Positions 1 to 49,304 of a stretch of DNA of 49,304 nt are shown here, one piece after another. The position numbers were made by a program, and so were the translations under genes. Origin of the DNA: a virus; the IMG/VR virus record IMGVR_UViG_3300032215_000120, positions 1 through 49,304 of that record. One strand, 5' to 3'. The notes beneath the pieces were generated by a model. That model saw only the letters and a list, made by a program, of their open reading frames with translations. It did no database searches and had not been told where the DNA came from. Within the stretch, counting starts at the first letter, position 1. Every line of letters starts with the position of its first letter.

Positions 1-48
1 ACCTATAACGAAAAACCCTAAGTTGTCACACGCGCGACAGTTTAGCTC

Positions 49-97
49 TTGACAATTTAAGACAATGCCACACATGCAGTCAACCGAATGCATGTGT
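49..97 (+). promoter_or_regulatory. Candidate early promoter with overlapping inverted repeat
   Basis: A perfect -35-like TTGACA lies at 49-54. No good -10 is seen 17 nt later (ACATGC). The region where a -10 would lie is covered by a perfect 9-bp inverted repeat, ACACATGCA (70-78) and TGCATGTGT (89-97), with a 10-nt spacer. The arrangement suggests a repressor- or activator-controlled promoter driving the rightward small-gene operon that starts at 137. The arms could also form an RNA hairpin in the leader. The regulatory role is inferred from position and symmetry only. Confidence 0.4.
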
Positions 98-136
98 TGC
101 CCGTTGTAAGGGCCCAAACCAAAGGAGTAAAAGACT

Positions 137-355
137 ATGACAGACGAGCAAACCCTGATTCAATTTATACGCAATCACGCAAATGCCCACTATGAATCCG
201 GCTGGAGCACCATTGTCGAATGCTGGGAGGATGGAGACATTCTCGAGGCGCTAAGCGAAAACGATTTCGACTTGCCTAAAACAATGCAATCCATTAAGTC
301 TTATTTAGAAGTAATCGACGACCGCGACAGCGACGCCCACAATTCTGTTTTTTAA
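137..355 (+). CDS. Small acidic hypothetical protein, first gene of the rightward early operon
   Basis: 72 residues, acidic, without recognisable motif, signal or membrane segment. The ATG is preceded by a strong ribosome-binding site (AAGGAG, 10 nt upstream), and the stop is followed closely by the next gene. As the first gene after the promoter-like region it is probably made early. I do not recognise the family; small acidic early proteins of phages often bind host proteins, but nothing here shows it. Confidence 0.7.
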   Translation: MTDEQTLIQFIRNHANAHYESGWSTIVECWEDGDILEALSENDFDLPKTMQSIKSYLEVIDDRDSDAHNSVF

Positions 356-375
356 CTCACCCGAAAGGTAACACT

Positions 376-609
376 ATGAGACACACACGCGCTGAGAGAA
401 TCCGCCGATTCTTTTACATTCACACCGACGCCGCCGTGGCCGCCATGCTGGCCGCTGGTGTGCTGGTTGAGCTCATATGCTGGGCCATGCTGCCCGCGCC
501 TATCTGCTATTTCGCATTACTTGCAGCCTTTGTGCTGGCCTTTGGCGCCAGCTGCTTATTCTCCACCGCCTACCGGCAAGCACGCCGCATGGACACTTGG
601 CCATTTTGA
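376..609 (+). CDS. Small two-helix membrane protein
   Basis: 77 residues. A basic N-terminus (RHTRAERIRR) is followed by two hydrophobic segments at about residues 19-38 and 42-62, then a basic tail. This is the layout of a small inner-membrane protein with both ends in the cytoplasm. It is preceded by GAAAGGTAAC as ribosome-binding site and lies in the early operon, too far from the lysis genes at 33-34 kb to be an obvious holin. Function unknown. Confidence 0.6.
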   Translation: MRHTRAERIRRFFYIHTDAAVAAMLAAGVLVELICWAMLPAPICYFALLAAFVLAFGASCLFSTAYRQARRMDTWPF

Positions 610-619
610 AAGGTAACCA

Positions 620-829
620 ATGACAAACCAGCAACAAATACGCGCCGCCTTTTGGGCTGCATTCCCTAACCTACCGCGCCGCCGCTATCGCTACAGCTGG
701 AGCCGGTCCGACAAAACCGCCGAGCTGGTTTTCCCAATAGACACCCGCTGCGCCTTTGTTGATTATGTCGACCAGCTGCAGCGCGCCGGTGAGATATCCG
801 AGGCCCTCGCAAACCGCGCCACCCTTTGA
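620..829 (+). CDS. Small basic hypothetical protein
   Basis: 69 residues, rich in Arg and aromatic residues in the first half (a RRRYRY cluster near residues 20-25). The ribosome-binding site GAAAGGTAACC is nearly the same as that of the preceding gene, and the stop is 11 bases before the next start. No family recognised. The same DNA is open on the minus strand, but operon direction and the ribosome-binding site favour this reading. Confidence 0.55.
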   Translation: MTNQQQIRAAFWAAFPNLPRRRYRYSWSRSDKTAELVFPIDTRCAFVDYVDQLQRAGEISEALANRATL

Positions 830-840
830 AAGACTAACCA

Positions 841-978
841 ATGAAACACGACAAATACCGCACCAACTACACGCCAGAGCAAACGACGCCCCCCGATGCT
901 GGGGGATGGTCCGCGCTGCTGGGCGCTTGCTTTTTCGTTTGTTCAATCGCTGCCATATTGGCAATTTTTAAGGGGTAA
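841..978 (+). CDS. Very small single-helix membrane protein
   Basis: 45 residues. A hydrophilic N-terminal half (TPEQTTPPDAGG) is followed by one hydrophobic segment at about residues 23-42 (SALLGACFFVCSIAAILAIF) and a short KG end. The start follows the same GAAAGACTAACC-type leader as its neighbours, and the stop is 3 bases before the next gene. The regular spacing supports a real gene. Function unknown. Confidence 0.55.
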   Translation: MKHDKYRTNYTPEQTTPPDAGGWSALLGACFFVCSIAAILAIFKG

Positions 979-981
979 ATT

Positions 982-1458
982 ATGGGCTGGACTAGTTACG
1001 ACATTGACCGCGCTATGACCACTGATCAAGCGCTGCGCGCAGAGATGACACAACAAGGGACCGACGGCGCAAGCTGGGAGGTTATCGACTCCGCGACTGT
1101 AGGCGCCACATGGTATGCAATCATGCGCCGCACACTACCAACCGGCGAGGCCTTTCACTATGGGCTTGTATGCCTTACAGAGCGCCGCAACTTCGGCCCT
1201 TCAACAGAATTCAGCTACAAAGATATGACCGAAGGTTGTGGGCCGTTTTACTACGATGCACCCTTACGCCTGATAAACAAGCTGGACCAGCTCGCGCCTA
1301 ATCCATCACCGGCCGCCGCCGAATGGCGCGCCAAATGCCGAGAGACACGCGCCGCAAAGGCCGCAAAAGAACGCACCAAACGCGAGACGCGCGCTCAGCT
1401 GGCCAAATACATTTCCGCACAATTCAAAGGGGCCGCACATGCCAACGCTACTAATTAA
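982..1458 (+). CDS. DUF6927-like protein
   Basis: 158 residues. The N-terminal MGWTSY, the middle segment with WEVIDSATVGATWYAI and VCLTERRNFG, and the YKDMTEGCGPFYYDAP block match my memory of the DUF6927 family, found in phages, plasmids and some bacteria and of unknown function. The last 45 residues are Lys/Arg/Ala-rich and probably helical. The start has AAGGGG upstream. The 3' end overlaps the next gene by 20 bases, a sign of translational coupling. The family call is from memory and unchecked. Confidence 0.65.
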   Translation: MGWTSYDIDRAMTTDQALRAEMTQQGTDGASWEVIDSATVGATWYAIMRRTLPTGEAFHYGLVCLTERRNFGPSTEFSYKDMTEGCGPFYYDAPLRLINKLDQLAPNPSPAAAEWRAKCRETRAAKAAKERTKRETRAQLAKYISAQFKGAAHANATN

Positions 1459-2119
1459 CCAAAGCGCCAACAAAAAAACCGGCCCGCTGCCGGTGACTTA
1501 TTCCGAGCGCAGCACATGCCCGCCCAGCTGCCCACACTACGGCGCCGACTGCTATGCCGAGGCATTTCACACGCGCCTAGCTTGGGAGCGCGCCGCCACC
1601 GATGGCCGAAGTATTGCCGAGGTTGCCCGCTGGGTTGCTGCCATGCCAGAAGGCCAATTGTGGCGCCATGCTGTAGCCGGTGACTTATGGGGCAAAGGGG
1701 AGAAAATCGACGCCGCCGCACTGGGTGAAGTAGTCCGCGCTAATTTGGGCCGCCGCGGATTTACCTACACCCACAAAAAGAGCGCGCAAGCTGTTAAGTG
1801 GATCCGCCACGCCAATGCTTGGGGGTTTACTGTAAATTTATCGGCCGATGATGCTGGAGAGGCCGACAAGCTGGCCGAGCTGGCTGCCGGTCCGGTTGTC
1901 TGTATTGTTCCAGCTGATACGCCCGAGCACACCACCACGCCCGCGGGCCGGCCTATTGTTGTCTGCCCAGCACAAACGCGCGAGTACATGACCTGTGCTG
2001 TGTGCCAACTTTGCCAAAAGCCGGACCGCCGTTCTATTGTGGGTTTCCGCGCCCATGGACCAAAGGCCAAAGCCACCGACGCCCGCGCGCGCCGAGTAAT
2101 TCCAATTCTGAAAGGGTAA
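1439..2119 (+). CDS. Cysteine-rich phage protein, possible metal or Fe-S binding
   Basis: 226 residues. Cysteines form an N-terminal cluster, CPPSCPHYGADC (about residues 28-39), and a C-terminal cluster, CAVCQLC (about 182-188), followed by a conserved-looking IVGFRAHG. The layout resembles phage proteins that carry a metal or Fe-S site, some related to radical-SAM-like folds, but the classical CxxxCxxC spacing is not clearly present. The ATG has AAAGGGG upstream, inside the preceding gene, so the two are translationally coupled. Exact family not named; metal binding is inferred. Confidence 0.65.
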   Translation: MPTLLINQSANKKTGPLPVTYSERSTCPPSCPHYGADCYAEAFHTRLAWERAATDGRSIAEVARWVAAMPEGQLWRHAVAGDLWGKGEKIDAAALGEVVRANLGRRGFTYTHKKSAQAVKWIRHANAWGFTVNLSADDAGEADKLAELAAGPVVCIVPADTPEHTTTPAGRPIVVCPAQTREYMTCAVCQLCQKPDRRSIVGFRAHGPKAKATDARARRVIPILKG

Positions 2120-2122
2120 GAC

Positions 2123-2239
2123 ATGACAAACGAAGAAATTATCGACTTATACCAGCGCAAGCTAAATATGACGCTGGCCGAGCTGGCCCGCATTACTGGG
2201 AAAACAATCCCGCAACTTAAAAAAATATTAATGGGGTGA
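2123..2239 (+). CDS. 38-residue putative helix-turn-helix peptide
   Basis: 38 residues. The second half, MTLAELARITGKTIPQLKKI, has the spacing of a helix-turn-helix (helix, Gly turn, recognition helix) as in resolvase- or Xre-like DNA-binding heads. It starts 3 bases after the preceding stop, with AAAGGG upstream, and ends 3 bases before the next gene. It is short for an independent DNA-binding protein and would have to dimerise. It is supported by position and ribosome-binding site. Confidence 0.5.
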   Translation: MTNEEIIDLYQRKLNMTLAELARITGKTIPQLKKILMG

Positions 2240-2242
2240 AAC

Positions 2243-2509
2243 ATGATCAAACGAATAACCGCAAAATTTCACGGCCGCGACGCTATCACCGGCGCGCCTA
2301 TCCGCAAAGGTGACGATATCCAATATTGCACCGACACGCGCCGCGCTTGGCTGGCCGAGCACGACGACTGCCAGCACGACGATCAAGGCGCCTACATCAC
2401 ACCCACACAATACCGGTCCGATATTTTTAAGCTGGGCGGCCGCGAGTTTTATCGCAACAAAGCCGGCCGTTGTATCGATGCGCCCTGTTGTGGCTGCTGC
2501 AATATTTAA
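2243..2509 (+). CDS. Small Cys-rich hypothetical protein
   Basis: 88 residues, ending in a cysteine cluster (CIDAPCCGCCNI). Early residues (FHGRDAITGAPIRKGDDI) look like a small beta-rich fold. Cys at about 29 and 43 plus the C-terminal group could bind a metal. AATGGGG precedes the start and the next gene begins about 10 bases after the stop. No family recognised. Confidence 0.55.
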   Translation: MIKRITAKFHGRDAITGAPIRKGDDIQYCTDTRRAWLAEHDDCQHDDQGAYITPTQYRSDIFKLGGREFYRNKAGRCIDAPCCGCCNI

Positions 2510-2519
2510 GGGGCTGCAC

Positions 2520-2741
2520 ATGATCGAATTCTGTAACACGCCGCGCACCATGGCCGAAATACTGGCCGAGGGTTTCACGCGCGATCAGGTATACGGGGCC
2601 GTAAAACGCGGCGCCCTACTAAACACGAACCGACGCGACGCATGGGGCCGCACCCAGCACGGCGCCGGCTTATTTGTAAACCCAAACCCGCCGGCAGCAT
2701 ATGACGCGCGCGAGCTGGTCCAAGCTTGGGGCCGCGCATGA
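2520..2741 (+). CDS. Small hypothetical protein with possible winged-helix character
   Basis: 73 residues from the ATG at 2520, which has AAGGGGC upstream; the same frame is open further upstream, but that part overlaps the preceding gene and lacks a ribosome-binding site. The sequence reads TMAEILAEGFTRDQVYGAVKRGAL, then a hairpin-like stretch rich in N and G (RRDAWGRTQHGAGLFV). That resembles a small helix-turn-helix with a wing. DNA binding is inferred. The stop overlaps the next start (ATGA). Confidence 0.55.
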   Translation: MIEFCNTPRTMAEILAEGFTRDQVYGAVKRGALLNTNRRDAWGRTQHGAGLFVNPNPPAAYDARELVQAWGRA

Positions 2742-2899
2742 AACACACCGAGAGCGAATATATAAACGCCGGCCACGCCTACGAGCTGGGCCGCAAAGCT
2801 GGGGAAACCCTTCGCGCGATGCTGGAGGCTGAAACGCCCGAAGACCGCGCCGAGGGCCGCCGGTTGATCGAACAGGGCCGCCGAGAGGCGCGCCAATAA
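2738..2899 (+). CDS. Small helical charged protein
   Basis: 53 residues, almost entirely charged helix (AGHAYELGRKAGETLRAMLEAE then RAEGRRLIEQGRREAR is the pattern, given here in parts). It starts in an ATGA overlap with the previous gene, which argues for translational coupling. No motif recognised. Confidence 0.5.
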   Translation: MKHTESEYINAGHAYELGRKAGETLRAMLEAETPEDRAEGRRLIEQGRREARQ

Positions 2900-2936
2900 G
2901 CCACCAGCACGAGGCTAATTTTTAAAAAGGAAAAGC

Positions 2937-3146
2937 ATGATATTAAACACACCCGACCAAATCCAAGCATTCCGGCGCTTGACGCTATTGAAAGGCTTAC
3001 AGCTCGAGGCTGAAGGCTATCAAGTAAAGCGGCCGCCGAGTTGCTACACAGTAATAAAAAAAGAGTTCAAGCTTAAAGGCAATAAAGCCAAAGTATTGGA
3101 CCAGTTCACAAAGATAGTCAACAACTTAAAGGAATCATCAACATGA
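2937..3146 (+). CDS. Small basic hypothetical protein
   Basis: 69 residues, Lys-rich, preceded by AAAAGGAAAAGC. From about here onward base composition drops from visibly GC-rich to more balanced. The stop overlaps the next start. No family recognised. Confidence 0.6.
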   Translation: MILNTPDQIQAFRRLTLLKGLQLEAEGYQVKRPPSCYTVIKKEFKLKGNKAKVLDQFTKIVNNLKESST

Positions 3147-3310
3147 AAACATTCAAAATATTAGCGTCATCGATCAGCTATTACACGCTGGAGCTCGAGG
3201 CGGAAACCGAGCAAGAAGCTTTTTTACTGGCTAAGGAGGCCGACGGCAGCGACTTCGAGCGCGACGGCGAAGGTGATTGGGTTATTGTTAATGTAGAGGA
3301 GGCAGTATGA
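3143..3310 (+). CDS. Small DpnD/PcfM-like protein
   Basis: 55 residues with the pattern MKTFKI...YYTLELEAETEQEAFLLAKEAD...DWVIVNVEE: a beta strand, a second strand with alternating Glu, a helix and a final strand. This matches my memory of the small DpnD/PcfM family (role unknown, found in phages and conjugative elements). ATGA overlap with the next gene. Its 3' end is repeated about 650 bases downstream in the short ORF at 3883. Confidence 0.55.
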   Translation: MKTFKILASSISYYTLELEAETEQEAFLLAKEADGSDFERDGEGDWVIVNVEEAV

Positions 3311-3870
3311 GTAATTACCCAAAAGAATACGATTTAGATCAGTTAAGTAATCAATATTTGATTGAGGCATTTTCGGATGCGGAAAGCCCCGCAGAACTTT
3401 ATAGACAAGTTTACAAATACAGCTCATGCGGCGCATATCTTAGCGTCACTATTGAATACACCAAGGTTTCAGGCACTTGCTTTGATGACTACCATGAAGA
3501 AATAGAACAAAAAACTTTAGGCGGCGATGATTTATCTTTACTGGGCACATGGAAAGACATGGATGAGCGAGGTGAGCTGGTTGTGTCTTTTACTGTCGGA
3601 AGTATTGTTGAGGGCGTTGACTATGGCACAGACGATATTGAAGTTAAGGCTAATCAACTAGAGGAAGAGCCAAAAGAATTTCGCAATCGGTTTGATGCTG
3701 CCTTGAAAGAAGTAGAGCAAGAAGCGGAGTCTATTTGGAACGAGACACACGGATGCGAGTCTTGCCAAGCATATTGGACCGACCAAGGACTAGATATCGA
3801 TGATAGCGGCGGGATTGTTCCCGTGTATCAGTATTGCCCTGACTGCAAGGGTCAAGGCGCAAGTTTTTAA
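3307..3870 (+). CDS. Hypothetical protein with C-terminal zinc-ribbon-like Cys pairs
   Basis: 187 residues, acidic overall. The C-terminal 40 residues hold CESC and CPDCKGQG, a pair resembling one module of a DnaJ-type zinc finger (CxxCxGxG); the first pair lacks the usual glycines. It starts in an ATGA overlap with the preceding gene, with GAGGAGG upstream. Function unknown; a metal site is inferred. Confidence 0.6.
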   Translation: MSNYPKEYDLDQLSNQYLIEAFSDAESPAELYRQVYKYSSCGAYLSVTIEYTKVSGTCFDDYHEEIEQKTLGGDDLSLLGTWKDMDERGELVVSFTVGSIVEGVDYGTDDIEVKANQLEEEPKEFRNRFDAALKEVEQEAESIWNETHGCESCQAYWTDQGLDIDDSGGIVPVYQYCPDCKGQGASF

Positions 3871-3882
3871 AAAGGAAACACC

Positions 3883-3963
3883 ATGAAACAAGAAGAACGC
3901 AAAGCTTTTGCCGAGGCATACGCTAACCATTGGGTTATTGTTAATGTGGAGGTGGCAGCATGA
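3883..3963 (+). pseudogene. 26-codon chimeric gene remnant
   Basis: This short ORF keeps a good ribosome-binding site (AAAAGGAAACACC) and an ATGA overlap with the next gene. Its first 16 residues (MKQEERKAFAEAYANH) resemble the start of the protein at 4300 (MTNEEIKAFVNAYSNN). Its last 10 (WVIVNVEVAA) repeat the end of the protein at 3143 (WVIVNVEEAV). At DNA level a stretch of about 36 bases around 3277-3312 recurs at 3929-3964 with only a few changes. I infer a deletion-fusion product of once longer duplicated genes; it may still serve as a translated leader. Confidence 0.5.
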
Positions 3964-4145
3964 GCACGGAACAAAACACCCTCACCCACATACAAGAGAT
4001 TTATTTTGATGTATGCGACCAGCTGGACTACCAGTCCTACGAAGATATGGGCTACAAAAATAAACGCGAGATGCTGCAAGAGTTCAAGTGGAAACTCGAG
4101 CGCATAGAGGCAGACTTTAAACAACTAATGAAAGAAACAGCATGA
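3960..4145 (+). CDS. Small charged helical protein
   Basis: 61 residues, helical, with alternating acidic and basic residues and a Lys/Glu-rich C-terminal half. It begins in an ATGA overlap with the short chimeric ORF, with GGAGGTGGC upstream, and ends in an ATGA overlap with the next gene. No family recognised. Confidence 0.55.
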   Translation: MSTEQNTLTHIQEIYFDVCDQLDYQSYEDMGYKNKREMLQEFKWKLERIEADFKQLMKETA

Positions 4146-4303
4146 ACATCGATGACGCACTAAAGATTGTATGGGAGGCTTTGCACGGATTCCGTGAAGA
4201 CTGTATTCCAGAAGGCGATCTTCACTATGACGAACAATGGGACGATATTTGTACCGCGATGGCAGCATTACAGGAAACTTTAAACAAGGAGATAACACCA
4301 TGA
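4142..4303 (+). CDS. Small acidic hypothetical protein
   Basis: 53 residues, acidic, with DDALKIVWEALHGFRED and a further helix. Linked by ATGA overlaps on both sides, which supports expression. No recognised motif. Confidence 0.5.
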   Translation: MNIDDALKIVWEALHGFREDCIPEGDLHYDEQWDDICTAMAALQETLNKEITP

Positions 4304-4509
4304 CTAACGAAGAAATCAAAGCTTTTGTAAACGCATATTCCAACAATGTAGCGTCACTATCAGATGACCTAGTGGAAGACTTTGTGCGACGCTATGAAAC
4401 CGGCGAAGATATAGATTATTCATGCGAACATACCGGCGTTATGGACGCGCTGGGCATGTGGCACGATGCTATTAAGTGGAAGTTAACTCAACTAAAAGAA
4501 TTAACTTAA
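4300..4509 (+). CDS. Small acidic protein, last gene of the rightward operon
   Basis: 69 residues from the ATG at 4300, chosen over an upstream in-frame start because AAGGAG lies 8 bases before it and it overlaps the preceding stop. Sequence is acidic and helical. Its N-terminus (MTNEEIKAFVNAYSNN) is the parent-like version of the chimeric ORF at 3883. It ends 34 bases before the convergent primase gene. Function unknown. Confidence 0.55.
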   Translation: MTNEEIKAFVNAYSNNVASLSDDLVEDFVRRYETGEDIDYSCEHTGVMDALGMWHDAIKWKLTQLKELT

Positions 4510-4540
4510 CATTAAATCCAGTAGTACTAAAGTAAGGTTG

Positions 4541-4557
4541 TTGTTACACTGTAACAA
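4541..4557. repeat. 17-bp perfect palindrome between convergent operons
   Basis: TTGTTACA, one base, TGTAACAA. It covers the stop codon of the minus-strand primase-like gene and lies 31 bases after the plus-strand operon. There is no T run on either side, so it does not look like a standard intrinsic terminator. It shares the TGTAAC/GTTACA half-site with a palindrome at 10972-10985 upstream of the same minus-strand operon, which suggests a shared DNA-binding protein. Confidence 0.4.
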
Positions 4558-5338
4558 GAAACCCGCGCAAGGATTCGGCGACCGCGGCGGTCCCAATCCT
4601 CTGCTCGGCGTCGTTGAAGTCCTCGCCCTTCTCGCCAAGCCAATAGCATGAGGCTATTTTCTCGGCACTCCGTATGCCCATCTCATCATGATCCGCAATG
4701 ACTAAAGGTTGCTCCAAGCTTGAGGCTATTTCTACCATGTTGGCAGCCGAGAAGCAGATATGGATGGTGTATCGCTCTCTCAAATGCTTTAGCGCGCGCC
4801 TGACAGACATGCCGGTAGCCACCCCTTCGCACACAATGTCCCGCCCTTTGTTGTCGATCTTGAGGCTAGCACCCTTAGTGATTTGTCCCGCGAGAAACTT
4901 CTTAACACCATCTGGATCGATTAACTGGCAACCTACTAGCAGATTACCAATACGCATCGGGATCACCAGCAAGTCTTTCCATACTGAAAAGCTCGCATCG
5001 AATCCTTTGCGAATCATGTACGCATGAGGCTGTTTGGTTGTGCTGCCGACAATGTAGGCGGCCTTGCGTTTGGCTTGATCCTGTCGCTCGAGGCGTTCTT
5101 TGTGCATCCGCTGGCGGTTGGCCGCGGCGTTTGGGTCCGGAGCATAAGGCGTATCGGACTTGTAGATCACATGCTTATCGTGGACCGCGAAGTTAATTAC
5201 CGCCCCAGTATGTCCGTCAAAAATGTAAGCGCCGTTCCTCTTCTTTGGGTGGTCTACTGTTCCAACCCTGATCCATTTGTTGAGCTCGAGGCCATCAATC
5301 AGAAGGCCGTGCTTTATGGCAAACCGCTCAAACTCCAT
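4544..5338 (-). CDS. Toprim-domain primase-like protein
   Basis: 264 residues. The C-terminal half carries Toprim signatures: the catalytic Glu in IVCEGVATGMS (E171), the DxD pair in IADHDEMG (D216, D218), and EDFND (about 239-243). This is the pattern of phage and plasmid primases and Toprim_3-type proteins. No N-terminal CxxC zinc finger is seen, so template recognition may rest on another protein. It is the last gene of the leftward operon, after the SF2 helicase. A role in primer synthesis at replication is inferred; no DNA polymerase is in the window. Confidence 0.75.
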   Translation of the reverse strand: MEFERFAIKHGLLIDGLELNKWIRVGTVDHPKKRNGAYIFDGHTGAVINFAVHDKHVIYKSDTPYAPDPNAAANRQRMHKERLERQDQAKRKAAYIVGSTTKQPHAYMIRKGFDASFSVWKDLLVIPMRIGNLLVGCQLIDPDGVKKFLAGQITKGASLKIDNKGRDIVCEGVATGMSVRRALKHLRERYTIHICFSAANMVEIASSLEQPLVIADHDEMGIRSAEKIASCYWLGEKGEDFNDAEQRIGTAAVAESLRGFLVTV

Positions 5339-5549
5339 CGTCTTGCTCCAACTTAATCACCATCTCAGCAAACTGTTTCAAGCCCACCAAATCCCCGTCC
5401 AGCACATGATCATCGAATACAAACTTATGCTGTTTGATGTCAAATACAAACTTAGTAAGCACCAGTATCCCGCACTCATGCGCCAGCTCGGCCAACTCTT
5501 CGTTCGTCATCTCAGCTACCTTCATGGTTTTGCCTGTGATTTTGACCAT
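5328..5549 (-). CDS. Small hypothetical protein between helicase and primase genes
   Basis: Up to 73 residues. Two starts are possible: the ATG at 5549, with GAGG about 8 bases upstream, inside the helicase gene; or the ATG at 5525, which makes an ATGA overlap with the helicase stop but has a poor ribosome-binding site. The sequence contains a helix (MTNEELAELAHECGI) and a beta-rich middle (KFVFDIKQHKFVFDD). It overlaps the primase gene by 11 bases. No family recognised. Confidence 0.55.
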   Translation of the reverse strand: MVKITGKTMKVAEMTNEELAELAHECGILVLTKFVFDIKQHKFVFDDHVLDGDLVGLKQFAEMVIKLEQDDGV

Positions 5550-6997
5550 GCTATGTACCTCGATTTAATAAAGTTTGCAGTTGTTAACGACGTAGGGCGC
5601 GTGGTTTTATGAAGTCCATTGGGGAAGTGTCCATACTTTTCTTTGTATTTATGAGCGGCCCAGCCTTCTTTGTAGTTTCGTTCTTTAGCGTAATGCAGCA
5701 GTTCGGAATAGAAGTCTTGATTGCCACTAATGATCTTCTTGTTGACGCCGCCCAGCTCCTCTAAAACCCCTGGGACTACATTTAATATCTTGAGGGGTTT
5801 CTCATGCCCGCACTCACCGCAGACATTGGATGGCCATATCCATAAAGCCTTACACGCTGGGCACTTGGCTTCTTTCTTTTCTTTCTCGTCAGGTTCTTTT
5901 TTGGTTGTCTCGCCACTATCGTTGAGCTCGGTAACACCCTCGTCGTATAACTTATCCCACTCCTTTCTAAATCTAAGATAGTTACCAGAGTGATCCAGCC
6001 AAACACAAAACTTTTTACCTTCAAACGGGCGCATGATGCGTCCCATCTGTTGGACATGGCTTGAGAAAGACTTGGAGAATGGTCGCGCGCTGACACCTAT
6101 CATCACATCAGGCACATCAAAACCTCTGGTCAGAATGTCTGTGGCTATCAGTCCATGAATACTGGAATCAGGCTTACTAAACTCCTCGATAGTTTCTTCT
6201 TTGAACTCGCCATCTTCTTTGTATGAGATCGCAACAAAGTTATAGCCACGCGCTTTAAATTGAATCTCAAGATCACGACCATGATCTACGCCAGCACAAA
6301 ACACTACAGTCTTCTTCGGTCCACCAAAGATATCGAATGTCTTTTTCTCCCATTCTGTAACGATATCCCCCGTGATCTGCATACCGCGCTGGGTTACTTC
6401 CTCCTCCTTCCATTCGCCAAATGCGTTCTTTGTCGCACCTTCCATGTCAATCTCTTTAGCAATAAAGACTTTGAGCGGGGTTAGCCAGCCATCATCAATC
6501 AATTCACCAGTAGATTTAGCGCCAACAACATTGGTGTAGACATTGCCGAGCCCTTTTGTAAAAGGTGTAGCAGTCAGGCCAATGACTTTGAGGCTGGGGT
6601 TTTGTTTGACAAACTCAATAACACTCTTGCGCTGCACATGGCATTCATCGATGATCATAAGTTCGATATCAGGAAAAGTATCACGCTTTTCCAAGGTCTG
6701 GGCGGAGCATACTTGGATGCGCTCTATGGGTCTGTAGCGCCAATGGTCTGCTTGCATGACGCCGTGGTTGATCCCGTAGCGCGCTAGCCTTGTACTGGTT
6801 TGATTCACCAGCACGATGCGATCAAGCACCATGGCAGTCTTTTGATATTTGGCAGAGACTTCCTTCATGATGGCCATAGCCACCTCAGTCTTGCCAAATC
6901 CAGTCGGTGCATACAAGAGCTGGCATCTGTGCCCGTCTGCAAATCCTTCTTCTATCTTCGTCACCACTTCTTTTTGGTGAGGTCTAAGTTCTAGCAT
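5522..6997 (-). CDS. SF2 DNA helicase with zinc ribbon
   Basis: 491 residues from the ATG at 6997, which has TTGGAG upstream; a TTG four codons earlier is less likely. Motifs in order: Walker A APTGFGKT (30-37), DECH box (117-120), TATPF (142-146), motif V region ATDILTRGFDVPD, motif VI QMGRIMR (317-323). A four-cysteine zinc ribbon follows (CPAC and CGEC near 379-396). The layout matches UvsW/ComFA-like and phage DEAD/DEAH helicases. It likely unwinds or remodels DNA at replication forks or junctions, in line with the nearby Toprim and RuvC genes. Confidence 0.85.
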   Translation of the reverse strand: MLELRPHQKEVVTKIEEGFADGHRCQLLYAPTGFGKTEVAMAIMKEVSAKYQKTAMVLDRIVLVNQTSTRLARYGINHGVMQADHWRYRPIERIQVCSAQTLEKRDTFPDIELMIIDECHVQRKSVIEFVKQNPSLKVIGLTATPFTKGLGNVYTNVVGAKSTGELIDDGWLTPLKVFIAKEIDMEGATKNAFGEWKEEEVTQRGMQITGDIVTEWEKKTFDIFGGPKKTVVFCAGVDHGRDLEIQFKARGYNFVAISYKEDGEFKEETIEEFSKPDSSIHGLIATDILTRGFDVPDVMIGVSARPFSKSFSSHVQQMGRIMRPFEGKKFCVWLDHSGNYLRFRKEWDKLYDEGVTELNDSGETTKKEPDEKEKKEAKCPACKALWIWPSNVCGECGHEKPLKILNVVPGVLEELGGVNKKIISGNQDFYSELLHYAKERNYKEGWAAHKYKEKYGHFPNGLHKTTRPTSLTTANFIKSRYIAWSKSQAKP

Positions 6998-7036
6998 TGA
7001 TTTCTCCAACTGGGAAACTGCCCAGCATCAGGTTAA

Positions 7037-7879
7037 TTAAGCGGCTTTCTCTGCTTTCTCAGCGCGGCGTTTCCAGTAACTTACTTGTTTCAGTAAGTCT
7101 GAATTCTTTTGTTGGTAGTCATTCCTTGATAAAGTTACGGAGCGTAATTCTCTCTCAAGACTTTCTACTTGTTTGCGTAAGCTGCCAATCGTTTCCTCAA
7201 TCTCAGCCTTGACATCTTCGTTTGCTGGCAACTGCTTGATGGCAAGCCGGTCTTTAAGATTAGCATTCTCTTGAGACATCTCATGATGCTGCGCGGCTAA
7301 CTCTTTGAGCTGATCTTCCTTGGGGTCATAAGGTGCTGGAGGCGGTGTAGTTGGGGGTGGTGGGGGCGGTGTAGTTGGCGGAGGAGCAGAGGCCCCAGGT
7401 TTAATTACTTGATCTGGCTTCTCTGGCTTTGGTGGTTGAGCAGATTTCTCCAGCTCTATTTCTTTTTTAACCCGAGTAACTGTTACATATGAACATTTGC
7501 AAATATCAGCCAACTCCCTTGATGTCTTGGTGCTTAACTCAATATCTTCTAGCGCGCGTCTAATGTTGTGTCGTATTTCTTTTGGGGTTGGCGGCATACC
7601 ATGATCATTGTTTGCGCCCAAAGAAAACACCCATGCTTTGCGTTTAGATGCGGTAACTAGATCTACATTGATATCTTTAAACCCAGCATTGTTATGGGCG
7701 TGATAGCGGTGAAACCCATCGGCCAACCAATAATGTTTGCCATCAAAGAAAACTGTTACAGGCTTTAATTCTTTACCGTCACGCAGCAATTCTGTTAAAT
7801 GATTAACCCAGTCATTTAGTATCTTTTCGCGCGGCTGGGTGTCTCCATCTAGCCTAATCTTGTCTAGTTCTAATCTCAT
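7037..7879 (-). CDS. ParB-like nuclease-domain protein with proline-rich linker and coiled coil
   Basis: 280 residues. Residues 1-90 form a ParB/sulfiredoxin-like domain with TQPRE (14-18) and the signature DGFHRYHA (54-61). A helix-turn-helix follows near 118-141 (SRELADICKCSYVTVTRVKK). A low-complexity Pro/Thr segment (about 149-184) leads to a charged coiled coil to the end. In phages such proteins can cleave DNA or act as regulators. Strong ribosome-binding site AAAGGAAAG and ATGA overlap with the upstream gene. No ParA partner is visible, so a partition role is not supported. Confidence 0.75.
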   Translation of the reverse strand: MRLELDKIRLDGDTQPREKILNDWVNHLTELLRDGKELKPVTVFFDGKHYWLADGFHRYHAHNNAGFKDINVDLVTASKRKAWVFSLGANNDHGMPPTPKEIRHNIRRALEDIELSTKTSRELADICKCSYVTVTRVKKEIELEKSAQPPKPEKPDQVIKPGASAPPPTTPPPPPPTTPPPAPYDPKEDQLKELAAQHHEMSQENANLKDRLAIKQLPANEDVKAEIEETIGSLRKQVESLERELRSVTLSRNDYQQKNSDLLKQVSYWKRRAEKAEKAA

Positions 7880-8106
7880 TTTCTTTCCTTTAGTTTGTTA
7901 TAAATATCTCTGGCTTTAATCCATCGCTGGATGACTACTCCGCGTTCTTTCCGTTTCTTCGGGTGGTTGTGCTGAGCCCACGATAAAAATGCATTGCGCT
8001 CCGCATCCCACTCCGTTTTCCACTTAGCCTCATGAACCCGCAGATTCAATACGGCCGCCATGTAGTCGTTGTATGCCTCATCCAAGGCTGCTTTCTTTGT
8101 TTTCAC
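7876..8106 (-). CDS. Small basic hypothetical protein
   Basis: 76 residues from a GTG at 8106 with AGGAGG 11 bases upstream. It is rich in Lys, Trp and Arg (HPKKRKERGVVIQRWIKARD), so nucleic-acid binding is plausible. It overlaps the upstream gene by 29 bases and the ParB-like gene by ATGA. Confidence 0.55.
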   Translation of the reverse strand: MKTKKAALDEAYNDYMAAVLNLRVHEAKWKTEWDAERNAFLSWAQHNHPKKRKERGVVIQRWIKARDIYNKLKERK

Positions 8107-8260
8107 TGTTATCTACCCCTCCTTTAATAATGGGTGATTGTTTTATTGCTTCGTACTTAGCTTCTTCGTAGCCTATTTCATAAGCGTGTGTAGCTAAAGA
8201 CACGGCCTTCTCATCTATGCCTGTTATTCGTAACAAGGCAATCCATTCTTCTTTTTTCAT
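8078..8260 (-). CDS. Small hypothetical protein
   Basis: 60 residues, helical at the N-terminus, with a low-complexity Ser/Asn/Lys tail. The ATG follows AAGGACTAGCA. It lies directly after the small membrane protein gene. No family recognised. Confidence 0.5.
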   Translation of the reverse strand: MKKEEWIALLRITGIDEKAVSLATHAYEIGYEEAKYEAIKQSPIIKGGVDNSENKESSLG

Positions 8261-8262
8261 TG

Positions 8263-8361
8263 CTAGTCCTTACTTAACATAAATATTGCTACGGCAACGA
8301 TCACTACGACCACGCCCCCTAAACACATCAGCATTACTGCCCAAGCTATTGTTTCAAGCAT
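8263..8361 (-). CDS. 32-residue single-helix membrane peptide
   Basis: 32 residues, nearly all one hydrophobic helix (about residues 5-28, with GGVVVVIVAVAIF) and a KD end. It starts inside the end of the GIY-YIG gene (8-base overlap) and its stop is 2 bases from the next start, so it sits in a coupled chain. Too short for most gene finders. Role unknown. Confidence 0.5.
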   Translation of the reverse strand: MLETIAWAVMLMCLGGVVVVIVAVAIFMLSKD

Positions 8362-8887
8362 TGCTTTTCCCTATAAGTTTTTGTAAAGAAATTGGTGCGC
8401 GTTTTGCACCATGGACATAATCGCCGTTGAGTGGTGGGCGAAAGATATGGATATACAGCGATTCAAGGCCATCAAGAGCCTCGAAGTCGCAAGGTATAAA
8501 TGCAAAGTTGTTAAATTCTTTGTCGTGGTGGGCGGTTATTCTCGCGTACACATTTGTTGACTGGCCAACATAAATAATCTTGTCATCATTGATTAAAAAA
8601 TATACGCCAGAAGCAGCCGCCCAAGGTGCGGAGCTTTTAATAATGTCTTCCTCTGTTAACAGCGCTTTGTTAGATAGAGACATGGACACTTTGTTTACCA
8701 GCTCATGTCTTTCCAAGCTGGCTAATTTATCTTGCAATCGGCGAACCTCGCACAAAAGAACATCACGCAATTCCATTTTTTGCCGTTCTATTTCTTTGCG
8801 CTCTTCAGTATTTTTCTTGCGCGTGGCCACTGACTTGGCTGCAATAGCTTTACGCTCTTCTGGAGTTCTTTGTTTCATCCAGTTCAT
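8354..8887 (-). CDS. GIY-YIG endonuclease-domain protein
   Basis: 177 residues. The first 60 are a charged helix with a TPEERKAIAAKSVATRKK stretch that resembles the DNA-binding repeats seen beside homing or GIY-YIG nucleases. The nuclease core follows: GVYF (94-97), IIYVGQSTNV (104-113), catalytic-type Arg at 116, Glu near 142, and PPLN with Asn at 154. All main GIY-YIG positions appear present. It may be a free-standing mobile-type or host-DNA-degrading nuclease. No intron is seen nearby. ATGA overlap with the upstream gene. Confidence 0.75.
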   Translation of the reverse strand: MNWMKQRTPEERKAIAAKSVATRKKNTEERKEIERQKMELRDVLLCEVRRLQDKLASLERHELVNKVSMSLSNKALLTEEDIIKSSAPWAAASGVYFLINDDKIIYVGQSTNVYARITAHHDKEFNNFAFIPCDFEALDGLESLYIHIFRPPLNGDYVHGAKRAPISLQKLIGKSNA

Positions 8888-9099
8888 GCGTCTTTGCTTC
8901 CTAGTTGTTTGGCTATTTCCTCAAGACGGCGAATGCGCTGGCGGTTGTATTCGACTACGCTAGTTGCGTACTCAAGGGATTTTTCACCTTGCATCTTTGC
9001 CAGCTGTGCATCACGCATCTCGATGTCAATGATTTCCAACATCGTTCTCGGGCGCAACATATCTCTAATGAATGCGATTAATGTTTCTCGTTTAGTCAT
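8884..9099 (-). CDS. Small helical hypothetical protein
   Basis: 71 residues from the ATG at 9099, chosen because AAGGAG lies 7 bases upstream; the longer open frame runs into the preceding gene without a ribosome-binding site. It is helical and charged (RMRDAQLAKMQGEK-like coiled pattern) and may oligomerise. Function unknown. Confidence 0.55.
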   Translation of the reverse strand: MTKRETLIAFIRDMLRPRTMLEIIDIEMRDAQLAKMQGEKSLEYATSVVEYNRQRIRRLEEIAKQLGSKDA

Positions 9100-9622
9100 G
9101 CTTTCTCCTTGTTTGTTTATATTTTTCCAGTGCTGCTGCACGCGCTTCTCTCCATCTTGCTTGCTCCTTTCGTAATTCAATTTCTTTCTCTGATGTTGTT
9201 TTGTATCTGCCAATCAACACTCCAAGTATGTCTACACGATTTGGGTGTCTTAAGGTACGCAAACCCTTGACTTCAATTTGTCTGATGCGTTCGCGTGTTA
9301 GATCAAGCGTCTTGCCAACCTCTTCCAATGTGTAGTCGCTATCAAGTCCAATACCAAACCTCATACGCAAAACTTTTATTGCTTTTGGGGTTAATGTTTC
9401 AAGCACATCAGCAACAACAGTAACCATTTCTTTCTTGAACAGTTCTTCTTCGGGGTCAACATATTCAAGATATTCAAACGGGGGGCATGGCAACTCTGGC
9501 ATACTTTCATCGCGTAAATAACCGTTGTAGTAATACGCTTGACGCAACTCATCACTTGCACCCACAAGAGTGCCGTACGGAATGGTTTGCCCTTTGTTTA
9601 TCTTGCCGTAGGGTCTAGGCAC
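9092..9622 (-). CDS. Sigma-70 region-4-only protein
   Basis: 176 residues from a GTG at 9622, chosen because AGGAG lies 8 bases upstream and it overlaps the preceding stop; an ATG 16 codons earlier has a poorly spaced site. Residues about 75-130 are a nearly canonical RpoD region 4: VLRMRFGIGLDSDYTLEEVG, then TRERIRQIE and LRTLRHPNR, the -35 recognition helix-turn-helix. Regions 1-3 are absent. The N-terminal 70 residues are unrelated to sigma and the C-terminus is a charged helix. It could redirect host polymerase or compete for -35 recognition. It cannot act as a full sigma factor by itself. Confidence 0.8.
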   Translation of the reverse strand: MPRPYGKINKGQTIPYGTLVGASDELRQAYYYNGYLRDESMPELPCPPFEYLEYVDPEEELFKKEMVTVVADVLETLTPKAIKVLRMRFGIGLDSDYTLEEVGKTLDLTRERIRQIEVKGLRTLRHPNRVDILGVLIGRYKTTSEKEIELRKEQARWREARAAALEKYKQTRRKHD

Positions 9623-9800
9623 TGTTCTTCTCCTGATCAATCGTGTGCTTTTGTTCCGTGATTTCTTCATCCTTCACCCACAATTTAATGAGCGTAAGGC
9701 CGCCTGCTTTGCTATCAATCATTACTGGACGGCCTCTCCATGTAGTTACAGGCTTGTCAAAGTAATTAAGAAACGCATCTTTTAATTCTTCTCTTTTCAT
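9615..9800 (-). CDS. Small hypothetical protein
   Basis: 61 residues. The ATG follows ATAAGGAGAAGAACAC, a strong ribosome-binding site shared in form with the genes around it. The middle is beta-rich (TTWRGRPVMIDSKAGGLTLI). It overlaps the sigma-like gene by 8 bases. Unknown function. Confidence 0.55.
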   Translation of the reverse strand: MKREELKDAFLNYFDKPVTTWRGRPVMIDSKAGGLTLIKLWVKDEEITEQKHTIDQEKNSA

Positions 9801-9812
9801 GTGTTCTTCTCC

Positions 9813-9887
9813 TTATCTGTTTATTGCCCATATAAAAAAACCAATCATAAAAAACAAAAAAGCGTTGTTTAAAACATCCACTGTCAT
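9813..9887 (-). CDS. 24-residue membrane peptide
   Basis: 24 residues with a single hydrophobic helix (FLFFMIGFFIWAI) and an NR end. It has a strong ribosome-binding site (AAGGAGAAGAACGC) and an ATGA overlap with the upstream gene, and is spaced 13 bases from the next. It is the shortest likely gene in the window. Function unknown. Confidence 0.45.
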   Translation of the reverse strand: MTVDVLNNAFLFFMIGFFIWAINR

Positions 9888-10165
9888 GCGTTCTTCTCCT
9901 TTAGTTTGGCTTCTATGTCTCTAACCATTTCAAATATAGTTGAGCGCCCAGCCCCCGTCTGAAAATCTTCCCAGTCCCAGTAGCCCTCAACTTCCTCATC
10001 CGTCAGCCCAACCCAAGGCTTCTTGTAGTCTTGGATGTCATCGTCATCTTCATCTTCAATCATGGTTTCCTTTCTTGGCAACGGATGCCCCGCTAGTCTG
10101 TATGCTTCCTCACGCCAATTCTGTGCGCGTTTCTTGTTGTACTCGCAGTGTGGGCAGTCAGTCAT
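9884..10165 (-). CDS. Acidic protein with N-terminal CxxC
   Basis: 93 residues from the ATG at 10165, which has TTGGAG upstream and overlaps the preceding stop by 8 bases; the longer open frame is unlikely. It begins MTDCPHCEYNKKRAQNW, a half zinc-knuckle, then a very acidic run (EDEDDDD) and an aromatic stretch. No family recognised. Confidence 0.55.
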   Translation of the reverse strand: MTDCPHCEYNKKRAQNWREEAYRLAGHPLPRKETMIEDEDDDDIQDYKKPWVGLTDEEVEGYWDWEDFQTGAGRSTIFEMVRDIEAKLKEKNA

Positions 10166-10442
10166 TGTTCTTCTCCAATGGTGGCGTACAAGTGTGAATA
10201 TGCCCATCGAAAAGGTACTTGCCACAGCGTTGGCAGAAGTTGCGCTCCGCCTCCAACTTAGCCAGTCGGTCACCCATCTCACGTATTAGCGTCCGAGCCA
10301 GTGCTAGTTCATCAGACAGCCTTAGATAGTCATCCATTGAGATAGACATGAAAGGAACATGGGGCTTCATGTTTCGGATGTACTCTTGCTTGATGCGAGA
10401 CTCCATCTCTACGCGAGTAAATTCTTCGTCTTCTGGCGTCAT
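10158..10442 (-). CDS. Small protein with C-terminal zinc-binding motif
   Basis: 94 residues. A helical central part (about 40-67) is followed by CQRCGKYLFDGHIHTC, a CxxC plus His/Cys pair that probably binds zinc. ATGA overlap with the upstream gene. Members of this operon repeatedly carry such mini zinc ribbons. Function unknown. Confidence 0.6.
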   Translation of the reverse strand: MTPEDEEFTRVEMESRIKQEYIRNMKPHVPFMSISMDDYLRLSDELALARTLIREMGDRLAKLEAERNFCQRCGKYLFDGHIHTCTPPLEKNND

Positions 10443-10639
10443 TCATCCCTCGCTTCCATCATGGCGTCTGCCACTAAGTACGCTACTTTTGCCGCACTTA
10501 AGTACGTATCACTGCACCATGACAGTTCAGAACCAGTCATGTACGCTTGCATGGCTTTCGCCGCAAAGTAATCACGCAACGTCATGCCGTCTTGGCCTTC
10601 GTATTCATCGTTACCCTGAAGTGGAAATGCTTGTGTCAT
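10439..10639 (-). CDS. Small hypothetical protein
   Basis: 66 residues, including GMTLRDYFAAKAMQAYMTG and a second helix (AAKVAYLVADAMMEAR). This two-helix pattern is common in small phage proteins placed beside replication genes, with no known role. ATGA overlaps on both sides. Confidence 0.65.
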   Translation of the reverse strand: MTQAFPLQGNDEYEGQDGMTLRDYFAAKAMQAYMTGSELSWCSDTYLSAAKVAYLVADAMMEARDE

Positions 10640-10782
10640 GGTTCGCTCCTTTCAATAGTTTCTCTGTGGCCACATGTGTCGCAGAACCAATACGACCAAT
10701 GCGGTTGTGTTGCTAACTCTCCGTTACAGACAGGACAAGTAGGTTGCTCGTCGTCGTCTATCTCGTCATCAGAATATACCAT
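10636..10782 (-). CDS. Small zinc-ribbon protein, first gene of the leftward operon
   Basis: 48 residues. A very acidic start (SDDEIDDDEQ) is followed by CPVCNGEL and, after an aromatic stretch, CDTCGH, a complete four-Cys zinc ribbon. The ATG has GAGGTG upstream. Zinc ribbons of this size often touch RNA polymerase or nucleic acid, but no specific family is recognised. It is the first gene after the long non-coding region. Confidence 0.6.
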   Translation of the reverse strand: MVYSDDEIDDDEQPTCPVCNGELATQPHWSYWFCDTCGHRETIERSEP

Positions 10783-10815
10783 ATATGCACCTCATGAAAA
10801 AGTTAAAAGTCATCT

Positions 10816-10985
10816 GTGATATCACCAAGTCTGAACCCTCTTACCCGTTGACCCTCCCTCCCAGAGGAGGCGGGCCAAGGCTCTTTATCAGCGAGCATTG
10901 CCAAGTTTTTAAGTTGACTATCGGACTGCCAATCCGCCTCCCTTGCACTGTGAGTGCATCCATGGGGTATGTGTAACAAGTTACA
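10816..10985. promoter_or_regulatory. Cluster of palindromes upstream of the leftward early operon
   Basis: Three perfect palindromes stand within 170 bases: GTGATATCAC (10816-10825), TGCACT-GTG-AGTGCA (10944-10958) and TGTAAC-AA-GTTACA (10972-10985). A CCTCC-CAGA-GGAGG hairpin lies at 10857-10870. They are 34 to 203 bases upstream of the first gene of the minus-strand operon, a usual place for operators. A weak promoter-like pair (TTGGTG, 16 nt, TTAACT on the minus strand) overlaps the first palindrome. Binding proteins are unknown. Confidence 0.4.
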
Positions 10986-11115
10986 TCGCTGTTTATTCTT
11001 TTCGATTTCTCTACTCAGAGGTGCGGGTCACACCGAGGTTCCGTGTTTTCTTCCGCGCAGCCCATACAGGCTCTTACTAACGTGCGGAGTACGGTTGTAG
11101 TAGGTAGTACAGGCG

Positions 11116-11236
11116 TAAAAAAGCCGCTTACAACTGCGTCCGGTAGGAACTTTATCTAAAAGCACCACTCTGGCTCTTAGATAAAGCGGAACGCATGTGT
11201 AAACGGCTTTAACTTCTGTTACTTCCTACGGCAACG
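11116..11236 (-). ncRNA. Candidate structured small RNA with pseudoknot and intrinsic terminator
   Basis: A long hairpin is formed by four helices: 11120-11126 with 11204-11210 (7 bp), 11128-11132 with 11198-11202 (5 bp), 11135-11142 with 11187-11195 (8 bp with one bulged base), and 11150-11159 with 11177-11186 (10 bp). On the minus strand it ends in GGCTTTTTT, as in an intrinsic terminator. The 7-nt bulge at 11143-11149 is exactly complementary to the leader at 11223-11229, which suggests a pseudoknot or a switch. A promoter-like element lies just upstream. The expected RNA is about 120 nt. No known family was recognised; existence of the transcript is inferred. Confidence 0.6.
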
Positions 11237-11242
11237 GTTTGG

Positions 11243-11270
11243 ATTATACACAAATATTTGAAGTTGGCAA
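11243..11270 (-). promoter_or_regulatory. Promoter for the candidate small RNA
   Basis: On the minus strand TTGCCA (11265-11270), a 16-nt spacer and a perfect TATAAT (11243-11248). Transcription would start near 11236 and meet the hairpin and T run ending near 11116. It is the best sigma-70-like promoter seen in the non-coding region. Confidence 0.55.
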
Positions 11271-11276
11271 CACGTT

Positions 11277-11570
11277 CACATAAAGCAGTGTATTTAGACT
11301 TGCACAACACAAAAAAAGTGCTACGGCGCTAACCCGTATTACGTGCTACCAACACGGCTGGAGACTACTGACTCTCTATGCTATGTGCATAGCGTCAAAC
11401 ACAATCCCCATGCGTGTTAGTCGTTGGGATTCCACCAACGCCCTCTTCGCTTTAACGCCTGCGAGTCCAAGGCGGTTAGTAGCTCACATCAAGCAGTGTT
11501 TTTTTTAACTTCATAGAAAGGACCAAACAAACAACGGCGCTAACCCGCTGCACCACCAACGACTTAACTA
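11277..11570. repeat. Pair of diverged direct repeats
   Basis: Unit A (about 11277-11360) and unit B (about 11485-11566) share, in order, CACATMAAGCAGTGT (11277-11291 and 11485-11499), ACGGCGCTAACCCG (11323-11336 and 11534-11547) and ACCAAC (near 11349 and 11554). The spacing between the first two blocks is 46 and 49 bases. Conservation in blocks with variable sequence between looks like selected binding or RNA elements. Each middle block can form a small hairpin (TACGG with CCGTA in unit A). Confidence 0.5.
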
Positions 11571-11574
11571 TATC

Positions 11575-11603
11575 AAAAAAAATCCCCAGCACATGCTAGG
11601 GAT
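11575..11603 (-). terminator. Intrinsic terminator of the RuvC-like gene
   Basis: On the minus strand the arms ATCCCTAGCA and TGCTGGGGAT (11594-11603 and 11582-11591) form a stem with one G-U pair, followed directly by eight T (A run 11575-11582 on the plus strand). It lies 32 bases after the RuvC stop. It separates RuvC transcription from the non-coding region. Confidence 0.75.
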
Positions 11604-11634
11604 AAGTACGGCAACTGCGGTTGATCGTACGAGA

Positions 11635-12099
11635 TTATTCTACCCCGTAGTAAGCAATCAGAGCTGCATCAGCAAGTGCTTGGCCAGCGCCCTTTTTGTC
11701 TAGCTCCCTCCACTCTGGCCACATCTGGATAGCCCGTGATCTTGAGGCGTCCTTATCCGAGCCGATAAGACCAGCGCGCTTCTTCCATGCTTGGGGTGTA
11801 ACAAGTTCCACTCTCATCTCAAACGCCCCCAGTACGCCGGCGATTACTCCGCAGGAATGACCAAAGCTAAACATCGATGAAACCCCCTGTCCTGGCATAG
11901 CCCCCACCTGTTCCACATAGACTTCTGTAGGGACAAGACTGCTGGAATAAGGCCTGATCATGGCAGCTAGCGCGCTTGCATTTACTCTGCTGGTTGAGCC
12001 AATCTTCATCACAGGCATACGATAAGACTCAGCTGGATGGCCGTTGTACAACACAACAATAGCGCCCGATACGCCTGGGTCGATACCTATTTTTCTCAT
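11635..12099 (-). CDS. RuvC-like Holliday junction resolvase
   Basis: 154 residues, close to the size of RuvC. The RNase H-like fold is shown by KIGIDPGVSGAI (catalytic Asp 7), VYVEQVGAMPGQG (Glu 63), the SMFSFG segment typical of the phage branch, and ALADAALIA near the end (Asp 144). It would cut four-way junctions and branched DNA before packaging. It stands alone on the minus strand, back to back with the PD-(D/E)XK/ERF operon at 12187 and closed by its own terminator. Confidence 0.85.
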   Translation of the reverse strand: MRKIGIDPGVSGAIVVLYNGHPAESYRMPVMKIGSTSRVNASALAAMIRPYSSSLVPTEVYVEQVGAMPGQGVSSMFSFGHSCGVIAGVLGAFEMRVELVTPQAWKKRAGLIGSDKDASRSRAIQMWPEWRELDKKGAGQALADAALIAYYGVE

Positions 12100-12124
12100 A
12101 TTTTCCCTTAGTGATTAAAAATAC

Positions 12125-12154
12125 TTGCAAGACATGATAGAACATGGGTACAAT
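12125..12154 (+). promoter_or_regulatory. Promoter-like element for the recombination operon
   Basis: TTGCAA (12125-12130), an 18-nt spacer and TACAAT (12149-12154), 33 bases before the GTG start at 12187. The 87-base gap between divergent genes is a natural place for promoters in both directions. TTGCAA is itself a palindrome. Confidence 0.45.
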
Positions 12155-12186
12155 GTGTTGCCATTCTACTTCAACGGAGAAAATGT

Positions 12187-13068
12187 GTGATTATCACCAA
12201 CAAGTTTAATTTGCCTCAGACCTTCGTGAACATCATGAAGCGTCCTACCTACTCTAAAGGCAGAGCACATCTCTCTGCCACAGAGATCATTAATAGCCCG
12301 CGCATTGTGCTCCTACGCAAGAAGTACGAAGACAAGATTGAATCAGATGTAACAGAAATGGTCTGGTCTATCTTTGGAACAGCGATCCACGGCGTCCTCG
12401 AGCACGGCAAAGACGAGAACCACCTAGTCGAGGAGCGCATCAGCACAACCTTGGATGGTTGGAACATCTCAGGCGCCATCGACCTACAGATCGTCAACGA
12501 AGACGGCTCTATCACCATCAACGACTACAAGACTTGCGCCGCTTGGTCTGTGATGAATGAGAAGATTGACTGGGAATACCAGCTCAACATTTATGCATGG
12601 CTGGTTGAGAAGGTTAAGCAGACGCCAGTAACGAAGCTCGAGATCGTGGCCGTAATACGCGATTGGAGCCGCCGTGATGCCGCGGTCAAGCAGAACTACC
12701 CAGACGCCCCAATCAAGGTCATACCGATCAATCTATGGCCTTTTGAGCAACGTGAGAAGTTCATCCAAGACAGGATCACAGAACACTCTAACGCCCTGTT
12801 TGAATCAGAGACTGGTGAGGAGCTGCCACCCTGTACTCCAGAGCAGATGTGGGAGAAGCCAACCAGTTACGCCGTCAAGAAGATTGGCGGGCTAAAGGCT
12901 AGGAACATTTGCCAAACCAAGGAAGAGGCAAGCGCCAAGCTGGCTGAGTACGGCAAAGACTATGAGATGGAAGTACGCCCAGGGGAGAGAACCCGCTGCG
13001 CTAACTTCTGTTCTGTTCGCCCGTTTTGCTCACAGTGGGAAGAGTATGTTCAACAACAGCGCACCTGA
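12187..13068 (+). CDS. PD-(D/E)XK nuclease of the RecB/Cas4-like type
   Basis: 293 residues from a GTG with CGGAG upstream. Motifs: FGTAIHGVLE (His 68), SGAIDLQIV (Asp 99), INDYKTC (Asp 113, Lys 115) and YQLNIYAWL (Gln 132). The C-terminus holds CANFCSVRPFC which, with an upstream Cys, could bind an iron-sulfur cluster as in AddB/Cas4 nucleases. It would resect DNA ends to make 3' overhangs for the ERF annealing protein encoded 2 kb downstream. First gene of the rightward recombination operon. Confidence 0.8.
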   Translation: MIITNKFNLPQTFVNIMKRPTYSKGRAHLSATEIINSPRIVLLRKKYEDKIESDVTEMVWSIFGTAIHGVLEHGKDENHLVEERISTTLDGWNISGAIDLQIVNEDGSITINDYKTCAAWSVMNEKIDWEYQLNIYAWLVEKVKQTPVTKLEIVAVIRDWSRRDAAVKQNYPDAPIKVIPINLWPFEQREKFIQDRITEHSNALFESETGEELPPCTPEQMWEKPTSYAVKKIGGLKARNICQTKEEASAKLAEYGKDYEMEVRPGERTRCANFCSVRPFCSQWEEYVQQQRT

Positions 13069-13222
13069 TTGTCAAAAGATATGGAGGTCCCATGGATGGC
13101 GGCCTCCGACAGAGTACAGGACGGATTACCTGTTCTTACACAAGTGGGGGACCAAGCTAAATGGAAAACCTAAACGCAAACCTGGCCGTAAAGGGTCACG
13201 AAAACATGGAGTAAAAAAATGA
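13046..13222 (+). CDS. Small very basic protein
   Basis: 58 residues from the ATG at 13046 (GGAAGAG upstream), inside the end of the nuclease gene. The last 20 residues are a Lys/Arg/Gly tail (GKPKRKPGRKGSRKHGVKK) that would bind nucleic acid. The N-terminal part has aromatic residues (WRSHGWRPP). The stop overlaps the next start. No family recognised. Confidence 0.6.
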   Translation: MFNNSAPDCQKIWRSHGWRPPTEYRTDYLFLHKWGTKLNGKPKRKPGRKGSRKHGVKK

Positions 13223-13578
13223 TTGAATTAGAACTAACCAAAGCCGAAGCTCTCTTGTATATGGAACTGATCAGGCAAAACACCGACGATCTACTTGAGC
13301 AAATTTCGCAAGAATTGGATGAACAAATTACTCTTGCAGAAATGAGTGAGACTGCTCAAGAGAACTATCAAATTAACTTGAAGAAAGAAGCCAGCAAAGT
13401 ACCTGACCTAGAGGCTGAGATTAAGCAACTACAAGCAAAGATAGACTCAATGAATATGTCATCTAAGTTGAACAAGATTAAGTTTCCAAAAATTAATCTA
13501 GACCTTGCCCCAAACGGTTACAAGAAAGACGGCACACCTAAAAAGCGTACTGGGCGCCCAGCAAAAGCGCCGTTCTAA
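13219..13578 (+). CDS. Coiled-coil protein with AT-hook-like tail
   Basis: 119 residues. Residues 1-80 are a charged helix with coiled-coil character (DLEAEIKQLQAKIDSMN). The C-terminus reads KKDGTPKKRTGRPAK, in which GRP flanked by basic residues resembles an AT-hook. GGAGTAAAAAA precedes the start. The stop and the next start share TAATG. DNA binding is inferred. Confidence 0.6.
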   Translation: MIELELTKAEALLYMELIRQNTDDLLEQISQELDEQITLAEMSETAQENYQINLKKEASKVPDLEAEIKQLQAKIDSMNMSSKLNKIKFPKINLDLAPNGYKKDGTPKKRTGRPAKAPF

Positions 13579-13790
13579 TGCAAATACGTCCACAGCGACC
13601 CGACTACTCTATAAAGTTCACCAACCCCGATGGCGAGATCATTGGGACGTTGGACTTCAATGGATGGGTAATGACGTTTGATGGCGCAGCTGAGGAGAGC
13701 GCTATTAGATTTTTTCACTATGTCTCGCAGATGTTTTCCCAGCGTCTGGACGAGGAATATCAACGCGGTCTAACAGAAGGAAAGAAATGA
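13578..13790 (+). CDS. Small hypothetical protein
   Basis: 70 residues. A beta-rich N-terminal part (SIKFTNPDGEIIGTLDFNGWVMTFDG) is described here in general only: two strands and a turn. A helix with FHYVSQMFSQRLDEEY follows. It is joined to both neighbours by overlapping codons. Such proteins recur beside ERF-type recombinases in phages. Function unknown. Confidence 0.6.
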   Translation: MQIRPQRPDYSIKFTNPDGEIIGTLDFNGWVMTFDGAAEESAIRFFHYVSQMFSQRLDEEYQRGLTEGKK

Positions 13791-14497
13791 CAGTACACAA
13801 GAAGCTTATGGCGGCGCGAGTAGCGCTCCAAGGCATTGAGTTAAGGAAGTCGGGACAAAACAAGTTTGCCGGCTACAGTTACTTTGAGCTGGGTGATTTC
13901 CTGCCACACATCCAAAAGATATTTAACAACATCGGTTTGTGCGGCGTGGTTTCATACAACACAGAGTATGCAACCCTATGCATCACCGATGTAGAAGACG
14001 GCACAGTCATCGTGATTACTAGCCCCATGGCAGAGGCTAACCTCAAAGGCACCCACCCCATTCAGAACCTGGGCGCTGTTGAGACTTACCAAAGAAGGTA
14101 TCTCTGGATGACCGCCATGGAGATTGTTGAGCACGACATACTGGACGCAAGCGAGCCCATGAGAGAGGCGCCCAAGAAGATTGAGCCAAAGCCTGAGCCA
14201 GAACCTGAGCCTGAGAAACCCAAACTTAAGCAAAAGCCTTTACCCATACCGCCACCATTTAAGAACGATATGGTTCAGTGGCAGATCAAAGTTACAGAGA
14301 GCACAGAAGATAACTGGATTGACATTGTTATGGACGCGGCCAAGGTTTGCCTTGAGCTAACTAAGTCAGTCGATGATGTTAAGAACATTTATCAGGTCAA
14401 CCGAACTCTATTTGACAAGCTCAAAAACGAGTACCCAGACCAGCACGATGAGTTGCTGGAATTATTTAAAAAAGAAAAACAGTCTTTTAAGGAGTAA
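13787..14497 (+). CDS. erf: ERF-family single-strand annealing protein
   Basis: 236 residues. The N-terminal 130 match the ERF superfamily: KLMAARVALQG, FAGYSYFELGDFLPHI, TSPMAEANLKG, then LGAVETYQRRYLWMTAMEI. A Lys/Pro/Glu-rich linker (about 138-158) leads to a helical C-terminal part of about 80 residues. ERF proteins anneal complementary single strands during recombination-dependent replication. The nuclease at 12187 and the possible single-strand-binding protein next door support this. ATGA overlap upstream. Confidence 0.85.
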   Translation: MTVHKKLMAARVALQGIELRKSGQNKFAGYSYFELGDFLPHIQKIFNNIGLCGVVSYNTEYATLCITDVEDGTVIVITSPMAEANLKGTHPIQNLGAVETYQRRYLWMTAMEIVEHDILDASEPMREAPKKIEPKPEPEPEPEKPKLKQKPLPIPPPFKNDMVQWQIKVTESTEDNWIDIVMDAAKVCLELTKSVDDVKNIYQVNRTLFDKLKNEYPDQHDELLELFKKEKQSFKE

Positions 14498-14500
14498 ACC

Positions 14501-14761
14501 ATGGACTATCCAAATCGCGGAACCTTGTGGATGAACAAGTACAAGAAAAAAGATATTCAACCAGACATGACTGGAGACATCAAGATCGAGCTTGATCTTA
14601 TGAAGCAGCTCATGCAGGCTGCAGAGTCTGATCACGTTGTCATTAGGCTTGATGCTTGGGTCAGTAAAGATAAAGACGGCAATCGCAAGGTTGGCTTGAA
14701 GATTAATACCTACAAGAAAGAAGAAAGCTCAAGCCCAGTAAAGGATCCATGGGATGACTGA
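14501..14761 (+). CDS. Possible single-stranded-DNA-binding protein
   Basis: 86 residues. It reads NRGTLWMNKYKKKDIQPDMTG, then alternating strands (VVIRLDAWVSKDKDGNRKVG in general pattern) and an acidic end DPWDD. A small OB-like beta core and an acidic, aromatic tail are features of phage single-strand-binding proteins. It directly follows ERF with AAGGAG upstream. The assignment rests on tail and context, so it is tentative. Confidence 0.5.
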   Translation: MDYPNRGTLWMNKYKKKDIQPDMTGDIKIELDLMKQLMQAAESDHVVIRLDAWVSKDKDGNRKVGLKINTYKKEESSSPVKDPWDD

Positions 14762-15179
14762 TAACACCATCCAGTTTGAATGCGTCAAGATGGGCTTAAA
14801 GCAGTCTAAGGATGGCTATGTGCTGACCTTGGCTGTCCACCCAGATGAGCTGCCAGACACCCTAATGCGGGACTTTGTTGGCTCGCGTTACGTTGTTGTA
14901 ATGGTTCGTTTGGGTGACGATGAACAGCCCATCAATCGTGAGGGTGAGTTCCCAGGGGATCATGCCGTGAAGATGGCTGGCATCCTTTGCCGCGACCCAG
15001 AGTTCTGGGATTGGCTACACGCCAAGGAATGGCTCTTGGAAAAGAACGAGAAGGCTTGCTCTGAATGGATTTATTCCTATATTGGTATAGAGTCCCGCAA
15101 GGAACTCAAGACCAACGAAGAAGCGCGCGAGTTATTTAACAGACTAAAAGCCAGTTTTGAGGCTTGGAGGAATCAATGA
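14754..15179 (+). CDS. Hypothetical protein of the recombination operon
   Basis: 141 residues. The N-terminal half is beta-rich (FECVKMGLKQSKDGYVLTLA, DFVGSRYVVVMVRLG); the second half is helical with several Trp (FWDWLHAKEWLLEK). It overlaps the preceding gene and ends in an ATGA overlap. Similar proteins occur beside annealing proteins in phages of Proteobacteria, in my memory, without a known role. Confidence 0.6.
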   Translation: MTDNTIQFECVKMGLKQSKDGYVLTLAVHPDELPDTLMRDFVGSRYVVVMVRLGDDEQPINREGEFPGDHAVKMAGILCRDPEFWDWLHAKEWLLEKNEKACSEWIYSYIGIESRKELKTNEEARELFNRLKASFEAWRNQ

Positions 15180-15448
15180 AGAACCTAGTACCTTACAGCG
15201 TGTATTTACCAGTTGAGTACTACGACAAAATTAAAGAGCTGGCCAAAGAACGAAAGGCATCCAGCACCGTCAGAGATGCTATCTGCATGATCTTGGATGG
15301 TGACGATAGCTTTCGAGCTGGCTATAACAAAGCCATCAAAGACGCCATAAAAGAGATTGACGCTATCAAGGAGATCGAGCATATTGCTATTCGCGGGAAG
15401 TACTTGAACGACCTGCTGGCAAGTCAACTCAAACAACTGGGGGCATAA
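15176..15448 (+). CDS. Ribbon-helix-helix-like protein
   Basis: 90 residues from the ATG at 15176, in an ATGA overlap. It starts with a strand (VPYSVYLPVEYYDKIKELA) and a helix pair (ASSTVRDAICMILDG), as in CopG/Arc-type repressors, followed by a long helix. A role as local transcriptional regulator is plausible. The strand lacks the usual Arg/Lys alternation, so confidence is moderate. Confidence 0.5.
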   Translation: MKNLVPYSVYLPVEYYDKIKELAKERKASSTVRDAICMILDGDDSFRAGYNKAIKDAIKEIDAIKEIEHIAIRGKYLNDLLASQLKQLGA

Positions 15449-15670
15449 ATGATAGAAGAAAATGCAGAAAGACTTTCCGCGGCAATTTGCAATTTGTTTG
15501 ATGAGTTTGGTGATATAGAAACCGAAGCCGTGCTAATAGGAGTTAGTGCGGTGCTTGCTGTCATTATTCGTGAAATTGGCATGTCCGACGAGAAAGCCAT
15601 GAAAGCTTTTGCTGAGTCTTTGAAAGAAGCCAGAAGATGCCGTGATGATTTTTCTTTTAGGAAACACTAA
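15449..15670 (+). CDS. Small hypothetical protein
   Basis: 73 residues. It has a hydrophobic middle (EAVLIGVSAVLAVIIREIG) that could be buried or membrane-associated, between charged helices. It starts directly after the preceding stop and shares TAATG with the next gene. Confidence 0.55.
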   Translation: MIEENAERLSAAICNLFDEFGDIETEAVLIGVSAVLAVIIREIGMSDEKAMKAFAESLKEARRCRDDFSFRKH

Positions 15671-15858
15671 TGGAACATGAAGAAAACCTACGAGACTTGG
15701 CCGCCATGTTTGCTATGGTTGGCCTTATTCAAAAAAACTCAGACCCATTTGAGGTAACGAAAGATGCTTACATTTACGCCGATCACTACATGGATGCAAG
15801 GAAACAGCATGAAGAAGGAATCGTTGCCATTCCAAAGCGAAGAAAGACCAGCGATTAA
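15670..15858 (+). CDS. Small hypothetical protein
   Basis: 62 residues, helical, with a basic end (IPKRRKTSD). TTTAGGAAACACTA upstream gives a usable ribosome-binding site. The last third overlaps the next gene in another frame. No family recognised. Confidence 0.5.
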   Translation: MEHEENLRDLAAMFAMVGLIQKNSDPFEVTKDAYIYADHYMDARKQHEEGIVAIPKRRKTSD

Positions 15859-16009
15859 AGTCTACGGAAAGAGATTCTGCGCTACTTGTGGGTACTCTAG
15901 AAATCTAGATATTGGCAGAGTAGTAGATAAAAAGACAGATCGCTGGGTCTGCTTTCCATGTATAGAAAACCCACCACCAAAAGATGTATCGGAACAAGAA
16001 ACTGACTGA
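15809..16009 (+). CDS. Small zinc-ribbon protein
   Basis: 66 residues from the ATG at 15809, preceded by AAGGAAACAGC. It holds CATCGYSR and CFPCIE, a complete four-Cys zinc ribbon with about 25 residues between pairs. It overlaps the genes on both sides by 26-50 bases. Possibly a nucleic-acid-binding accessory protein. Confidence 0.55.
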   Translation: MKKESLPFQSEERPAIKVYGKRFCATCGYSRNLDIGRVVDKKTDRWVCFPCIENPPPKDVSEQETD

Positions 16010-16274
16010 TGCTGCCCGCCAACTACCCTGCCAACACTGTGGAACAAGTGACGGCACGGTGGTAGCGGCGCACTCCAACCAACTACGAGATGGCAAAGGC
16101 CGTGGCTTAAAGGCTCACGACTACCGTATTGCCTCGCTATGCTACAGGTGCCACTCTGACCTAGACCAAGGATCTAAGATGTCTAAACAGGAGAGGGTAG
16201 ATATGTGGGAAGAGGCCCACCGCAAAACGATAGGCCTCTTCTTTGAGAACAATATTATTGTTGTAGGCGTTTAA
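15984..16274 (+). CDS. DUF1364/HNH-like zinc protein
   Basis: 96 residues. It has CQHCGTSDGTVVAAHSNQ, a GLKAHDYRIASLCYRCHSDL segment and a helical end. This is the pattern of DUF1364, small lambdoid-phage proteins with a treble-clef/HNH-like fold (CxxC, H, CxxCH) near recombination genes. A nuclease or DNA-repair role is usual for the fold. It is the last gene of the rightward operon and overlaps the convergent polyvalent-protein gene by 20 bases. Confidence 0.65.
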   Translation: MYRNKKLTDAARQLPCQHCGTSDGTVVAAHSNQLRDGKGRGLKAHDYRIASLCYRCHSDLDQGSKMSKQERVDMWEEAHRKTIGLFFENNIIVVGV

Positions 16275-19200
16275 TCTGATCGTTCAAACCCTGCATGAGT
16301 CTGGTCTTCTGCTCATCAATTTTCTTGATGCGTTCTTCAGGAGCATCCTTCTCTTGCAGGAGTTTCTTCTGTTTATTTAGCTGGGTAATTTGGTTCTCAA
16401 GATAGTTAGCGCGGTTAATGAAGCGCACCTCTGGATGCTCGGCACGGTACTCGCGGGTATCTTCCTTGTTCTTCATGCGCTGCTTAATCTCATTCTCATG
16501 TTGAGCCAGCTCTGTTACGTTTGCATAGAACTTGGCAGAGATAGCGGCAGGCGTTGTTGTCTCGCCGTATAACTTACCTGCGATTGGCACTCTATACGAT
16601 GGCAACTCAGAAGTTTCACCCTTTGCCGCGGCACCTAAGTACTCGCCAGTCTTCATAACCTCACGGCCTACACCACCAGTGTATTGACCAATCAAGTAGT
16701 CAAGCTGGTCAGCAGTTGGGCTGATCTTGCCCTTTGTGTACGATGTCCCAGCAGGCGAAGAAACGTAGTTCAAAAACTCCGCGAGGTTCTTACTAAACCA
16801 GCTAGCACCTTCACGGCTACGCATGAAGCCTGGAGTTGGGGAGGTAGCGCGGTCTTCTTTGGAGATAGGTCTGCCAAACGCATCCTTGTTAGATTGGATG
16901 GCGGCCAATGGATCAAACGCTGTGGGCGACAGGATTTGTAACAAGCTACCAGAGCCTAATGGGTTGAACGAATCCAACACCAACGACGTTACATCCAGAA
17001 CTTTATCACCCAAACCCTTGGCACCAGTAATAGCGCCAGCTTGACCCAAGATGTACTCGGTAGTTAAGCGGCCGATACCAGGGAAGATGTTAAAGCCCAT
17101 AGGCATTGGGATAACAAGGTAGTCACCCCCGCCCATAGGCAAGATTAGGTTCTTGTCTTTGAGGAACTGTGGTGGCTCATCATCGTCAAAGCCCGCCATA
17201 GACAGGGCAATAGCCTGTATAACACCCAAGGTAAATCCGCCAGCCATGATCTTGCGACCAGCTGGTCCTTGCAAGGTTTCAGCCAAACGCTTTGTGCCTT
17301 GTACGGACGCATTAAAGAACGCATAGAGGGCTTGCAAAGTAGGAGATGCTGCACCCTTGCGGTTAAAGTTAACTGTCAGATTCTTAGCAAGGCTGGCGGC
17401 TTTGTCTTCGTTTAGACCTTGGTCTAGGGCAACCTTAAACGCAGACAGACGCACGGCATTTTCCATGGCGTCGTTGTAGTCTGATAGCCAGTTAAACACA
17501 GCATCAGCCGTCTTACGAACATTGCTTCTGTCTAGTTTTTCCAGCTCTCGAGCAACGATGCCGGCCTTGTCATTACCTCTACTGAATTGTTCCTTGTAGC
17601 CAGTAGTACCGCCTGCTTTTTGGAAGCGCTCAAACAACTCTTGCCATTCACCTTTTGGCTCTTTGCCAGCACGCTGAGCACGCAGGTCAGAATAAATACT
17701 TCTTAGGGCTGGGAAGACGCCCTTCAGTACTTCTTTCTCATGTCCAGCAATATCAGTGGTAGTCAGGTTGAGGGCAGCACCTTGGACGTCGCGTGCAAAG
17801 TTCCATGCACCGAACACTGGGTTGTACTGGGTATTGACAGACGCCATGAAGCGCGTGACTTCACCAATCGTTCCCATGGCTAGACCCATTTGCTCGGCAT
17901 CTAGGTTCTTCAGAGACTCCACCATGCGCTTGGCGCGAGGATCACTGCTGTTAAAGATGATGAAGCGATCTTCGCCATTGATACGGATTGGGAATACGTT
18001 GTCGCTGTTTCTCAGTAGAGGATTAACAACGTACTTCACCATGCCAGTCTTCTTATCGAAGGAGGCTGTAACAGGTTCTTTAGCAATGTTCTCTGCGTCG
18101 TCTGGGTTAAGGCCTAAGTCCTCAAGCTCAGCAGCTAACTTGTCTTTGTTCTTGATTGCATCAGGATTAATTGGCAACCAGAATTTAGTGTTTGGATTCT
18201 GAATAGCCAGCCCGTATAGCGCACGGCCAACTCGAGCCTTTTCAGACTTCATGATGGCCTGCTCGCGCTGGAGTGCAATGTTCTCAAATATGTCAACTAC
18301 GCTCTTCAAAGAACCCGTTGCACGCTTAGAGAATCCACCGCGGCTACCTAAGCCAGCACCAACACCGCCACCTTTAGTAACGTACTCCAACTCATCTCGC
18401 TTGAGCGGAACATAAAACGGGAATGCTTTGCGCCATGCTTGGATGGTTTCTTTCTTCTCAATACCGGTCTGCACCAGCATGTCCTGGGTGCCTCGAACGA
18501 TAGAGTCAATCTGTTTGGCTAGCTTCTCAAACACAGCCTTGCGGTCTGCGGGCAGATCTTCCAAATACTTCTTTGCAGCCTCTGTGGAAATGCCTGAGCC
18601 CTTGTTTTGGAGCTTGGGGTTTGGATTGATCTTGTTGATGTGTTCGTTGTACTCTTCGGCGTGGCGGTTGTGCAGGTACTGATCAAGGTCATCAATAGTG
18701 ACGTTAGCGTCCTTCATGTCCTTGGTGATTGGCAGCAGTTCTTTCTGCAAGAAGTCTTTGATGCCCTTGGCAGTGCGGCCGTGGTACAGCTCTTCCTTGA
18801 TATAGGCGTTGAACTTGTCAGAGATCTCGCCAACAGCTTTCTTGATGTTTTCAATGACGCGCTTGGTGTCAATCTGCTTATCAACAATCTTGTATTGGAA
18901 GTCATCAAGTTTGCTGTCTTGCAGGTTATCCCACTCAGCAGGCGCCATCTCGTCGCCCTTGAAGTTTCGATAGTCTGTGGGTGGTGCGCCTTCTACAGTT
19001 CCCTTGGCAAACAAGGGCAGCTGATCTTCTGCCACCAAAGTTGTTGTTGGAGTGAAGTCAACATTGCTTGTCACCGTATCTAAGTACTGGGCAAAGGTTT
19101 CGTTAGGCAAGAACTTAGCAGCCTTGGCTTGTGCAAAGAACTTCTTGATGGCAGCGCCTAGCTTGGCAAAGAACTTCTCGACTACGCTAACAGGCTTCTC

Positions 19201-22200
19201 GCTTGTCGTAGCCCAGCGGGATACTTGGTCTGCATACCACTCACTAAAGCTAAACCAGTATTGCTGGTTGGCCATCTTGTTTGCAGGAATGTTTAACTCT
19301 CCCTGCGTAGCGCGGCCTGTGCGCTTGGCGCGCATAGACTCAACCAACTCCTTGGCTGTACCGCCTCGAGCGGTCTTAAACCATGCATTGAACTCTTTGA
19401 TCAAAGCATTCTTAGTCTCAACGCTGGCGTTTTCGTAGGTTTGCTTTTGATGGATATGGCCAAACTCATGGGCAATAACTTCCAGCATCTTGCCGGCGCT
19501 TGTGCTCTTACGAACAATGACGATGTAGTCGTTAGGGCCAACCTTCTTAACTGTTCCAGGCTCATTTAAGAAACCCATGTAGCCAATTGCACGGTGTGGG
19601 CCGGTGAACTTATCCTTGTTGGCTAACGCTTCTTCAGCGGTCATGATGTGGATGTTGCCATCCAGCTTAAAGATCTTTGCCCAGTTTTTAGCAACAGCAG
19701 AGACTCTGCCGGATATACCAGTGGAACTTGTTACACCTGGCTCGATAGTCAGGAAAGGTTTCTTGGCGTGTTGCTCGGCAGCCTTGGCTTCAAACTCTTG
19801 CTTGACCTTAACCAGCTCACGATACTCGGAATCCTTCAGGCCAAATGACTTGGCTGGGAACTGCTCAATGTCATTTCGATACATCGTATCTTTGACGTAT
19901 GGAACATAGATTGGTTCACCAGTGCTAGCGCCATGCGCGCGAACCAAGCCAAGGTCACCATTGCTATAGACAATATCTCCGTTGTAATGTTTGGCTAAGT
20001 CTTCTATGTTTCCAATGGCGCCGGATATCTTGTTAATTTCTTCTGGCGCCCGCTCCATAACTTTAGTGCTTGGGCCGTTGTAATAAACCGGAAAATCAAA
20101 GCCAAACTTTTTATACAGGGCAACAAGCTCGTCAAAATTAAGTCCAGCTTGATTTGTTTTCTTGTCTCTCAAAGGCGTTGGCTCGGCGAATAAAACCAAA
20201 CCGTTTTTATCTGCAATATCTACCAAATCTTTTAATGCCCGGCTGGCTTTTCCTTGGCCGCGAGCTTCAGGATCAACCAAGATAACTTCAATAGTTAAAT
20301 CCTCATTATTGCCTCTCCCCAGCTGCACGCGATCCTTGTGTTCAAACAATACTTGCTGGGGGCTTAATGCCAAACGCACGCCATCTTTTTCAAATGTGCG
20401 ATGTTGGTTGCCGCCCTTGTCTGTGTAGGTACGCGGGTCGTTAAGGGCCAATACTTTATAGCCTGTATTAACAAGACCATACGCAGCTGGATAAGTTAAG
20501 GTATTGCCGTCAGGCGTATTTACTTCGTAGGACGGCTCTTCAGCCGGCTCTTTAGCTTTTGGTTTTTGTTTGGCAGGCTTCTCTTCTTCCGCAGCAAAGA
20601 TATCCTTCTGGCCGCGGGCAGCAGCCTCATCAGCAGGGCGGTTGCTACCAGTCAACACAAACTCACCACGCTCAGCGTCAGCCTTAGCTTTAGCCTCTGC
20701 CTCCTTCTCTAAGCGTGCGTTCTCTTTTTCTAAGCGGTCTATCTCTGCTTGCTTAGTTTTTAACTCTTCTGTTGTTTGCTGCTTGAGTTCAAGCTCCGCA
20801 GGTGCCTTGCTTTCCGCAGGGACTGGAGCCTTTTCTGTGGGGACAGCCTCACCAGTTTTTGCAGTAGTTCTTCTCTCTTCATCTTGTATCTCCTGTTCGC
20901 TGAAGCCTAAAGCCTCCATTGCCGCACGCGCAGACATTGTGCTGGCGGGCGTATCCATTAGCTCGTTGATGGCATCATCAAGGGCTTTGAAATCTTCGTT
21001 GTTAGTAGCGGCAAGCTCTTGAGACATTTGATCCATGTACTCTTGCTCAGACATGCCATACCACTCAGCATCAGTCTGGCCAGCGCGCTCTTCGTAGTCT
21101 TCTCCCTCTTGGGCTGCGCGCTCTGCATACTTGGCGGCCATGTCTTCTTGGGCTTGCTCAGAATAAACTGGCTCAACTTTCTTACCAGAGATGGCTAGCT
21201 CAATTAAATTAACCAGATCAGATTCAGTTGCGTCTTGTGGCAGGTACCCGTCTTGAATGGCGTATACGACTAGATCATCAGGCAACATGCCGGACTTTTT
21301 AAAGATGGGTCCATAGCCGCTAACTAAAATTTGTTTGCCAGCATTGAACTCAATCATTTGGCTCTTAGGTTTACCCTTCTCATGGTAAAGACCTTTGCTC
21401 GCCAAGAAAGTACGGAATGGATTCTTGTTGTATGCCGCTATGCGTAAAGGGCTGGCTTTTTCTAGGGCCGTCTTTGGTTTGGCTTTTTCAACATTTGGTT
21501 TCTTTGAAAGTTCTTCTAGTTCTTTATTTGCTACAGCAATGTTTTTCTTATAACTGTTAGTGCTATTTTTTGTGTTCTCTGTAAAAGTTTCAAACTGAGA
21601 GTCATTTAAATATCCAATAGAGTGTTGGTACTGAGCTTCATTTAAAGCCACTTCATCATAAGCAATGTTAAGTTCGTTATGTTTAATTGAAGCCTCATAA
21701 AGCTTTCTTAAGTTTTCGTCAGTTTTATTTTTTTGATAGTTTGCATGTATTTTGTTGTATTCTTCAACTGCTTTGTCAAATTTTTTGTAAGCCTCTGTAG
21801 TGGCTTTATTAAGCTTGGTTCTGGTGGCAGCATTAGTGACTGGAGCAACGGGCGCAACCCCTGGCTCAACGCCTAGAAACTTGTATGTATTTGCAACATC
21901 CGCCTTTGATTCTTCTATAGCCTTGGCTAACTTTTCTGGATTGGCAAGCTTTTTGTTATTGCCAACGCGCTCGCTTTCCATAAGAAGACGAGATCCGCCA
22001 CCAGTAAGTGTGCTGAATTGATCAAACAAAGGACGCACATCTGCTGGAACTTGGTGCTTGACAGCATTAGCAGAGTAACCCTTGGCGTTAATAGCGTCCG
22101 TAACTTTTTGGATGGCCTGATTTAGTTCTCCAATAACTTGCTTGACTTCAGGCTGGCCGTATTTCTTAAGCTCATCTAGACGCTTCTTGTCTTCTTTGTA

Positions 22201-23757
22201 ATTAGCAAAGAATGTGTCTAAGGATTTGGTTTCTTTGTAGTCGCCTTTAGGAGCTACTGCTGGCGTAAAGTTTTGATTTGGCTTTACAAATTGCGCGGCT
22301 TTTGCTTTGATAAGATCGTATTGCCTCTGCAAATCATCGTACTGCGCTTGTGTAATCTGCCCGTCTGACAGCATACGTGTCGCATTAAACATGGACACAT
22401 TCGCGCGGCGCAGACGCTCTTGCGGATCAAGTTCTTCTTTAGGAGCCTCTGCAGCCGTTACTTCAGGTGGAACATGTTCCACTTCTGGCGTTTTGGCTGG
22501 GGCAATTGGGGCAACCTCTGGGGCAACTGGGGCATTGCCCTCTATCGTGGCAAGCTGATCTTCCAGCTCTCTTAGCATTGCTTCGCGGTCTTGCGCTGGA
22601 GCGTTGACGTCTTCAACTGGAACAGTGGCTGGTGTTAATAAGGTTGGTTGGACGGCTGGCGCTTCCTCAACTGGCTTGGCTACAGGAGCCTGGGCTGTTT
22701 GTGCAGTTTGTGCAATTTGTTCAGCCACTTGTTTGTCAAGTTCTTCTTGGCGTTTTTGCTGCATCCTGCCGGTTAAATGTCCAGCGCCACCACCGCCAAC
22801 ACCCATGGCAAAGCCAGTAACGGCACCCATACCAGCGGCTTCAGCAACGCCCTGCATGAGTGGTTTATCTGTGGCGTAGTTTGCCCACATTTGTTCTTGA
22901 GCTGATTGAGGCATCTCCTCAAACACGCCTTCCGAGATACCAGAACCAATAGCGCGCTTGGCAAAGTCACCAACAGATTTAGATGCACCCTTAGATGCTC
23001 CGCCCGCTAACAAAGTGTCAATGTCATCAAATCCAAGTTTGTTGGCCAGCCGACCACCAGCCACACCAAATGCAGCCGTACCAACACCACTACCTAAAGC
23101 GGCCAAAGATTGGGCTGCCGTCAGTAGCTTGTCTTTAGTTTCGCCGCGGGTTTGCTCAGCAGCAGAGCCGGCACCCAAGATACCTTCGCCAAGACCACCA
23201 GCTACCGCAGCTCCTACGCTAGGCGCCGCTTTTAATATGCCTCGAGCTATGCCAGCTCCGCCAATCATTTGAGGCAAGGACTCACCTACGCCAGTAAGGA
23301 TGGTGCTGGGGTTTTGTAAAGCAGTCGCAATTGTGGGACCAAACCCTTGGGCTTCTTGTACCTTGCGATTGGCGGCTTGCTGTGCTTCAGATAGATATGT
23401 GTCTAGGATTTGCTTAGCTTCGCGTGGACGGAATCCCGCCTCTTCAAGGACTTTACCAACCGCTCCACCAGTTGGTATATCTGCTAAACCAACAAACGAC
23501 TCAGGCAGGCCAATAGCCCCCTTGAGTAAGGTAATGCCAGCATCTAAAGCAGCATCAGATATAGAACGGCTTGGAGATTCTTGATTACGCTTCTCTAGTG
23601 CCGCCCTATATTGATTGGCATCCATGACATTGGGCGCATTTGCAGAAGATGGACTTGGTTGTGATGCTGAGTACGATGCATAAGACCATGCGGTTTTAGG
23701 ATCTGGCGCGTCAACCTCATAGGTTTTACCCCCAAAATCAACTTCGTATGTAGGCAT
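16255..23757 (-). CDS. 2500-residue polyvalent virion protein (LPD38-type)
   Basis: A giant protein, probably injected or internal to the virion. Residues 1-330 contain Gly/Ala-rich hydrophobic segments that may act on membranes. Low-complexity Ala/Pro/Glu linkers follow. Near 764-857 lies an NPFRTFLASKG-type module. A GNAT-like domain is at about 1070-1215 (VDPEARGQGKASRAL near 1160). A zinc-metallopeptidase motif IAHEFGH stands near 1430. The C-terminal part (about 1600-2290) matches the large polyvalent-protein domain LPD38 (RKAFPFYVPL, NFARDVQGAA) and ends in a coiled coil. Polyvalent proteins carry several enzymes into the host at infection. Domain limits are estimates. Confidence 0.75.
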   Translation of the reverse strand: MPTYEVDFGGKTYEVDAPDPKTAWSYASYSASQPSPSSANAPNVMDANQYRAALEKRNQESPSRSISDAALDAGITLLKGAIGLPESFVGLADIPTGGAVGKVLEEAGFRPREAKQILDTYLSEAQQAANRKVQEAQGFGPTIATALQNPSTILTGVGESLPQMIGGAGIARGILKAAPSVGAAVAGGLGEGILGAGSAAEQTRGETKDKLLTAAQSLAALGSGVGTAAFGVAGGRLANKLGFDDIDTLLAGGASKGASKSVGDFAKRAIGSGISEGVFEEMPQSAQEQMWANYATDKPLMQGVAEAAGMGAVTGFAMGVGGGGAGHLTGRMQQKRQEELDKQVAEQIAQTAQTAQAPVAKPVEEAPAVQPTLLTPATVPVEDVNAPAQDREAMLRELEDQLATIEGNAPVAPEVAPIAPAKTPEVEHVPPEVTAAEAPKEELDPQERLRRANVSMFNATRMLSDGQITQAQYDDLQRQYDLIKAKAAQFVKPNQNFTPAVAPKGDYKETKSLDTFFANYKEDKKRLDELKKYGQPEVKQVIGELNQAIQKVTDAINAKGYSANAVKHQVPADVRPLFDQFSTLTGGGSRLLMESERVGNNKKLANPEKLAKAIEESKADVANTYKFLGVEPGVAPVAPVTNAATRTKLNKATTEAYKKFDKAVEEYNKIHANYQKNKTDENLRKLYEASIKHNELNIAYDEVALNEAQYQHSIGYLNDSQFETFTENTKNSTNSYKKNIAVANKELEELSKKPNVEKAKPKTALEKASPLRIAAYNKNPFRTFLASKGLYHEKGKPKSQMIEFNAGKQILVSGYGPIFKKSGMLPDDLVVYAIQDGYLPQDATESDLVNLIELAISGKKVEPVYSEQAQEDMAAKYAERAAQEGEDYEERAGQTDAEWYGMSEQEYMDQMSQELAATNNEDFKALDDAINELMDTPASTMSARAAMEALGFSEQEIQDEERRTTAKTGEAVPTEKAPVPAESKAPAELELKQQTTEELKTKQAEIDRLEKENARLEKEAEAKAKADAERGEFVLTGSNRPADEAAARGQKDIFAAEEEKPAKQKPKAKEPAEEPSYEVNTPDGNTLTYPAAYGLVNTGYKVLALNDPRTYTDKGGNQHRTFEKDGVRLALSPQQVLFEHKDRVQLGRGNNEDLTIEVILVDPEARGQGKASRALKDLVDIADKNGLVLFAEPTPLRDKKTNQAGLNFDELVALYKKFGFDFPVYYNGPSTKVMERAPEEINKISGAIGNIEDLAKHYNGDIVYSNGDLGLVRAHGASTGEPIYVPYVKDTMYRNDIEQFPAKSFGLKDSEYRELVKVKQEFEAKAAEQHAKKPFLTIEPGVTSSTGISGRVSAVAKNWAKIFKLDGNIHIMTAEEALANKDKFTGPHRAIGYMGFLNEPGTVKKVGPNDYIVIVRKSTSAGKMLEVIAHEFGHIHQKQTYENASVETKNALIKEFNAWFKTARGGTAKELVESMRAKRTGRATQGELNIPANKMANQQYWFSFSEWYADQVSRWATTSEKPVSVVEKFFAKLGAAIKKFFAQAKAAKFLPNETFAQYLDTVTSNVDFTPTTTLVAEDQLPLFAKGTVEGAPPTDYRNFKGDEMAPAEWDNLQDSKLDDFQYKIVDKQIDTKRVIENIKKAVGEISDKFNAYIKEELYHGRTAKGIKDFLQKELLPITKDMKDANVTIDDLDQYLHNRHAEEYNEHINKINPNPKLQNKGSGISTEAAKKYLEDLPADRKAVFEKLAKQIDSIVRGTQDMLVQTGIEKKETIQAWRKAFPFYVPLKRDELEYVTKGGGVGAGLGSRGGFSKRATGSLKSVVDIFENIALQREQAIMKSEKARVGRALYGLAIQNPNTKFWLPINPDAIKNKDKLAAELEDLGLNPDDAENIAKEPVTASFDKKTGMVKYVVNPLLRNSDNVFPIRINGEDRFIIFNSSDPRAKRMVESLKNLDAEQMGLAMGTIGEVTRFMASVNTQYNPVFGAWNFARDVQGAALNLTTTDIAGHEKEVLKGVFPALRSIYSDLRAQRAGKEPKGEWQELFERFQKAGGTTGYKEQFSRGNDKAGIVARELEKLDRSNVRKTADAVFNWLSDYNDAMENAVRLSAFKVALDQGLNEDKAASLAKNLTVNFNRKGAASPTLQALYAFFNASVQGTKRLAETLQGPAGRKIMAGGFTLGVIQAIALSMAGFDDDEPPQFLKDKNLILPMGGGDYLVIPMPMGFNIFPGIGRLTTEYILGQAGAITGAKGLGDKVLDVTSLVLDSFNPLGSGSLLQILSPTAFDPLAAIQSNKDAFGRPISKEDRATSPTPGFMRSREGASWFSKNLAEFLNYVSSPAGTSYTKGKISPTADQLDYLIGQYTGGVGREVMKTGEYLGAAAKGETSELPSYRVPIAGKLYGETTTPAAISAKFYANVTELAQHENEIKQRMKNKEDTREYRAEHPEVRFINRANYLENQITQLNKQKKLLQEKDAPEERIKKIDEQKTRLMQGLNDQIKRLQQ

Positions 23758-25680
23758 TTATTGACCTTTAAGTCTGACTTTGCTTGGATCATATCCGGGC
23801 GGAGCTTGTGTTGTTGGCGCTGGAGAGCCACCAAAAAGTCTATCCCAAAAACTATTTTTCTTTGGTGCCACAGCTTCTTCAGCTAACTGAGCCGCAGGAG
23901 GTGGCGTTAATCCGGCTGCGGAGTAGTACGGAGCAGCCAAGGCTTCTGTTTGACGAATAAGGTTATTAAACTCTGGCGTACCTGGGGTGACGGCACCAGA
24001 CTTGATGGCACCAGCAATCGCCGCAATTCTTGGATCGCCATTTACGCGAGCCATAACTGTTCCAAGAAGTTTATCCTCAGCAGATGGTTTACCAGCTTCA
24101 GCCGCAGAGGCCATGCGGTTGTGATATCTCTCCATGCTGGCGTTTTGTTCACGCATACGCTGGTCATTCAGCAGAGCAACACCAGCGGCGCGTTTATCGT
24201 CTTGGAACTTGTTCTTGAGTTCAGCAATCTTGGCATCGTGCTGGGCTTCTTTATCAACATTGCCTTCTGCGTGAGCGCGGGCTTTCTCGGCAATTTCGTA
24301 TTGCAACTTAGCAGCAGTAAGGTCTTGCTGTTGCTGTAAAGCATCGCGCTGTGCTTGGCGCTCATTAGCCGCAGATGTGGCGGCGTTGTAACTTCTGCCA
24401 AATCCACCAAAAGCGGCACCTAGTCCCATGCCTTTTTGGCCGCGGGTGGCTTCACCAGCGTTGATCAATGCATTAGATAGGTCTGCCATGCTTTGACGGC
24501 CTTCTCCCTGCATAGCGCGAACGCGTGCTTCTTGCTGGGATTGAGTTAACTTATCGAGCAAACCACGCAAACCCTCTTCAGGTTTAGACACAAGCTCTGG
24601 GTTTGTTTTGGCGGCCTCTGCCATTATTTCAGCGCGTGTTTTATATGCAGGCTCTTGGGCATTCATAGCCGCACGCAACATGGTAGTTACATCATTACCT
24701 TGAGCAGGCCCAGCAATACCAGTATTAACGGCGGGCGGCCTTACTACAGGAGCAGATGGCGTTGTAGTTTTAACAGTACCAGGTTGTTCGAATTGTCTAT
24801 AGCCATTGTTGTACCGCTCAATAAATTGTTTCTTTTGTTCTGGCGTGTAATCTGGGTCTTTATTTACTTCATCAGCAAACTGTTTTGGAGTCTTGGCGTT
24901 AGGTGGTAATGGCTCTTTTGGTGGCTGTACTGGTGGTTGTGTTGGTAAATTTGTATTTGAGACTGGAGTCATCAAAGAATCTATATTTACCTCTGGAGCA
25001 GTGCTAGATTTTTGCTCAGGTATACCAAGCTTTGATGCAATCTCAGCATTAGGATTAACCAAACGCTTTAAGAAATCTCCAACGCTTTCTGTTGCGCCAC
25101 TGGCTGCATTAGCTATGCCTCTCATGATTTCATCACCAGCAGCATGTTTACCGTGCTGTGTTGGCAGGCGTCTTTCGGTGTCGTACTTGATGCCGCCCGA
25201 GGGAAGTTTCTCGCCTTTTTTCTCTTCAGTATCTTTTTCTTCTACAACATCGCCATCAGCAAATGCCACGATACCGCCAGGAGCGTAGTTAAACATATCT
25301 CTACGAACTGGAACAGAAGCCAAGCCACCACCGGCCATGCCTTGGACTGGCATACCTTGGGCTGGTTGTTGTTGTTGTGGGGCTGCTGCCATGCGCTGAG
25401 GCATCTGTGCCGGCAAACCCATAGGCTGAGGAGGCTGTTGTACAGGAACGCCGGGACCTGCCATACCAGGAAGTTGTTGAGGCTGGCTTAAAGACTGCTC
25501 AATCTGTTCTTTGACAGAACCTTGAGGCGCTTGAGGTTGCGGTTGCTCTAGCTGTTTACGGCGGTTTAACTCTCCAAGCGCAACATAAGGAGGCACCTGT
25601 GGGTTTTGCCCGTTTGCATACGCCATCACGACCTGTGTTGGCATTCCCTTTAGATGTTCTTGGACCTGTACTAAGTTCAT
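23758..25680 (-). CDS. Probable internal virion protein, Gln/Pro-rich
   Basis: 640 residues. The N-terminus has YANGQNPQVPPYVALGELNR, a segment I recall from phage virion proteins. Next come Gln/Pro repeats, FNYAPGGIVAFADGD near residue 130, a Pro-rich linker, and a helical coiled region (about 400-520) with Gln and Ala. The FADG motif also occurs in other virion genes here. It stops one base before the polyvalent gene and is probably part of the same internal or ejected complex. Function unknown. Confidence 0.6.
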   Translation of the reverse strand: MNLVQVQEHLKGMPTQVVMAYANGQNPQVPPYVALGELNRRKQLEQPQPQAPQGSVKEQIEQSLSQPQQLPGMAGPGVPVQQPPQPMGLPAQMPQRMAAAPQQQQPAQGMPVQGMAGGGLASVPVRRDMFNYAPGGIVAFADGDVVEEKDTEEKKGEKLPSGGIKYDTERRLPTQHGKHAAGDEIMRGIANAASGATESVGDFLKRLVNPNAEIASKLGIPEQKSSTAPEVNIDSLMTPVSNTNLPTQPPVQPPKEPLPPNAKTPKQFADEVNKDPDYTPEQKKQFIERYNNGYRQFEQPGTVKTTTPSAPVVRPPAVNTGIAGPAQGNDVTTMLRAAMNAQEPAYKTRAEIMAEAAKTNPELVSKPEEGLRGLLDKLTQSQQEARVRAMQGEGRQSMADLSNALINAGEATRGQKGMGLGAAFGGFGRSYNAATSAANERQAQRDALQQQQDLTAAKLQYEIAEKARAHAEGNVDKEAQHDAKIAELKNKFQDDKRAAGVALLNDQRMREQNASMERYHNRMASAAEAGKPSAEDKLLGTVMARVNGDPRIAAIAGAIKSGAVTPGTPEFNNLIRQTEALAAPYYSAAGLTPPPAAQLAEEAVAPKKNSFWDRLFGGSPAPTTQAPPGYDPSKVRLKGQ

Positions 25681-25689
25681 GACTAATCC

Positions 25690-26652
25690 TTATTTGGGAG
25701 GAGTTGTTGTGCCAGTTGTAAGGCCAAGCGCTTTTAACAACTCACTAATATCGTTATAACCAAATGCTTTGGCCGCCGCAACACCGCCACCTAAACCTTG
25801 CAAAATAGAACCAATTCCAGACAGTTGGCCGGGCGTATTAGTTACTGATGAAACAGGCAATCCAGAGATCATGTCGCGCTGAAATTGAATCTGCTGGTAT
25901 GGGTACTGACGTTGCTTTTCAAACTCAGCCAAATCTGCTGCTGTGCCGGCTTGATTGATGCCTTGCTGTACTCCGCCTTGCTGAGCAAGCATGTTGACCA
26001 AATCTTTAGACTGGCCTTGCTCAGCATTGAACTGTTGCATAGCCTTGTCGTAGGCATTGGCGTAACCTGTGCCTACAGTCTTATTCATCTCTTGCATCAA
26101 GTTACGGTTGTTTTCCGAGTTCATGATGGCTTGACGGCTACCACCAAAAGCACCTGCGCCAGTAAGCTTGGCGTTAGTGTTCATGTTGGTAATGTCGTTT
26201 TGACGGCGTAACTCTGCCAGCTGTGGATCAAGCACAGACTGTAGGTATGGGTTCATGTACTGGCTAGCCGCGCCGGGCGTACCAGAGCTTGTAAATGGAG
26301 CGCCCGCTCCACCAGAAGTTCCATTAGACAAACCACCCGTACCAATTGGCTGTACACCACCCGGCATACTTGTGTTTGGGGCCTGATATGCGCCCGTAGA
26401 ACTAAAGCTCTGACCAAGATTGCTTGGTACAGATAGGTTAGCAAGCCCGCCAAAGACATTACTTTGTAACGCTGAAGGACCAGCAGTAAGTGGTCCGCCA
26501 TACGTTTGATATGGTTGAGCCGCTTGCGCCTGAGCTTGGCCCAAGTAGTTTGTAATGTACGGAGCAGCCCAGTCGGCTAAGCCCTGTGTATTTGTGCCAC
26601 CCGTGCCTATGTTGGTGGCTAAGCCTGCGGTAGTTGATGGATCAGCGGCCAT
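25690..26652 (-). CDS. Probable virion protein, Gly/Gln/Ala-rich
   Basis: 320 residues, rich in Gly, Gln, Asn and Thr. The middle segment (ARLRRQND-like, then NTNAKLTGAGAFGGSRQAI and a Gln-rich helix) resembles short internal or tail proteins that form a bundle. Hydrophobic Gly-rich stretch near the C-terminus (GLGGGVAAAKAFGY). It lies between two other unknown virion genes with short gaps. No family recognised. Confidence 0.6.
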   Translation of the reverse strand: MAADPSTTAGLATNIGTGGTNTQGLADWAAPYITNYLGQAQAQAAQPYQTYGGPLTAGPSALQSNVFGGLANLSVPSNLGQSFSSTGAYQAPNTSMPGGVQPIGTGGLSNGTSGGAGAPFTSSGTPGAASQYMNPYLQSVLDPQLAELRRQNDITNMNTNAKLTGAGAFGGSRQAIMNSENNRNLMQEMNKTVGTGYANAYDKAMQQFNAEQGQSKDLVNMLAQQGGVQQGINQAGTAADLAEFEKQRQYPYQQIQFQRDMISGLPVSSVTNTPGQLSGIGSILQGLGGGVAAAKAFGYNDISELLKALGLTTGTTTPPK

Positions 26653-26661
26653 GTCAGTTCC

Positions 26662-28056
26662 TTATGCGGGTAAGTATTTAGCGGCCTTTGTATCGGCTGC
26701 CACATTTTTTGTTTTACGGCGTGCTTTTTGCACTCGGTCCATCATTTCGTACAAGCGCTTAGCGCCTGCGTCTGTAGAGCCATTACCTAGCTCTGAAACA
26801 ATACGGGCTGGTACAACAAACTCACCATCAGCAAGGCGGGCTGGTTGTTTGCCTCCGATTGTCGCAGGAATATTGTCAGACACACCATCGCCAGGGCCTC
26901 TGAGTAAACGGCCACCATCTGAGTACCCGCCCAATGTAGAGATGCCGCCACCAGCGTAGCCAATCATGCCTCCGTTGGCTTTAGGCGTGTAGGTTGTGGG
27001 TGAAAAGTATGTCTGGCCACCAGCCCCAGGACGGGAGGGTGCCGTATAAGGCAGCATTCTTTGGTTGGCTTGCAACTGAGGAATGGAGGCTTGCGTGCCA
27101 GAGCTACCACCGCTCTTACCCATTTGAGACATGAGATACATAAGTAGCATCATCATCATAGGGTCCATGCCAGATTTGGTTGTTGGTGTAAGAGTTTTTA
27201 CTCCGCCGCCAGTTTTTGTATTGTCAATAGTTGTTTTGGTATCAATAACTTTGCCAGTCGTACCGTCTTTAATAATTGTTGTAGTTAATCCATCTTTGCC
27301 AACTGATGTAGTGGTAATCTGATCTGTTTTTGGGTTATAGGTTGATGTTCCATTTGTTGTTACTTGCGTTTTGCCAGTGACTTTAGGGTTATTAATCAAA
27401 CTATCGCCACCCAAAGCAACTTGCGAATTATCAGGAACAAAACCAGATTGAGTTAATGTGCCGCCGGTTCCTTTGATTTGTGTGCCATCTGAACCGTATT
27501 GGGCTGGAATATAAGACGTTAAACCTTGGCCGCCATTAAGATAATCCATATTGGCACCTTGCGATGCAATTGACGACATATCTCCAAGACCGGTGCCTGT
27601 AGTTTGATCTATGCCTGCTGGAGTTGAATAATCCACCTTTCCGCTGTTTAAATAATTATTAACATTTAAACCAAGTTTATTGTCGCTTGGCATTTGAGTT
27701 AAAGATTTAAGATCAACTGCGTTATCTTTACTGGAAGACAAAGATTTAAGAAAGTCTTCAAGGCTTGCGGTATCACTTCCACCGCTAAGGTCAACACCAG
27801 ATAATGAACGCGTTGCACCACCAGTATCACCACCGACAAGATCACTCAACCCAAGTTGGGCAAGTAAATCTTTATCCATGCCCATGTTAGATGTTGGGCC
27901 TAAGTCGGTGCTTATATTACTAAGATCAGCCAAGAGGCTGCTTAAATCAAAATTTCCAGCACTACCGCCCCCAAGGTCAATCCCGTCAAAGTTGCTTAGG
28001 TCAAAATTCCCGGCGCTACCACCGCTTAAGTCAATGCCGTCAAATTCATCTGCCAT
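26662..28056 (-). CDS. Virion protein with N-terminal duplicated module and tape-measure-like C-terminus
   Basis: 464 residues. The start has a 19-residue unit twice (FDGIDLSGGSAGNFDLS and FDGIDLGGGSAGNFDLS). Low-complexity Gly/Ser/Thr/Asp sequence follows, with a Thr-rich beta region near 230-285. The C-terminal 110 residues include GGMIGYAGGGI, then LRGPGDGVSDNIPA and RLADGEFVVPA, a motif found near the end of many tail tape-measure proteins, and a basic helix. No long coiled coil is present, so it is not a classical tape measure. Confidence 0.6.
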   Translation of the reverse strand: MADEFDGIDLSGGSAGNFDLSNFDGIDLGGGSAGNFDLSSLLADLSNISTDLGPTSNMGMDKDLLAQLGLSDLVGGDTGGATRSLSGVDLSGGSDTASLEDFLKSLSSSKDNAVDLKSLTQMPSDNKLGLNVNNYLNSGKVDYSTPAGIDQTTGTGLGDMSSIASQGANMDYLNGGQGLTSYIPAQYGSDGTQIKGTGGTLTQSGFVPDNSQVALGGDSLINNPKVTGKTQVTTNGTSTYNPKTDQITTTSVGKDGLTTTIIKDGTTGKVIDTKTTIDNTKTGGGVKTLTPTTKSGMDPMMMMLLMYLMSQMGKSGGSSGTQASIPQLQANQRMLPYTAPSRPGAGGQTYFSPTTYTPKANGGMIGYAGGGISTLGGYSDGGRLLRGPGDGVSDNIPATIGGKQPARLADGEFVVPARIVSELGNGSTDAGAKRLYEMMDRVQKARRKTKNVAADTKAAKYLPA

Positions 28057-28065
28057 ATCTACTCC

Positions 28066-30624
28066 TTAAGGCCTTGCGGCCATTTTATTTGCGTTCATAG
28101 CTTGTTGCAACACCGTATTCATAACTGCATTCTGCACATTAACTGGCTTGCCTGTTAGGCTACTTGTGATTAGGTTAGACCCAATACCGCTTGCATACGG
28201 CTGGACGCTTGTTGGTAAACTTTCTAATCCAAGGTTGTTAAACACAGGATTGAGCGTTGAGTTAACGCCAGTATTAATCAAGGAAGTTAAACCAGCTTGG
28301 CCAGCATTACCGCCTGTAATAGCAGAATTTGTTATTGCTCCAGCCGCTTTTGGCAATGCGGTGGTTAAGTATTTGTCAATCATTGGGTTACCTGTAATGC
28401 CAGCAAACGGAGCAGAACCCATCCCGCCATCCATTCCTGGTACTGGCATTTGACTGCCAACATAACCACCCACTAAATTACCTAGACCCCCGCCAAGCGC
28501 GCCCTTTAAAATATCTTGACCTTGAAGACCAGCCATTGTTCCGCCTACTAAACCTGCTCCAGCAGCCCCTGCAAGTCCAGGGCTTAGACCTAGACCGGCG
28601 CTCATTAATCCTTCGGAGGCTAGGCCGCTCAAACCACCTGTTGCCGCAGCCAACATAAGCATTCCAAGTGGGTTACTGCCGATGTCTTGAAGCATTCCAC
28701 CAACAAAACCACTGTTATAACTTCCATGCGTAGCAGGTTTTGCGTTGCCTTGTGCGTCCCAATTACCAGTAATGTAGTGATGACCATCGAGCCAAGTTGC
28801 CTGTTTTGGATTGCCGCTGTAGCCTATTAATTTGCCACTGTTGTCATAGTTGGCGAATACTTCTTCACCGTTTACATTAACTGGTTTAGTTTGATAAAAG
28901 TTTCCATCCTCATCTTGTTCGATGCCGGGTGTTTTTAATTTTGGAGGTGGTGTATATGTATATTGTCTACCGTCTTCGTCAAGTTCTGTTTTTGGCGCTT
29001 GTTTTGTAAACTCTAATTGCTGTGGAATTTCTTTCTTTGCCTTGTCCGTCAAGGACGACATAAGTTGTAGTTGATAGTTTTGAGGCTTACCACCATAGAC
29101 TTCATTGGCACTATATTGTGTGTTTTTAAGAATGTTTTCAACAGCAGCAATCTGTGGGGCATATTGAGCCGCAGATGCTGGAGTGGCTTTGGCTTTTGTC
29201 AAGAAGTCTTGATAGCTAGTTACTAAATCTTTATTGCCACTCTGTGCATCACGCAAAGCAAACGCAGGCATGTTCTGGGAAATCTTATCCAAAGCAGCGC
29301 CATAGATACCAGAAGCGCGCGGATCTTTCCTAGCTGCATCAATTTTGTTTTGGACATCCTCAGCCGTATAGCTGTTGTCAGTCATCATCTTTTGCAGGTC
29401 TGATTGCAAATTGCGAATAGGATCTAAGTACGCCTTAACATCAGCCACAGTGGTTTTGCCACCCGTTGCTTTAGCCAACTCAGCATCTGTTGCGCCGTAC
29501 TTTTGTTGCAACGCTAAAAGATTCTGCGTTTTTTGTACATCGTCATACTTCTTAGGATCATTGAGCTGGGAAACAATTGAACCTAAACCTTTATCGTACA
29601 TGTCAAAGTAAGACTGGGCGGTTGCTTTATCTAACCCACCATATTTAACAAGATCAGCCGCAGTCATGTTGTGATCAAGCGCTTGCTTATGAATAGCTCC
29701 AACCTCGTTCATGGTTGTGCCAGGCTCTTGAGCCAGAGTGGTTGTCAAGAAGTCATTAATGTTCTTTTTGTATGTGTCGTAAAGTGGCTGAACTTTATCT
29801 TTACCAAGAATCTGTTCTAAGCGCGTTTGGTCATATCCCTTTTGTCGGGCTTGGTCTATTATTTTGTTAGCTTGATCCGCAGCAGAAAGGGTTGTATCTC
29901 CAAATACGCTAGTTGCGTAGTCTTTAAGACCCGTGTTTTCTTTTTGAGTATTTTGAAATCCCTGGACGTACTTTGTATATTTGTCTTCTGGGTTGGCGGT
30001 CATAAACTGGTTAACAGCATTACCAAAAACACCCCCAAAGTCTTGCGGTTTAACTACTCCCGACGCCAATTGATTTTTCCAGTAATCAAGACTTGCTTGA
30101 TCAATGTTGCTTAAATCAGTCCCAATTCCAGTACGACCAATACCACCATAAGCATCCGTAACTAATTTGTTATAGATGGCGTTTGGGTCAGCCAGACGTT
30201 GTTCGTTTATCCCGTAGGTGCTGTAATGCAGTTTGGCAAAATCATCCGCACTTAACCCGCCAGGGGCTGCTTGGTATGCCGCAGCTACGTCTGGGTTGGC
30301 CGCAAAATAAGCATTGCCACTGAACGTGGTTGGTATTTGTTGCGCTTGATAATTGTTAACGTACTGTGTGTACGCGTCGTTTGGGTTTGCTGCCTTATAT
30401 GAATTGACAGAGTTATTGAATACAGATTGAAAGTTAGTTGGATTTATAGCCCCAGATGCAACTTGTCCAGCCCAATAATCTTTTTCGCCTTGTGTAACAG
30501 CACCTAATCCAGTTCCAGTATCGGATCTGCCAATTCCAGCATATGCCTGTGAAATTAAATTGTTAATATCTGGTGGAGGCGTCGTAGCCGTGTTTTGCTG
30601 ACCAGTTTCGTTAATATCTGCCAT
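28066..30624 (-). CDS. Large virion protein with two DUF4214-like modules
   Basis: 852 residues from the ATG at 30624; a few codons upstream in the same frame overlap the preceding gene. Two related modules stand near the N-terminus (about 28-95 and 158-225), with AGIGRSDTGTG...DYWAGQVASG and GGIGRTGIGTD...DYWKNQLASG, the pattern of DUF4214 (a repeat often linked to secreted or adhesive proteins). A long helical middle follows, then a Gly/Ala-rich hydrophobic region (about 640-760). It may be a tail or internal protein that contacts the host surface or membrane. Confidence 0.6.
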   Translation of the reverse strand: MADINETGQQNTATTPPPDINNLISQAYAGIGRSDTGTGLGAVTQGEKDYWAGQVASGAINPTNFQSVFNNSVNSYKAANPNDAYTQYVNNYQAQQIPTTFSGNAYFAANPDVAAAYQAAPGGLSADDFAKLHYSTYGINEQRLADPNAIYNKLVTDAYGGIGRTGIGTDLSNIDQASLDYWKNQLASGVVKPQDFGGVFGNAVNQFMTANPEDKYTKYVQGFQNTQKENTGLKDYATSVFGDTTLSAADQANKIIDQARQKGYDQTRLEQILGKDKVQPLYDTYKKNINDFLTTTLAQEPGTTMNEVGAIHKQALDHNMTAADLVKYGGLDKATAQSYFDMYDKGLGSIVSQLNDPKKYDDVQKTQNLLALQQKYGATDAELAKATGGKTTVADVKAYLDPIRNLQSDLQKMMTDNSYTAEDVQNKIDAARKDPRASGIYGAALDKISQNMPAFALRDAQSGNKDLVTSYQDFLTKAKATPASAAQYAPQIAAVENILKNTQYSANEVYGGKPQNYQLQLMSSLTDKAKKEIPQQLEFTKQAPKTELDEDGRQYTYTPPPKLKTPGIEQDEDGNFYQTKPVNVNGEEVFANYDNSGKLIGYSGNPKQATWLDGHHYITGNWDAQGNAKPATHGSYNSGFVGGMLQDIGSNPLGMLMLAAATGGLSGLASEGLMSAGLGLSPGLAGAAGAGLVGGTMAGLQGQDILKGALGGGLGNLVGGYVGSQMPVPGMDGGMGSAPFAGITGNPMIDKYLTTALPKAAGAITNSAITGGNAGQAGLTSLINTGVNSTLNPVFNNLGLESLPTSVQPYASGIGSNLITSSLTGKPVNVQNAVMNTVLQQAMNANKMAARP

Positions 30625-30626
30625 GA

Positions 30627-30974
30627 TTAACCTACTTTCCAATTTGTACCGTCAGAATAGACGGGCACCTTAACAGCGCCTCCGCCCACGACAGTAGCAC
30701 CAAATGTTGGCGCAAGTGCATCCGTTACAAAAGATCTTGTGCCAGCGCCGGATGTTGACGCGCTTGGCAATGTTGCCACCGTGTAGTTAGTTAAATTAGG
30801 AATGTCTGACGATGCCGTCAATTGTCCTACCAAGCTATCCAGACGGTTGAAGTACAAGCGCAAGACGTTGTTTAGCTGGTCTTGATACTGCGGGTTGTAC
30901 TCAGGCGTGGCCAGTGGAAGACTAGGCGCAGCAATTTTGTTGAGTTCAAAATCGGTGGTAACAATATAGGTCAT
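30627..30974 (-). CDS. Small virion protein
   Basis: 115 residues. The middle has YQDQLNNVLRLYFNRLDSLVGQL, a helix of the trimerising type (quoted only as a general pattern), and the C-terminal half is a beta-rich Gly/Thr segment ending VPVYSDGTNWKVG. Such short proteins are common between tail genes in phages of this kind. It overlaps the preceding gene by 4 bases. Function not known. Confidence 0.6.
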   Translation of the reverse strand: MTYIVTTDFELNKIAAPSLPLATPEYNPQYQDQLNNVLRLYFNRLDSLVGQLTASSDIPNLTNYTVATLPSASTSGAGTRSFVTDALAPTFGATVVGGGAVKVPVYSDGTNWKVG

Positions 30975-33055
30975 CGTCTGCCGTCCGCTTTAATGTCCAT
31001 ACGTGTAGCACCTAACTGCCACGTAGTACCAATCTTGTTAGAACCTATCTTCAGAATCAACTGACGCCCGCGAACGCGGGTATTAACCTGACCAGTAAAG
31101 CCTTCAGTAATCGTATATTGAGCGCCTGTTAACTGAGATACACCAGCTGCAACAGGAGTTCCCGTGCCAGAGCCTGAGTTCTGCATTGGGTAAATGGTCA
31201 TCGTTACTTGACCTGTTGAACCAGAAGTAGTTCCTGAGAACGTCAAGTCAGGCAGCATACGCCAGATAAAACCAAACTTATCACCATCGTCAATGTCAAA
31301 CTCAGATGATGAGATGTAGGCGTCGATTGCCCTAATTGTGCTGGTTTCGTTGTCGTCTACACCATACTCTTGGTTCATCAGGTTGTAGTTGTAACCGGCA
31401 GACAGTGGGTAATCTCTTAGTCCAGAATCAATCCATGCTGTTCGTGCCATCGTGCCGTAGTACCAGCATTTCTCTTGGTAGTTATACACAACATAACGGT
31501 TAATTGATGTGTTTCCAGCAGAACAATAGAACCACCAGACTTCGTTAAAGCCTTCGTTGGTGCTGGAGAAGACCTGTTGGGATTGGCCAAGGTTTATGTC
31601 TTGATAGATAAATTTACGCAGATCGCAGTTCAATGTAGCAACGCGGCCATCGTACATATAGAACTTATCCACACCCATCCAGTACACCACGCCAGAAGCC
31701 TGAGATACAGCGTTAGGGCTAATGATGGAGATGTTGTCGCCAAGTAACTGAGTTCCCCAAACTGTGGGTGGTCCAAGGTATTGGAGCGAATACACGGCAG
31801 AGTCAGACCAAACCACAATCTCTTGACGGGTCTGGATAGATGTAATTAACTGTGATCCATGCGACAAGCGGATACTGCCCGCTTGATTTGTAGCCGATGG
31901 AGTCCACTGCGTCACTGACTCCTGATCAGACCAGCGAATAAGCATTGGGTCTTGGATTGAGCTGCCAAGATCGTTACAGCCAAAAGCAAATGTAAAGCGG
32001 CTGATGTCAGACACATATACAAAGTTTTGGATGATTGGCACATCTGACGCGCCGTATAGCGATGTCACTGGCACGGCATTTGGCAAAATGTAATGAAGCC
32101 CAGACTGAGTACCTGACGTATTGATAGCCACACCGCCCGGGGTAAGCGACAAGTTAAATGATGTGCCTGATACGCCCTTGACGTAATAAATAGTGCCAAC
32201 AGTCAGCCCAGAAGGTAGAGCCGATGGGTATCCTGTATTGACCAGAATGACTGGAGCATTTTCCATCAGCAATAGAGCTGAGGTAACTACGGCTGGAGTA
32301 GCAATAGTGATGGTTGCCGCGGTTGGAGTGACGCCAAAATTAGCATCCCAATAATAGATAGGACTACCGCGAAACCCTAGAACTAGGTTTTGTCCAAAGT
32401 TAGTCTGGCTCCATAGACGCAAGGAGGAGCTAGATGTGCCTCCATTACCCCATGTTCCAGTACCCCAGGCTCCAGCACCCCAGCCAGTTAGCGGGATTTC
32501 ATACTCAAAGCCTACATTGATTTGGTATACGGCACTAACTGTCGTTCCGCCACCAGTAGCACCTGATGAAGCCGCCGTAGCAGATTGGATTGTGTAAGCG
32601 TTGGCGCTTGTTACAGTGACTGAATACTCGCCGTTTAAATTAAGCCCGCCTACAGTGGCTGCATTGCTATATGTGACGTAATCCCCAGTAACGCATCCAT
32701 GTGCTGTATGGGCAACAGTAACTGTCTTGCTTGTGTTAATTGTTGTAAAAGGATTACTTAGAATCGCTGCCGTGCGGATAGGCGTGATGTCGTTATATGC
32801 CCCACCGTTCTCAATGTAGAACTTTAGGTTAGTACCTACACCTAAAAGATTTAGGTTGGCTAAAGTAACCCAGTTCCACAAAGACCGGCAAATACCAGCA
32901 AAGGTGTTAGAAGAAATCTGTGCCCAGCCACCAATTACTTCAGGCGTGCCTTGACGAAACCGAACCTTGTCGGATTCATACCAGCCCCCTTCATTGGTAT
33001 ACCGCGTGTTCTCGCGGTTAACACCAACTTTGGGTAGAAATTTCTTTAAAGGCAT
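30971..33055 (-). CDS. Probable tail or packaged-DNA-stabilisation protein
   Basis: 694 residues, beta-rich. The N-terminus (LPKVGVNRENTRYTNEGGWYESDKVRF in general pattern) with RFRQGTPEVIGGW recalls P22-like stabilisation and tail-tube proteins of podoviruses. The central section has repeated Gly/Thr/Trp strands (TVSAVYQINVGFEYEIPL), and the C-terminal section binds like a beta propeller (IRWSDQESVTQWTP; VVWSDSAVYSLQYLGPP). It is followed by the lysis genes on the same strand. Exact place in the tail cannot be fixed here. Confidence 0.6.
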   Translation of the reverse strand: MPLKKFLPKVGVNRENTRYTNEGGWYESDKVRFRQGTPEVIGGWAQISSNTFAGICRSLWNWVTLANLNLLGVGTNLKFYIENGGAYNDITPIRTAAILSNPFTTINTSKTVTVAHTAHGCVTGDYVTYSNAATVGGLNLNGEYSVTVTSANAYTIQSATAASSGATGGGTTVSAVYQINVGFEYEIPLTGWGAGAWGTGTWGNGGTSSSSLRLWSQTNFGQNLVLGFRGSPIYYWDANFGVTPTAATITIATPAVVTSALLLMENAPVILVNTGYPSALPSGLTVGTIYYVKGVSGTSFNLSLTPGGVAINTSGTQSGLHYILPNAVPVTSLYGASDVPIIQNFVYVSDISRFTFAFGCNDLGSSIQDPMLIRWSDQESVTQWTPSATNQAGSIRLSHGSQLITSIQTRQEIVVWSDSAVYSLQYLGPPTVWGTQLLGDNISIISPNAVSQASGVVYWMGVDKFYMYDGRVATLNCDLRKFIYQDINLGQSQQVFSSTNEGFNEVWWFYCSAGNTSINRYVVYNYQEKCWYYGTMARTAWIDSGLRDYPLSAGYNYNLMNQEYGVDDNETSTIRAIDAYISSSEFDIDDGDKFGFIWRMLPDLTFSGTTSGSTGQVTMTIYPMQNSGSGTGTPVAAGVSQLTGAQYTITEGFTGQVNTRVRGRQLILKIGSNKIGTTWQLGATRMDIKADGRR

Positions 33056-33056
33056 A

Positions 33057-33509
33057 TTACTTATTATGGTACTCGGATTCGGTCAAAACTCCAACCTTGT
33101 ACTTACCTTCTGGCTTGTAAATTGTTAACTCTTGTTGGCGCATCTCAGGCGCAAAACTTATGTGCATCCACCGTCCATACTCATGGATCATCTGATCAAA
33201 CTTAATGCCTGATTTTAAAACAAGCTGACATAGTTCGTAAGGAGTGTGAGCAGTAGAAGAGCAATCAATAGCCCACCCGTCCATGTGACTGGATACTTTA
33301 GAGCCACCAACAGCCACATTAACATCGGGCAAGCGTAGCCAAGAATTAACACGAAGAGCGCCTGTGACATTGCGTACCTCCTCCAAATGCCCAGCCGCCA
33401 CTTTCATGTTCGCCAGTTGGCGTTCATCAGGCTGGTTGTCAATGTTCATCCGTATAGCAGTCTCGCTATAAGTTGCTTCATCAAGGGTAAAGTGTTCGCT
33501 GAGAGTCAT
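33057..33509 (-). CDS. M15-family peptidase endolysin
   Basis: 150 residues. The zinc-peptidase motifs of the M15 (D-Ala-D-Ala carboxypeptidase/endolysin) family are present: SSHMDGWAID (His 75, Asp 82) and WMHISF (His 116). It would cleave peptide cross-links in peptidoglycan at the end of infection. There is no signal peptide, so the holin encoded immediately upstream would release it. ATGA overlap with the holin gene. Confidence 0.85.
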   Translation of the reverse strand: MTLSEHFTLDEATYSETAIRMNIDNQPDERQLANMKVAAGHLEEVRNVTGALRVNSWLRLPDVNVAVGGSKVSSHMDGWAIDCSSTAHTPYELCQLVLKSGIKFDQMIHEYGRWMHISFAPEMRQQELTIYKPEGKYKVGVLTESEYHNK

Positions 33510-33961
33510 TTCTTACCCACTTTTTCTGTAATCTTTTCCATAGTTCTGCCGCCAAAATAGAACGACATCACCACCATGCCCCAGTTTCCTAGCAACTCTA
33601 CGTAGTTACCCCTAGTTTCATAATCAAACATCGAGGCAATAGCAAAGCCTGTATACGCAAGTAGGAGGAATATAAGCACCATTGGGCGTATGTTCTTAGA
33701 CAACCAAGAGTCAGAACCCATGTCGGCCTTGAGCCGCTCGGTTAAATTGTTCTGTTCTATCTTGTAGTATTCAAGTTCCATCTCTGCTAGTTTTTGGGCA
33801 GCTTGTGGATCACCCGCAATAGCTTTAGCCACAGCATCAACGGAATCAGAAACACCAAACTTACTAGCCAAAGCGGTAATAGCAGCGCCACCCAAAGGAC
33901 CAGCGACAGCAGTTGCCAATGTGGGTGCGACACCCTTGAGAAGATTGAGTAACTCATTCAT
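33506..33961 (-). CDS. Holin of the 3TM type
   Basis: 151 residues. Hydrophobic segments lie at about 10-32, 92-112 and 122-138, between a charged helix (residues 55-80). RPMVLIFLLLAYTGFAIAS and MVVMSFYFGGRTMEKI recall the 3TM holin family (PF11351). It makes the inner membrane permeable for the M15 endolysin. ATGA overlaps on both sides bind the lysis genes into a unit. Confidence 0.75.
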   Translation of the reverse strand: MNELLNLLKGVAPTLATAVAGPLGGAAITALASKFGVSDSVDAVAKAIAGDPQAAQKLAEMELEYYKIEQNNLTERLKADMGSDSWLSKNIRPMVLIFLLLAYTGFAIASMFDYETRGNYVELLGNWGMVVMSFYFGGRTMEKITEKVGKK

Positions 33962-34125
33962 TTAGACTCCTTTAGTTCTCGTTTCAATTTACGCAACTCT
34001 TTCATTTCCTGTCTAAGCTGCGCTTTCATGTATAGGGTTTCTACGTATGCCATCGAGGTTACTCCCACAATTACGCATATAGCCACTCCTATCAGTATCC
34101 ACCAGACAAGTTTTGTAGTTCCCAC
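33958..34125 (-). CDS. Small membrane/coiled-coil protein, possible i-spanin
   Basis: 55 residues from a GTG at 34125, with GGGTGG upstream. One transmembrane segment (about residues 5-28; VWWILIGVAICVIVGVTSMA) is followed by a Lys/Glu-rich coiled coil (LRQEMKELRKLKRELKESK). This topology matches inner-membrane spanins that help break the outer membrane in Gram-negative hosts. It ends in an ATGA overlap with the holin and its start overlaps the upstream gene by 34 bases. No o-spanin was found, and the start is uncertain. Confidence 0.5.
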   Translation of the reverse strand: MGTTKLVWWILIGVAICVIVGVTSMAYVETLYMKAQLRQEMKELRKLKRELKESK

Positions 34126-34799
34126 ATGATCCACCCAAAGAATGAAGATATAAATACCACGGCAACTACCCCACTTATTAACTCAATGAACCTAATCTCA
34201 TCTTGCTCCTTGCGCCATCTTGCCAGCCTAGCCATGCGAATCTGTTCTGCCCTTGCCCATTCCTGTTCACGTTCAATCTGAGCGTGCATTTTCAAGAATC
34301 TGGTGTACAAGTCTTTCAACTCTGCTGGCGCGTAGACCATAGCCTCTCGCACCTGCTCCATTAGCTTCTCCAGTTGCAACTCAATCAGCGCACGTTCTAT
34401 AGCCTTTTTGCTAGTGTTCTGTTCTGGGTTGTACTTGGTCTTTGATTGTTCTTCTAGTTCAAGGTAGTGGGTTGAGATTGACTGCTGCGTGTCAAAGAGC
34501 ACTCCAAGATTTGCGCCGATCTCACTGACAAGTTTGAACTCAAGCTCTTCATAGGACTGCTGGGCTTTGGCTGCTTTCTTTTGCGCCACAGGCTTGGGGG
34601 CATCGGAGGTGGGCTTGGCTGAGAACAGACCAAGAAACCAGTCCCATACGCCCTTGATGGCTTTGACGTCACCAATAGCTTGCTCAACAGTTTTCTTAGC
34701 GCCTTCGATCTCCATCCGCCCCTGATGGAGCATGTCGCATCCCGTCCTGATAGCGGAGACTGCGCTTTGCGCCAAGAGGAGGAGGCTGAATGGGTCCAC
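34092..34799 (-). CDS. Membrane-anchored coiled-coil protein, possible lysis or virion role
   Basis: 235 residues from a GTG. An amphipathic N-terminal segment is followed by a short Pro/Lys linker (about 60-80), a long charged helix (80-200) and a C-terminal transmembrane segment (about 206-228; ISGVVAVVFISSFFGWIMW). The topology is that of a tail-anchored protein. It is next to holin and spanin candidates, so a lysis role is possible. I do not recognise a family. The N-terminal hydrophobic stretch could also insert in membranes. Confidence 0.55.
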   Translation of the reverse strand: MDPFSLLLLAQSAVSAIRTGCDMLHQGRMEIEGAKKTVEQAIGDVKAIKGVWDWFLGLFSAKPTSDAPKPVAQKKAAKAQQSYEELEFKLVSEIGANLGVLFDTQQSISTHYLELEEQSKTKYNPEQNTSKKAIERALIELQLEKLMEQVREAMVYAPAELKDLYTRFLKMHAQIEREQEWARAEQIRMARLARWRKEQDEIRFIELISGVVAVVFISSFFGWIMWELQNLSGGY

Positions 34800-34805
34800 A
34801 TCGTA

Positions 34806-35258
34806 TTACGCCAAACAAATCTCACGCATTAGCCAACTCTCTTTTGAGAGGTTAATCATCTTGGCCACTTCTTCTGCGTAGTACTGCATACCAAACGTGC
34901 CATTGACCCGAACATTGTAATTTTCTGGGGGTACAAATAACTTGTTTGTATCTTCAAACCGACCTTCTTTGATGCGATCTACCCAGACAACAAAGTCAGG
35001 GGCAAACGCTTCTCTTGTCTCTGGCGTAGGGCATACAAAGTCAGCAATCACATAAGCACCGTATCTAGATGCTATGTCGCATAACACACCCATACGTCTA
35101 GCCTGTTCCAAGCGGTCAGTCACACTGAACCCCAAGTCTTTGTTGATCTCTTTGCGTATCTCGTCAGCATTGAAGTGGACGCACATAAGCTCCCTAGCCA
35201 GAGCCGTGGCCAGAGTTGTCTTGCCTGATCCGGGCAACCCCATGATTAGTATCTTCAT
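34806..35258 (-). CDS. P-loop kinase of the adenylylsulfate-kinase/nucleotide-kinase type
   Basis: 150 residues. It has KILIMGLPGSGKTTLA (Walker A 7-14), a helix with LARELMCVHFNADEIRKEIN (an APS-kinase-like base), DFVCPTPETREAF and VWVD. The sequence around NADEIRK resembles adenylylsulfate kinase, which phosphorylates APS to PAPS. A sulfotransferase, which uses PAPS, is encoded 3 kb upstream on the same strand, so a supply role is attractive but inferred. Other small-molecule or nucleotide substrates are possible. ATGA overlap with the methyltransferase gene. Confidence 0.65.
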   Translation of the reverse strand: MKILIMGLPGSGKTTLATALARELMCVHFNADEIRKEINKDLGFSVTDRLEQARRMGVLCDIASRYGAYVIADFVCPTPETREAFAPDFVVWVDRIKEGRFEDTNKLFVPPENYNVRVNGTFGMQYYAEEVAKMINLSKESWLMREICLA

Positions 35259-35821
35259 CTTTGGCTCCTTGCAGGTTTAAACGCCTTTGCCTTGATATGT
35301 ACTTGGAAACAAGTATTGTTGTATTTATTCATTTCCAATTCTGCAAACTCTTTTGGTTTACCTTGAATGTACTCATTGAACCAAGGCGTCAAGTCATGCC
35401 CAACATCCATGACTGCTATGTCTATGCCGATTTGAAGACCTAGTGTGGACTCTTGCCCACCGTTCTCAATCGTTTGGGTATTGCGCTGTTGGTTAAACAT
35501 ATCAATCCCTAGAGGCGTGATCTTCCTCACATGCGTAGCGTCATGGTGAAAATTATCGTGATTGTGGTGAGGCACAGTAATCAGAACCAAAGCCTCATCC
35601 TTCAGTACACGATACATCTCTTTCCATACGTGGAAATAAATCTTTGTTGTTTGCCCAAGATGCTCAAGCACATGATTCAAAACAATCTCATCAACTGAGT
35701 TGTCCTCAAAGGGCAAGCTATCTTCTACATCAGCTAGCACATCAGGTTTACAGTTTGGATCACTGTCTACATTGACGTAGCCATCTAACTTGTTATAGCC
35801 ACAACCAAGGTTTAATTTCAC
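35255..35821 (-). CDS. SAM-dependent methyltransferase
   Basis: 188 residues from a GTG at 35821, in a GTGA overlap with the upstream stop; an upstream TTG start is less likely. Motif I is KLNLGCGYNK (residues 2-11), motif II NVDSDP, motif IV VDEIVLNHVLEHLG and a later LITVPHHNHDN. This is the class I fold of small-molecule or polysaccharide methyltransferases (Methyltransf_11-like). Substrate unknown; neighbours suggest sugar or virion modification. Confidence 0.75.
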   Translation of the reverse strand: MKLNLGCGYNKLDGYVNVDSDPNCKPDVLADVEDSLPFEDNSVDEIVLNHVLEHLGQTTKIYFHVWKEMYRVLKDEALVLITVPHHNHDNFHHDATHVRKITPLGIDMFNQQRNTQTIENGGQESTLGLQIGIDIAVMDVGHDLTPWFNEYIQGKPKEFAELEMNKYNNTCFQVHIKAKAFKPARSQR

Positions 35822-36207
35822 AGAGCGTCCAAAGCGTCGTGAGTAGTGCAAGCATCAATTGCGGCTTGTTTAGTCAACATCGCTTGGCGTGCTGTCTCTA
35901 CAGCATTAGCATCATATGAATCAGGGTTACGGGCTTGTTGGTTCACAACTTGTTGGAACTCAAAGCCAGCGTTGGCTCTCATGCCACCCTTGCGCTCATC
36001 AACAGAGATCTCGTATGTATCCCAAATGATTTGCACTGGATCGACATTGAGGTCAAAGCGATGTGCTGTGTAACCTTGACGGCCAGCTTGTATTGACGGG
36101 CGAACTTCGACGGCATTACGCCAGCCGTTGTTGCCTACGCCTTCTGAGGGAGCAGTGTCCCAAACTTGTTTAACCTCACCATTGAGGACTTGAACGTAAT
36201 GTGTCAT
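35818..36207 (-). CDS. Small tail-fibre-associated-like protein
   Basis: 129 residues. N-terminal beta part (VQVLNGEVKQVWDTAPSEG) and a helical C-terminal part with repeated Ala and Gln (ARQAMLTKQAAIDACTTHDA). This is like the small proteins next to tail fibres in phages (DUF4376-type), which help assemble or decorate fibres. It precedes the RCC1 cassette on the same strand. Identification tentative. Confidence 0.5.
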   Translation of the reverse strand: MTHYVQVLNGEVKQVWDTAPSEGVGNNGWRNAVEVRPSIQAGRQGYTAHRFDLNVDPVQIIWDTYEISVDERKGGMRANAGFEFQQVVNQQARNPDSYDANAVETARQAMLTKQAAIDACTTHDALDAL

Positions 36208-36231
36208 GTGTGACTCCTTGTGAAAAAATGT

Positions 36232-37401
36232 TTATGTTCGTGCAATACCAATGGCAGAAACATACTGGCCAGAAACGCTCAACCACGTAGTTAAAGAGCC
36301 TACTTGCTTAGGAGAAGAGTAGCTAGTAGTGTTTCCTAGACCAAGCCTTCCATTTGCGTTGTTACCCCAAACCCACAGTGTTCCGTCAGTTTTAAGTGCG
36401 TAACAAGATCCATATCCGTGTTGTACGGTTGACCAATTTGTTAATGCACCAATTTGAACAGGGCTAGATATAACGCTACTTGCAGAATTATTTCCAACCA
36501 CTCCTTCTACGCCGTTATATCCCCATCCCCATAAAGTTCCATTTGCTTTTATTGAGTGTGCTGTTTGTAAACCAGCGCATGTAATATTTATCCAATTTGT
36601 TAAAGCGCCAATTTGAACTGGAGATGAATAATTTGTTGTATTTCCTGTGGCAAGATTGCCGTATCCGTTATAGCCCCAACCCCAGAGTGTACCGTCTGTT
36701 TTAACTGCAAAAGTCTGACTTCCGCCCGTGGCAACATATGACCAAGTGGTTAAAGCTCCAACTTGTACGGGGGATGAAATGTAGTTACCACTGCTACCAA
36801 TTCCAATATTACCCCAATAGTTTGGCCCCCATCCCCATAAAGTACCATCTGTTTTTGTGGCCATCGTAGCGTATGAATCGCAAACAACTGTAGACCAATT
36901 AGTTAATGACCCAACTTGTACAGGGGAAGAATAACTTATTGCGTTGCCAAGTCCTAATTGGACATAGGTATTATCTCCCCACGCCCATAATGTACCGTCA
37001 GTTTTTATGGCAATGGTAAAACTAGTGCCAGCAGAAACTTTTGACCAGTTAGTTAATGCGCCAACTTGCTTTGGGCTAGAGTATTTAGTTCTATTACCAA
37101 GACCAAGTTGCCCCATACTATTTCCGCCCCAAGACCACATCGTTCCATCTGTTTTTATAACCATTGAACTTGATCCGCCAACACTATTGCTAACATAGCT
37201 CCATGTTGTTAAAGACCCAATTTGTTTGGGTGAGGAATAATCAGTAATATTACCAAGACCAAGTTGTCCAACATTATTAAACCCCCACGCATACAAATGC
37301 GGCGCTGGCTGGCTCGGCCAAGTCCCCAACGCCTGTGCATTGGCTACACTGCTAAGACTCCATGAGCCTGAGTATTGAACGCCTGAATATATGATTGGCA
37401 T
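36232..37401 (-). CDS. RCC1-type seven-bladed beta-propeller protein, type A, copy 1
   Basis: 389 residues. Seven repeats of about 50 residues, each with TLWxWGxN, a GNLGLGN-like turn, SSPVQVGxLTNW and a variable strand, as in RCC1 propellers. A short header of about 35 residues (MPIIYSGVQYSGSW...GTWP) precedes blade 1; the same header type begins the protein at 41486. It lies one base after the type B copy 1 gene. A receptor-binding or virion-surface role is inferred from location and phage context. Confidence 0.75.
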   Translation of the reverse strand: MPIIYSGVQYSGSWSLSSVANAQALGTWPSQPAPHLYAWGFNNVGQLGLGNITDYSSPKQIGSLTTWSYVSNSVGGSSSMVIKTDGTMWSWGGNSMGQLGLGNRTKYSSPKQVGALTNWSKVSAGTSFTIAIKTDGTLWAWGDNTYVQLGLGNAISYSSPVQVGSLTNWSTVVCDSYATMATKTDGTLWGWGPNYWGNIGIGSSGNYISSPVQVGALTTWSYVATGGSQTFAVKTDGTLWGWGYNGYGNLATGNTTNYSSPVQIGALTNWINITCAGLQTAHSIKANGTLWGWGYNGVEGVVGNNSASSVISSPVQIGALTNWSTVQHGYGSCYALKTDGTLWVWGNNANGRLGLGNTTSYSSPKQVGSLTTWLSVSGQYVSAIGIART

Positions 37402-37402
37402 A

Positions 37403-38542
37403 TTAGTATTCGAGAGCTATTGTAAAAGTACCATTTGAAGAAATTTTTGACCAAGTGGTTAGTGAACCCACTTGAACAGGCGATGAATATTTTGTTCTAT
37501 TACCAAGGCCTAATTGTCCAAAACTATTTGCCCCCCATCCCCACAAAGTACCATCTGTTTTAATTGACATAGAGCTAGAAGAATAAGTGCCAATTGAAAT
37601 AGTAGCCCAATCAGTTGATGCGCCTATTTGTTTTGGTGATGAGTAATAAGTTACGTTTCCTAAACCCAATTGACCATCAATATTTCTACCCCAAGACCAT
37701 AGTGTGCCGTTGGTCTTTATAGCCAATGTTTGTCCGTATCCTCCAGCAACTTTTAGCCAAGTAGTAAGTGCTCCTATTTGTTTTGGGGAGGAGTAAAGGG
37801 TAGTGTTATTAAGTCCTAATTGACCTGCATAACTTCTACCCCAAGACCACATAGTGCCGTCAGTTTTGGTAGCTAGCGTAAAGTTATATGCGCCTGAAAC
37901 AGTTAACCAATTAGTCAAAGCACCAACTTGTTGTGGGGAAGAGATATTAGTGCTAGTAGGTGTGCCTAACCCTAAACCCCCATTATTTCCAAATCCCCAC
38001 GACCAAAGAGTACCATCAGTTTTAATGGCTAATACATGGTTATTTCCGCAACTAATTTTAGACCAAGCGGTCAATGATCCGACTTGCTTTGGGGATGAGT
38101 AATAAGTTGTATTGCCAAGACCAAGTTGTCCGTAATTATTTAATCCCCAAGACCATAGCGTACCGTCCGTTTTAACTGCAATTGTGTGGGATGCCCCACT
38201 AGAAACAGCACTCCAATTTGTTAATGAACCAACTTGCTTTGGAGATGAATAATAATTTATATTGCCAAGACCAAGTTGCCCTACGCTATTTACTCCCCAT
38301 GTCCATAAAGTACCGTCTGTTTTGATGGAGCTAGTGTAATATTGACCGCTTGCAATTGTTAACCAAGTAGTCAAAGAGCCAACTTGCTTAGGCGAAGAAT
38401 AGTTGGTTCTATTTCCTAGTCCGAGTTGGCCATTATTGTTATTTCCCCAGCCATATAAATAATACGTATAACCAACAATCGTAGGTGTAGCCAACGGGTT
38501 GTAACCCGGCTTATTGATGGCCGCTACGTAGCGATTGCTCAC
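37403..38542 (-). CDS. RCC1-type seven-bladed beta-propeller protein, type B, copy 1
   Basis: 379 residues from a GTG at 38542, chosen because AAGGA lies 7 bases upstream and it overlaps the preceding stop as GTGA; a longer upstream reading is not supported. Seven RCC1 repeats follow a header with INKPGYNPLA, shared in form with the protein at 42638 (IIKPGFNPLA). The fourth blade has a small insertion (LGTPTSTNISSP). Probably displayed on the virion or used against the host; no enzymatic motif is seen. Confidence 0.75.
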   Translation of the reverse strand: MSNRYVAAINKPGYNPLATPTIVGYTYYLYGWGNNNNGQLGLGNRTNYSSPKQVGSLTTWLTIASGQYYTSSIKTDGTLWTWGVNSVGQLGLGNINYYSSPKQVGSLTNWSAVSSGASHTIAVKTDGTLWSWGLNNYGQLGLGNTTYYSSPKQVGSLTAWSKISCGNNHVLAIKTDGTLWSWGFGNNGGLGLGTPTSTNISSPQQVGALTNWLTVSGAYNFTLATKTDGTMWSWGRSYAGQLGLNNTTLYSSPKQIGALTTWLKVAGGYGQTLAIKTNGTLWSWGRNIDGQLGLGNVTYYSSPKQIGASTDWATISIGTYSSSSMSIKTDGTLWGWGANSFGQLGLGNRTKYSSPVQVGSLTTWSKISSNGTFTIALEY

Positions 38543-40311
38543 GAAACCATCCTTAGTTCTACTTTGTTCATGTTCAATCTTTCTTTGATCTTGTTGAACG
38601 GAGCATCCCACTCACCAAACACTTCTTGACGGAACAGCTTCATGGTGTCGTAGTACGGGCACTTATCACCATCTAAGGCATACAGGTAGTACCCCATCAC
38701 AGGGATAACCACCCAAGTCTCTACACCCATAGCCGCCGCCAAGTGGCTCACAGACGTACATGAACTGATCACCAGATCACAGGATGCAACAGCGTTTTTA
38801 GTCTCGTCCCACGTTCCTAATGGTACTTGTTTTACCCATGTAGGGCAAGCATCTGCACCCTCATCGCGCTGTAAAGATATGAACTCATAGTCCGTGCCTC
38901 GCACTGCATCAAACAGCAATTGATAGGGGAAGCGTTTATTGTGGTCGTCCTCGAATTTACTGTTGCCTTGCCAACGCAGACCAATGCGTTTCTTGTAACC
39001 TTTGATGACTGATGGCTTGTCAATGTATGCGTCGCCACGTAAGTCTGCCATCTCGTAACCGAGGTAGTACGGAGCCACCATAGCAAAGCACCAGAAGTCG
39101 TGGTAGACACCGTATTCCGCCCCGTGTTGGACGACAGCAGATACGCCTTCAATCTTATTGAACAAACCCACCAAAGCGCCTGAACAGCACACTACTACCT
39201 TGTTACCCCTCGCAACTAAGTCACGGGCGTAACGCACTTGGTGGATTTGATCGCCAAGGCCGTGATCGCAGTACAACAGGATCGTGCCTTTTGTCTTGCC
39301 GTCCCACTCTGGGGCTGGGGTGTCTGGGAACTTCTCACCAATAATTCCACAAAAACGCCCTCTGTTCATTTCTTTGTAGCCTTCGCCAATCTTGCCCTGT
39401 TTGAGCAAGTACCAACTGCGGTTGTACGCGGCTCGGTGGTCATTGGGACGCTCGGCATTGAGCTTCTCTGAGAGTCTCCACCCTTCGGTAAAGTCACCCA
39501 TCTTGCCTGCCGCGACTTGGAGGTCTAAGTCATCTAACTCAGGCATCGTGCGTGCATTGTCATTCCAGAACTCTGGTTGGCAGAATTGGTTGTAGTGGTG
39601 CTTCAATAAGTCTTTGGACTTGTCATTGTGCTGTTTAGCCAAGACAGGCTTGACATCGTGCATACCAGCGTAGCCGTGTAGGTTCTCGTCGTCTTCTTTG
39701 ACTGATGTGCCGTCGATGTTGGAGAAGTCATATGCGTATGGCTCCAAACCCAAGAACGCATGGATACGGTCTAGTTGACCCTTTGGATCAGCAAGAAGCT
39801 CGTCATACACAACGAACAGGAAGTTGTCTGGCATGGCTTTGTAGCCCGCTTCCAACGACAGATATGCCGCCTTCAGATGGTCAGCCAATTGTCCTGAGTA
39901 CATGAATTTATCTAAGTCATCAGGCTTTGCCACGCGCACAAAAGAAGCCATGCAATCAGGCACGGGGCGCACAGTAGCGATTACTTTACACGGACGATTC
40001 AGTACTTGGTTCATCGCACCCATGATCTGGGGGATAGGCCATCCACGGGACTTGTCAATGATGACAGGCTTGTCTGTGTCTTCGTAGAAAGCATCAATAC
40101 AGCCACGCATTGTCTGCGCTAACTTGTGCCGTTCTGGGTCGTTCTCGTTTAGTAGACCAGCGGAATGCCAAGTGTTCGCCAATCCGTCGAGAGCATGGAC
40201 TAAGCCAGATGTCGTAGAGACATGGGTTGCGGGGTTCTGGTTCAGGATAGCAGCAAGGACGGTTGAGCCTGAACGGGGAATGCCAGAGAGGAAGTGTAGT
40301 GTTTTGTTCAT
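38539..40311 (-). CDS. Sulfotransferase-glycosyltransferase fusion
   Basis: 590 residues. Residues 1-250 are a sulfotransferase: LSGIPRSGSTVLA (5'-phosphosulfate loop, 10-17) and the 3'-phosphate site around VRPVPDCMAS (114-123). A TPR-like helical linker follows (about 270-320). Residues 340-580 resemble TPR-linked glycosyltransferases of the GT9/heptosyltransferase fold: YCDHGLGDQIHQVRYARDL (347-365), IGLRWQGNSKF, DLVISSCTSVSHLAAAMG. It may add sulfate and sugar to a carbohydrate on the host or virion. It is flanked by the two RCC1 cassettes. Confidence 0.75.
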   Translation of the reverse strand: MNKTLHFLSGIPRSGSTVLAAILNQNPATHVSTTSGLVHALDGLANTWHSAGLLNENDPERHKLAQTMRGCIDAFYEDTDKPVIIDKSRGWPIPQIMGAMNQVLNRPCKVIATVRPVPDCMASFVRVAKPDDLDKFMYSGQLADHLKAAYLSLEAGYKAMPDNFLFVVYDELLADPKGQLDRIHAFLGLEPYAYDFSNIDGTSVKEDDENLHGYAGMHDVKPVLAKQHNDKSKDLLKHHYNQFCQPEFWNDNARTMPELDDLDLQVAAGKMGDFTEGWRLSEKLNAERPNDHRAAYNRSWYLLKQGKIGEGYKEMNRGRFCGIIGEKFPDTPAPEWDGKTKGTILLYCDHGLGDQIHQVRYARDLVARGNKVVVCCSGALVGLFNKIEGVSAVVQHGAEYGVYHDFWCFAMVAPYYLGYEMADLRGDAYIDKPSVIKGYKKRIGLRWQGNSKFEDDHNKRFPYQLLFDAVRGTDYEFISLQRDEGADACPTWVKQVPLGTWDETKNAVASCDLVISSCTSVSHLAAAMGVETWVVIPVMGYYLYALDGDKCPYYDTMKLFRQEVFGEWDAPFNKIKERLNMNKVELRMVS

Positions 40312-40325
40312 GGGTTTAGTTTATA

Positions 40326-41486
40326 TCAGGTAGAGGCAATTGCTATTGTGTTGTTATACCCACAGGCTACTTTTAACCATGAAGTTAATGAACCAACTTG
40401 TTTAGGGGAGGAGTACGGAGTCAGGTTATTAAGCCCAAGTTGCCCTTTCTCATTTCTTCCCCATACCCACAACGTACCATCAGTTTTTACTGAAGTTGCA
40501 GTATAAAACCCACCAGATACTGATAACCAATTAGTTAACAAACCAACTTGCATTGGTGATGAATAAGAAGTTGTGTTTCCTAATCCTAGTGTTCCGTAAT
40601 TATTTCCTTTACCCCATGACCATAAAGTTCCACCTTTAATAGCCATAAGCGCTCTTGCAAAACCCGTAACATTTGTCCAAGTAGTTAATGCACCAATTTG
40701 TTTTGGAGACGAATAGTATGTTGTGTTTCCAAGACCTAATTGACCTTGAGTGTTATAGCCCCATGACCAAATAGTCCCATCAGTTTTTAATGCAACAACA
40801 GATACAGCACTTGATGCCGAAGAAACATTTGCCCAAACAGTTAATGCACCAATTTGTTTTGGAGATGAATAATTAGTTGTATTGCCTAAACCAAGTTGAC
40901 CTACATTGTTATATCCCCAAGACCATAAAGTACCATCAGTTTTTAGGGCTAAAGTAGAGTAACCATTAGGAAAAACATTTGACCAAGAAGTCAATGAACC
41001 AACTTGTTTTGGTGAGGAATAGAGGGTTGTGTTTCCTAAACCTAATTCACCAGTACCATTATTTCCCCATGACCACAAAGTCCCATTAGTTTTAATGGCA
41101 AACGTGCTATATCCATTGTTAGATACGATAGACCAATTTGTTAAAGACCCCACCTGTTTGGGGCTAGAGTAATAAACACCAGAAGTTCCAAGCCCTAATT
41201 GCCCGTAATAACTATTACCCCACGCCCACAATGACCCATCGGTTTTAACCACAAAAGAACTGTAAACACCAGCCGCAACATTTAACCAAGTAGTTAAAGA
41301 ACCAACTTGCTTTGGTGAAGAATAATTGGTAATGTTTCCAAGACCAAGACCTCCAGCATAATTATTTCCCCATGTAAACAAATGCGGAGCAGGCGGGCTA
41401 GGCCAAGTCCCTGCCGAAATAGCAGAGTTAACCTGTTGCATTGTCCAGATGCCTGAGTATTGGGTTCCGTCGTATGTTATTGGCAT
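40326..41486 (-). CDS. RCC1-type seven-bladed beta-propeller protein, type A, copy 2
   Basis: 386 residues. The header (MPITYDGTQYSGIW...GTWP) is the close match of that of the protein at 37401. Seven blades follow, with GQLGLGNTTYYSSPKQIG-type cores; blade 6 has a short insertion (GKGNNYGT). The stop lies 14 bases before the sulfotransferase gene. See the gene at 37401 for the inferred role. Confidence 0.75.
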   Translation of the reverse strand: MPITYDGTQYSGIWTMQQVNSAISAGTWPSPPAPHLFTWGNNYAGGLGLGNITNYSSPKQVGSLTTWLNVAAGVYSSFVVKTDGSLWAWGNSYYGQLGLGTSGVYYSSPKQVGSLTNWSIVSNNGYSTFAIKTNGTLWSWGNNGTGELGLGNTTLYSSPKQVGSLTSWSNVFPNGYSTLALKTDGTLWSWGYNNVGQLGLGNTTNYSSPKQIGALTVWANVSSASSAVSVVALKTDGTIWSWGYNTQGQLGLGNTTYYSSPKQIGALTTWTNVTGFARALMAIKGGTLWSWGKGNNYGTLGLGNTTSYSSPMQVGLLTNWLSVSGGFYTATSVKTDGTLWVWGRNEKGQLGLNNLTPYSSPKQVGSLTSWLKVACGYNNTIAIAST

Positions 41487-41492
41487 AGTGTT

Positions 41493-42638
41493 TTAGTAAA
41501 GAAATCCAGCCATCGATTGACCGTTACTTGAAGTAACTAGCCAAGTATTTAAAGCACCAACTTGTACTGGAGAGTTTACATTTGCATTTGTTCCTTGGCC
41601 AAGCACACCATTACCGCCTCGGCCCCAAGTCCATAATGTTCCGTTTGTTTTAACGGCAGAAGAGGTTTGATATCCAGCAGATACTGTAAGCCAGTTAGTA
41701 AGTGATCCCACTTGTTTTGGTGATGAATAATAATTTGCATTCCCAAAACCCAAATTTCCATATTGGTTATGTCCCCACGCCCACAAAGTTCCATCTGTTT
41801 TTACAGCCAAAACAGATCCGGGATCCATAGCACCACTAGCTAATTTAGACCAATTTGTTAAAACGCCAATTTGCTTTGGGGAAGAATAGCTTGTTCTGTT
41901 GCCTAGCCCTAATTGGCCAAAACCGTTATATCCCCACGACCATAAAGTGCCATCATTTTTAATAACCAGACTGCTTCCAGTGTAATTGCTTGCAACAGCA
42001 AACAACCAATATGTTAATGAGCCAACTTGTTTTGGGGATGAGTAATTAGTAGTGTTTCCTAAACCTAACTGACCAGAACTATTTTGGCCCCAAGCCCATA
42101 GTGTTCCATCGGTTTTGACTGCCAAACTATGCCGGTAACAACCTGAAACTTGCAACCAATTAGTCAATGCTCCTATTTGTATCGGGGAGGAGTAATTGGT
42201 TCTATTGCCATTTCCTAATTGGCCGTAATTGTTATAGCCCCAAGCCCACAATGTACCGTCTGTTTTAATAGCTAAAACATGAGCATATCCACCGCCTATA
42301 GTTTGCCAGTTAGTTAACGCACCAACTTGTTTAGGACTGGAATAACTAGTTACATTTCCAGTGCCAAGCTGACCAACATTGTTTAAACCCCATGACCAAA
42401 GTGTTTTATCAGTTTTAATAGACAAAAAACTATATTGTGTGCAAGCTATTAAAGACCAGTTATACAAAGATCCAACTTGTTTTGGAGATGAATAGTTGGT
42501 TCTAGTACCAAGACCAAGCTGTCCATTAGCGTTGTATCCCCATGAATATAAATATGGAAGATACGTAGGCGTACCTTGAGCCAAAGGATTAAACCCCGGC
42601 TTAATAATACTTCCCAGATTTTGTTGGCGTAAGCTCAT
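41493..42638 (-). CDS. RCC1-type seven-bladed beta-propeller protein, type B, copy 2
   Basis: 381 residues. The header is SLRQQNLGSIIKPGFNPLAQ. Seven RCC1 repeats follow; the last is the most divergent (LGQGTNANVNSPVQVG). It is the first gene of the duplicated cassette in transcription order, directly behind a small structural gene. Variation lies mostly in the loops between conserved strands, which is where a ligand-binding face would lie. Confidence 0.75.
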   Translation of the reverse strand: MSLRQQNLGSIIKPGFNPLAQGTPTYLPYLYSWGYNANGQLGLGTRTNYSSPKQVGSLYNWSLIACTQYSFLSIKTDKTLWSWGLNNVGQLGTGNVTSYSSPKQVGALTNWQTIGGGYAHVLAIKTDGTLWAWGYNNYGQLGNGNRTNYSSPIQIGALTNWLQVSGCYRHSLAVKTDGTLWAWGQNSSGQLGLGNTTNYSSPKQVGSLTYWLFAVASNYTGSSLVIKNDGTLWSWGYNGFGQLGLGNRTSYSSPKQIGVLTNWSKLASGAMDPGSVLAVKTDGTLWAWGHNQYGNLGFGNANYYSSPKQVGSLTNWLTVSAGYQTSSAVKTNGTLWTWGRGGNGVLGQGTNANVNSPVQVGALNTWLVTSSNGQSMAGFLY

Positions 42639-42652
42639 TGGCTACTCCAATT

Positions 42653-43048
42653 TTATGATATGACTTCGTATGAGATCGTGTAAGTGATTCCGCTTGCAGT
42701 ACCCGATGTCACTGAGATTGAACTACCTTCCATCAAGTAGACGGCAGTTGTCTTATCCACAGCAATCACTGACGCGCTTGCAGGCACAGCGATAGTGGAG
42801 ATGATTGGGTAAGCAGTACCACCGCTAGGGGCAGAGCCTTGAGCCACAGCACCGTTTGTGTAAACAGACACAGTAGCGTTGACAGCAGAAGTGCCGTTCA
42901 CATTGGCGCATACGATCTGGTTGATCTTGTAGACCTGACCGCTAGATGCGGCGTTGGCTAAAAGGACAACAGCAGTTGTACCGCCGGGCGTGTAATACGT
43001 GGTTGTGCCGGAAGCTGTGGTAGCGGCTAATAGATTTGGGTTTGCCAT
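42653..43048 (-). CDS. Small beta-rich virion protein
   Basis: 131 residues, rich in Thr, Ala, Val and Gly, with alternating strands (VYKINQIVCANVNGTSAVNA in general) and ending ITYTISYEVIS. This composition is that of a tail tube, decoration or fibre-base protein. It is followed by the RCC1 cassette and preceded by a fibre-like gene. No family recognised. Confidence 0.55.
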   Translation of the reverse strand: MANPNLLAATTASGTTTYYTPGGTTAVVLLANAASSGQVYKINQIVCANVNGTSAVNATVSVYTNGAVAQGSAPSGGTAYPIISTIAVPASASVIAVDKTTAVYLMEGSSISVTSGTASGITYTISYEVIS

Positions 43049-43057
43049 GATAGCTCC

Positions 43058-43879
43058 TTAAATACTGAAAATAAAGTTGATCATTGTCGCCTTGGCTTGA
43101 GTTACGCCAGAAGCTGCGGGTGCTTGGAAGGTTGGTAATGCGCCTGCGCCATTACTTGTAAGCACGTAAGTTGCTGTACCGGGTCCTGCTGTTGCTTGGA
43201 AGTTACCAGTAGCCGTTGTGCCTGTGTAAACAATACTGTATGCGGTCGTTGTTGCTAGACCTGTACCGCCTTGGTCAACGCCAAGAGTTCCAGTAGATAT
43301 CAAGTTCTTGCTTGCATCGGTAAAGACTGGCTTACTGGCTGTCAGCGCGGTATTGTTTAAACCGCCAACGGTCAACTTAGTACCGTCAAACGTCATGTTT
43401 GCAGAACCAGCAAATGCACCACTGTTGTTGTACTGAACTTGAGTTGTAGAGCCTCCAGCAGAGCCACCGCCCACGCTTACAAAGTTTGTACCGTCCCAAG
43501 CAATGATTGCCCGCGTGCCAGCCGTGACCGTAACACCTGAGCCTGTAGCCGCCTTGACGATGATTGACTGGGTGCTACTGGTGTTGTTAATCACCACGTA
43601 AGTCTTAGACTGGGCAGGAACTGTAATCGTGCGAGTTGCTGTACCGCCCGCTGTCCATAATAGAACTGCGTATTGAGAGCTGTTTGCCGTCAGGCCTGTA
43701 CTTGATGCGCTACCAGTCGTAAGAGCTAACGTAATGTCTGCGTCAGCGGAAATAGTCTGTGTTCCGGCTACAGCAACGTCCACGATCTGTGAAATGGCAT
43801 TGTTGACGGTATCGCCCCACGTACCAGACAAAGTGCCTTGCGTGGGTAGCGTTAAACCAATAAGGGATGTGTTTGCCAT
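43058..43879 (-). CDS. Tail-fibre-like structural protein
   Basis: 273 residues. Low-complexity Thr/Ser/Gly/Ala sequence with an N-terminal segment (SLIGLTLPTQGTLSGTWGDT) and GVDQGGTGLATTTAYSIVYTG, both usual in phage tail fibres and in fibre-linked trimeric proteins. Ends TMINFIFSI. Likely a fibre or appendage that assembles as trimers. No chaperone domain is visible. Confidence 0.6.
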   Translation of the reverse strand: MANTSLIGLTLPTQGTLSGTWGDTVNNAISQIVDVAVAGTQTISADADITLALTTGSASSTGLTANSSQYAVLLWTAGGTATRTITVPAQSKTYVVINNTSSTQSIIVKAATGSGVTVTAGTRAIIAWDGTNFVSVGGGSAGGSTTQVQYNNSGAFAGSANMTFDGTKLTVGGLNNTALTASKPVFTDASKNLISTGTLGVDQGGTGLATTTAYSIVYTGTTATGNFQATAGPGTATYVLTSNGAGALPTFQAPAASGVTQAKATMINFIFSI

Positions 43880-43887
43880 TTAAGCTC

Positions 43888-44844
43888 CTACACTGTAGAA
43901 ATTGTTGTCCAATTGGGTGTTTCTGTATTACTTATAGCAGACCAGCCCGGTGTTTGTGGATTACTGATATTTTGCCAGTTTGCAGTCTCTGTGTCATCAA
44001 TAACCTCCCATAAATTTCTACCTGTTTCAGTAGATGTAATGGCTGCCGTTTCAGTGCGGCTTACGTGATATCCAGTTATTGCTGCCAAACTATCTGTAAT
44101 AGCCGCCGTTTCATTGGCATCTACAGTGTAATACGTGCCAACTGTATCTATGTCCGTAATCGCTGCCGACTCGGTTATAGAAGCTAACCAACTGAAGAAG
44201 ATGGAGTCCGTGGCCGCCATCGTCTCTGTAATGCTCTTAACAAACGTAGCAGCCGCCGATTCCGTTGTTGATGTTGCAGCCGTCTCGGTCACAGAAACAG
44301 GGAAGTTAGCCGTCGCAGACTCTGTTGTGCTGGTGGCTATGCTATCCGATACGGTGGTTGTATACGCTGTTGCAGCCGCATTAGTTTCCGAGATTGCCGC
44401 AGTCTCTGTTACAGAACGAGCAAAAGTAGCTGCTACGCTTTCGCTTGTGCTGGTTGCTGCCGTCTCTGTGATTGACTTGGCAAAGGTGGCCGCCACGCTC
44501 TCAGTCGTGGATGTGGCCGCTGTTTCCGTCAGGGATACTGGGAAGTTGGCGGTGGCGGATTCCGTAGTACTTGTTGCCGCTGTTTCTGTAACGCTTCCTG
44601 CAAATGTTGCTGCTGCGGATTCTGTTGTGGCCGTTGCCGCTGTTTCAGTCACAGATACCGCAAGAACTAACCCGCCAACTTGTGAGTCAGTTAATGCTGA
44701 AGTCTCAGTTACTGCGGCTGTAAAAGCCGTTTGTGCTGTTTGTGCATCGGTTAGGGCGGCAGTCTCGGTGACAGAATCAGCATAGGTAGTAATACCACCC
44801 CAGCCAAATTCTCCCCAAGTATTGTCACCCCAGCCGTATGCCAT
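43888..44844 (-). CDS. Thr/Glu-rich repeat protein, probable fibre or tail protein
   Basis: 318 residues. After MAYGWGDNTWGEFGWGG the protein consists of about 13-14 repeats of 18-19 residues with the core TETAATSTTES and variants. Each repeat is likely a beta strand pair, giving a long fibrous shaft. The repeats are conserved as protein but use different codons in the DNA, so they are not a recent expansion. C-terminal part (NPQTPGWSAISNTETPNW) has Trp-rich ends. No known family in my memory beyond fibre-like. Confidence 0.6.
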   Translation of the reverse strand: MAYGWGDNTWGEFGWGGITTYADSVTETAALTDAQTAQTAFTAAVTETSALTDSQVGGLVLAVSVTETAATATTESAAATFAGSVTETAATSTTESATANFPVSLTETAATSTTESVAATFAKSITETAATSTSESVAATFARSVTETAAISETNAAATAYTTTVSDSIATSTTESATANFPVSVTETAATSTTESAAATFVKSITETMAATDSIFFSWLASITESAAITDIDTVGTYYTVDANETAAITDSLAAITGYHVSRTETAAITSTETGRNLWEVIDDTETANWQNISNPQTPGWSAISNTETPNWTTISTV

Positions 44845-44845
44845 A

Positions 44846-45409
44846 TTAAGTCAATGTAGCCGTGTAAGTAACCGCAATTGTGTCGCCGTTAACAACAGAC
44901 TTAGAACTAGAAAAGTCACCAGCAGAGAACAATGTTCCAGTTGTATTGTCTTTTGTAGCGCTTCCGCCGATGTTGATAAAGCATCCAGCCACAGTTCCAG
45001 TGCTGGTCATTGAGAACGACACGGCTGAAGACGTAGCCTTACTTCCAGCAGAAGCCGCGCTAAACGATGGCGTAGGGCGGTTACCCGTATATGTAGGTGC
45101 ATTAGCCAAACCGACTTCCAGCCAAGTTGCGTGTGATGCTTGAGTGTCAGCCACAACCGCAGTTCCCGTGCCTTTAAGACCCATTACAACCGCTCCACCA
45201 GCGGTATTACCCAACGTGGTGTCTAGCGTGAAGTTCTTACCAACGGTAGTGACCAAGTTAATGATTGGCTCTGTCCATTTGACGTTGCCCTCAGAGTCAT
45301 AGCAAACAGCTGTGTAATAGCCATGAATAGACATCTGGTCTTCTGGCATTACGTTGTATTTAGTTGCCGCTTCGCACAAGTCGTTGGCGGTGATTTTTTC
45401 GATAGTCAT
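44846..45409 (-). CDS. Probable structural protein
   Basis: 187 residues. Acidic helical start (ITANDLCEAATKYNV), then a beta-rich, Gly/Thr/Ser-rich portion ending DTIAVTYTATLT. The composition matches head-tail or tail structural proteins. It sits between two other structural genes with short gaps. No clear family. Confidence 0.55.
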   Translation of the reverse strand: MTIEKITANDLCEAATKYNVMPEDQMSIHGYYTAVCYDSEGNVKWTEPIINLVTTVGKNFTLDTTLGNTAGGAVVMGLKGTGTAVVADTQASHATWLEVGLANAPTYTGNRPTPSFSAASAGSKATSSAVSFSMTSTGTVAGCFINIGGSATKDNTTGTLFSAGDFSSSKSVVNGDTIAVTYTATLT

Positions 45410-45418
45410 AAAGGCTCC

Positions 45419-45832
45419 TTAATTGGACGAACGGATTAAAGCTGCCGTAGCTGTATTAGCCGGCATCGTGATGGTGAAATTAGTTGAAGTCTTGTCGGAA
45501 CCAAAGTCCAACACAGCAATAGACTTGTTACTCTTAGAGGAGTTATAAATCAAGGCACATCTAGCAGTTACAGATGCACCAAAGACAACATTGGCAAAGT
45601 CTACGTAAGCTGTGTAGTTTGATGAGTTAATGGTTGTGCCCGTAAGAGTTACACCGCCAGCAACATACCCAGTCCCTGTGACTTCGTTTGTTGCGCTGTA
45701 TGCGGTGGTAGTCTCATTAAGGTTGGCGCTAGCTGTATACAAGGCAATCTTTAACGTGTCTGTAGACAGGTCGTGAATGCCTTGGTACAGCTCTTTTTTG
45801 AAGCTGGTGGTTTGTGTTTGTACGATGCTCAT
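45419..45832 (-). CDS. Probable tail structural protein
   Basis: 137 residues, beta-rich with TNEVTGTGYVAGGVTLTGTT and VFGASVTARCALIYNSS, a pattern I recall from conserved tail proteins of phages. ATGA overlap with the next gene upstream. Role in the tail unknown. Confidence 0.6.
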   Translation of the reverse strand: MSIVQTQTTSFKKELYQGIHDLSTDTLKIALYTASANLNETTTAYSATNEVTGTGYVAGGVTLTGTTINSSNYTAYVDFANVVFGASVTARCALIYNSSKSNKSIAVLDFGSDKTSTNFTITMPANTATAALIRSSN

Positions 45833-46497
45833 GACACTTGGACCCGTACCTGACCATCACGGTATGCGTCCATACGCTGTTTACCGTCGCCCAAGTTCTT
45901 GAGAAGAGCAATAGCCTGTACGTACCGATCTTGGTACAAGGTATACATGCCGTCAGTAGGATCACTCTTCATGTAAACGCCAGCCTCACACAAAGTACCA
46001 TACAACAAAGCAGAGTCAAAGTTGTCACCCAGCCATGTCGTGCTGGCAGTAACAATTGATTCCGGGTAGTAGTAGTAATGCAACTCAGCGTTGTAGTTTG
46101 CATCTGGCGTCGGGCCGAGAATGAAAGACAACTCATTGACGTTAGTAGACTGCAGTCCAAAGATGGCGTAGTGCTTAGGCTTGCCTGTACCTGCGGAATC
46201 AGGATACGCTTCACGAATGAAGTTGACATCCTTGTTTAGCAAATACAGATAATCGCCCGTCCCCGACGCCGGATATATAGCAATACTATATGTAGACAAA
46301 AAATCCGCAGGAGTGGCTAAATACTTATTCCCAGACGACAACACACCAGTCACGTTCTTACGTAAATTAGCAATCTGAACAGTGTTATAGATACGCTGTT
46401 CCGCCTGCTGGATCAACGTGTTGATCGTGGTGGTGTCAAATGTGTTCTGCGTGTAATCTTGTACAGCAGTCACAAGTTGGGCATAAGTAATTGTCAT
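45829..46497 (-). CDS. Head-tail adaptor-like protein
   Basis: 222 residues. It starts ITYAQLVTAVQDYTQN, then has helices with Gln/Glu (INTLIQQAEQRIYNT) and a strand-rich middle (LATPADFLSTYSIAIYP) followed by ELHYYYYPESIV. Phage adaptor proteins (gp6-like, head completion) have this helix-strand layout. It is near the 3' end of the structural block before the connector genes. Exact family not fixed. Confidence 0.6.
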   Translation of the reverse strand: MTITYAQLVTAVQDYTQNTFDTTTINTLIQQAEQRIYNTVQIANLRKNVTGVLSSGNKYLATPADFLSTYSIAIYPASGTGDYLYLLNKDVNFIREAYPDSAGTGKPKHYAIFGLQSTNVNELSFILGPTPDANYNAELHYYYYPESIVTASTTWLGDNFDSALLYGTLCEAGVYMKSDPTDGMYTLYQDRYVQAIALLKNLGDGKQRMDAYRDGQVRVQVS

Positions 46498-46500
46498 GTT

Positions 46501-46785
46501 TTAAGCCATTGGACCGCGAGCCATTACGCCCTTGGTAGCTGCGCCAGTACCGCGAATTTTGATGCCAGATGTCTTAACGTCTTCGCGGGCTGGATCGCCC
46601 ATGGAAACGCGGCGAGCCGGCATACCGCCAGGAGTTGATTCATCAGCATTCATGTTGTTGGGGTCTGACATATATTTACCAGCATTTTTAATGCTTGTAG
46701 CTTTACCAGACATGTTGTGTGGCTTGGCATAAGTTTTGGCATCACCAACTTCTTTGCCCATTACCTTTTTGCTAAATGTAGCCAT
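46501..46785 (-). CDS. Basic Gly/Lys-rich mini-protein
   Basis: 94 residues from the ATG at 46785, with GGAGG upstream; an upstream GTG is not needed. It holds basic Gly/Lys/Met sequence (GKEVGDAKTYAKPHNMSGK, SGIKIRGTGAATKGVMARGPMA). It is one of several similar small basic proteins at 46-49 kb. Virion or DNA-condensing role possible; not shown. Confidence 0.55.
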   Translation of the reverse strand: MATFSKKVMGKEVGDAKTYAKPHNMSGKATSIKNAGKYMSDPNNMNADESTPGGMPARRVSMGDPAREDVKTSGIKIRGTGAATKGVMARGPMA

Positions 46786-46786
46786 A

Positions 46787-47020
46787 TTAGCCTCCACGCT
46801 TGTATGTAAACGAAGACTTCTTCTGGTTAGCTACTTTAGCCATACCGCGACCCATAGACCTCATGTTGGCATTAGTCTTGCCACCCTTGGCTAGTTTTAA
46901 AGATGTGCCCTTGCCGCCTTTATGCTCTTGCATATCGTGCTGTTTAAAAGCTTTTTTGATCATTGCCTTGTCTTGGGCAACGTCCATCTTCATATCTTCT
47001 TTCATGTCACTTTTAGCCAT
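46787..47020 (-). CDS. Lys-rich basic mini-protein
   Basis: 77 residues, about a fifth Lys, with a helical start (AKSDMKEDMKMDVAQDKAM) and a Gly-rich end (RSMGRGMAKVANQKKSSFTY). GGAGCTTAAT precedes the ATG. Likely nucleic-acid-binding or virion-associated, with no recognised family. Confidence 0.6.
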   Translation of the reverse strand: MAKSDMKEDMKMDVAQDKAMIKKAFKQHDMQEHKGGKGTSLKLAKGGKTNANMRSMGRGMAKVANQKKSSFTYKRGG

Positions 47021-47032
47021 ATTAAGCTCCTT

Positions 47033-47440
47033 TTAACTAATCGTTACTGTACCAACAAATGTCGTCGCCACCAAGTAATTTGGCGTTAGAACGGCATCAA
47101 AATCACTAGCCCCGCCAACCGGATACCAGCCCCATTGAATGTCGCGCGAACCACCAGTTGGGTTTCCGCCATTTGTTCCGTTTGTCAATTGCAAACCATT
47201 CAATCCCGCGCTCACATATGTAGTGTCTGGACGGGGCTGATACACCGCTTGCGGATCAACAACTGGATACATACCCAATTGGAGCTGCGGTTGGTCAGGG
47301 TCCCAACAAACACTACAAACTTTGAGCTGATACGTCTTTGTCTTGATGACTTCAGTCTTCAGCTGCTTTAACTTATAACGCTGGCCGCACCTATCACACT
47401 CGGCAATCGAGTATTTACCTGATGCATACGGCGTTGCCAT
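47033..47440 (-). CDS. Zinc-ribbon structural protein
   Basis: 135 residues. The N-terminus holds CDRCGQRYKLKQL and CSVCWDPDQPQ, a complete zinc ribbon. A Gly/Thr-rich beta tail follows (LNGLQLTNGTNGGNP). Zinc-ribbon proteins near connector genes recur in phages of this type; role in the virion or in DNA ends is unknown. Confidence 0.6.
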   Translation of the reverse strand: MATPYASGKYSIAECDRCGQRYKLKQLKTEVIKTKTYQLKVCSVCWDPDQPQLQLGMYPVVDPQAVYQPRPDTTYVSAGLNGLQLTNGTNGGNPTGGSRDIQWGWYPVGGASDFDAVLTPNYLVATTFVGTVTIS

Positions 47441-48372
47441 TAGACACCGCCTCCACCTATGAAGGCAATGCGAGGTACTAGACGCAACGTAGCTTTCTCA
47501 TGATCTTCTGCGGCTGCCAATTGGTATTGCTCGTCATACACGCGCTTGAGCATGTCAATACGTCCGGCCAATTCTGGAACTTTCATTGCAATGTAGTAAG
47601 CCAATCCTGCCGCTACTGCTGGCAAGAATCTAAAATTCATGTCTGCCGTTTGAATACCAGATCCTGCATCTTGGATACGGCGCATACGGTAATAGACAAA
47701 CTGATAAGGCTGTGAGCCATCTGGTGTAGGCCACACGGTGATAGCGGGCAGCTGGGGTACGTAAACAGCCGCTGTGGCCGTATGCGAGGCCGCAGTGGTA
47801 TCTGCTTGGCCACGGAACACTCCGCCCAGCGTAGTGCCATCTATGTACGTGTAGTAAATGATTTCGTTATCTAGCTTAATGAATCCAGAACCGGCTAAAT
47901 CTGTTACAGAACTCAACACAATCGATGTTGCTGTTGAATTGATGGTTGTAGACAGGGTGGCGTTGGTTGGGTTTGTTTCGCCAGACAAGCGCTGTATCCA
48001 TACTTGGATTGGGCGGGCCTGGGTTAACTTGTTAGGAATCGTGGCGTATGTAGAAACACTAATGCGTGTGATGCTTAGGTCTGACTGGGTTGACGCCACG
48101 TTGGGTTGCGTGCGAATCACATGGTCAAGCAAGTCAATCGTGTCGGTTGGCAGGGCATATGTATTAAGACCTTGCGTCAAGTTAATGGTGCCAGTCTCAA
48201 TAGTCCACATGTTTAGACCACGGTTAGCCCACTCAATTGTCATGAGGTTTAAAGAGCGTCGGGCTGTACGTAAATCGTAGCCAGAACGCATCTCACGCCC
48301 AGCGCGCTCCCACGCCTCTTCAGCGAGCTCTGTGAACTCCATGTTGAATAGGGTAGCGCCGGTGGTGGTCAT
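47440..48372 (-). CDS. Probable connector or tail-tube protein
   Basis: 310 residues. It begins with a helical portion (FTELAEEAWERAGREMRSG, then RRSLNLMTIEWANRG) and a TYALPTDTIDLLDHVIRTQ core, typical of gp7/gp10-like tail-tube or head-tail proteins of podoviruses, then beta strands with a Thr/Ser-rich middle. A basic helical end follows. It overlaps the next gene by one base. Placement on the tail side of the portal is inferred. Confidence 0.65.
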   Translation of the reverse strand: MTTTGATLFNMEFTELAEEAWERAGREMRSGYDLRTARRSLNLMTIEWANRGLNMWTIETGTINLTQGLNTYALPTDTIDLLDHVIRTQPNVASTQSDLSITRISVSTYATIPNKLTQARPIQVWIQRLSGETNPTNATLSTTINSTATSIVLSSVTDLAGSGFIKLDNEIIYYTYIDGTTLGGVFRGQADTTAASHTATAAVYVPQLPAITVWPTPDGSQPYQFVYYRMRRIQDAGSGIQTADMNFRFLPAVAAGLAYYIAMKVPELAGRIDMLKRVYDEQYQLAAAEDHEKATLRLVPRIAFIGGGGV

Positions 48373-48375
48373 GTT

Positions 48376-48624
48376 TTACTTCTTTGCGGTTTTGGCAGAT
48401 TGGATGAAATCAGCTTTACTAGGGGCGCCTTTAGCACCAACTTTACGCATCTTCTCTCCAGAGCCTTCGGATATACGTTTTCTCTTGGCGTTAATATTGG
48501 CATACAAACCAACAGGTCCACCATCGGCGTACTGAGTAAAGTCAGTATCATCACGGCGAGCTTTACGCTTACCGCCAGGCATCTTTGAGGGGGCAATATC
48601 CCCCATGCCGCGACTAGCACGCAT
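48376..48624 (-). CDS. Basic mini-protein
   Basis: 82 residues from the ATG at 48624, which has GGAGG upstream and shares TAATG with the preceding gene. Very basic (GGKRKARRDD, KRKRISEGSGEKMRKVGAKGAP), ending in TAKK. It is of the same type as the genes at 46501, 46787, 48624 and 48837. Nucleic-acid binding is plausible. Confidence 0.55.
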   Translation of the reverse strand: MRASRGMGDIAPSKMPGGKRKARRDDTDFTQYADGGPVGLYANINAKRKRISEGSGEKMRKVGAKGAPSKADFIQSAKTAKK

Positions 48625-48827
48625 TAGGTTTTGCCTCCGCCGCACATGATTATCTTTCCACGGGTCTTGCCTTTAACGCAACATCCGTCTGCGCGAGATG
48701 AAGCTGTGCCGCCAGATTTCATTTTTACTCCGCCGCCACTCTTCATATAACCCATCTTGTTACGTACTTCCGTAGGCAACTTAGATAGTCCAGGATTGCT
48801 TTCTGAATCTACAGTTTTAAGTTCCAT
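48624..48827 (-). CDS. Basic Gly/Lys/Cys-rich mini-protein
   Basis: 67 residues. After an acidic head comes a repeated basic Gly motif (YMKSGGGVKMKSGGTASS), then two Cys (GCCVKGKTRGK) and CGGGKT. It has Cys residues unlike most of its neighbours. Function unknown. Confidence 0.5.
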   Translation of the reverse strand: MELKTVDSESNPGLSKLPTEVRNKMGYMKSGGGVKMKSGGTASSRADGCCVKGKTRGKIIMCGGGKT

Positions 48828-48836
48828 GATGACTCC

Positions 48837-49226
48837 TTAGCAGTATCCGCCGCCAGCCATTTTTACATTCTTACCTTTGGTCTTGCCTTTAGATGCAATA
48901 CCGTCAGCAGACTTGTGACCAGAAGATAAACCGCCACCAGCCATCTTCTTGACTTTGCCGCCCTTTTTCATCATGCCTGTCATAGCTGTATCAGCCATAG
49001 GCGTAGGACGCTTCATGCCTACCTTAGCGGTACTCATGCCAGGTTTCATAACTGGTTTACCCATCTTTGTAGCCATCTCACCACCTCTTTTAAAAGTTTT
49101 GCCTTTATCGGCCTTACTGAAATCTTTCCCCACTGATTGAGGAACTCCTACTTTCTTGGCGAACGATGGCGAATGTGCTATCGCTTCCATGAAATTGTGC
49201 TGCTTTGCAGATTTACTTGGCATCAT
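48837..49226 (-). CDS. Basic Gly/Lys/Met-rich protein with KMAGGG motifs
   Basis: 129 residues. The N-terminal helix (SAKQHNFMEAIAHSPSFAKK, then VGVPQSVGKDF) is a pattern I recall from many phage genomes of this type. Basic Gly-rich repeats follow (KKGGKVKKMAGGG and GKNVKMAGGGYC). Possible DNA-binding virion component. Two ATG codons in tandem are possible starts. Confidence 0.6.
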   Translation of the reverse strand: MMPSKSAKQHNFMEAIAHSPSFAKKVGVPQSVGKDFSKADKGKTFKRGGEMATKMGKPVMKPGMSTAKVGMKRPTPMADTAMTGMMKKGGKVKKMAGGGLSSGHKSADGIASKGKTKGKNVKMAGGGYC

Positions 49227-49304
49227 TTTCCCGCTTGAATAAGCTGGTCAATTTTTGCTTCAAGGCGATTGAAGCGTTGGTCAATGTGGTCAGTAATTCT
49301 TTGC
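49223..49304 (-). CDS. Partial gene, C-terminus of a coiled-coil protein
   Basis: Only the last 26 codons are in the window (ITDHIDQRFNRLEAKIDQL, then IQAGK). The heptad pattern indicates a coiled coil. The stop overlaps the next gene's start. The gene runs past the right edge. Confidence 0.5.
   Translation of the reverse strand, partial: QRITDHIDQRFNRLEAKIDQLIQAGK

Follow-up and report, generated by a model that had tools for sequence, protein, structure and literature searches.

The window, by which we mean the whole stretch of DNA analysed here, comprises 49.3 kb and comes from IMG/VR as a virus record. Its minus strand contains a 121-nt segment, S, that has the appearance of a structured RNA module, and conserved non-coding elements flank S on both sides. 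Direct DNA searches of INPHARED with the S region (distant mode) and with the structural genes (near mode) yielded nothing related. Elsewhere on the minus strand, the late genes include four that encode RCC1-repeat proteins (36232-37401, 37403-38611, 40326-41486 and 41493-42638), whose fold is unusual for phage structural proteins. The product of 9092-9670 (minus), 192 aa long, has a sigma-70 region 4 domain and is possibly a phage sigma factor, and a 2500-aa protein (16255-23757, minus) matches only PHROG families of unknown function. The features at the S locus, in the direction of the minus strand, are as follows.

11475-11560 and 11263-11353, minus: two copies of module M, a structured repeat upstream of S.
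11265-11270, minus: -35 hexamer TTGCCA, which overlaps the M copy lying upstream, in its 3' strand.
11243-11248, minus: -10 hexamer TATAAT, a few nt 5' of the modelled RNA start.
11117-11237, minus: RNA module S, 121 nt, with P1, a linker, the P2-P3-P4 hairpin and the U-tract (127 bits, fold, covariation).
11218-11235, minus: P1 hairpin, GUUGC...GUAAC, 5 bp with an 8-nt loop; 98.9% of cells pair, with two-sided change in 3 of 5 pairs.
11223-11229, minus: P1 loop GUAGGAA, which supplies the 5' strand of pseudoknot PK-a and also contributes to the alternative helix P0.
11198-11210, minus: 5' strand of P2, the terminator stem; 98.1% of cells pair, with two-sided change in 10 of 12 pairs.
11187-11195, minus: 5' strand of P3; 99.3% of cells pair, with two-sided change in 8 of 8 pairs.
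11150-11186, minus: P4 apical hairpin, variable in length and replaced by two hairpins in some relatives.
11143-11149, minus: 3' strand of PK-a, UUCCUAC, bulged out where P4 gives way to P3; 90% of cells pair, with two-sided change in 4 of 7 pairs.
11135-11142, minus: 3' strand of P3, from the alignment.
11120-11132, minus: 3' strand of P2, continuing into the U-tract, from the alignment.
11117-11122, minus: U-tract, an intrinsic-terminator-like end (T1); T4-T7 or longer follows the stem in all homologues.
11094-11109, minus: P0' strand, just past the terminator and complementary to the transcript 5' end (GUUG..GUAGG.AGUA); window duplex -13.7.
10836-11093, minus: region B, conserved, RNA-like and non-coding; its extent is approximate, the core being the closed domain 10836-11037.

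An earlier note on this DNA had placed the promoter, a hairpin between 11120 and 11210 and its end GGCTTTTTT here, and all of those coordinates are correct. The promoter, TTGCCA-N16-TATAAT (11270-11243, minus), agrees with the consensus at 11 of 12 positions and is the best match in 13 kb. With spacers of 16-19 nt permitted and the T at the last -10 position optional, 35 of 40 distinct homologues have a sigma-70-like promoter scoring at least 9/12 directly upstream of S, compared with 4.8% of shuffles; a stricter, earlier scan had recognized 15 of the 40. In many of the homologues the -35 hexamer is TTGACA and the spacer is 18 or 19 nt long.

A search of IMG/VR with the exact hairpin pattern gave no matches, because the sequence letters change too quickly. 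Pattern and BLAST searches with the RNA itself were useless across the collection, so loci were fetched through relatives of the flanking resolvase and exonuclease, and blastn across these loci recovered homologues with promoter and U-tract. A covariance model built from six homologues (R1), whose E-values are rough, finds S in about 45 distinct related phage loci at E < 0.01. In most of the exonuclease loci S lies upstream of that gene and is read from the opposite strand, and where detected it occupies a single site in each phage record, with the extra matches corresponding to the same site on the other strand. A circular phage genome deposited as MW202545, from Manatee Spring, carries it too (33 bits with E 1.7e-7, within 9.9 kb). 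S was not found in 301 genomes of the family of Xenophilus, where the lone weak match is a G+C-rich false positive.

P1 forms the extreme 5' end of S and carries a 7-nt leader segment in its loop, and the long hairpin that follows consists of P2, a short mismatch, P3 and P4. The 131 nt from 11110 to 11240 (minus) have a predicted folding energy of -50.2 kcal/mol; dinucleotide shuffles average -30.0 +/- 3.5, and none of 200 folds as stably (z -5.8). In a model-fitted alignment of 35 sequences (A4), 96.2% of 1415 cells are paired and 36 of 46 pairs are changed on both sides, counts that are biased towards the nested helices to which the alignment was fitted, the pseudoknot having had no part in the fitting. 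These are the compensatory changes in related phages that had been predicted from the window alone. None of 500 shuffles matches A4 on any of five measures, and sliding the partner strand by 1-3 columns lowers the pairing from 96% to 35-47%. A first alignment of 12 sequences (A1), in which P4 is misaligned, is excluded from the counts. At the level of sequence the fold, the promoter and the U-tract are thus confirmed as far above chance expectation.

The window has no match above the gathering threshold to any of 4227 Rfam models, and the hits at E<=5 are at chance level with none overlapping S; S is therefore outside every Rfam family tested. The claim that a structured RNA unit with its own promoter and a terminator-like end lies here, and matches no RNA family, holds up in this respect. 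A plausible ORF is absent from S, and with its predicted promoter and terminator it has the makings of an intrinsically terminated small RNA.

The adjoining genes for a resolvase, an exonuclease, a helicase and a primase, together with the further inverted-repeat modules beside S, would suit a role for the inverted repeats as DNA, acting as a cruciform, replication origin or recombination site with the resemblance to RNA being incidental. However, G-U cells outnumber A-C cells by 132 to 13 on the minus strand of the S alignment, indicating that the functional molecule is a minus-strand RNA rather than a DNA structure, and R1 scores the sense strand at 127 bits and the antisense strand at 31. 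The one-sided U-tract and promoter and the co-varying pseudoknot are likewise signatures of RNA, and the GC skew carries no origin signal beyond what gene orientation accounts for. We regard a DNA role as scarcely credible, and the suggestion that S is part of the replication origin finds no support.

The bulge sequence TTCCTAC (11143-11149 in plus-strand numbering) is exactly complementary over 7 bp to the leader sequence GTAGGAA (11223-11229), as had been pointed out. Because the leader segment is the loop of the 5-bp hairpin P1, the contact amounts to a pseudoknot between a hairpin loop and a bulge, which we refer to as PK-a. A match of at least 7 bp is present in 38 of 41 distinct homologues at an almost constant position, compared with 11% of shuffled leaders, and the helix has 90% of its A4 cells paired in spite of a few rows that are off register. 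More than 14 distinct sequences fill these positions among the homologues, including GUAGGAA/UUCCUAC, GUCGGAG/CUCCGAC, GUUGCGA/UCGCAAC, GUCGUGU/ACACGAC and GUGGAAA/UUUCCAC. CsrA-like, anti-Shine-Dalgarno-like and 16S-like sites were separately considered for the P1 loop and rejected, the loop sequence being variable.

The variability of the loop also bears on the proposal that S is a decoy for a host protein, whether RNA polymerase (in the manner of 6S RNA), a translation factor or a defence system. S would be a compact phage RNA, and its promoter and fold suggest that it might be abundant and stable. However, no single-stranded binding sequence is conserved, and even the loop varies freely while its pairing is kept. 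There is no Rfam match to 6S RNA, and the bulge of S is only 7 nt long and base-paired to the P1 loop, leaving no large open central bubble that could mimic a promoter. A decoy would also leave P0 and B unexplained. We therefore consider this role highly improbable, and the polymerase- or ribosome-directed decoy raised in the earlier note gains no support.

The leader has a second potential partner, the P0' strand, located between the U-tract and B, with which it pairs in the register GUUG-x-loop against loop'-x-CAAC or AGCC. An RNAduplex scan over 150 nt was too noisy to be useful, and a scan confined to the strand immediately before the next domain gave the clear signal. Across 37 distinct loci the duplex between a leader and its own site averages -15.3 kcal/mol, compared with -10.2 +/- 0.48 when leaders are exchanged among loci, each locus contributing a single site; not one of 5000 permutations attains the value observed, a count that is not an independent probability since the homologues share descent. 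The Betaproteobacteria-1 set described below has a weaker signal (31 of 5000 permutations). P0 is near-perfect in MW202545 and weak or absent in L028, L262, L263, L283 and L297, and L086 and L087 have an identical P0' though their loops differ at one base. In several relatives, for example L011, L118, L124, L126, L132 and L138, a single-sequence fold extended by the first bases past T1 already favours pairing of the leader with the post-terminator strand.

P0 occupies both the 5' strand and the loop of P1 and so excludes P1 and PK-a alike. The bulge and leader had been said to form a pseudoknot or an alternative structure; both are seen, and the alternative partner lies past the terminator. 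Since P0 is made only after T1, it cannot influence termination by the same polymerase, and S is thus not a classical antiterminator. We found no RNA antiterminator that would open P2, and T1 looks strong.

Past T1, all of the 41 loci have a non-coding interval of 326-726 nt (median 475), measured up to the first ORF with a plausible ribosome site, and outside it the phage genes are densely packed. B in the window has 334 nt free of ORFs with a plausible ribosome site; its core spans CUCGGUGUGACCCGCACC to GGGAGGGUCAACGGGUAAGAGGG (10836-11037, minus). An alignment of 18 B regions of the window type has 44 predicted pairs, 17 of them changed on both sides, and the window's own B folds as a single sequence no better than its shuffles (z -0.59). 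B is conserved across the S loci as several types. A coding interpretation of the block past T1, which in one frame reads RTPxVSKxLY, was rejected because there is no start codon, the frames break between types and the helices co-vary.

In L014, L016, L024, L028 and MW202545, B corresponds to the Rfam family RF02932, Betaproteobacteria-1, beginning 11-30 nt past T1. The first four score 100-103 bits with the family's covariance model, which has no match in the window. We found no mention of Betaproteobacteria-1 RNA in open-access papers. A pattern derived from it retrieved 71 viral stretches and six from bacterial assemblies, and in many of the viral loci either S or another module with promoter and U-tract can be seen by eye at the same position. 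In Variovorax and Xenophilus, Betaproteobacteria-1 directly follows a gene and S is missing.

Several further observations concern these neighbouring elements. The (pro)phage loci L162, L163, L165, L257, L279, L284 and L300 have Betaproteobacteria-1 shortly past the stop codon of a gene, which in these loci is often toprim- or primase-like, with the promoter/terminator module absent. The other 5' modules, read by eye and apparently non-homologous to S, are S2 (L236, L240, L241 and L294), S3 (L247, L248, L254, L255, L266, L272, L280, L292 and L305) and S4 (L258 and L259); each opens with a hairpin whose loop or stem is, also by eye, complementary to later strands. Module M has an outer stem of 8-13 bp, varying in sequence yet complementary, around a hairpin with a constant GGGUUAGCGCC and a constant CACUGCUUnAUGUG hairpin. 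It occurs in 40 distinct contexts among the window and the loci, and has no Rfam match in the window. Many relatives (L094-, L109- and L113-type) carry one copy of it, placed after S and before B, and in L117, L119 and L120 the copies are in tandem.

RF02932 is thus the immediate 3' neighbour of S in at least five phage records, with S lying outside the Rfam model. S also precedes types of B other than Betaproteobacteria-1, and Betaproteobacteria-1 occurs in Comamonadaceae prophages that do not have S. As judged from this arrangement, Betaproteobacteria-1 and an adjoining S are probably parts of one RNA. In the S-less loci B starts straight after the gene, and P0' therefore appears to belong to the S module, which implies that selection acts either on transcripts extending beyond the terminator or on a contact in trans between S and such RNA.

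The latter possibility would make S a stand-alone trans-acting small RNA that ends at 11117, with the P1 loop binding P0' at the start of B, or other RNAs, and feeding back on B. S has its own promoter and a strong terminator, the P1 loop is a classic seed-like element that co-varies with a strand past T1, and pairing of P0 in cis and in trans look the same in sequence. However, in many loci B or P0' begins within 11-30 nt of T1, leaving no room for a promoter of B; transcripts of B must then pass through S and carry their own copy of the leader. The P1 loop is, moreover, already fully engaged by PK-a. We consider such a small RNA unlikely. The proposal of a self-contained small RNA of about 120 nt is not supported, given the conserved non-coding region that always follows S and the co-variation of the leader with a strand past the U-tract, and for the suggested antisense regulator no target was found elsewhere.

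S could instead be a cis-acting attenuator of the leftward early operon that runs from the gene at 10782 to the helicase and primase genes, in which case some factor of the phage or the host would relieve termination at T1 and B would be no more than the long leader of the mRNA. The downstream genes are on the same strand, the terminator comes right after the promoter, and no clear second terminator is evident in the window between B and the gene at 10782. Against this, several Betaproteobacteria-1 RNAs end with a second terminator-like sequence ahead of the next gene, as is seen after B in L014-, L016- and L306-type relatives, and L128, L114, L121 and L132 have a promoter-like sequence for the next gene after B. 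The downstream genes also vary among the phages while S-B is constant, and an antiterminator pairing with P2 was not found. An operon attenuator seems to us quite improbable.

The reading that we favour, with moderate confidence, is that S forms the 5' part of a longer non-coding RNA of the phage, S-B, as a bistable module with a terminator inside it. A sigma-70-type promoter would start transcription at about 11237, and the nascent leader would form P1, the loop of which would dock into the 3' bulge of the long hairpin to form PK-a. P4, PK-a and P3-P2 could then stack into a quasi-continuous rod whose end is the intrinsic terminator T1. A fraction of the transcripts would end there, giving a compact S RNA of 121 nt, and the others, T1 being either leaky or relieved by a factor, would read through into B to give an RNA of about 400-500 nt. 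In the longer RNA P0' would compete for the leader, and a P0 helix of 12-15 bp would displace P1 and PK-a and close S as a separate 5' domain ahead of B. S would thus act as both an attenuator and a folding switch heading the long RNA. Sequence comparison itself shows the promoter, the fold of S, PK-a, the U-tract, the complementarity of P0 and the constant non-coding region B; what we infer is that transcripts are made, that some of them terminate at T1, that folding takes this order and that the switch exists.

A broader proposal, which we regard as possible but less than probable, is that S-B represents a new superfamily of large, modular non-coding RNAs of phages, in which interchangeable 5' switch modules with terminators (S and at least the three types S2-S4) are combined with equally interchangeable 3' bodies, Betaproteobacteria-1 being one fragment of these. 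Such an RNA may serve as a machine or scaffold during infection, and the exchange between the pseudoknot and P0 may set the balance of short and long forms. The data suggest that the orphan family Betaproteobacteria-1 is a mere part of a longer RNA, often with its own promoter and switch module; if it is indeed a fragment of such a modular phage RNA, this would be the broader novelty. To the large phage RNAs the analysis adds a widespread candidate whose pseudoknot has unusually good support and whose leader has a second, competing partner past an intrinsic terminator, and the identity of the long RNA, the choice between its two forms and its role in infection become testable.

Among known systems, attenuators and riboswitch-type leaders share with S a promoter, an alternative pairing of the leader and an intrinsic terminator near the start of the transcript. 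S differs in that a non-coding RNA follows instead of a gene and in that the alternative partner lies past the terminator; the mutually exclusive terminator and antiterminator of an attenuator were not found, as P0 competes with P1 and PK-a and not with P2. The packaging RNA of phi29 is about 120 nt long, has its own promoter and has a loop complementary to an internal loop, but that pairing is intermolecular and the RNA belongs to the packaging motor. S resembles it in size and in loop complementarity; no link to packaging was found for S, and an intramolecular fit is sufficient, the sequence being equally compatible with pairing within and between molecules.

To our knowledge the functions of the large structured phage RNAs GOLLD and ROOL are unexplained. 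These are long phage or prophage RNAs with pseudoknots, often found near tRNA islands, and GOLLD has a variable 5' region (PMC12286853). Among the S loci, tRNA genes adjoin S in two of the 39 sources scanned, with three beside S in L261 and others in L306, and there are none in the window. L306, which is MW202545, has at 3171-4215 an arrangement of six tRNA genes directly before S-Betaproteobacteria-1, and the record annotates hypothetical proteins over the RNA. The Rfam models for GOLLD and ROOL give no match, and S-B differs from both in being shorter and modular and in having an intrinsic terminator within its 5' part. Finally, rRNA precursors have a folded domain that is closed by long-range pairing of the leader with a strand further downstream, the trailer (PMC10250234). 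P0 would be a comparable closing helix, but one that closes the 5' module alone, competes with a pseudoknot and spans a terminator.

What the first reader, a model, noticed from the sequence alone, without database searches (positions are those of the whole stretch)
16255..23757. 2500-residue polyvalent protein with acetyltransferase- and metallopeptidase-like modules
About 15 percent of the window encodes one protein combining hydrophobic segments, a GNAT-like domain (VDPEARGQGKASRAL), an IAHEFGH zinc-peptidase motif and an LPD38 domain. Such proteins are thought to enter the host with the DNA. The GNAT and peptidase could modify or cut host defence or surface proteins early in infection.
Basis: partly seen in the sequence, partly recalled or inferred. 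Interest (0 to 1): 0.6.

Follow-up and report, generated by a model that had tools for sequence, protein, structure and literature searches.

The report
Giant phage polyvalent cargo protein
This is a 2500-residue phage protein, probably packed in the virus particle and injected into the bacterium, that strings an acetyltransferase and a zinc peptidase onto a constant rear module; relatives keep the rear module while the enzymes in front of it change.

Summary
Confirmed: one intact 2500-aa ORF, on the MINUS strand (16255-23757), with a GNAT, an IAHEFGH zincin and LPD38. AlphaFold2 folds the GNAT and zincin cores confidently; the GNAT resembles RimI, TacT and the anti-CRISPR AcrVA5. HExxH and a distant Glu (predicted third ligand) are kept in 42 of 42 aligned relatives, so the peptidase is probably active.

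It is homologous to Burkholderia phage JC1 gp69, found in purified virions by published proteomics. In the window's clade 51 of 57 relatives carry an HExxH/HExxxH motif just before this module, from several profile families that align weakly or not at all. The window and its sister L007 (82% identical module) differ in peptidase family. The GNAT is a sporadic cargo.

Best reading: an injected polyvalent protein; its ends deliver it, the junction peptidase works mainly in cis, the GNAT is a host-directed effector. The kind is known (2017); the fixed, exchangeable peptidase slot is the less expected part.

The parts
16255..23757 (-). ORF of the giant polyvalent protein, 2500 aa plus stop (P0001)
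   Evidence: the whole record is the window
22438..23757 (-). residues 1-440: N-terminal region with hydrophobic, Gly/Ala-rich stretch
   Evidence: phrog_30335 and phrog_11358 matches; hydrophobic stretch 217-235 and N-terminal enrichment in relatives; related in L007, L036, L037, L039, L005
20590..20655 (-). residues 1035-1056: boundary linker LTGSNRPADEAAARGQKDIFAA in front of the GNAT
   Evidence: same linker in 23 of 194 giants (25 copies; 2 of the 23 are duplicate contigs)
20038..20529 (-). residues 1077-1240: GNAT acetyltransferase module
   Evidence: Pfam Acetyltransf_1; AF2 and PDB matches
19078..20010 (-). residues 1250-1560: zincin metallopeptidase module
   Evidence: HEFGH and conserved Glu, alignment A6, AF2
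19456..19470 (-). residues 1430-1434: HEFGH motif
   Evidence: 42 of 42 zincin rows keep H, E, G, H
19240..19242 (-). residue Glu1506 in FSEWYAD, predicted third zinc ligand
   Evidence: E in 42 of 42 rows, on the predicted helix 455-468 of the model
19000..19020 (-). residues 1580-1586: LPLFAKG boundary motif between zincin and C-terminal module
   Evidence: aligned with LFSRS in L011 and L013
16258..18966 (-). residues 1598-2500: constant C-terminal module
   Evidence: (34 loci); AF2 mean pLDDT 86.2, pTM 0.85
17185..17253 (-). residues 2169-2191: hydrophobic helix in the C-terminal module
16588..17181 (-). residues 2193-2390: LPD38 domain
   Evidence: Pfam PF18857
23758..25680 (-). upstream late gene, 640 aa, no family match; related genes upstream of the giant in relatives
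25690..26652 (-). upstream late gene, 320 aa, related genes upstream of the giant in relatives
26662..28056 (-). upstream late gene, 464 aa, related genes upstream of the giant in relatives
30971..33055 (-). virion structural protein (phrog_3287, head and packaging)
   Evidence: also upstream in relatives

Best explanation
A virion-packaged, injected polyvalent protein built in three zones. (1) Its N-terminal ~440 residues and its constant ~890-residue C-terminal module (with LPD38 and a hydrophobic helix) package it and take it across the envelope with the DNA. (2) The middle is cargo, which in this phage includes a GNAT that probably acetylates a host protein early in infection, perhaps part of a defence system. 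(3) Between cargo and C-terminal module sits a zincin that cuts mainly in cis, at or near the junction, to separate the soluble cargo from the delivery module, before packaging or after entry. Shown here: ORF, folds, conserved catalytic residues, homology to a known virion protein, late-operon position, fixed peptidase slot with changing peptidase families. Inferred: delivery of this protein, cleavage in cis and its site and timing, GNAT substrate.
For: Homologous C-terminal module in JC1 gp69 (residues 16-798 of 901, 26% identity, E 3e-52), a protein found with 51 unique peptides in CsCl-purified virions (PMC9144972, passages). Late-gene neighbourhood kept (in BcepIL02 and JC1 the gene before the giant is annotated as virion protein). 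Hydrophobic stretches concentrate at the ends in 122 complete giants: 3.24 per 1000 aa in the first 450 aa, 0.30 in the middle, 1.53 in the C-terminal module. Peptidase slot: 34 of 43 near relatives and named phages have HExxH 155-215 aa before the module and 6 more have HExxxH there; 51 of 57 rows in the window's clade; families differ, also between the window and its closest relative L007. A scan with this zincin family (query with only the first few residues of the module) found it only in giants: 56 of 56 unique complete ORFs of 1940 aa or more, HExxH 1026-1747 aa from the C-terminus, median 1079. GNAT fold: AcrVA5 Z 10.6, rmsd 2.3, 95 aligned; RimI Z 9.0.
Against: No cleavage product or cleavage site is known. 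Outside the window's clade only 9 of 62 rows have a zincin motif at the junction; many have an ADP-ribosyltransferase or other module there, so a junction peptidase is not needed for the C-terminal module to work. F/Y-S-R/K motifs at boundaries do not go with a zincin (Fisher p 0.50) and are rarer where a zincin sits at the junction (6 of 41, against 32 of 87 for the other classes together). Peptidase families that keep changing also fit an arms race with host targets or inhibitors. The virion evidence is from a distant homologue.
Confidence: 0.45

Rival explanations
1. One reading: both GNAT and peptidase are effectors that modify or cut host defence or other host proteins early in infection; the peptidase does not act in cis.
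For: Catalytic residues conserved; peptidase families change between close relatives as in an arms race; Iyer et al. 2017 list this as a possibility (PMC5512222 passages); the GNAT is close in fold to AcrVA5.
Against: The zincin keeps one place, next to the C-terminal module, whereas cargo such as the GNAT moves (profile match starts from residue 972 to 1640 in proteins of 2476 to 3554 aa, with an ART between GNAT and zincin in L007 and L039 but not in the window or L038). This zincin family was never found alone. Nothing links either domain to surface proteins.
Confidence: 0.27
2. The slot is a recombination effect: crossovers in the conserved edge of the C-terminal module bring in whatever module the donor had there, and zincins are merely common in this clade; the position has no functional meaning.
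For: The start of the C-terminal module is a conserved stretch (RN-[YF]-x-G ... W-x-x-P-x-x-S-K); clear exchange between relatives (L022 and L038 share a 90% DNA-identical 926-base GNAT stretch while the module regions match at 64-67%); other modules fill the slot outside the clade.
Against: Within the clade 51 of 57 rows have a zincin motif, of several families not clearly related, against 9 of 62 outside; a blind donor pool would bring in ART and others more often. Between window and L007 the replaced block has homologous sequence on both sides.
Confidence: 0.2
3. The domains are folded but catalytically dead leftovers or spacers in a structural ejection protein.
For: The GNAT scores just under Pfam's cut-off in the whole protein (19.4 against 20.7).
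Against: HEFGH, Glu1506, Trp1507, Asp1510 in 42 of 42 rows (with the caveat that loci were found by peptides around one or the other motif); GNAT R1166 and G1169 in 13 of 13 rows; the GNAT stretch alone passes the cut-off (21.9).
Confidence: 0.05

Closest known systems
Polyvalent proteins (Iyer et al. 2017, PMC5512222)
   Same: Several unrelated enzymatic domains and LPD38 in one phage polypeptide; zincin MPTase and GNAT are both on their list; autoproteolysis is already proposed there (passages).
   Different: Here the zincin lies in a fixed slot in front of a constant ~890-aa C-terminal module and belongs to one of several exchangeable families; the GNAT lies next to the zincin, not to an ART as in their first GNAT family (though L007 and L039 do have an ART).
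DarB-like giant proteins of Lessievirus (JC1 gp69, BcepIL02 gp70, Bcep22)
   Same: Homologous C-terminal module, end of the late operon, and a zincin motif HEAFH 155 aa before the module in BcepIL02 and CSP3; found in the virion in JC1.
   Different: JC1 gp69 carries lytic-transglycosylase, helicase and methylase-type matches (tables of PMC9144972; CSP3 annotation); the window protein has none of these in Pfam.
AcrVA5 and RimI-like GNATs
   Same: GNAT fold (VIA-align Z 10.6 and 9.0).
   Different: Only 19% and 20% identity; AcrVA5 is a stand-alone 96-residue chain; substrate cannot be read from the fold.
Phage P1 DdrB
   Same: Phage head protein with a zincin, reported as processed before packaging (as told in PMC5512222).
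   Different: No sequence comparison made here; other domains.

Membership tests
Phage polyvalent protein (Iyer 2017) | two or more domains of disparate biochemical kinds in one polypeptide | tested here: met
   GNAT, zincin, LPD38
Phage polyvalent protein (Iyer 2017) | encoded by a phage or mobile element among late or virion genes | tested here: met
   virus record; virion structural gene on the same strand and shared upstream genes
Phage polyvalent protein (Iyer 2017) | delivered into the host with the DNA | not testable with these tools
   only by homology: JC1 gp69 in virions
Pfam LPD38 (PF18857) | score above the curated cut-off | tested here: met
   129.3 bits against 27
GNAT acetyltransferase | Pfam score above the curated cut-off | tested here: inconclusive
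   whole protein 19.4 against 20.7; the 591-aa segment alone 21.9
GNAT acetyltransferase | GNAT fold and motif A (R-x-x-G-x-[AG]) | tested here: met
   AF2, PDB matches, R and G in 13 of 13 rows
Zincin metallopeptidase | HExxH helix plus a third zinc ligand on a following helix | tested here: met
   42 of 42 rows; both on predicted helices 372-390 and 455-468 of the model, preceded by strands. Distances between ligands were not measured, as no coordinates were at hand; the fold match of this part is untested
Named Pfam metallopeptidase family (M48, M78) | score above the curated cut-off | tested here: not met
   window: M48 14.1 against 20.3, M78 not listed; M78 seen in 9 of 52 rows of A6 at best E 0.0011
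DarB-like Lessievirus giant | lytic transglycosylase, helicase and methylase modules | tested here: not met
   no such family among the 5 listed for P0001 at E up to 0.1
DarB-like Lessievirus giant | homologous C-terminal module | tested here: met
   E 3e-52

The most novel reading that the evidence does not exclude
The LPD38-containing ~890-aa module is a general protein-delivery tail with a plug-in peptidase slot: unrelated zincins are exchanged at one place because the protein must cut itself, and a short linker motif (hydrophobic-F/Y-S/A-R/K: LFSR, RYSR, in the window DIFAA and PLFAKG) at module borders marks where modules are separated after injection.
Probability: 0.25. Interest if true: 0.65.

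Novelty: new member of a known kind. Interest (0 to 1): 0.42.

Why it matters
If the junction peptidase releases cargo from a constant delivery module, phages have a natural cargo-injection chassis with defined borders, and the open question of how multi-domain injected proteins leave the head and then act separately becomes testable with one active-site mutant. The GNAT, close to AcrVA5 in fold, is a candidate early counter-defence enzyme.

Tried and rejected
Universal junction zincin: rejected. After it looked near universal (40 of 43), but the wider set showed HExxH or HExxxH within 320 aa of the module in 76 of 168 giants with a covered junction; it is a trait of the window's clade.

F/Y-S-R/K as cleavage site of the zincin: first counts in the near relatives were driven by conserved sites inside the C-terminal module. 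In 128 non-redundant junctions the motif stands in 38 of 128 of the last 60 aa before the module against 2-11% in each other 60-aa window from -600 to -60, FSR 20 observed against 1.02 expected, reversed RSF 0; in the cargo FSR 82 against 25.4, but part of this repeats within related sequences (for example the recurring MRDILAFSR and FSRDFANGAP contexts). In 13 of the 38 the preceding module was classed as ART, often with the shared tail PDIRFSR; without ART rows 25 of 97 against 3-8 of 95-97. No association with zincin presence. Kept as a lead, not as a claim.

A motif search on the junction found the start of the module itself first; it was not re-run on masked sequence.

Solved-structure searches: no relative of the C-terminal module by sequence below E 0.5 and no fold match at E 0.001 or better, best second-look Z 5.9; domains of it were not folded separately, so a known fold inside it is not excluded. 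The zincin by sequence: one chance-level match; its fold was not listed because the GNAT filled the list, so its fold match is untested. NCBIfam and PADLOC: nothing. The N-terminal family profile reached only 13 of 122 complete giants.

Literature: 'LPD38' is in 8 papers of the library, of which 2 are relevant phage papers by title (PMC5512222, PMC9144972; a third, PMC12779148 on Edwardsiella, was not opened). For the boundary motif, 'FSR' has 0 occurrences in the main text of PMC5512222 and a combined search gave no paper with 'FSR motif' and polyvalent proteins; this is not a full search. Of PMC5512222 and PMC9144972 only passages were seen; PMC8954989 only in a search listing.
Full report
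OBSERVATION. The interval holds one ATG-started ORF of 2500 codons on the minus strand, 15.2% of the 49304-base virus record, which is the whole record. Pfam gives LPD38 at 2193-2390 (E 2.4e-37), Acetyltransf_1 at 1152-1195 (E 0.0013, 19.4 bits, just under the cut-off) and a weak M48 match at the HEFGH. PHROGs of unknown function match residues 1615-2496 (phrog_14770, E 8e-181) and 51-362 (phrog_30335). No NCBIfam or PADLOC model matches.

SURROUNDINGS. The giant closes a long minus-strand run of late genes: a virion structural protein (phrog_3287) at 30971-33055 and RCC1-repeat proteins further up. The genes just upstream have no family match, but relatives of them stand near the giant in other phages: of 193 loci searched, sequence related to the 640-, 320- and 464-aa proteins was found in 23, 42 and 34, and to the phrog_3287 protein in 11 (many loci do not reach so far, and duplicates are included). 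This is the kind of place where short-tailed phages encode ejection or internal virion proteins (general knowledge).

RELATIVES AND ZONES. The last ~900 residues are shared with 34 virus contigs at 50-82% identity, with 80 loci in bacterial and archaeal genome records (best 80 of 148), with 80 further or repeated virus loci (best 80 of 450), and with 136 phage records. The middle differs almost freely and total length runs from 1992 to over 4200 aa. The module begins with a recognisable stretch (RN-[YF]-x-G ... W-x-x-P-x-x-S-K). AlphaFold2 gives it mean pLDDT 86.2, pTM 0.85, mostly helical. Foldseek finds it over nearly its whole length in many predicted virus proteins, down to 13-20% identity (TM-score to the query up to 0.95), several annotated as large polyvalent protein, but in no solved structure at E 0.001 or better. 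So Pfam's 189-position LPD38 is only a part of a module of ~890 residues. In 122 complete giants hydrophobic stretches lie at the two ends: 3.24 per 1000 aa in the first 450, 0.30 in the middle, 1.53 in the module, with at least one in 96% of the modules.

VIRION LINK. JC1 gp69 (4515 aa) matches residues 16-798 of the module at 26% identity, E 3e-52. Its authors found gp69 in CsCl-purified virions with 51 unique peptides and 15.6% coverage, second in their table (PMC9144972, passages). I infer that the window protein is a virion protein too; this was not tested.

GNAT. The AF2 model of residues 1050-1640 (mean pLDDT 79.5) has the GNAT core mostly at 80-97. The best PDB matches are GNATs: YhbS, RimI, AtaT by Foldseek; AcrVA5 Z 10.6, rmsd 2.3, 95 of 96 residues, then many at Z 8-9 including RimI and TacT by VIA-align. 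The leading R and G of motif A are kept in 13 of 13 rows. A scan for this GNAT family found 19 loci, of which 11 are giants with the module (L285 weakly) and 8 are weak matches to proteins of 113-514 aa. It is thus a sporadic cargo. L022 and L038 share a 926-base stretch over the GNAT at 90% DNA identity while their module regions match at only 64-67%: modules are exchanged.

ZINCIN. HEFGH (1430-1434), Glu1506, Trp1507 and Asp1510 are kept (H, E, G, H, E, W, D) in all 42 rows of A6 that cover them; the loci were found by a peptide around one or the other motif, so at each site part of the agreement is built in. In the model HEFGH and Glu1506 lie on two helices after strands, the order given for polyvalent zincins in PMC5512222. 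Of 81 ORFs with this zincin family, 65 are complete and 56 unique; all are giants of 1940 aa or more with HExxH 1026-1747 aa (median 1079) from the C-terminus. Forty-five of the 56 lack a direct match to the module profile, but a profile of the C-terminal parts of 25 of these matches it (hhalign probability 99.3%, E 1e-20, 461 columns). The zincin query contained only the first few residues of the module.

THE SLOT. Among 43 near relatives and named phages with a covered junction, 34 have HExxH 155-215 aa before the module and 6 have HExxxH at 142-181 aa; MetMV, Palmer and HTVC204P do not. In the wider set 76 of 168 have either motif within 320 aa; others have ART or other modules. On a tree of 119 modules (FastTree) junction class changes at least 39 times (shuffled mean 74); in the well supported set of 57 that holds the window 51 have a zincin motif, against 9 of the other 62 (classes by pattern). 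Profile comparison of the zincin types: B and C are one family (99.8%), while A (the window's), B/C, D and the HExxxH type give 0.2-54% to one another. Weak probabilities do not exclude remote kinship within the zincin fold. The window (type A) and L007 (type B) are sisters with full support and 82-83% module identity, with homologous sequence on both sides of the replaced block and an extra ART in L007. One place, several peptidase families.

MECHANISM. I take the slot as the strongest clue: a peptidase kept at the border between cargo and delivery module most simply acts there. Iyer et al. already proposed autoproteolysis by zincins of polyvalent proteins, with P1 DdrB as a processed example and N4 vRNAP as one packaged unprocessed (PMC5512222 passages). 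Against it: no cleavage data, and most relatives outside the clade lack a junction zincin. The GNAT is best seen as an injected effector acting on a protein; the substrate is open.

BOUNDARY MOTIF. Linkers just before the module carry [FY]S[RK] in 38 of 128 non-redundant junctions, against 2-11% in each other 60-aa window further upstream; the looser [ILMVPR][FY][SA] in 60 of 128 against 16-28 of 114-128 upstream. The window has LPLFAKG there, and DIFAA before the GNAT inside a linker (LTGS-x-R-x-AD ... GQ-x-x-[LIM]F) found in 23 of 194 giants, 2 of them duplicate contigs. Whether this is a cleavage site, a recombination seam or a docking motif is open; there is no association with zincin presence.

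VERDICT. The protein is a new member of a known kind.

Noticed in passing
36232-37401, 37403-38611, 40326-41486, 41493-42638 (minus strand): Four RCC1-repeat proteins among the late genes, split by ORF 38539-40311 (phrog_27463, unknown function), whose end overlaps the start of the longest ORF at 37403-38611.
   Followed up: no
L041 (MetMV, Methanosarcina virus), L070 (Methanoperedens MAG), L062 (Nitrosotalea MAG), L194: The C-terminal modules of these four form one fully supported group on the tree; three come from records named for archaea, MetMV and L070 nearly identical. Either archaeal tailed viruses use this delivery protein or the labels and bins are contaminated.
   Followed up: partly
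linkers before the C-terminal module and between modules in L049-L194; window residues 1054 and 1583: Recurrent short motif hydrophobic-[FY]-[SA]-[RK] at module borders.
   Followed up: partly
L022:6767-7690 and L038:7982-8905: A 926-base stretch over the GNAT is 90% identical while module regions match at 64-67%; 891 bases just after the giant are 96.9% identical. Recent mosaic exchange.
   Followed up: partly
L052:4118-8386 and L052:8849-12748: The giant appears as two ORFs on one strand, 1423 aa with the N-terminal family and 1300 aa with the C-terminal module: split gene, broken gene or assembly error.
   Followed up: no
12187-13068 and 13787-14497 (plus strand): PD-(D/E)XK nuclease and ERF recombination protein in the plus-strand region.
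   Followed up: no
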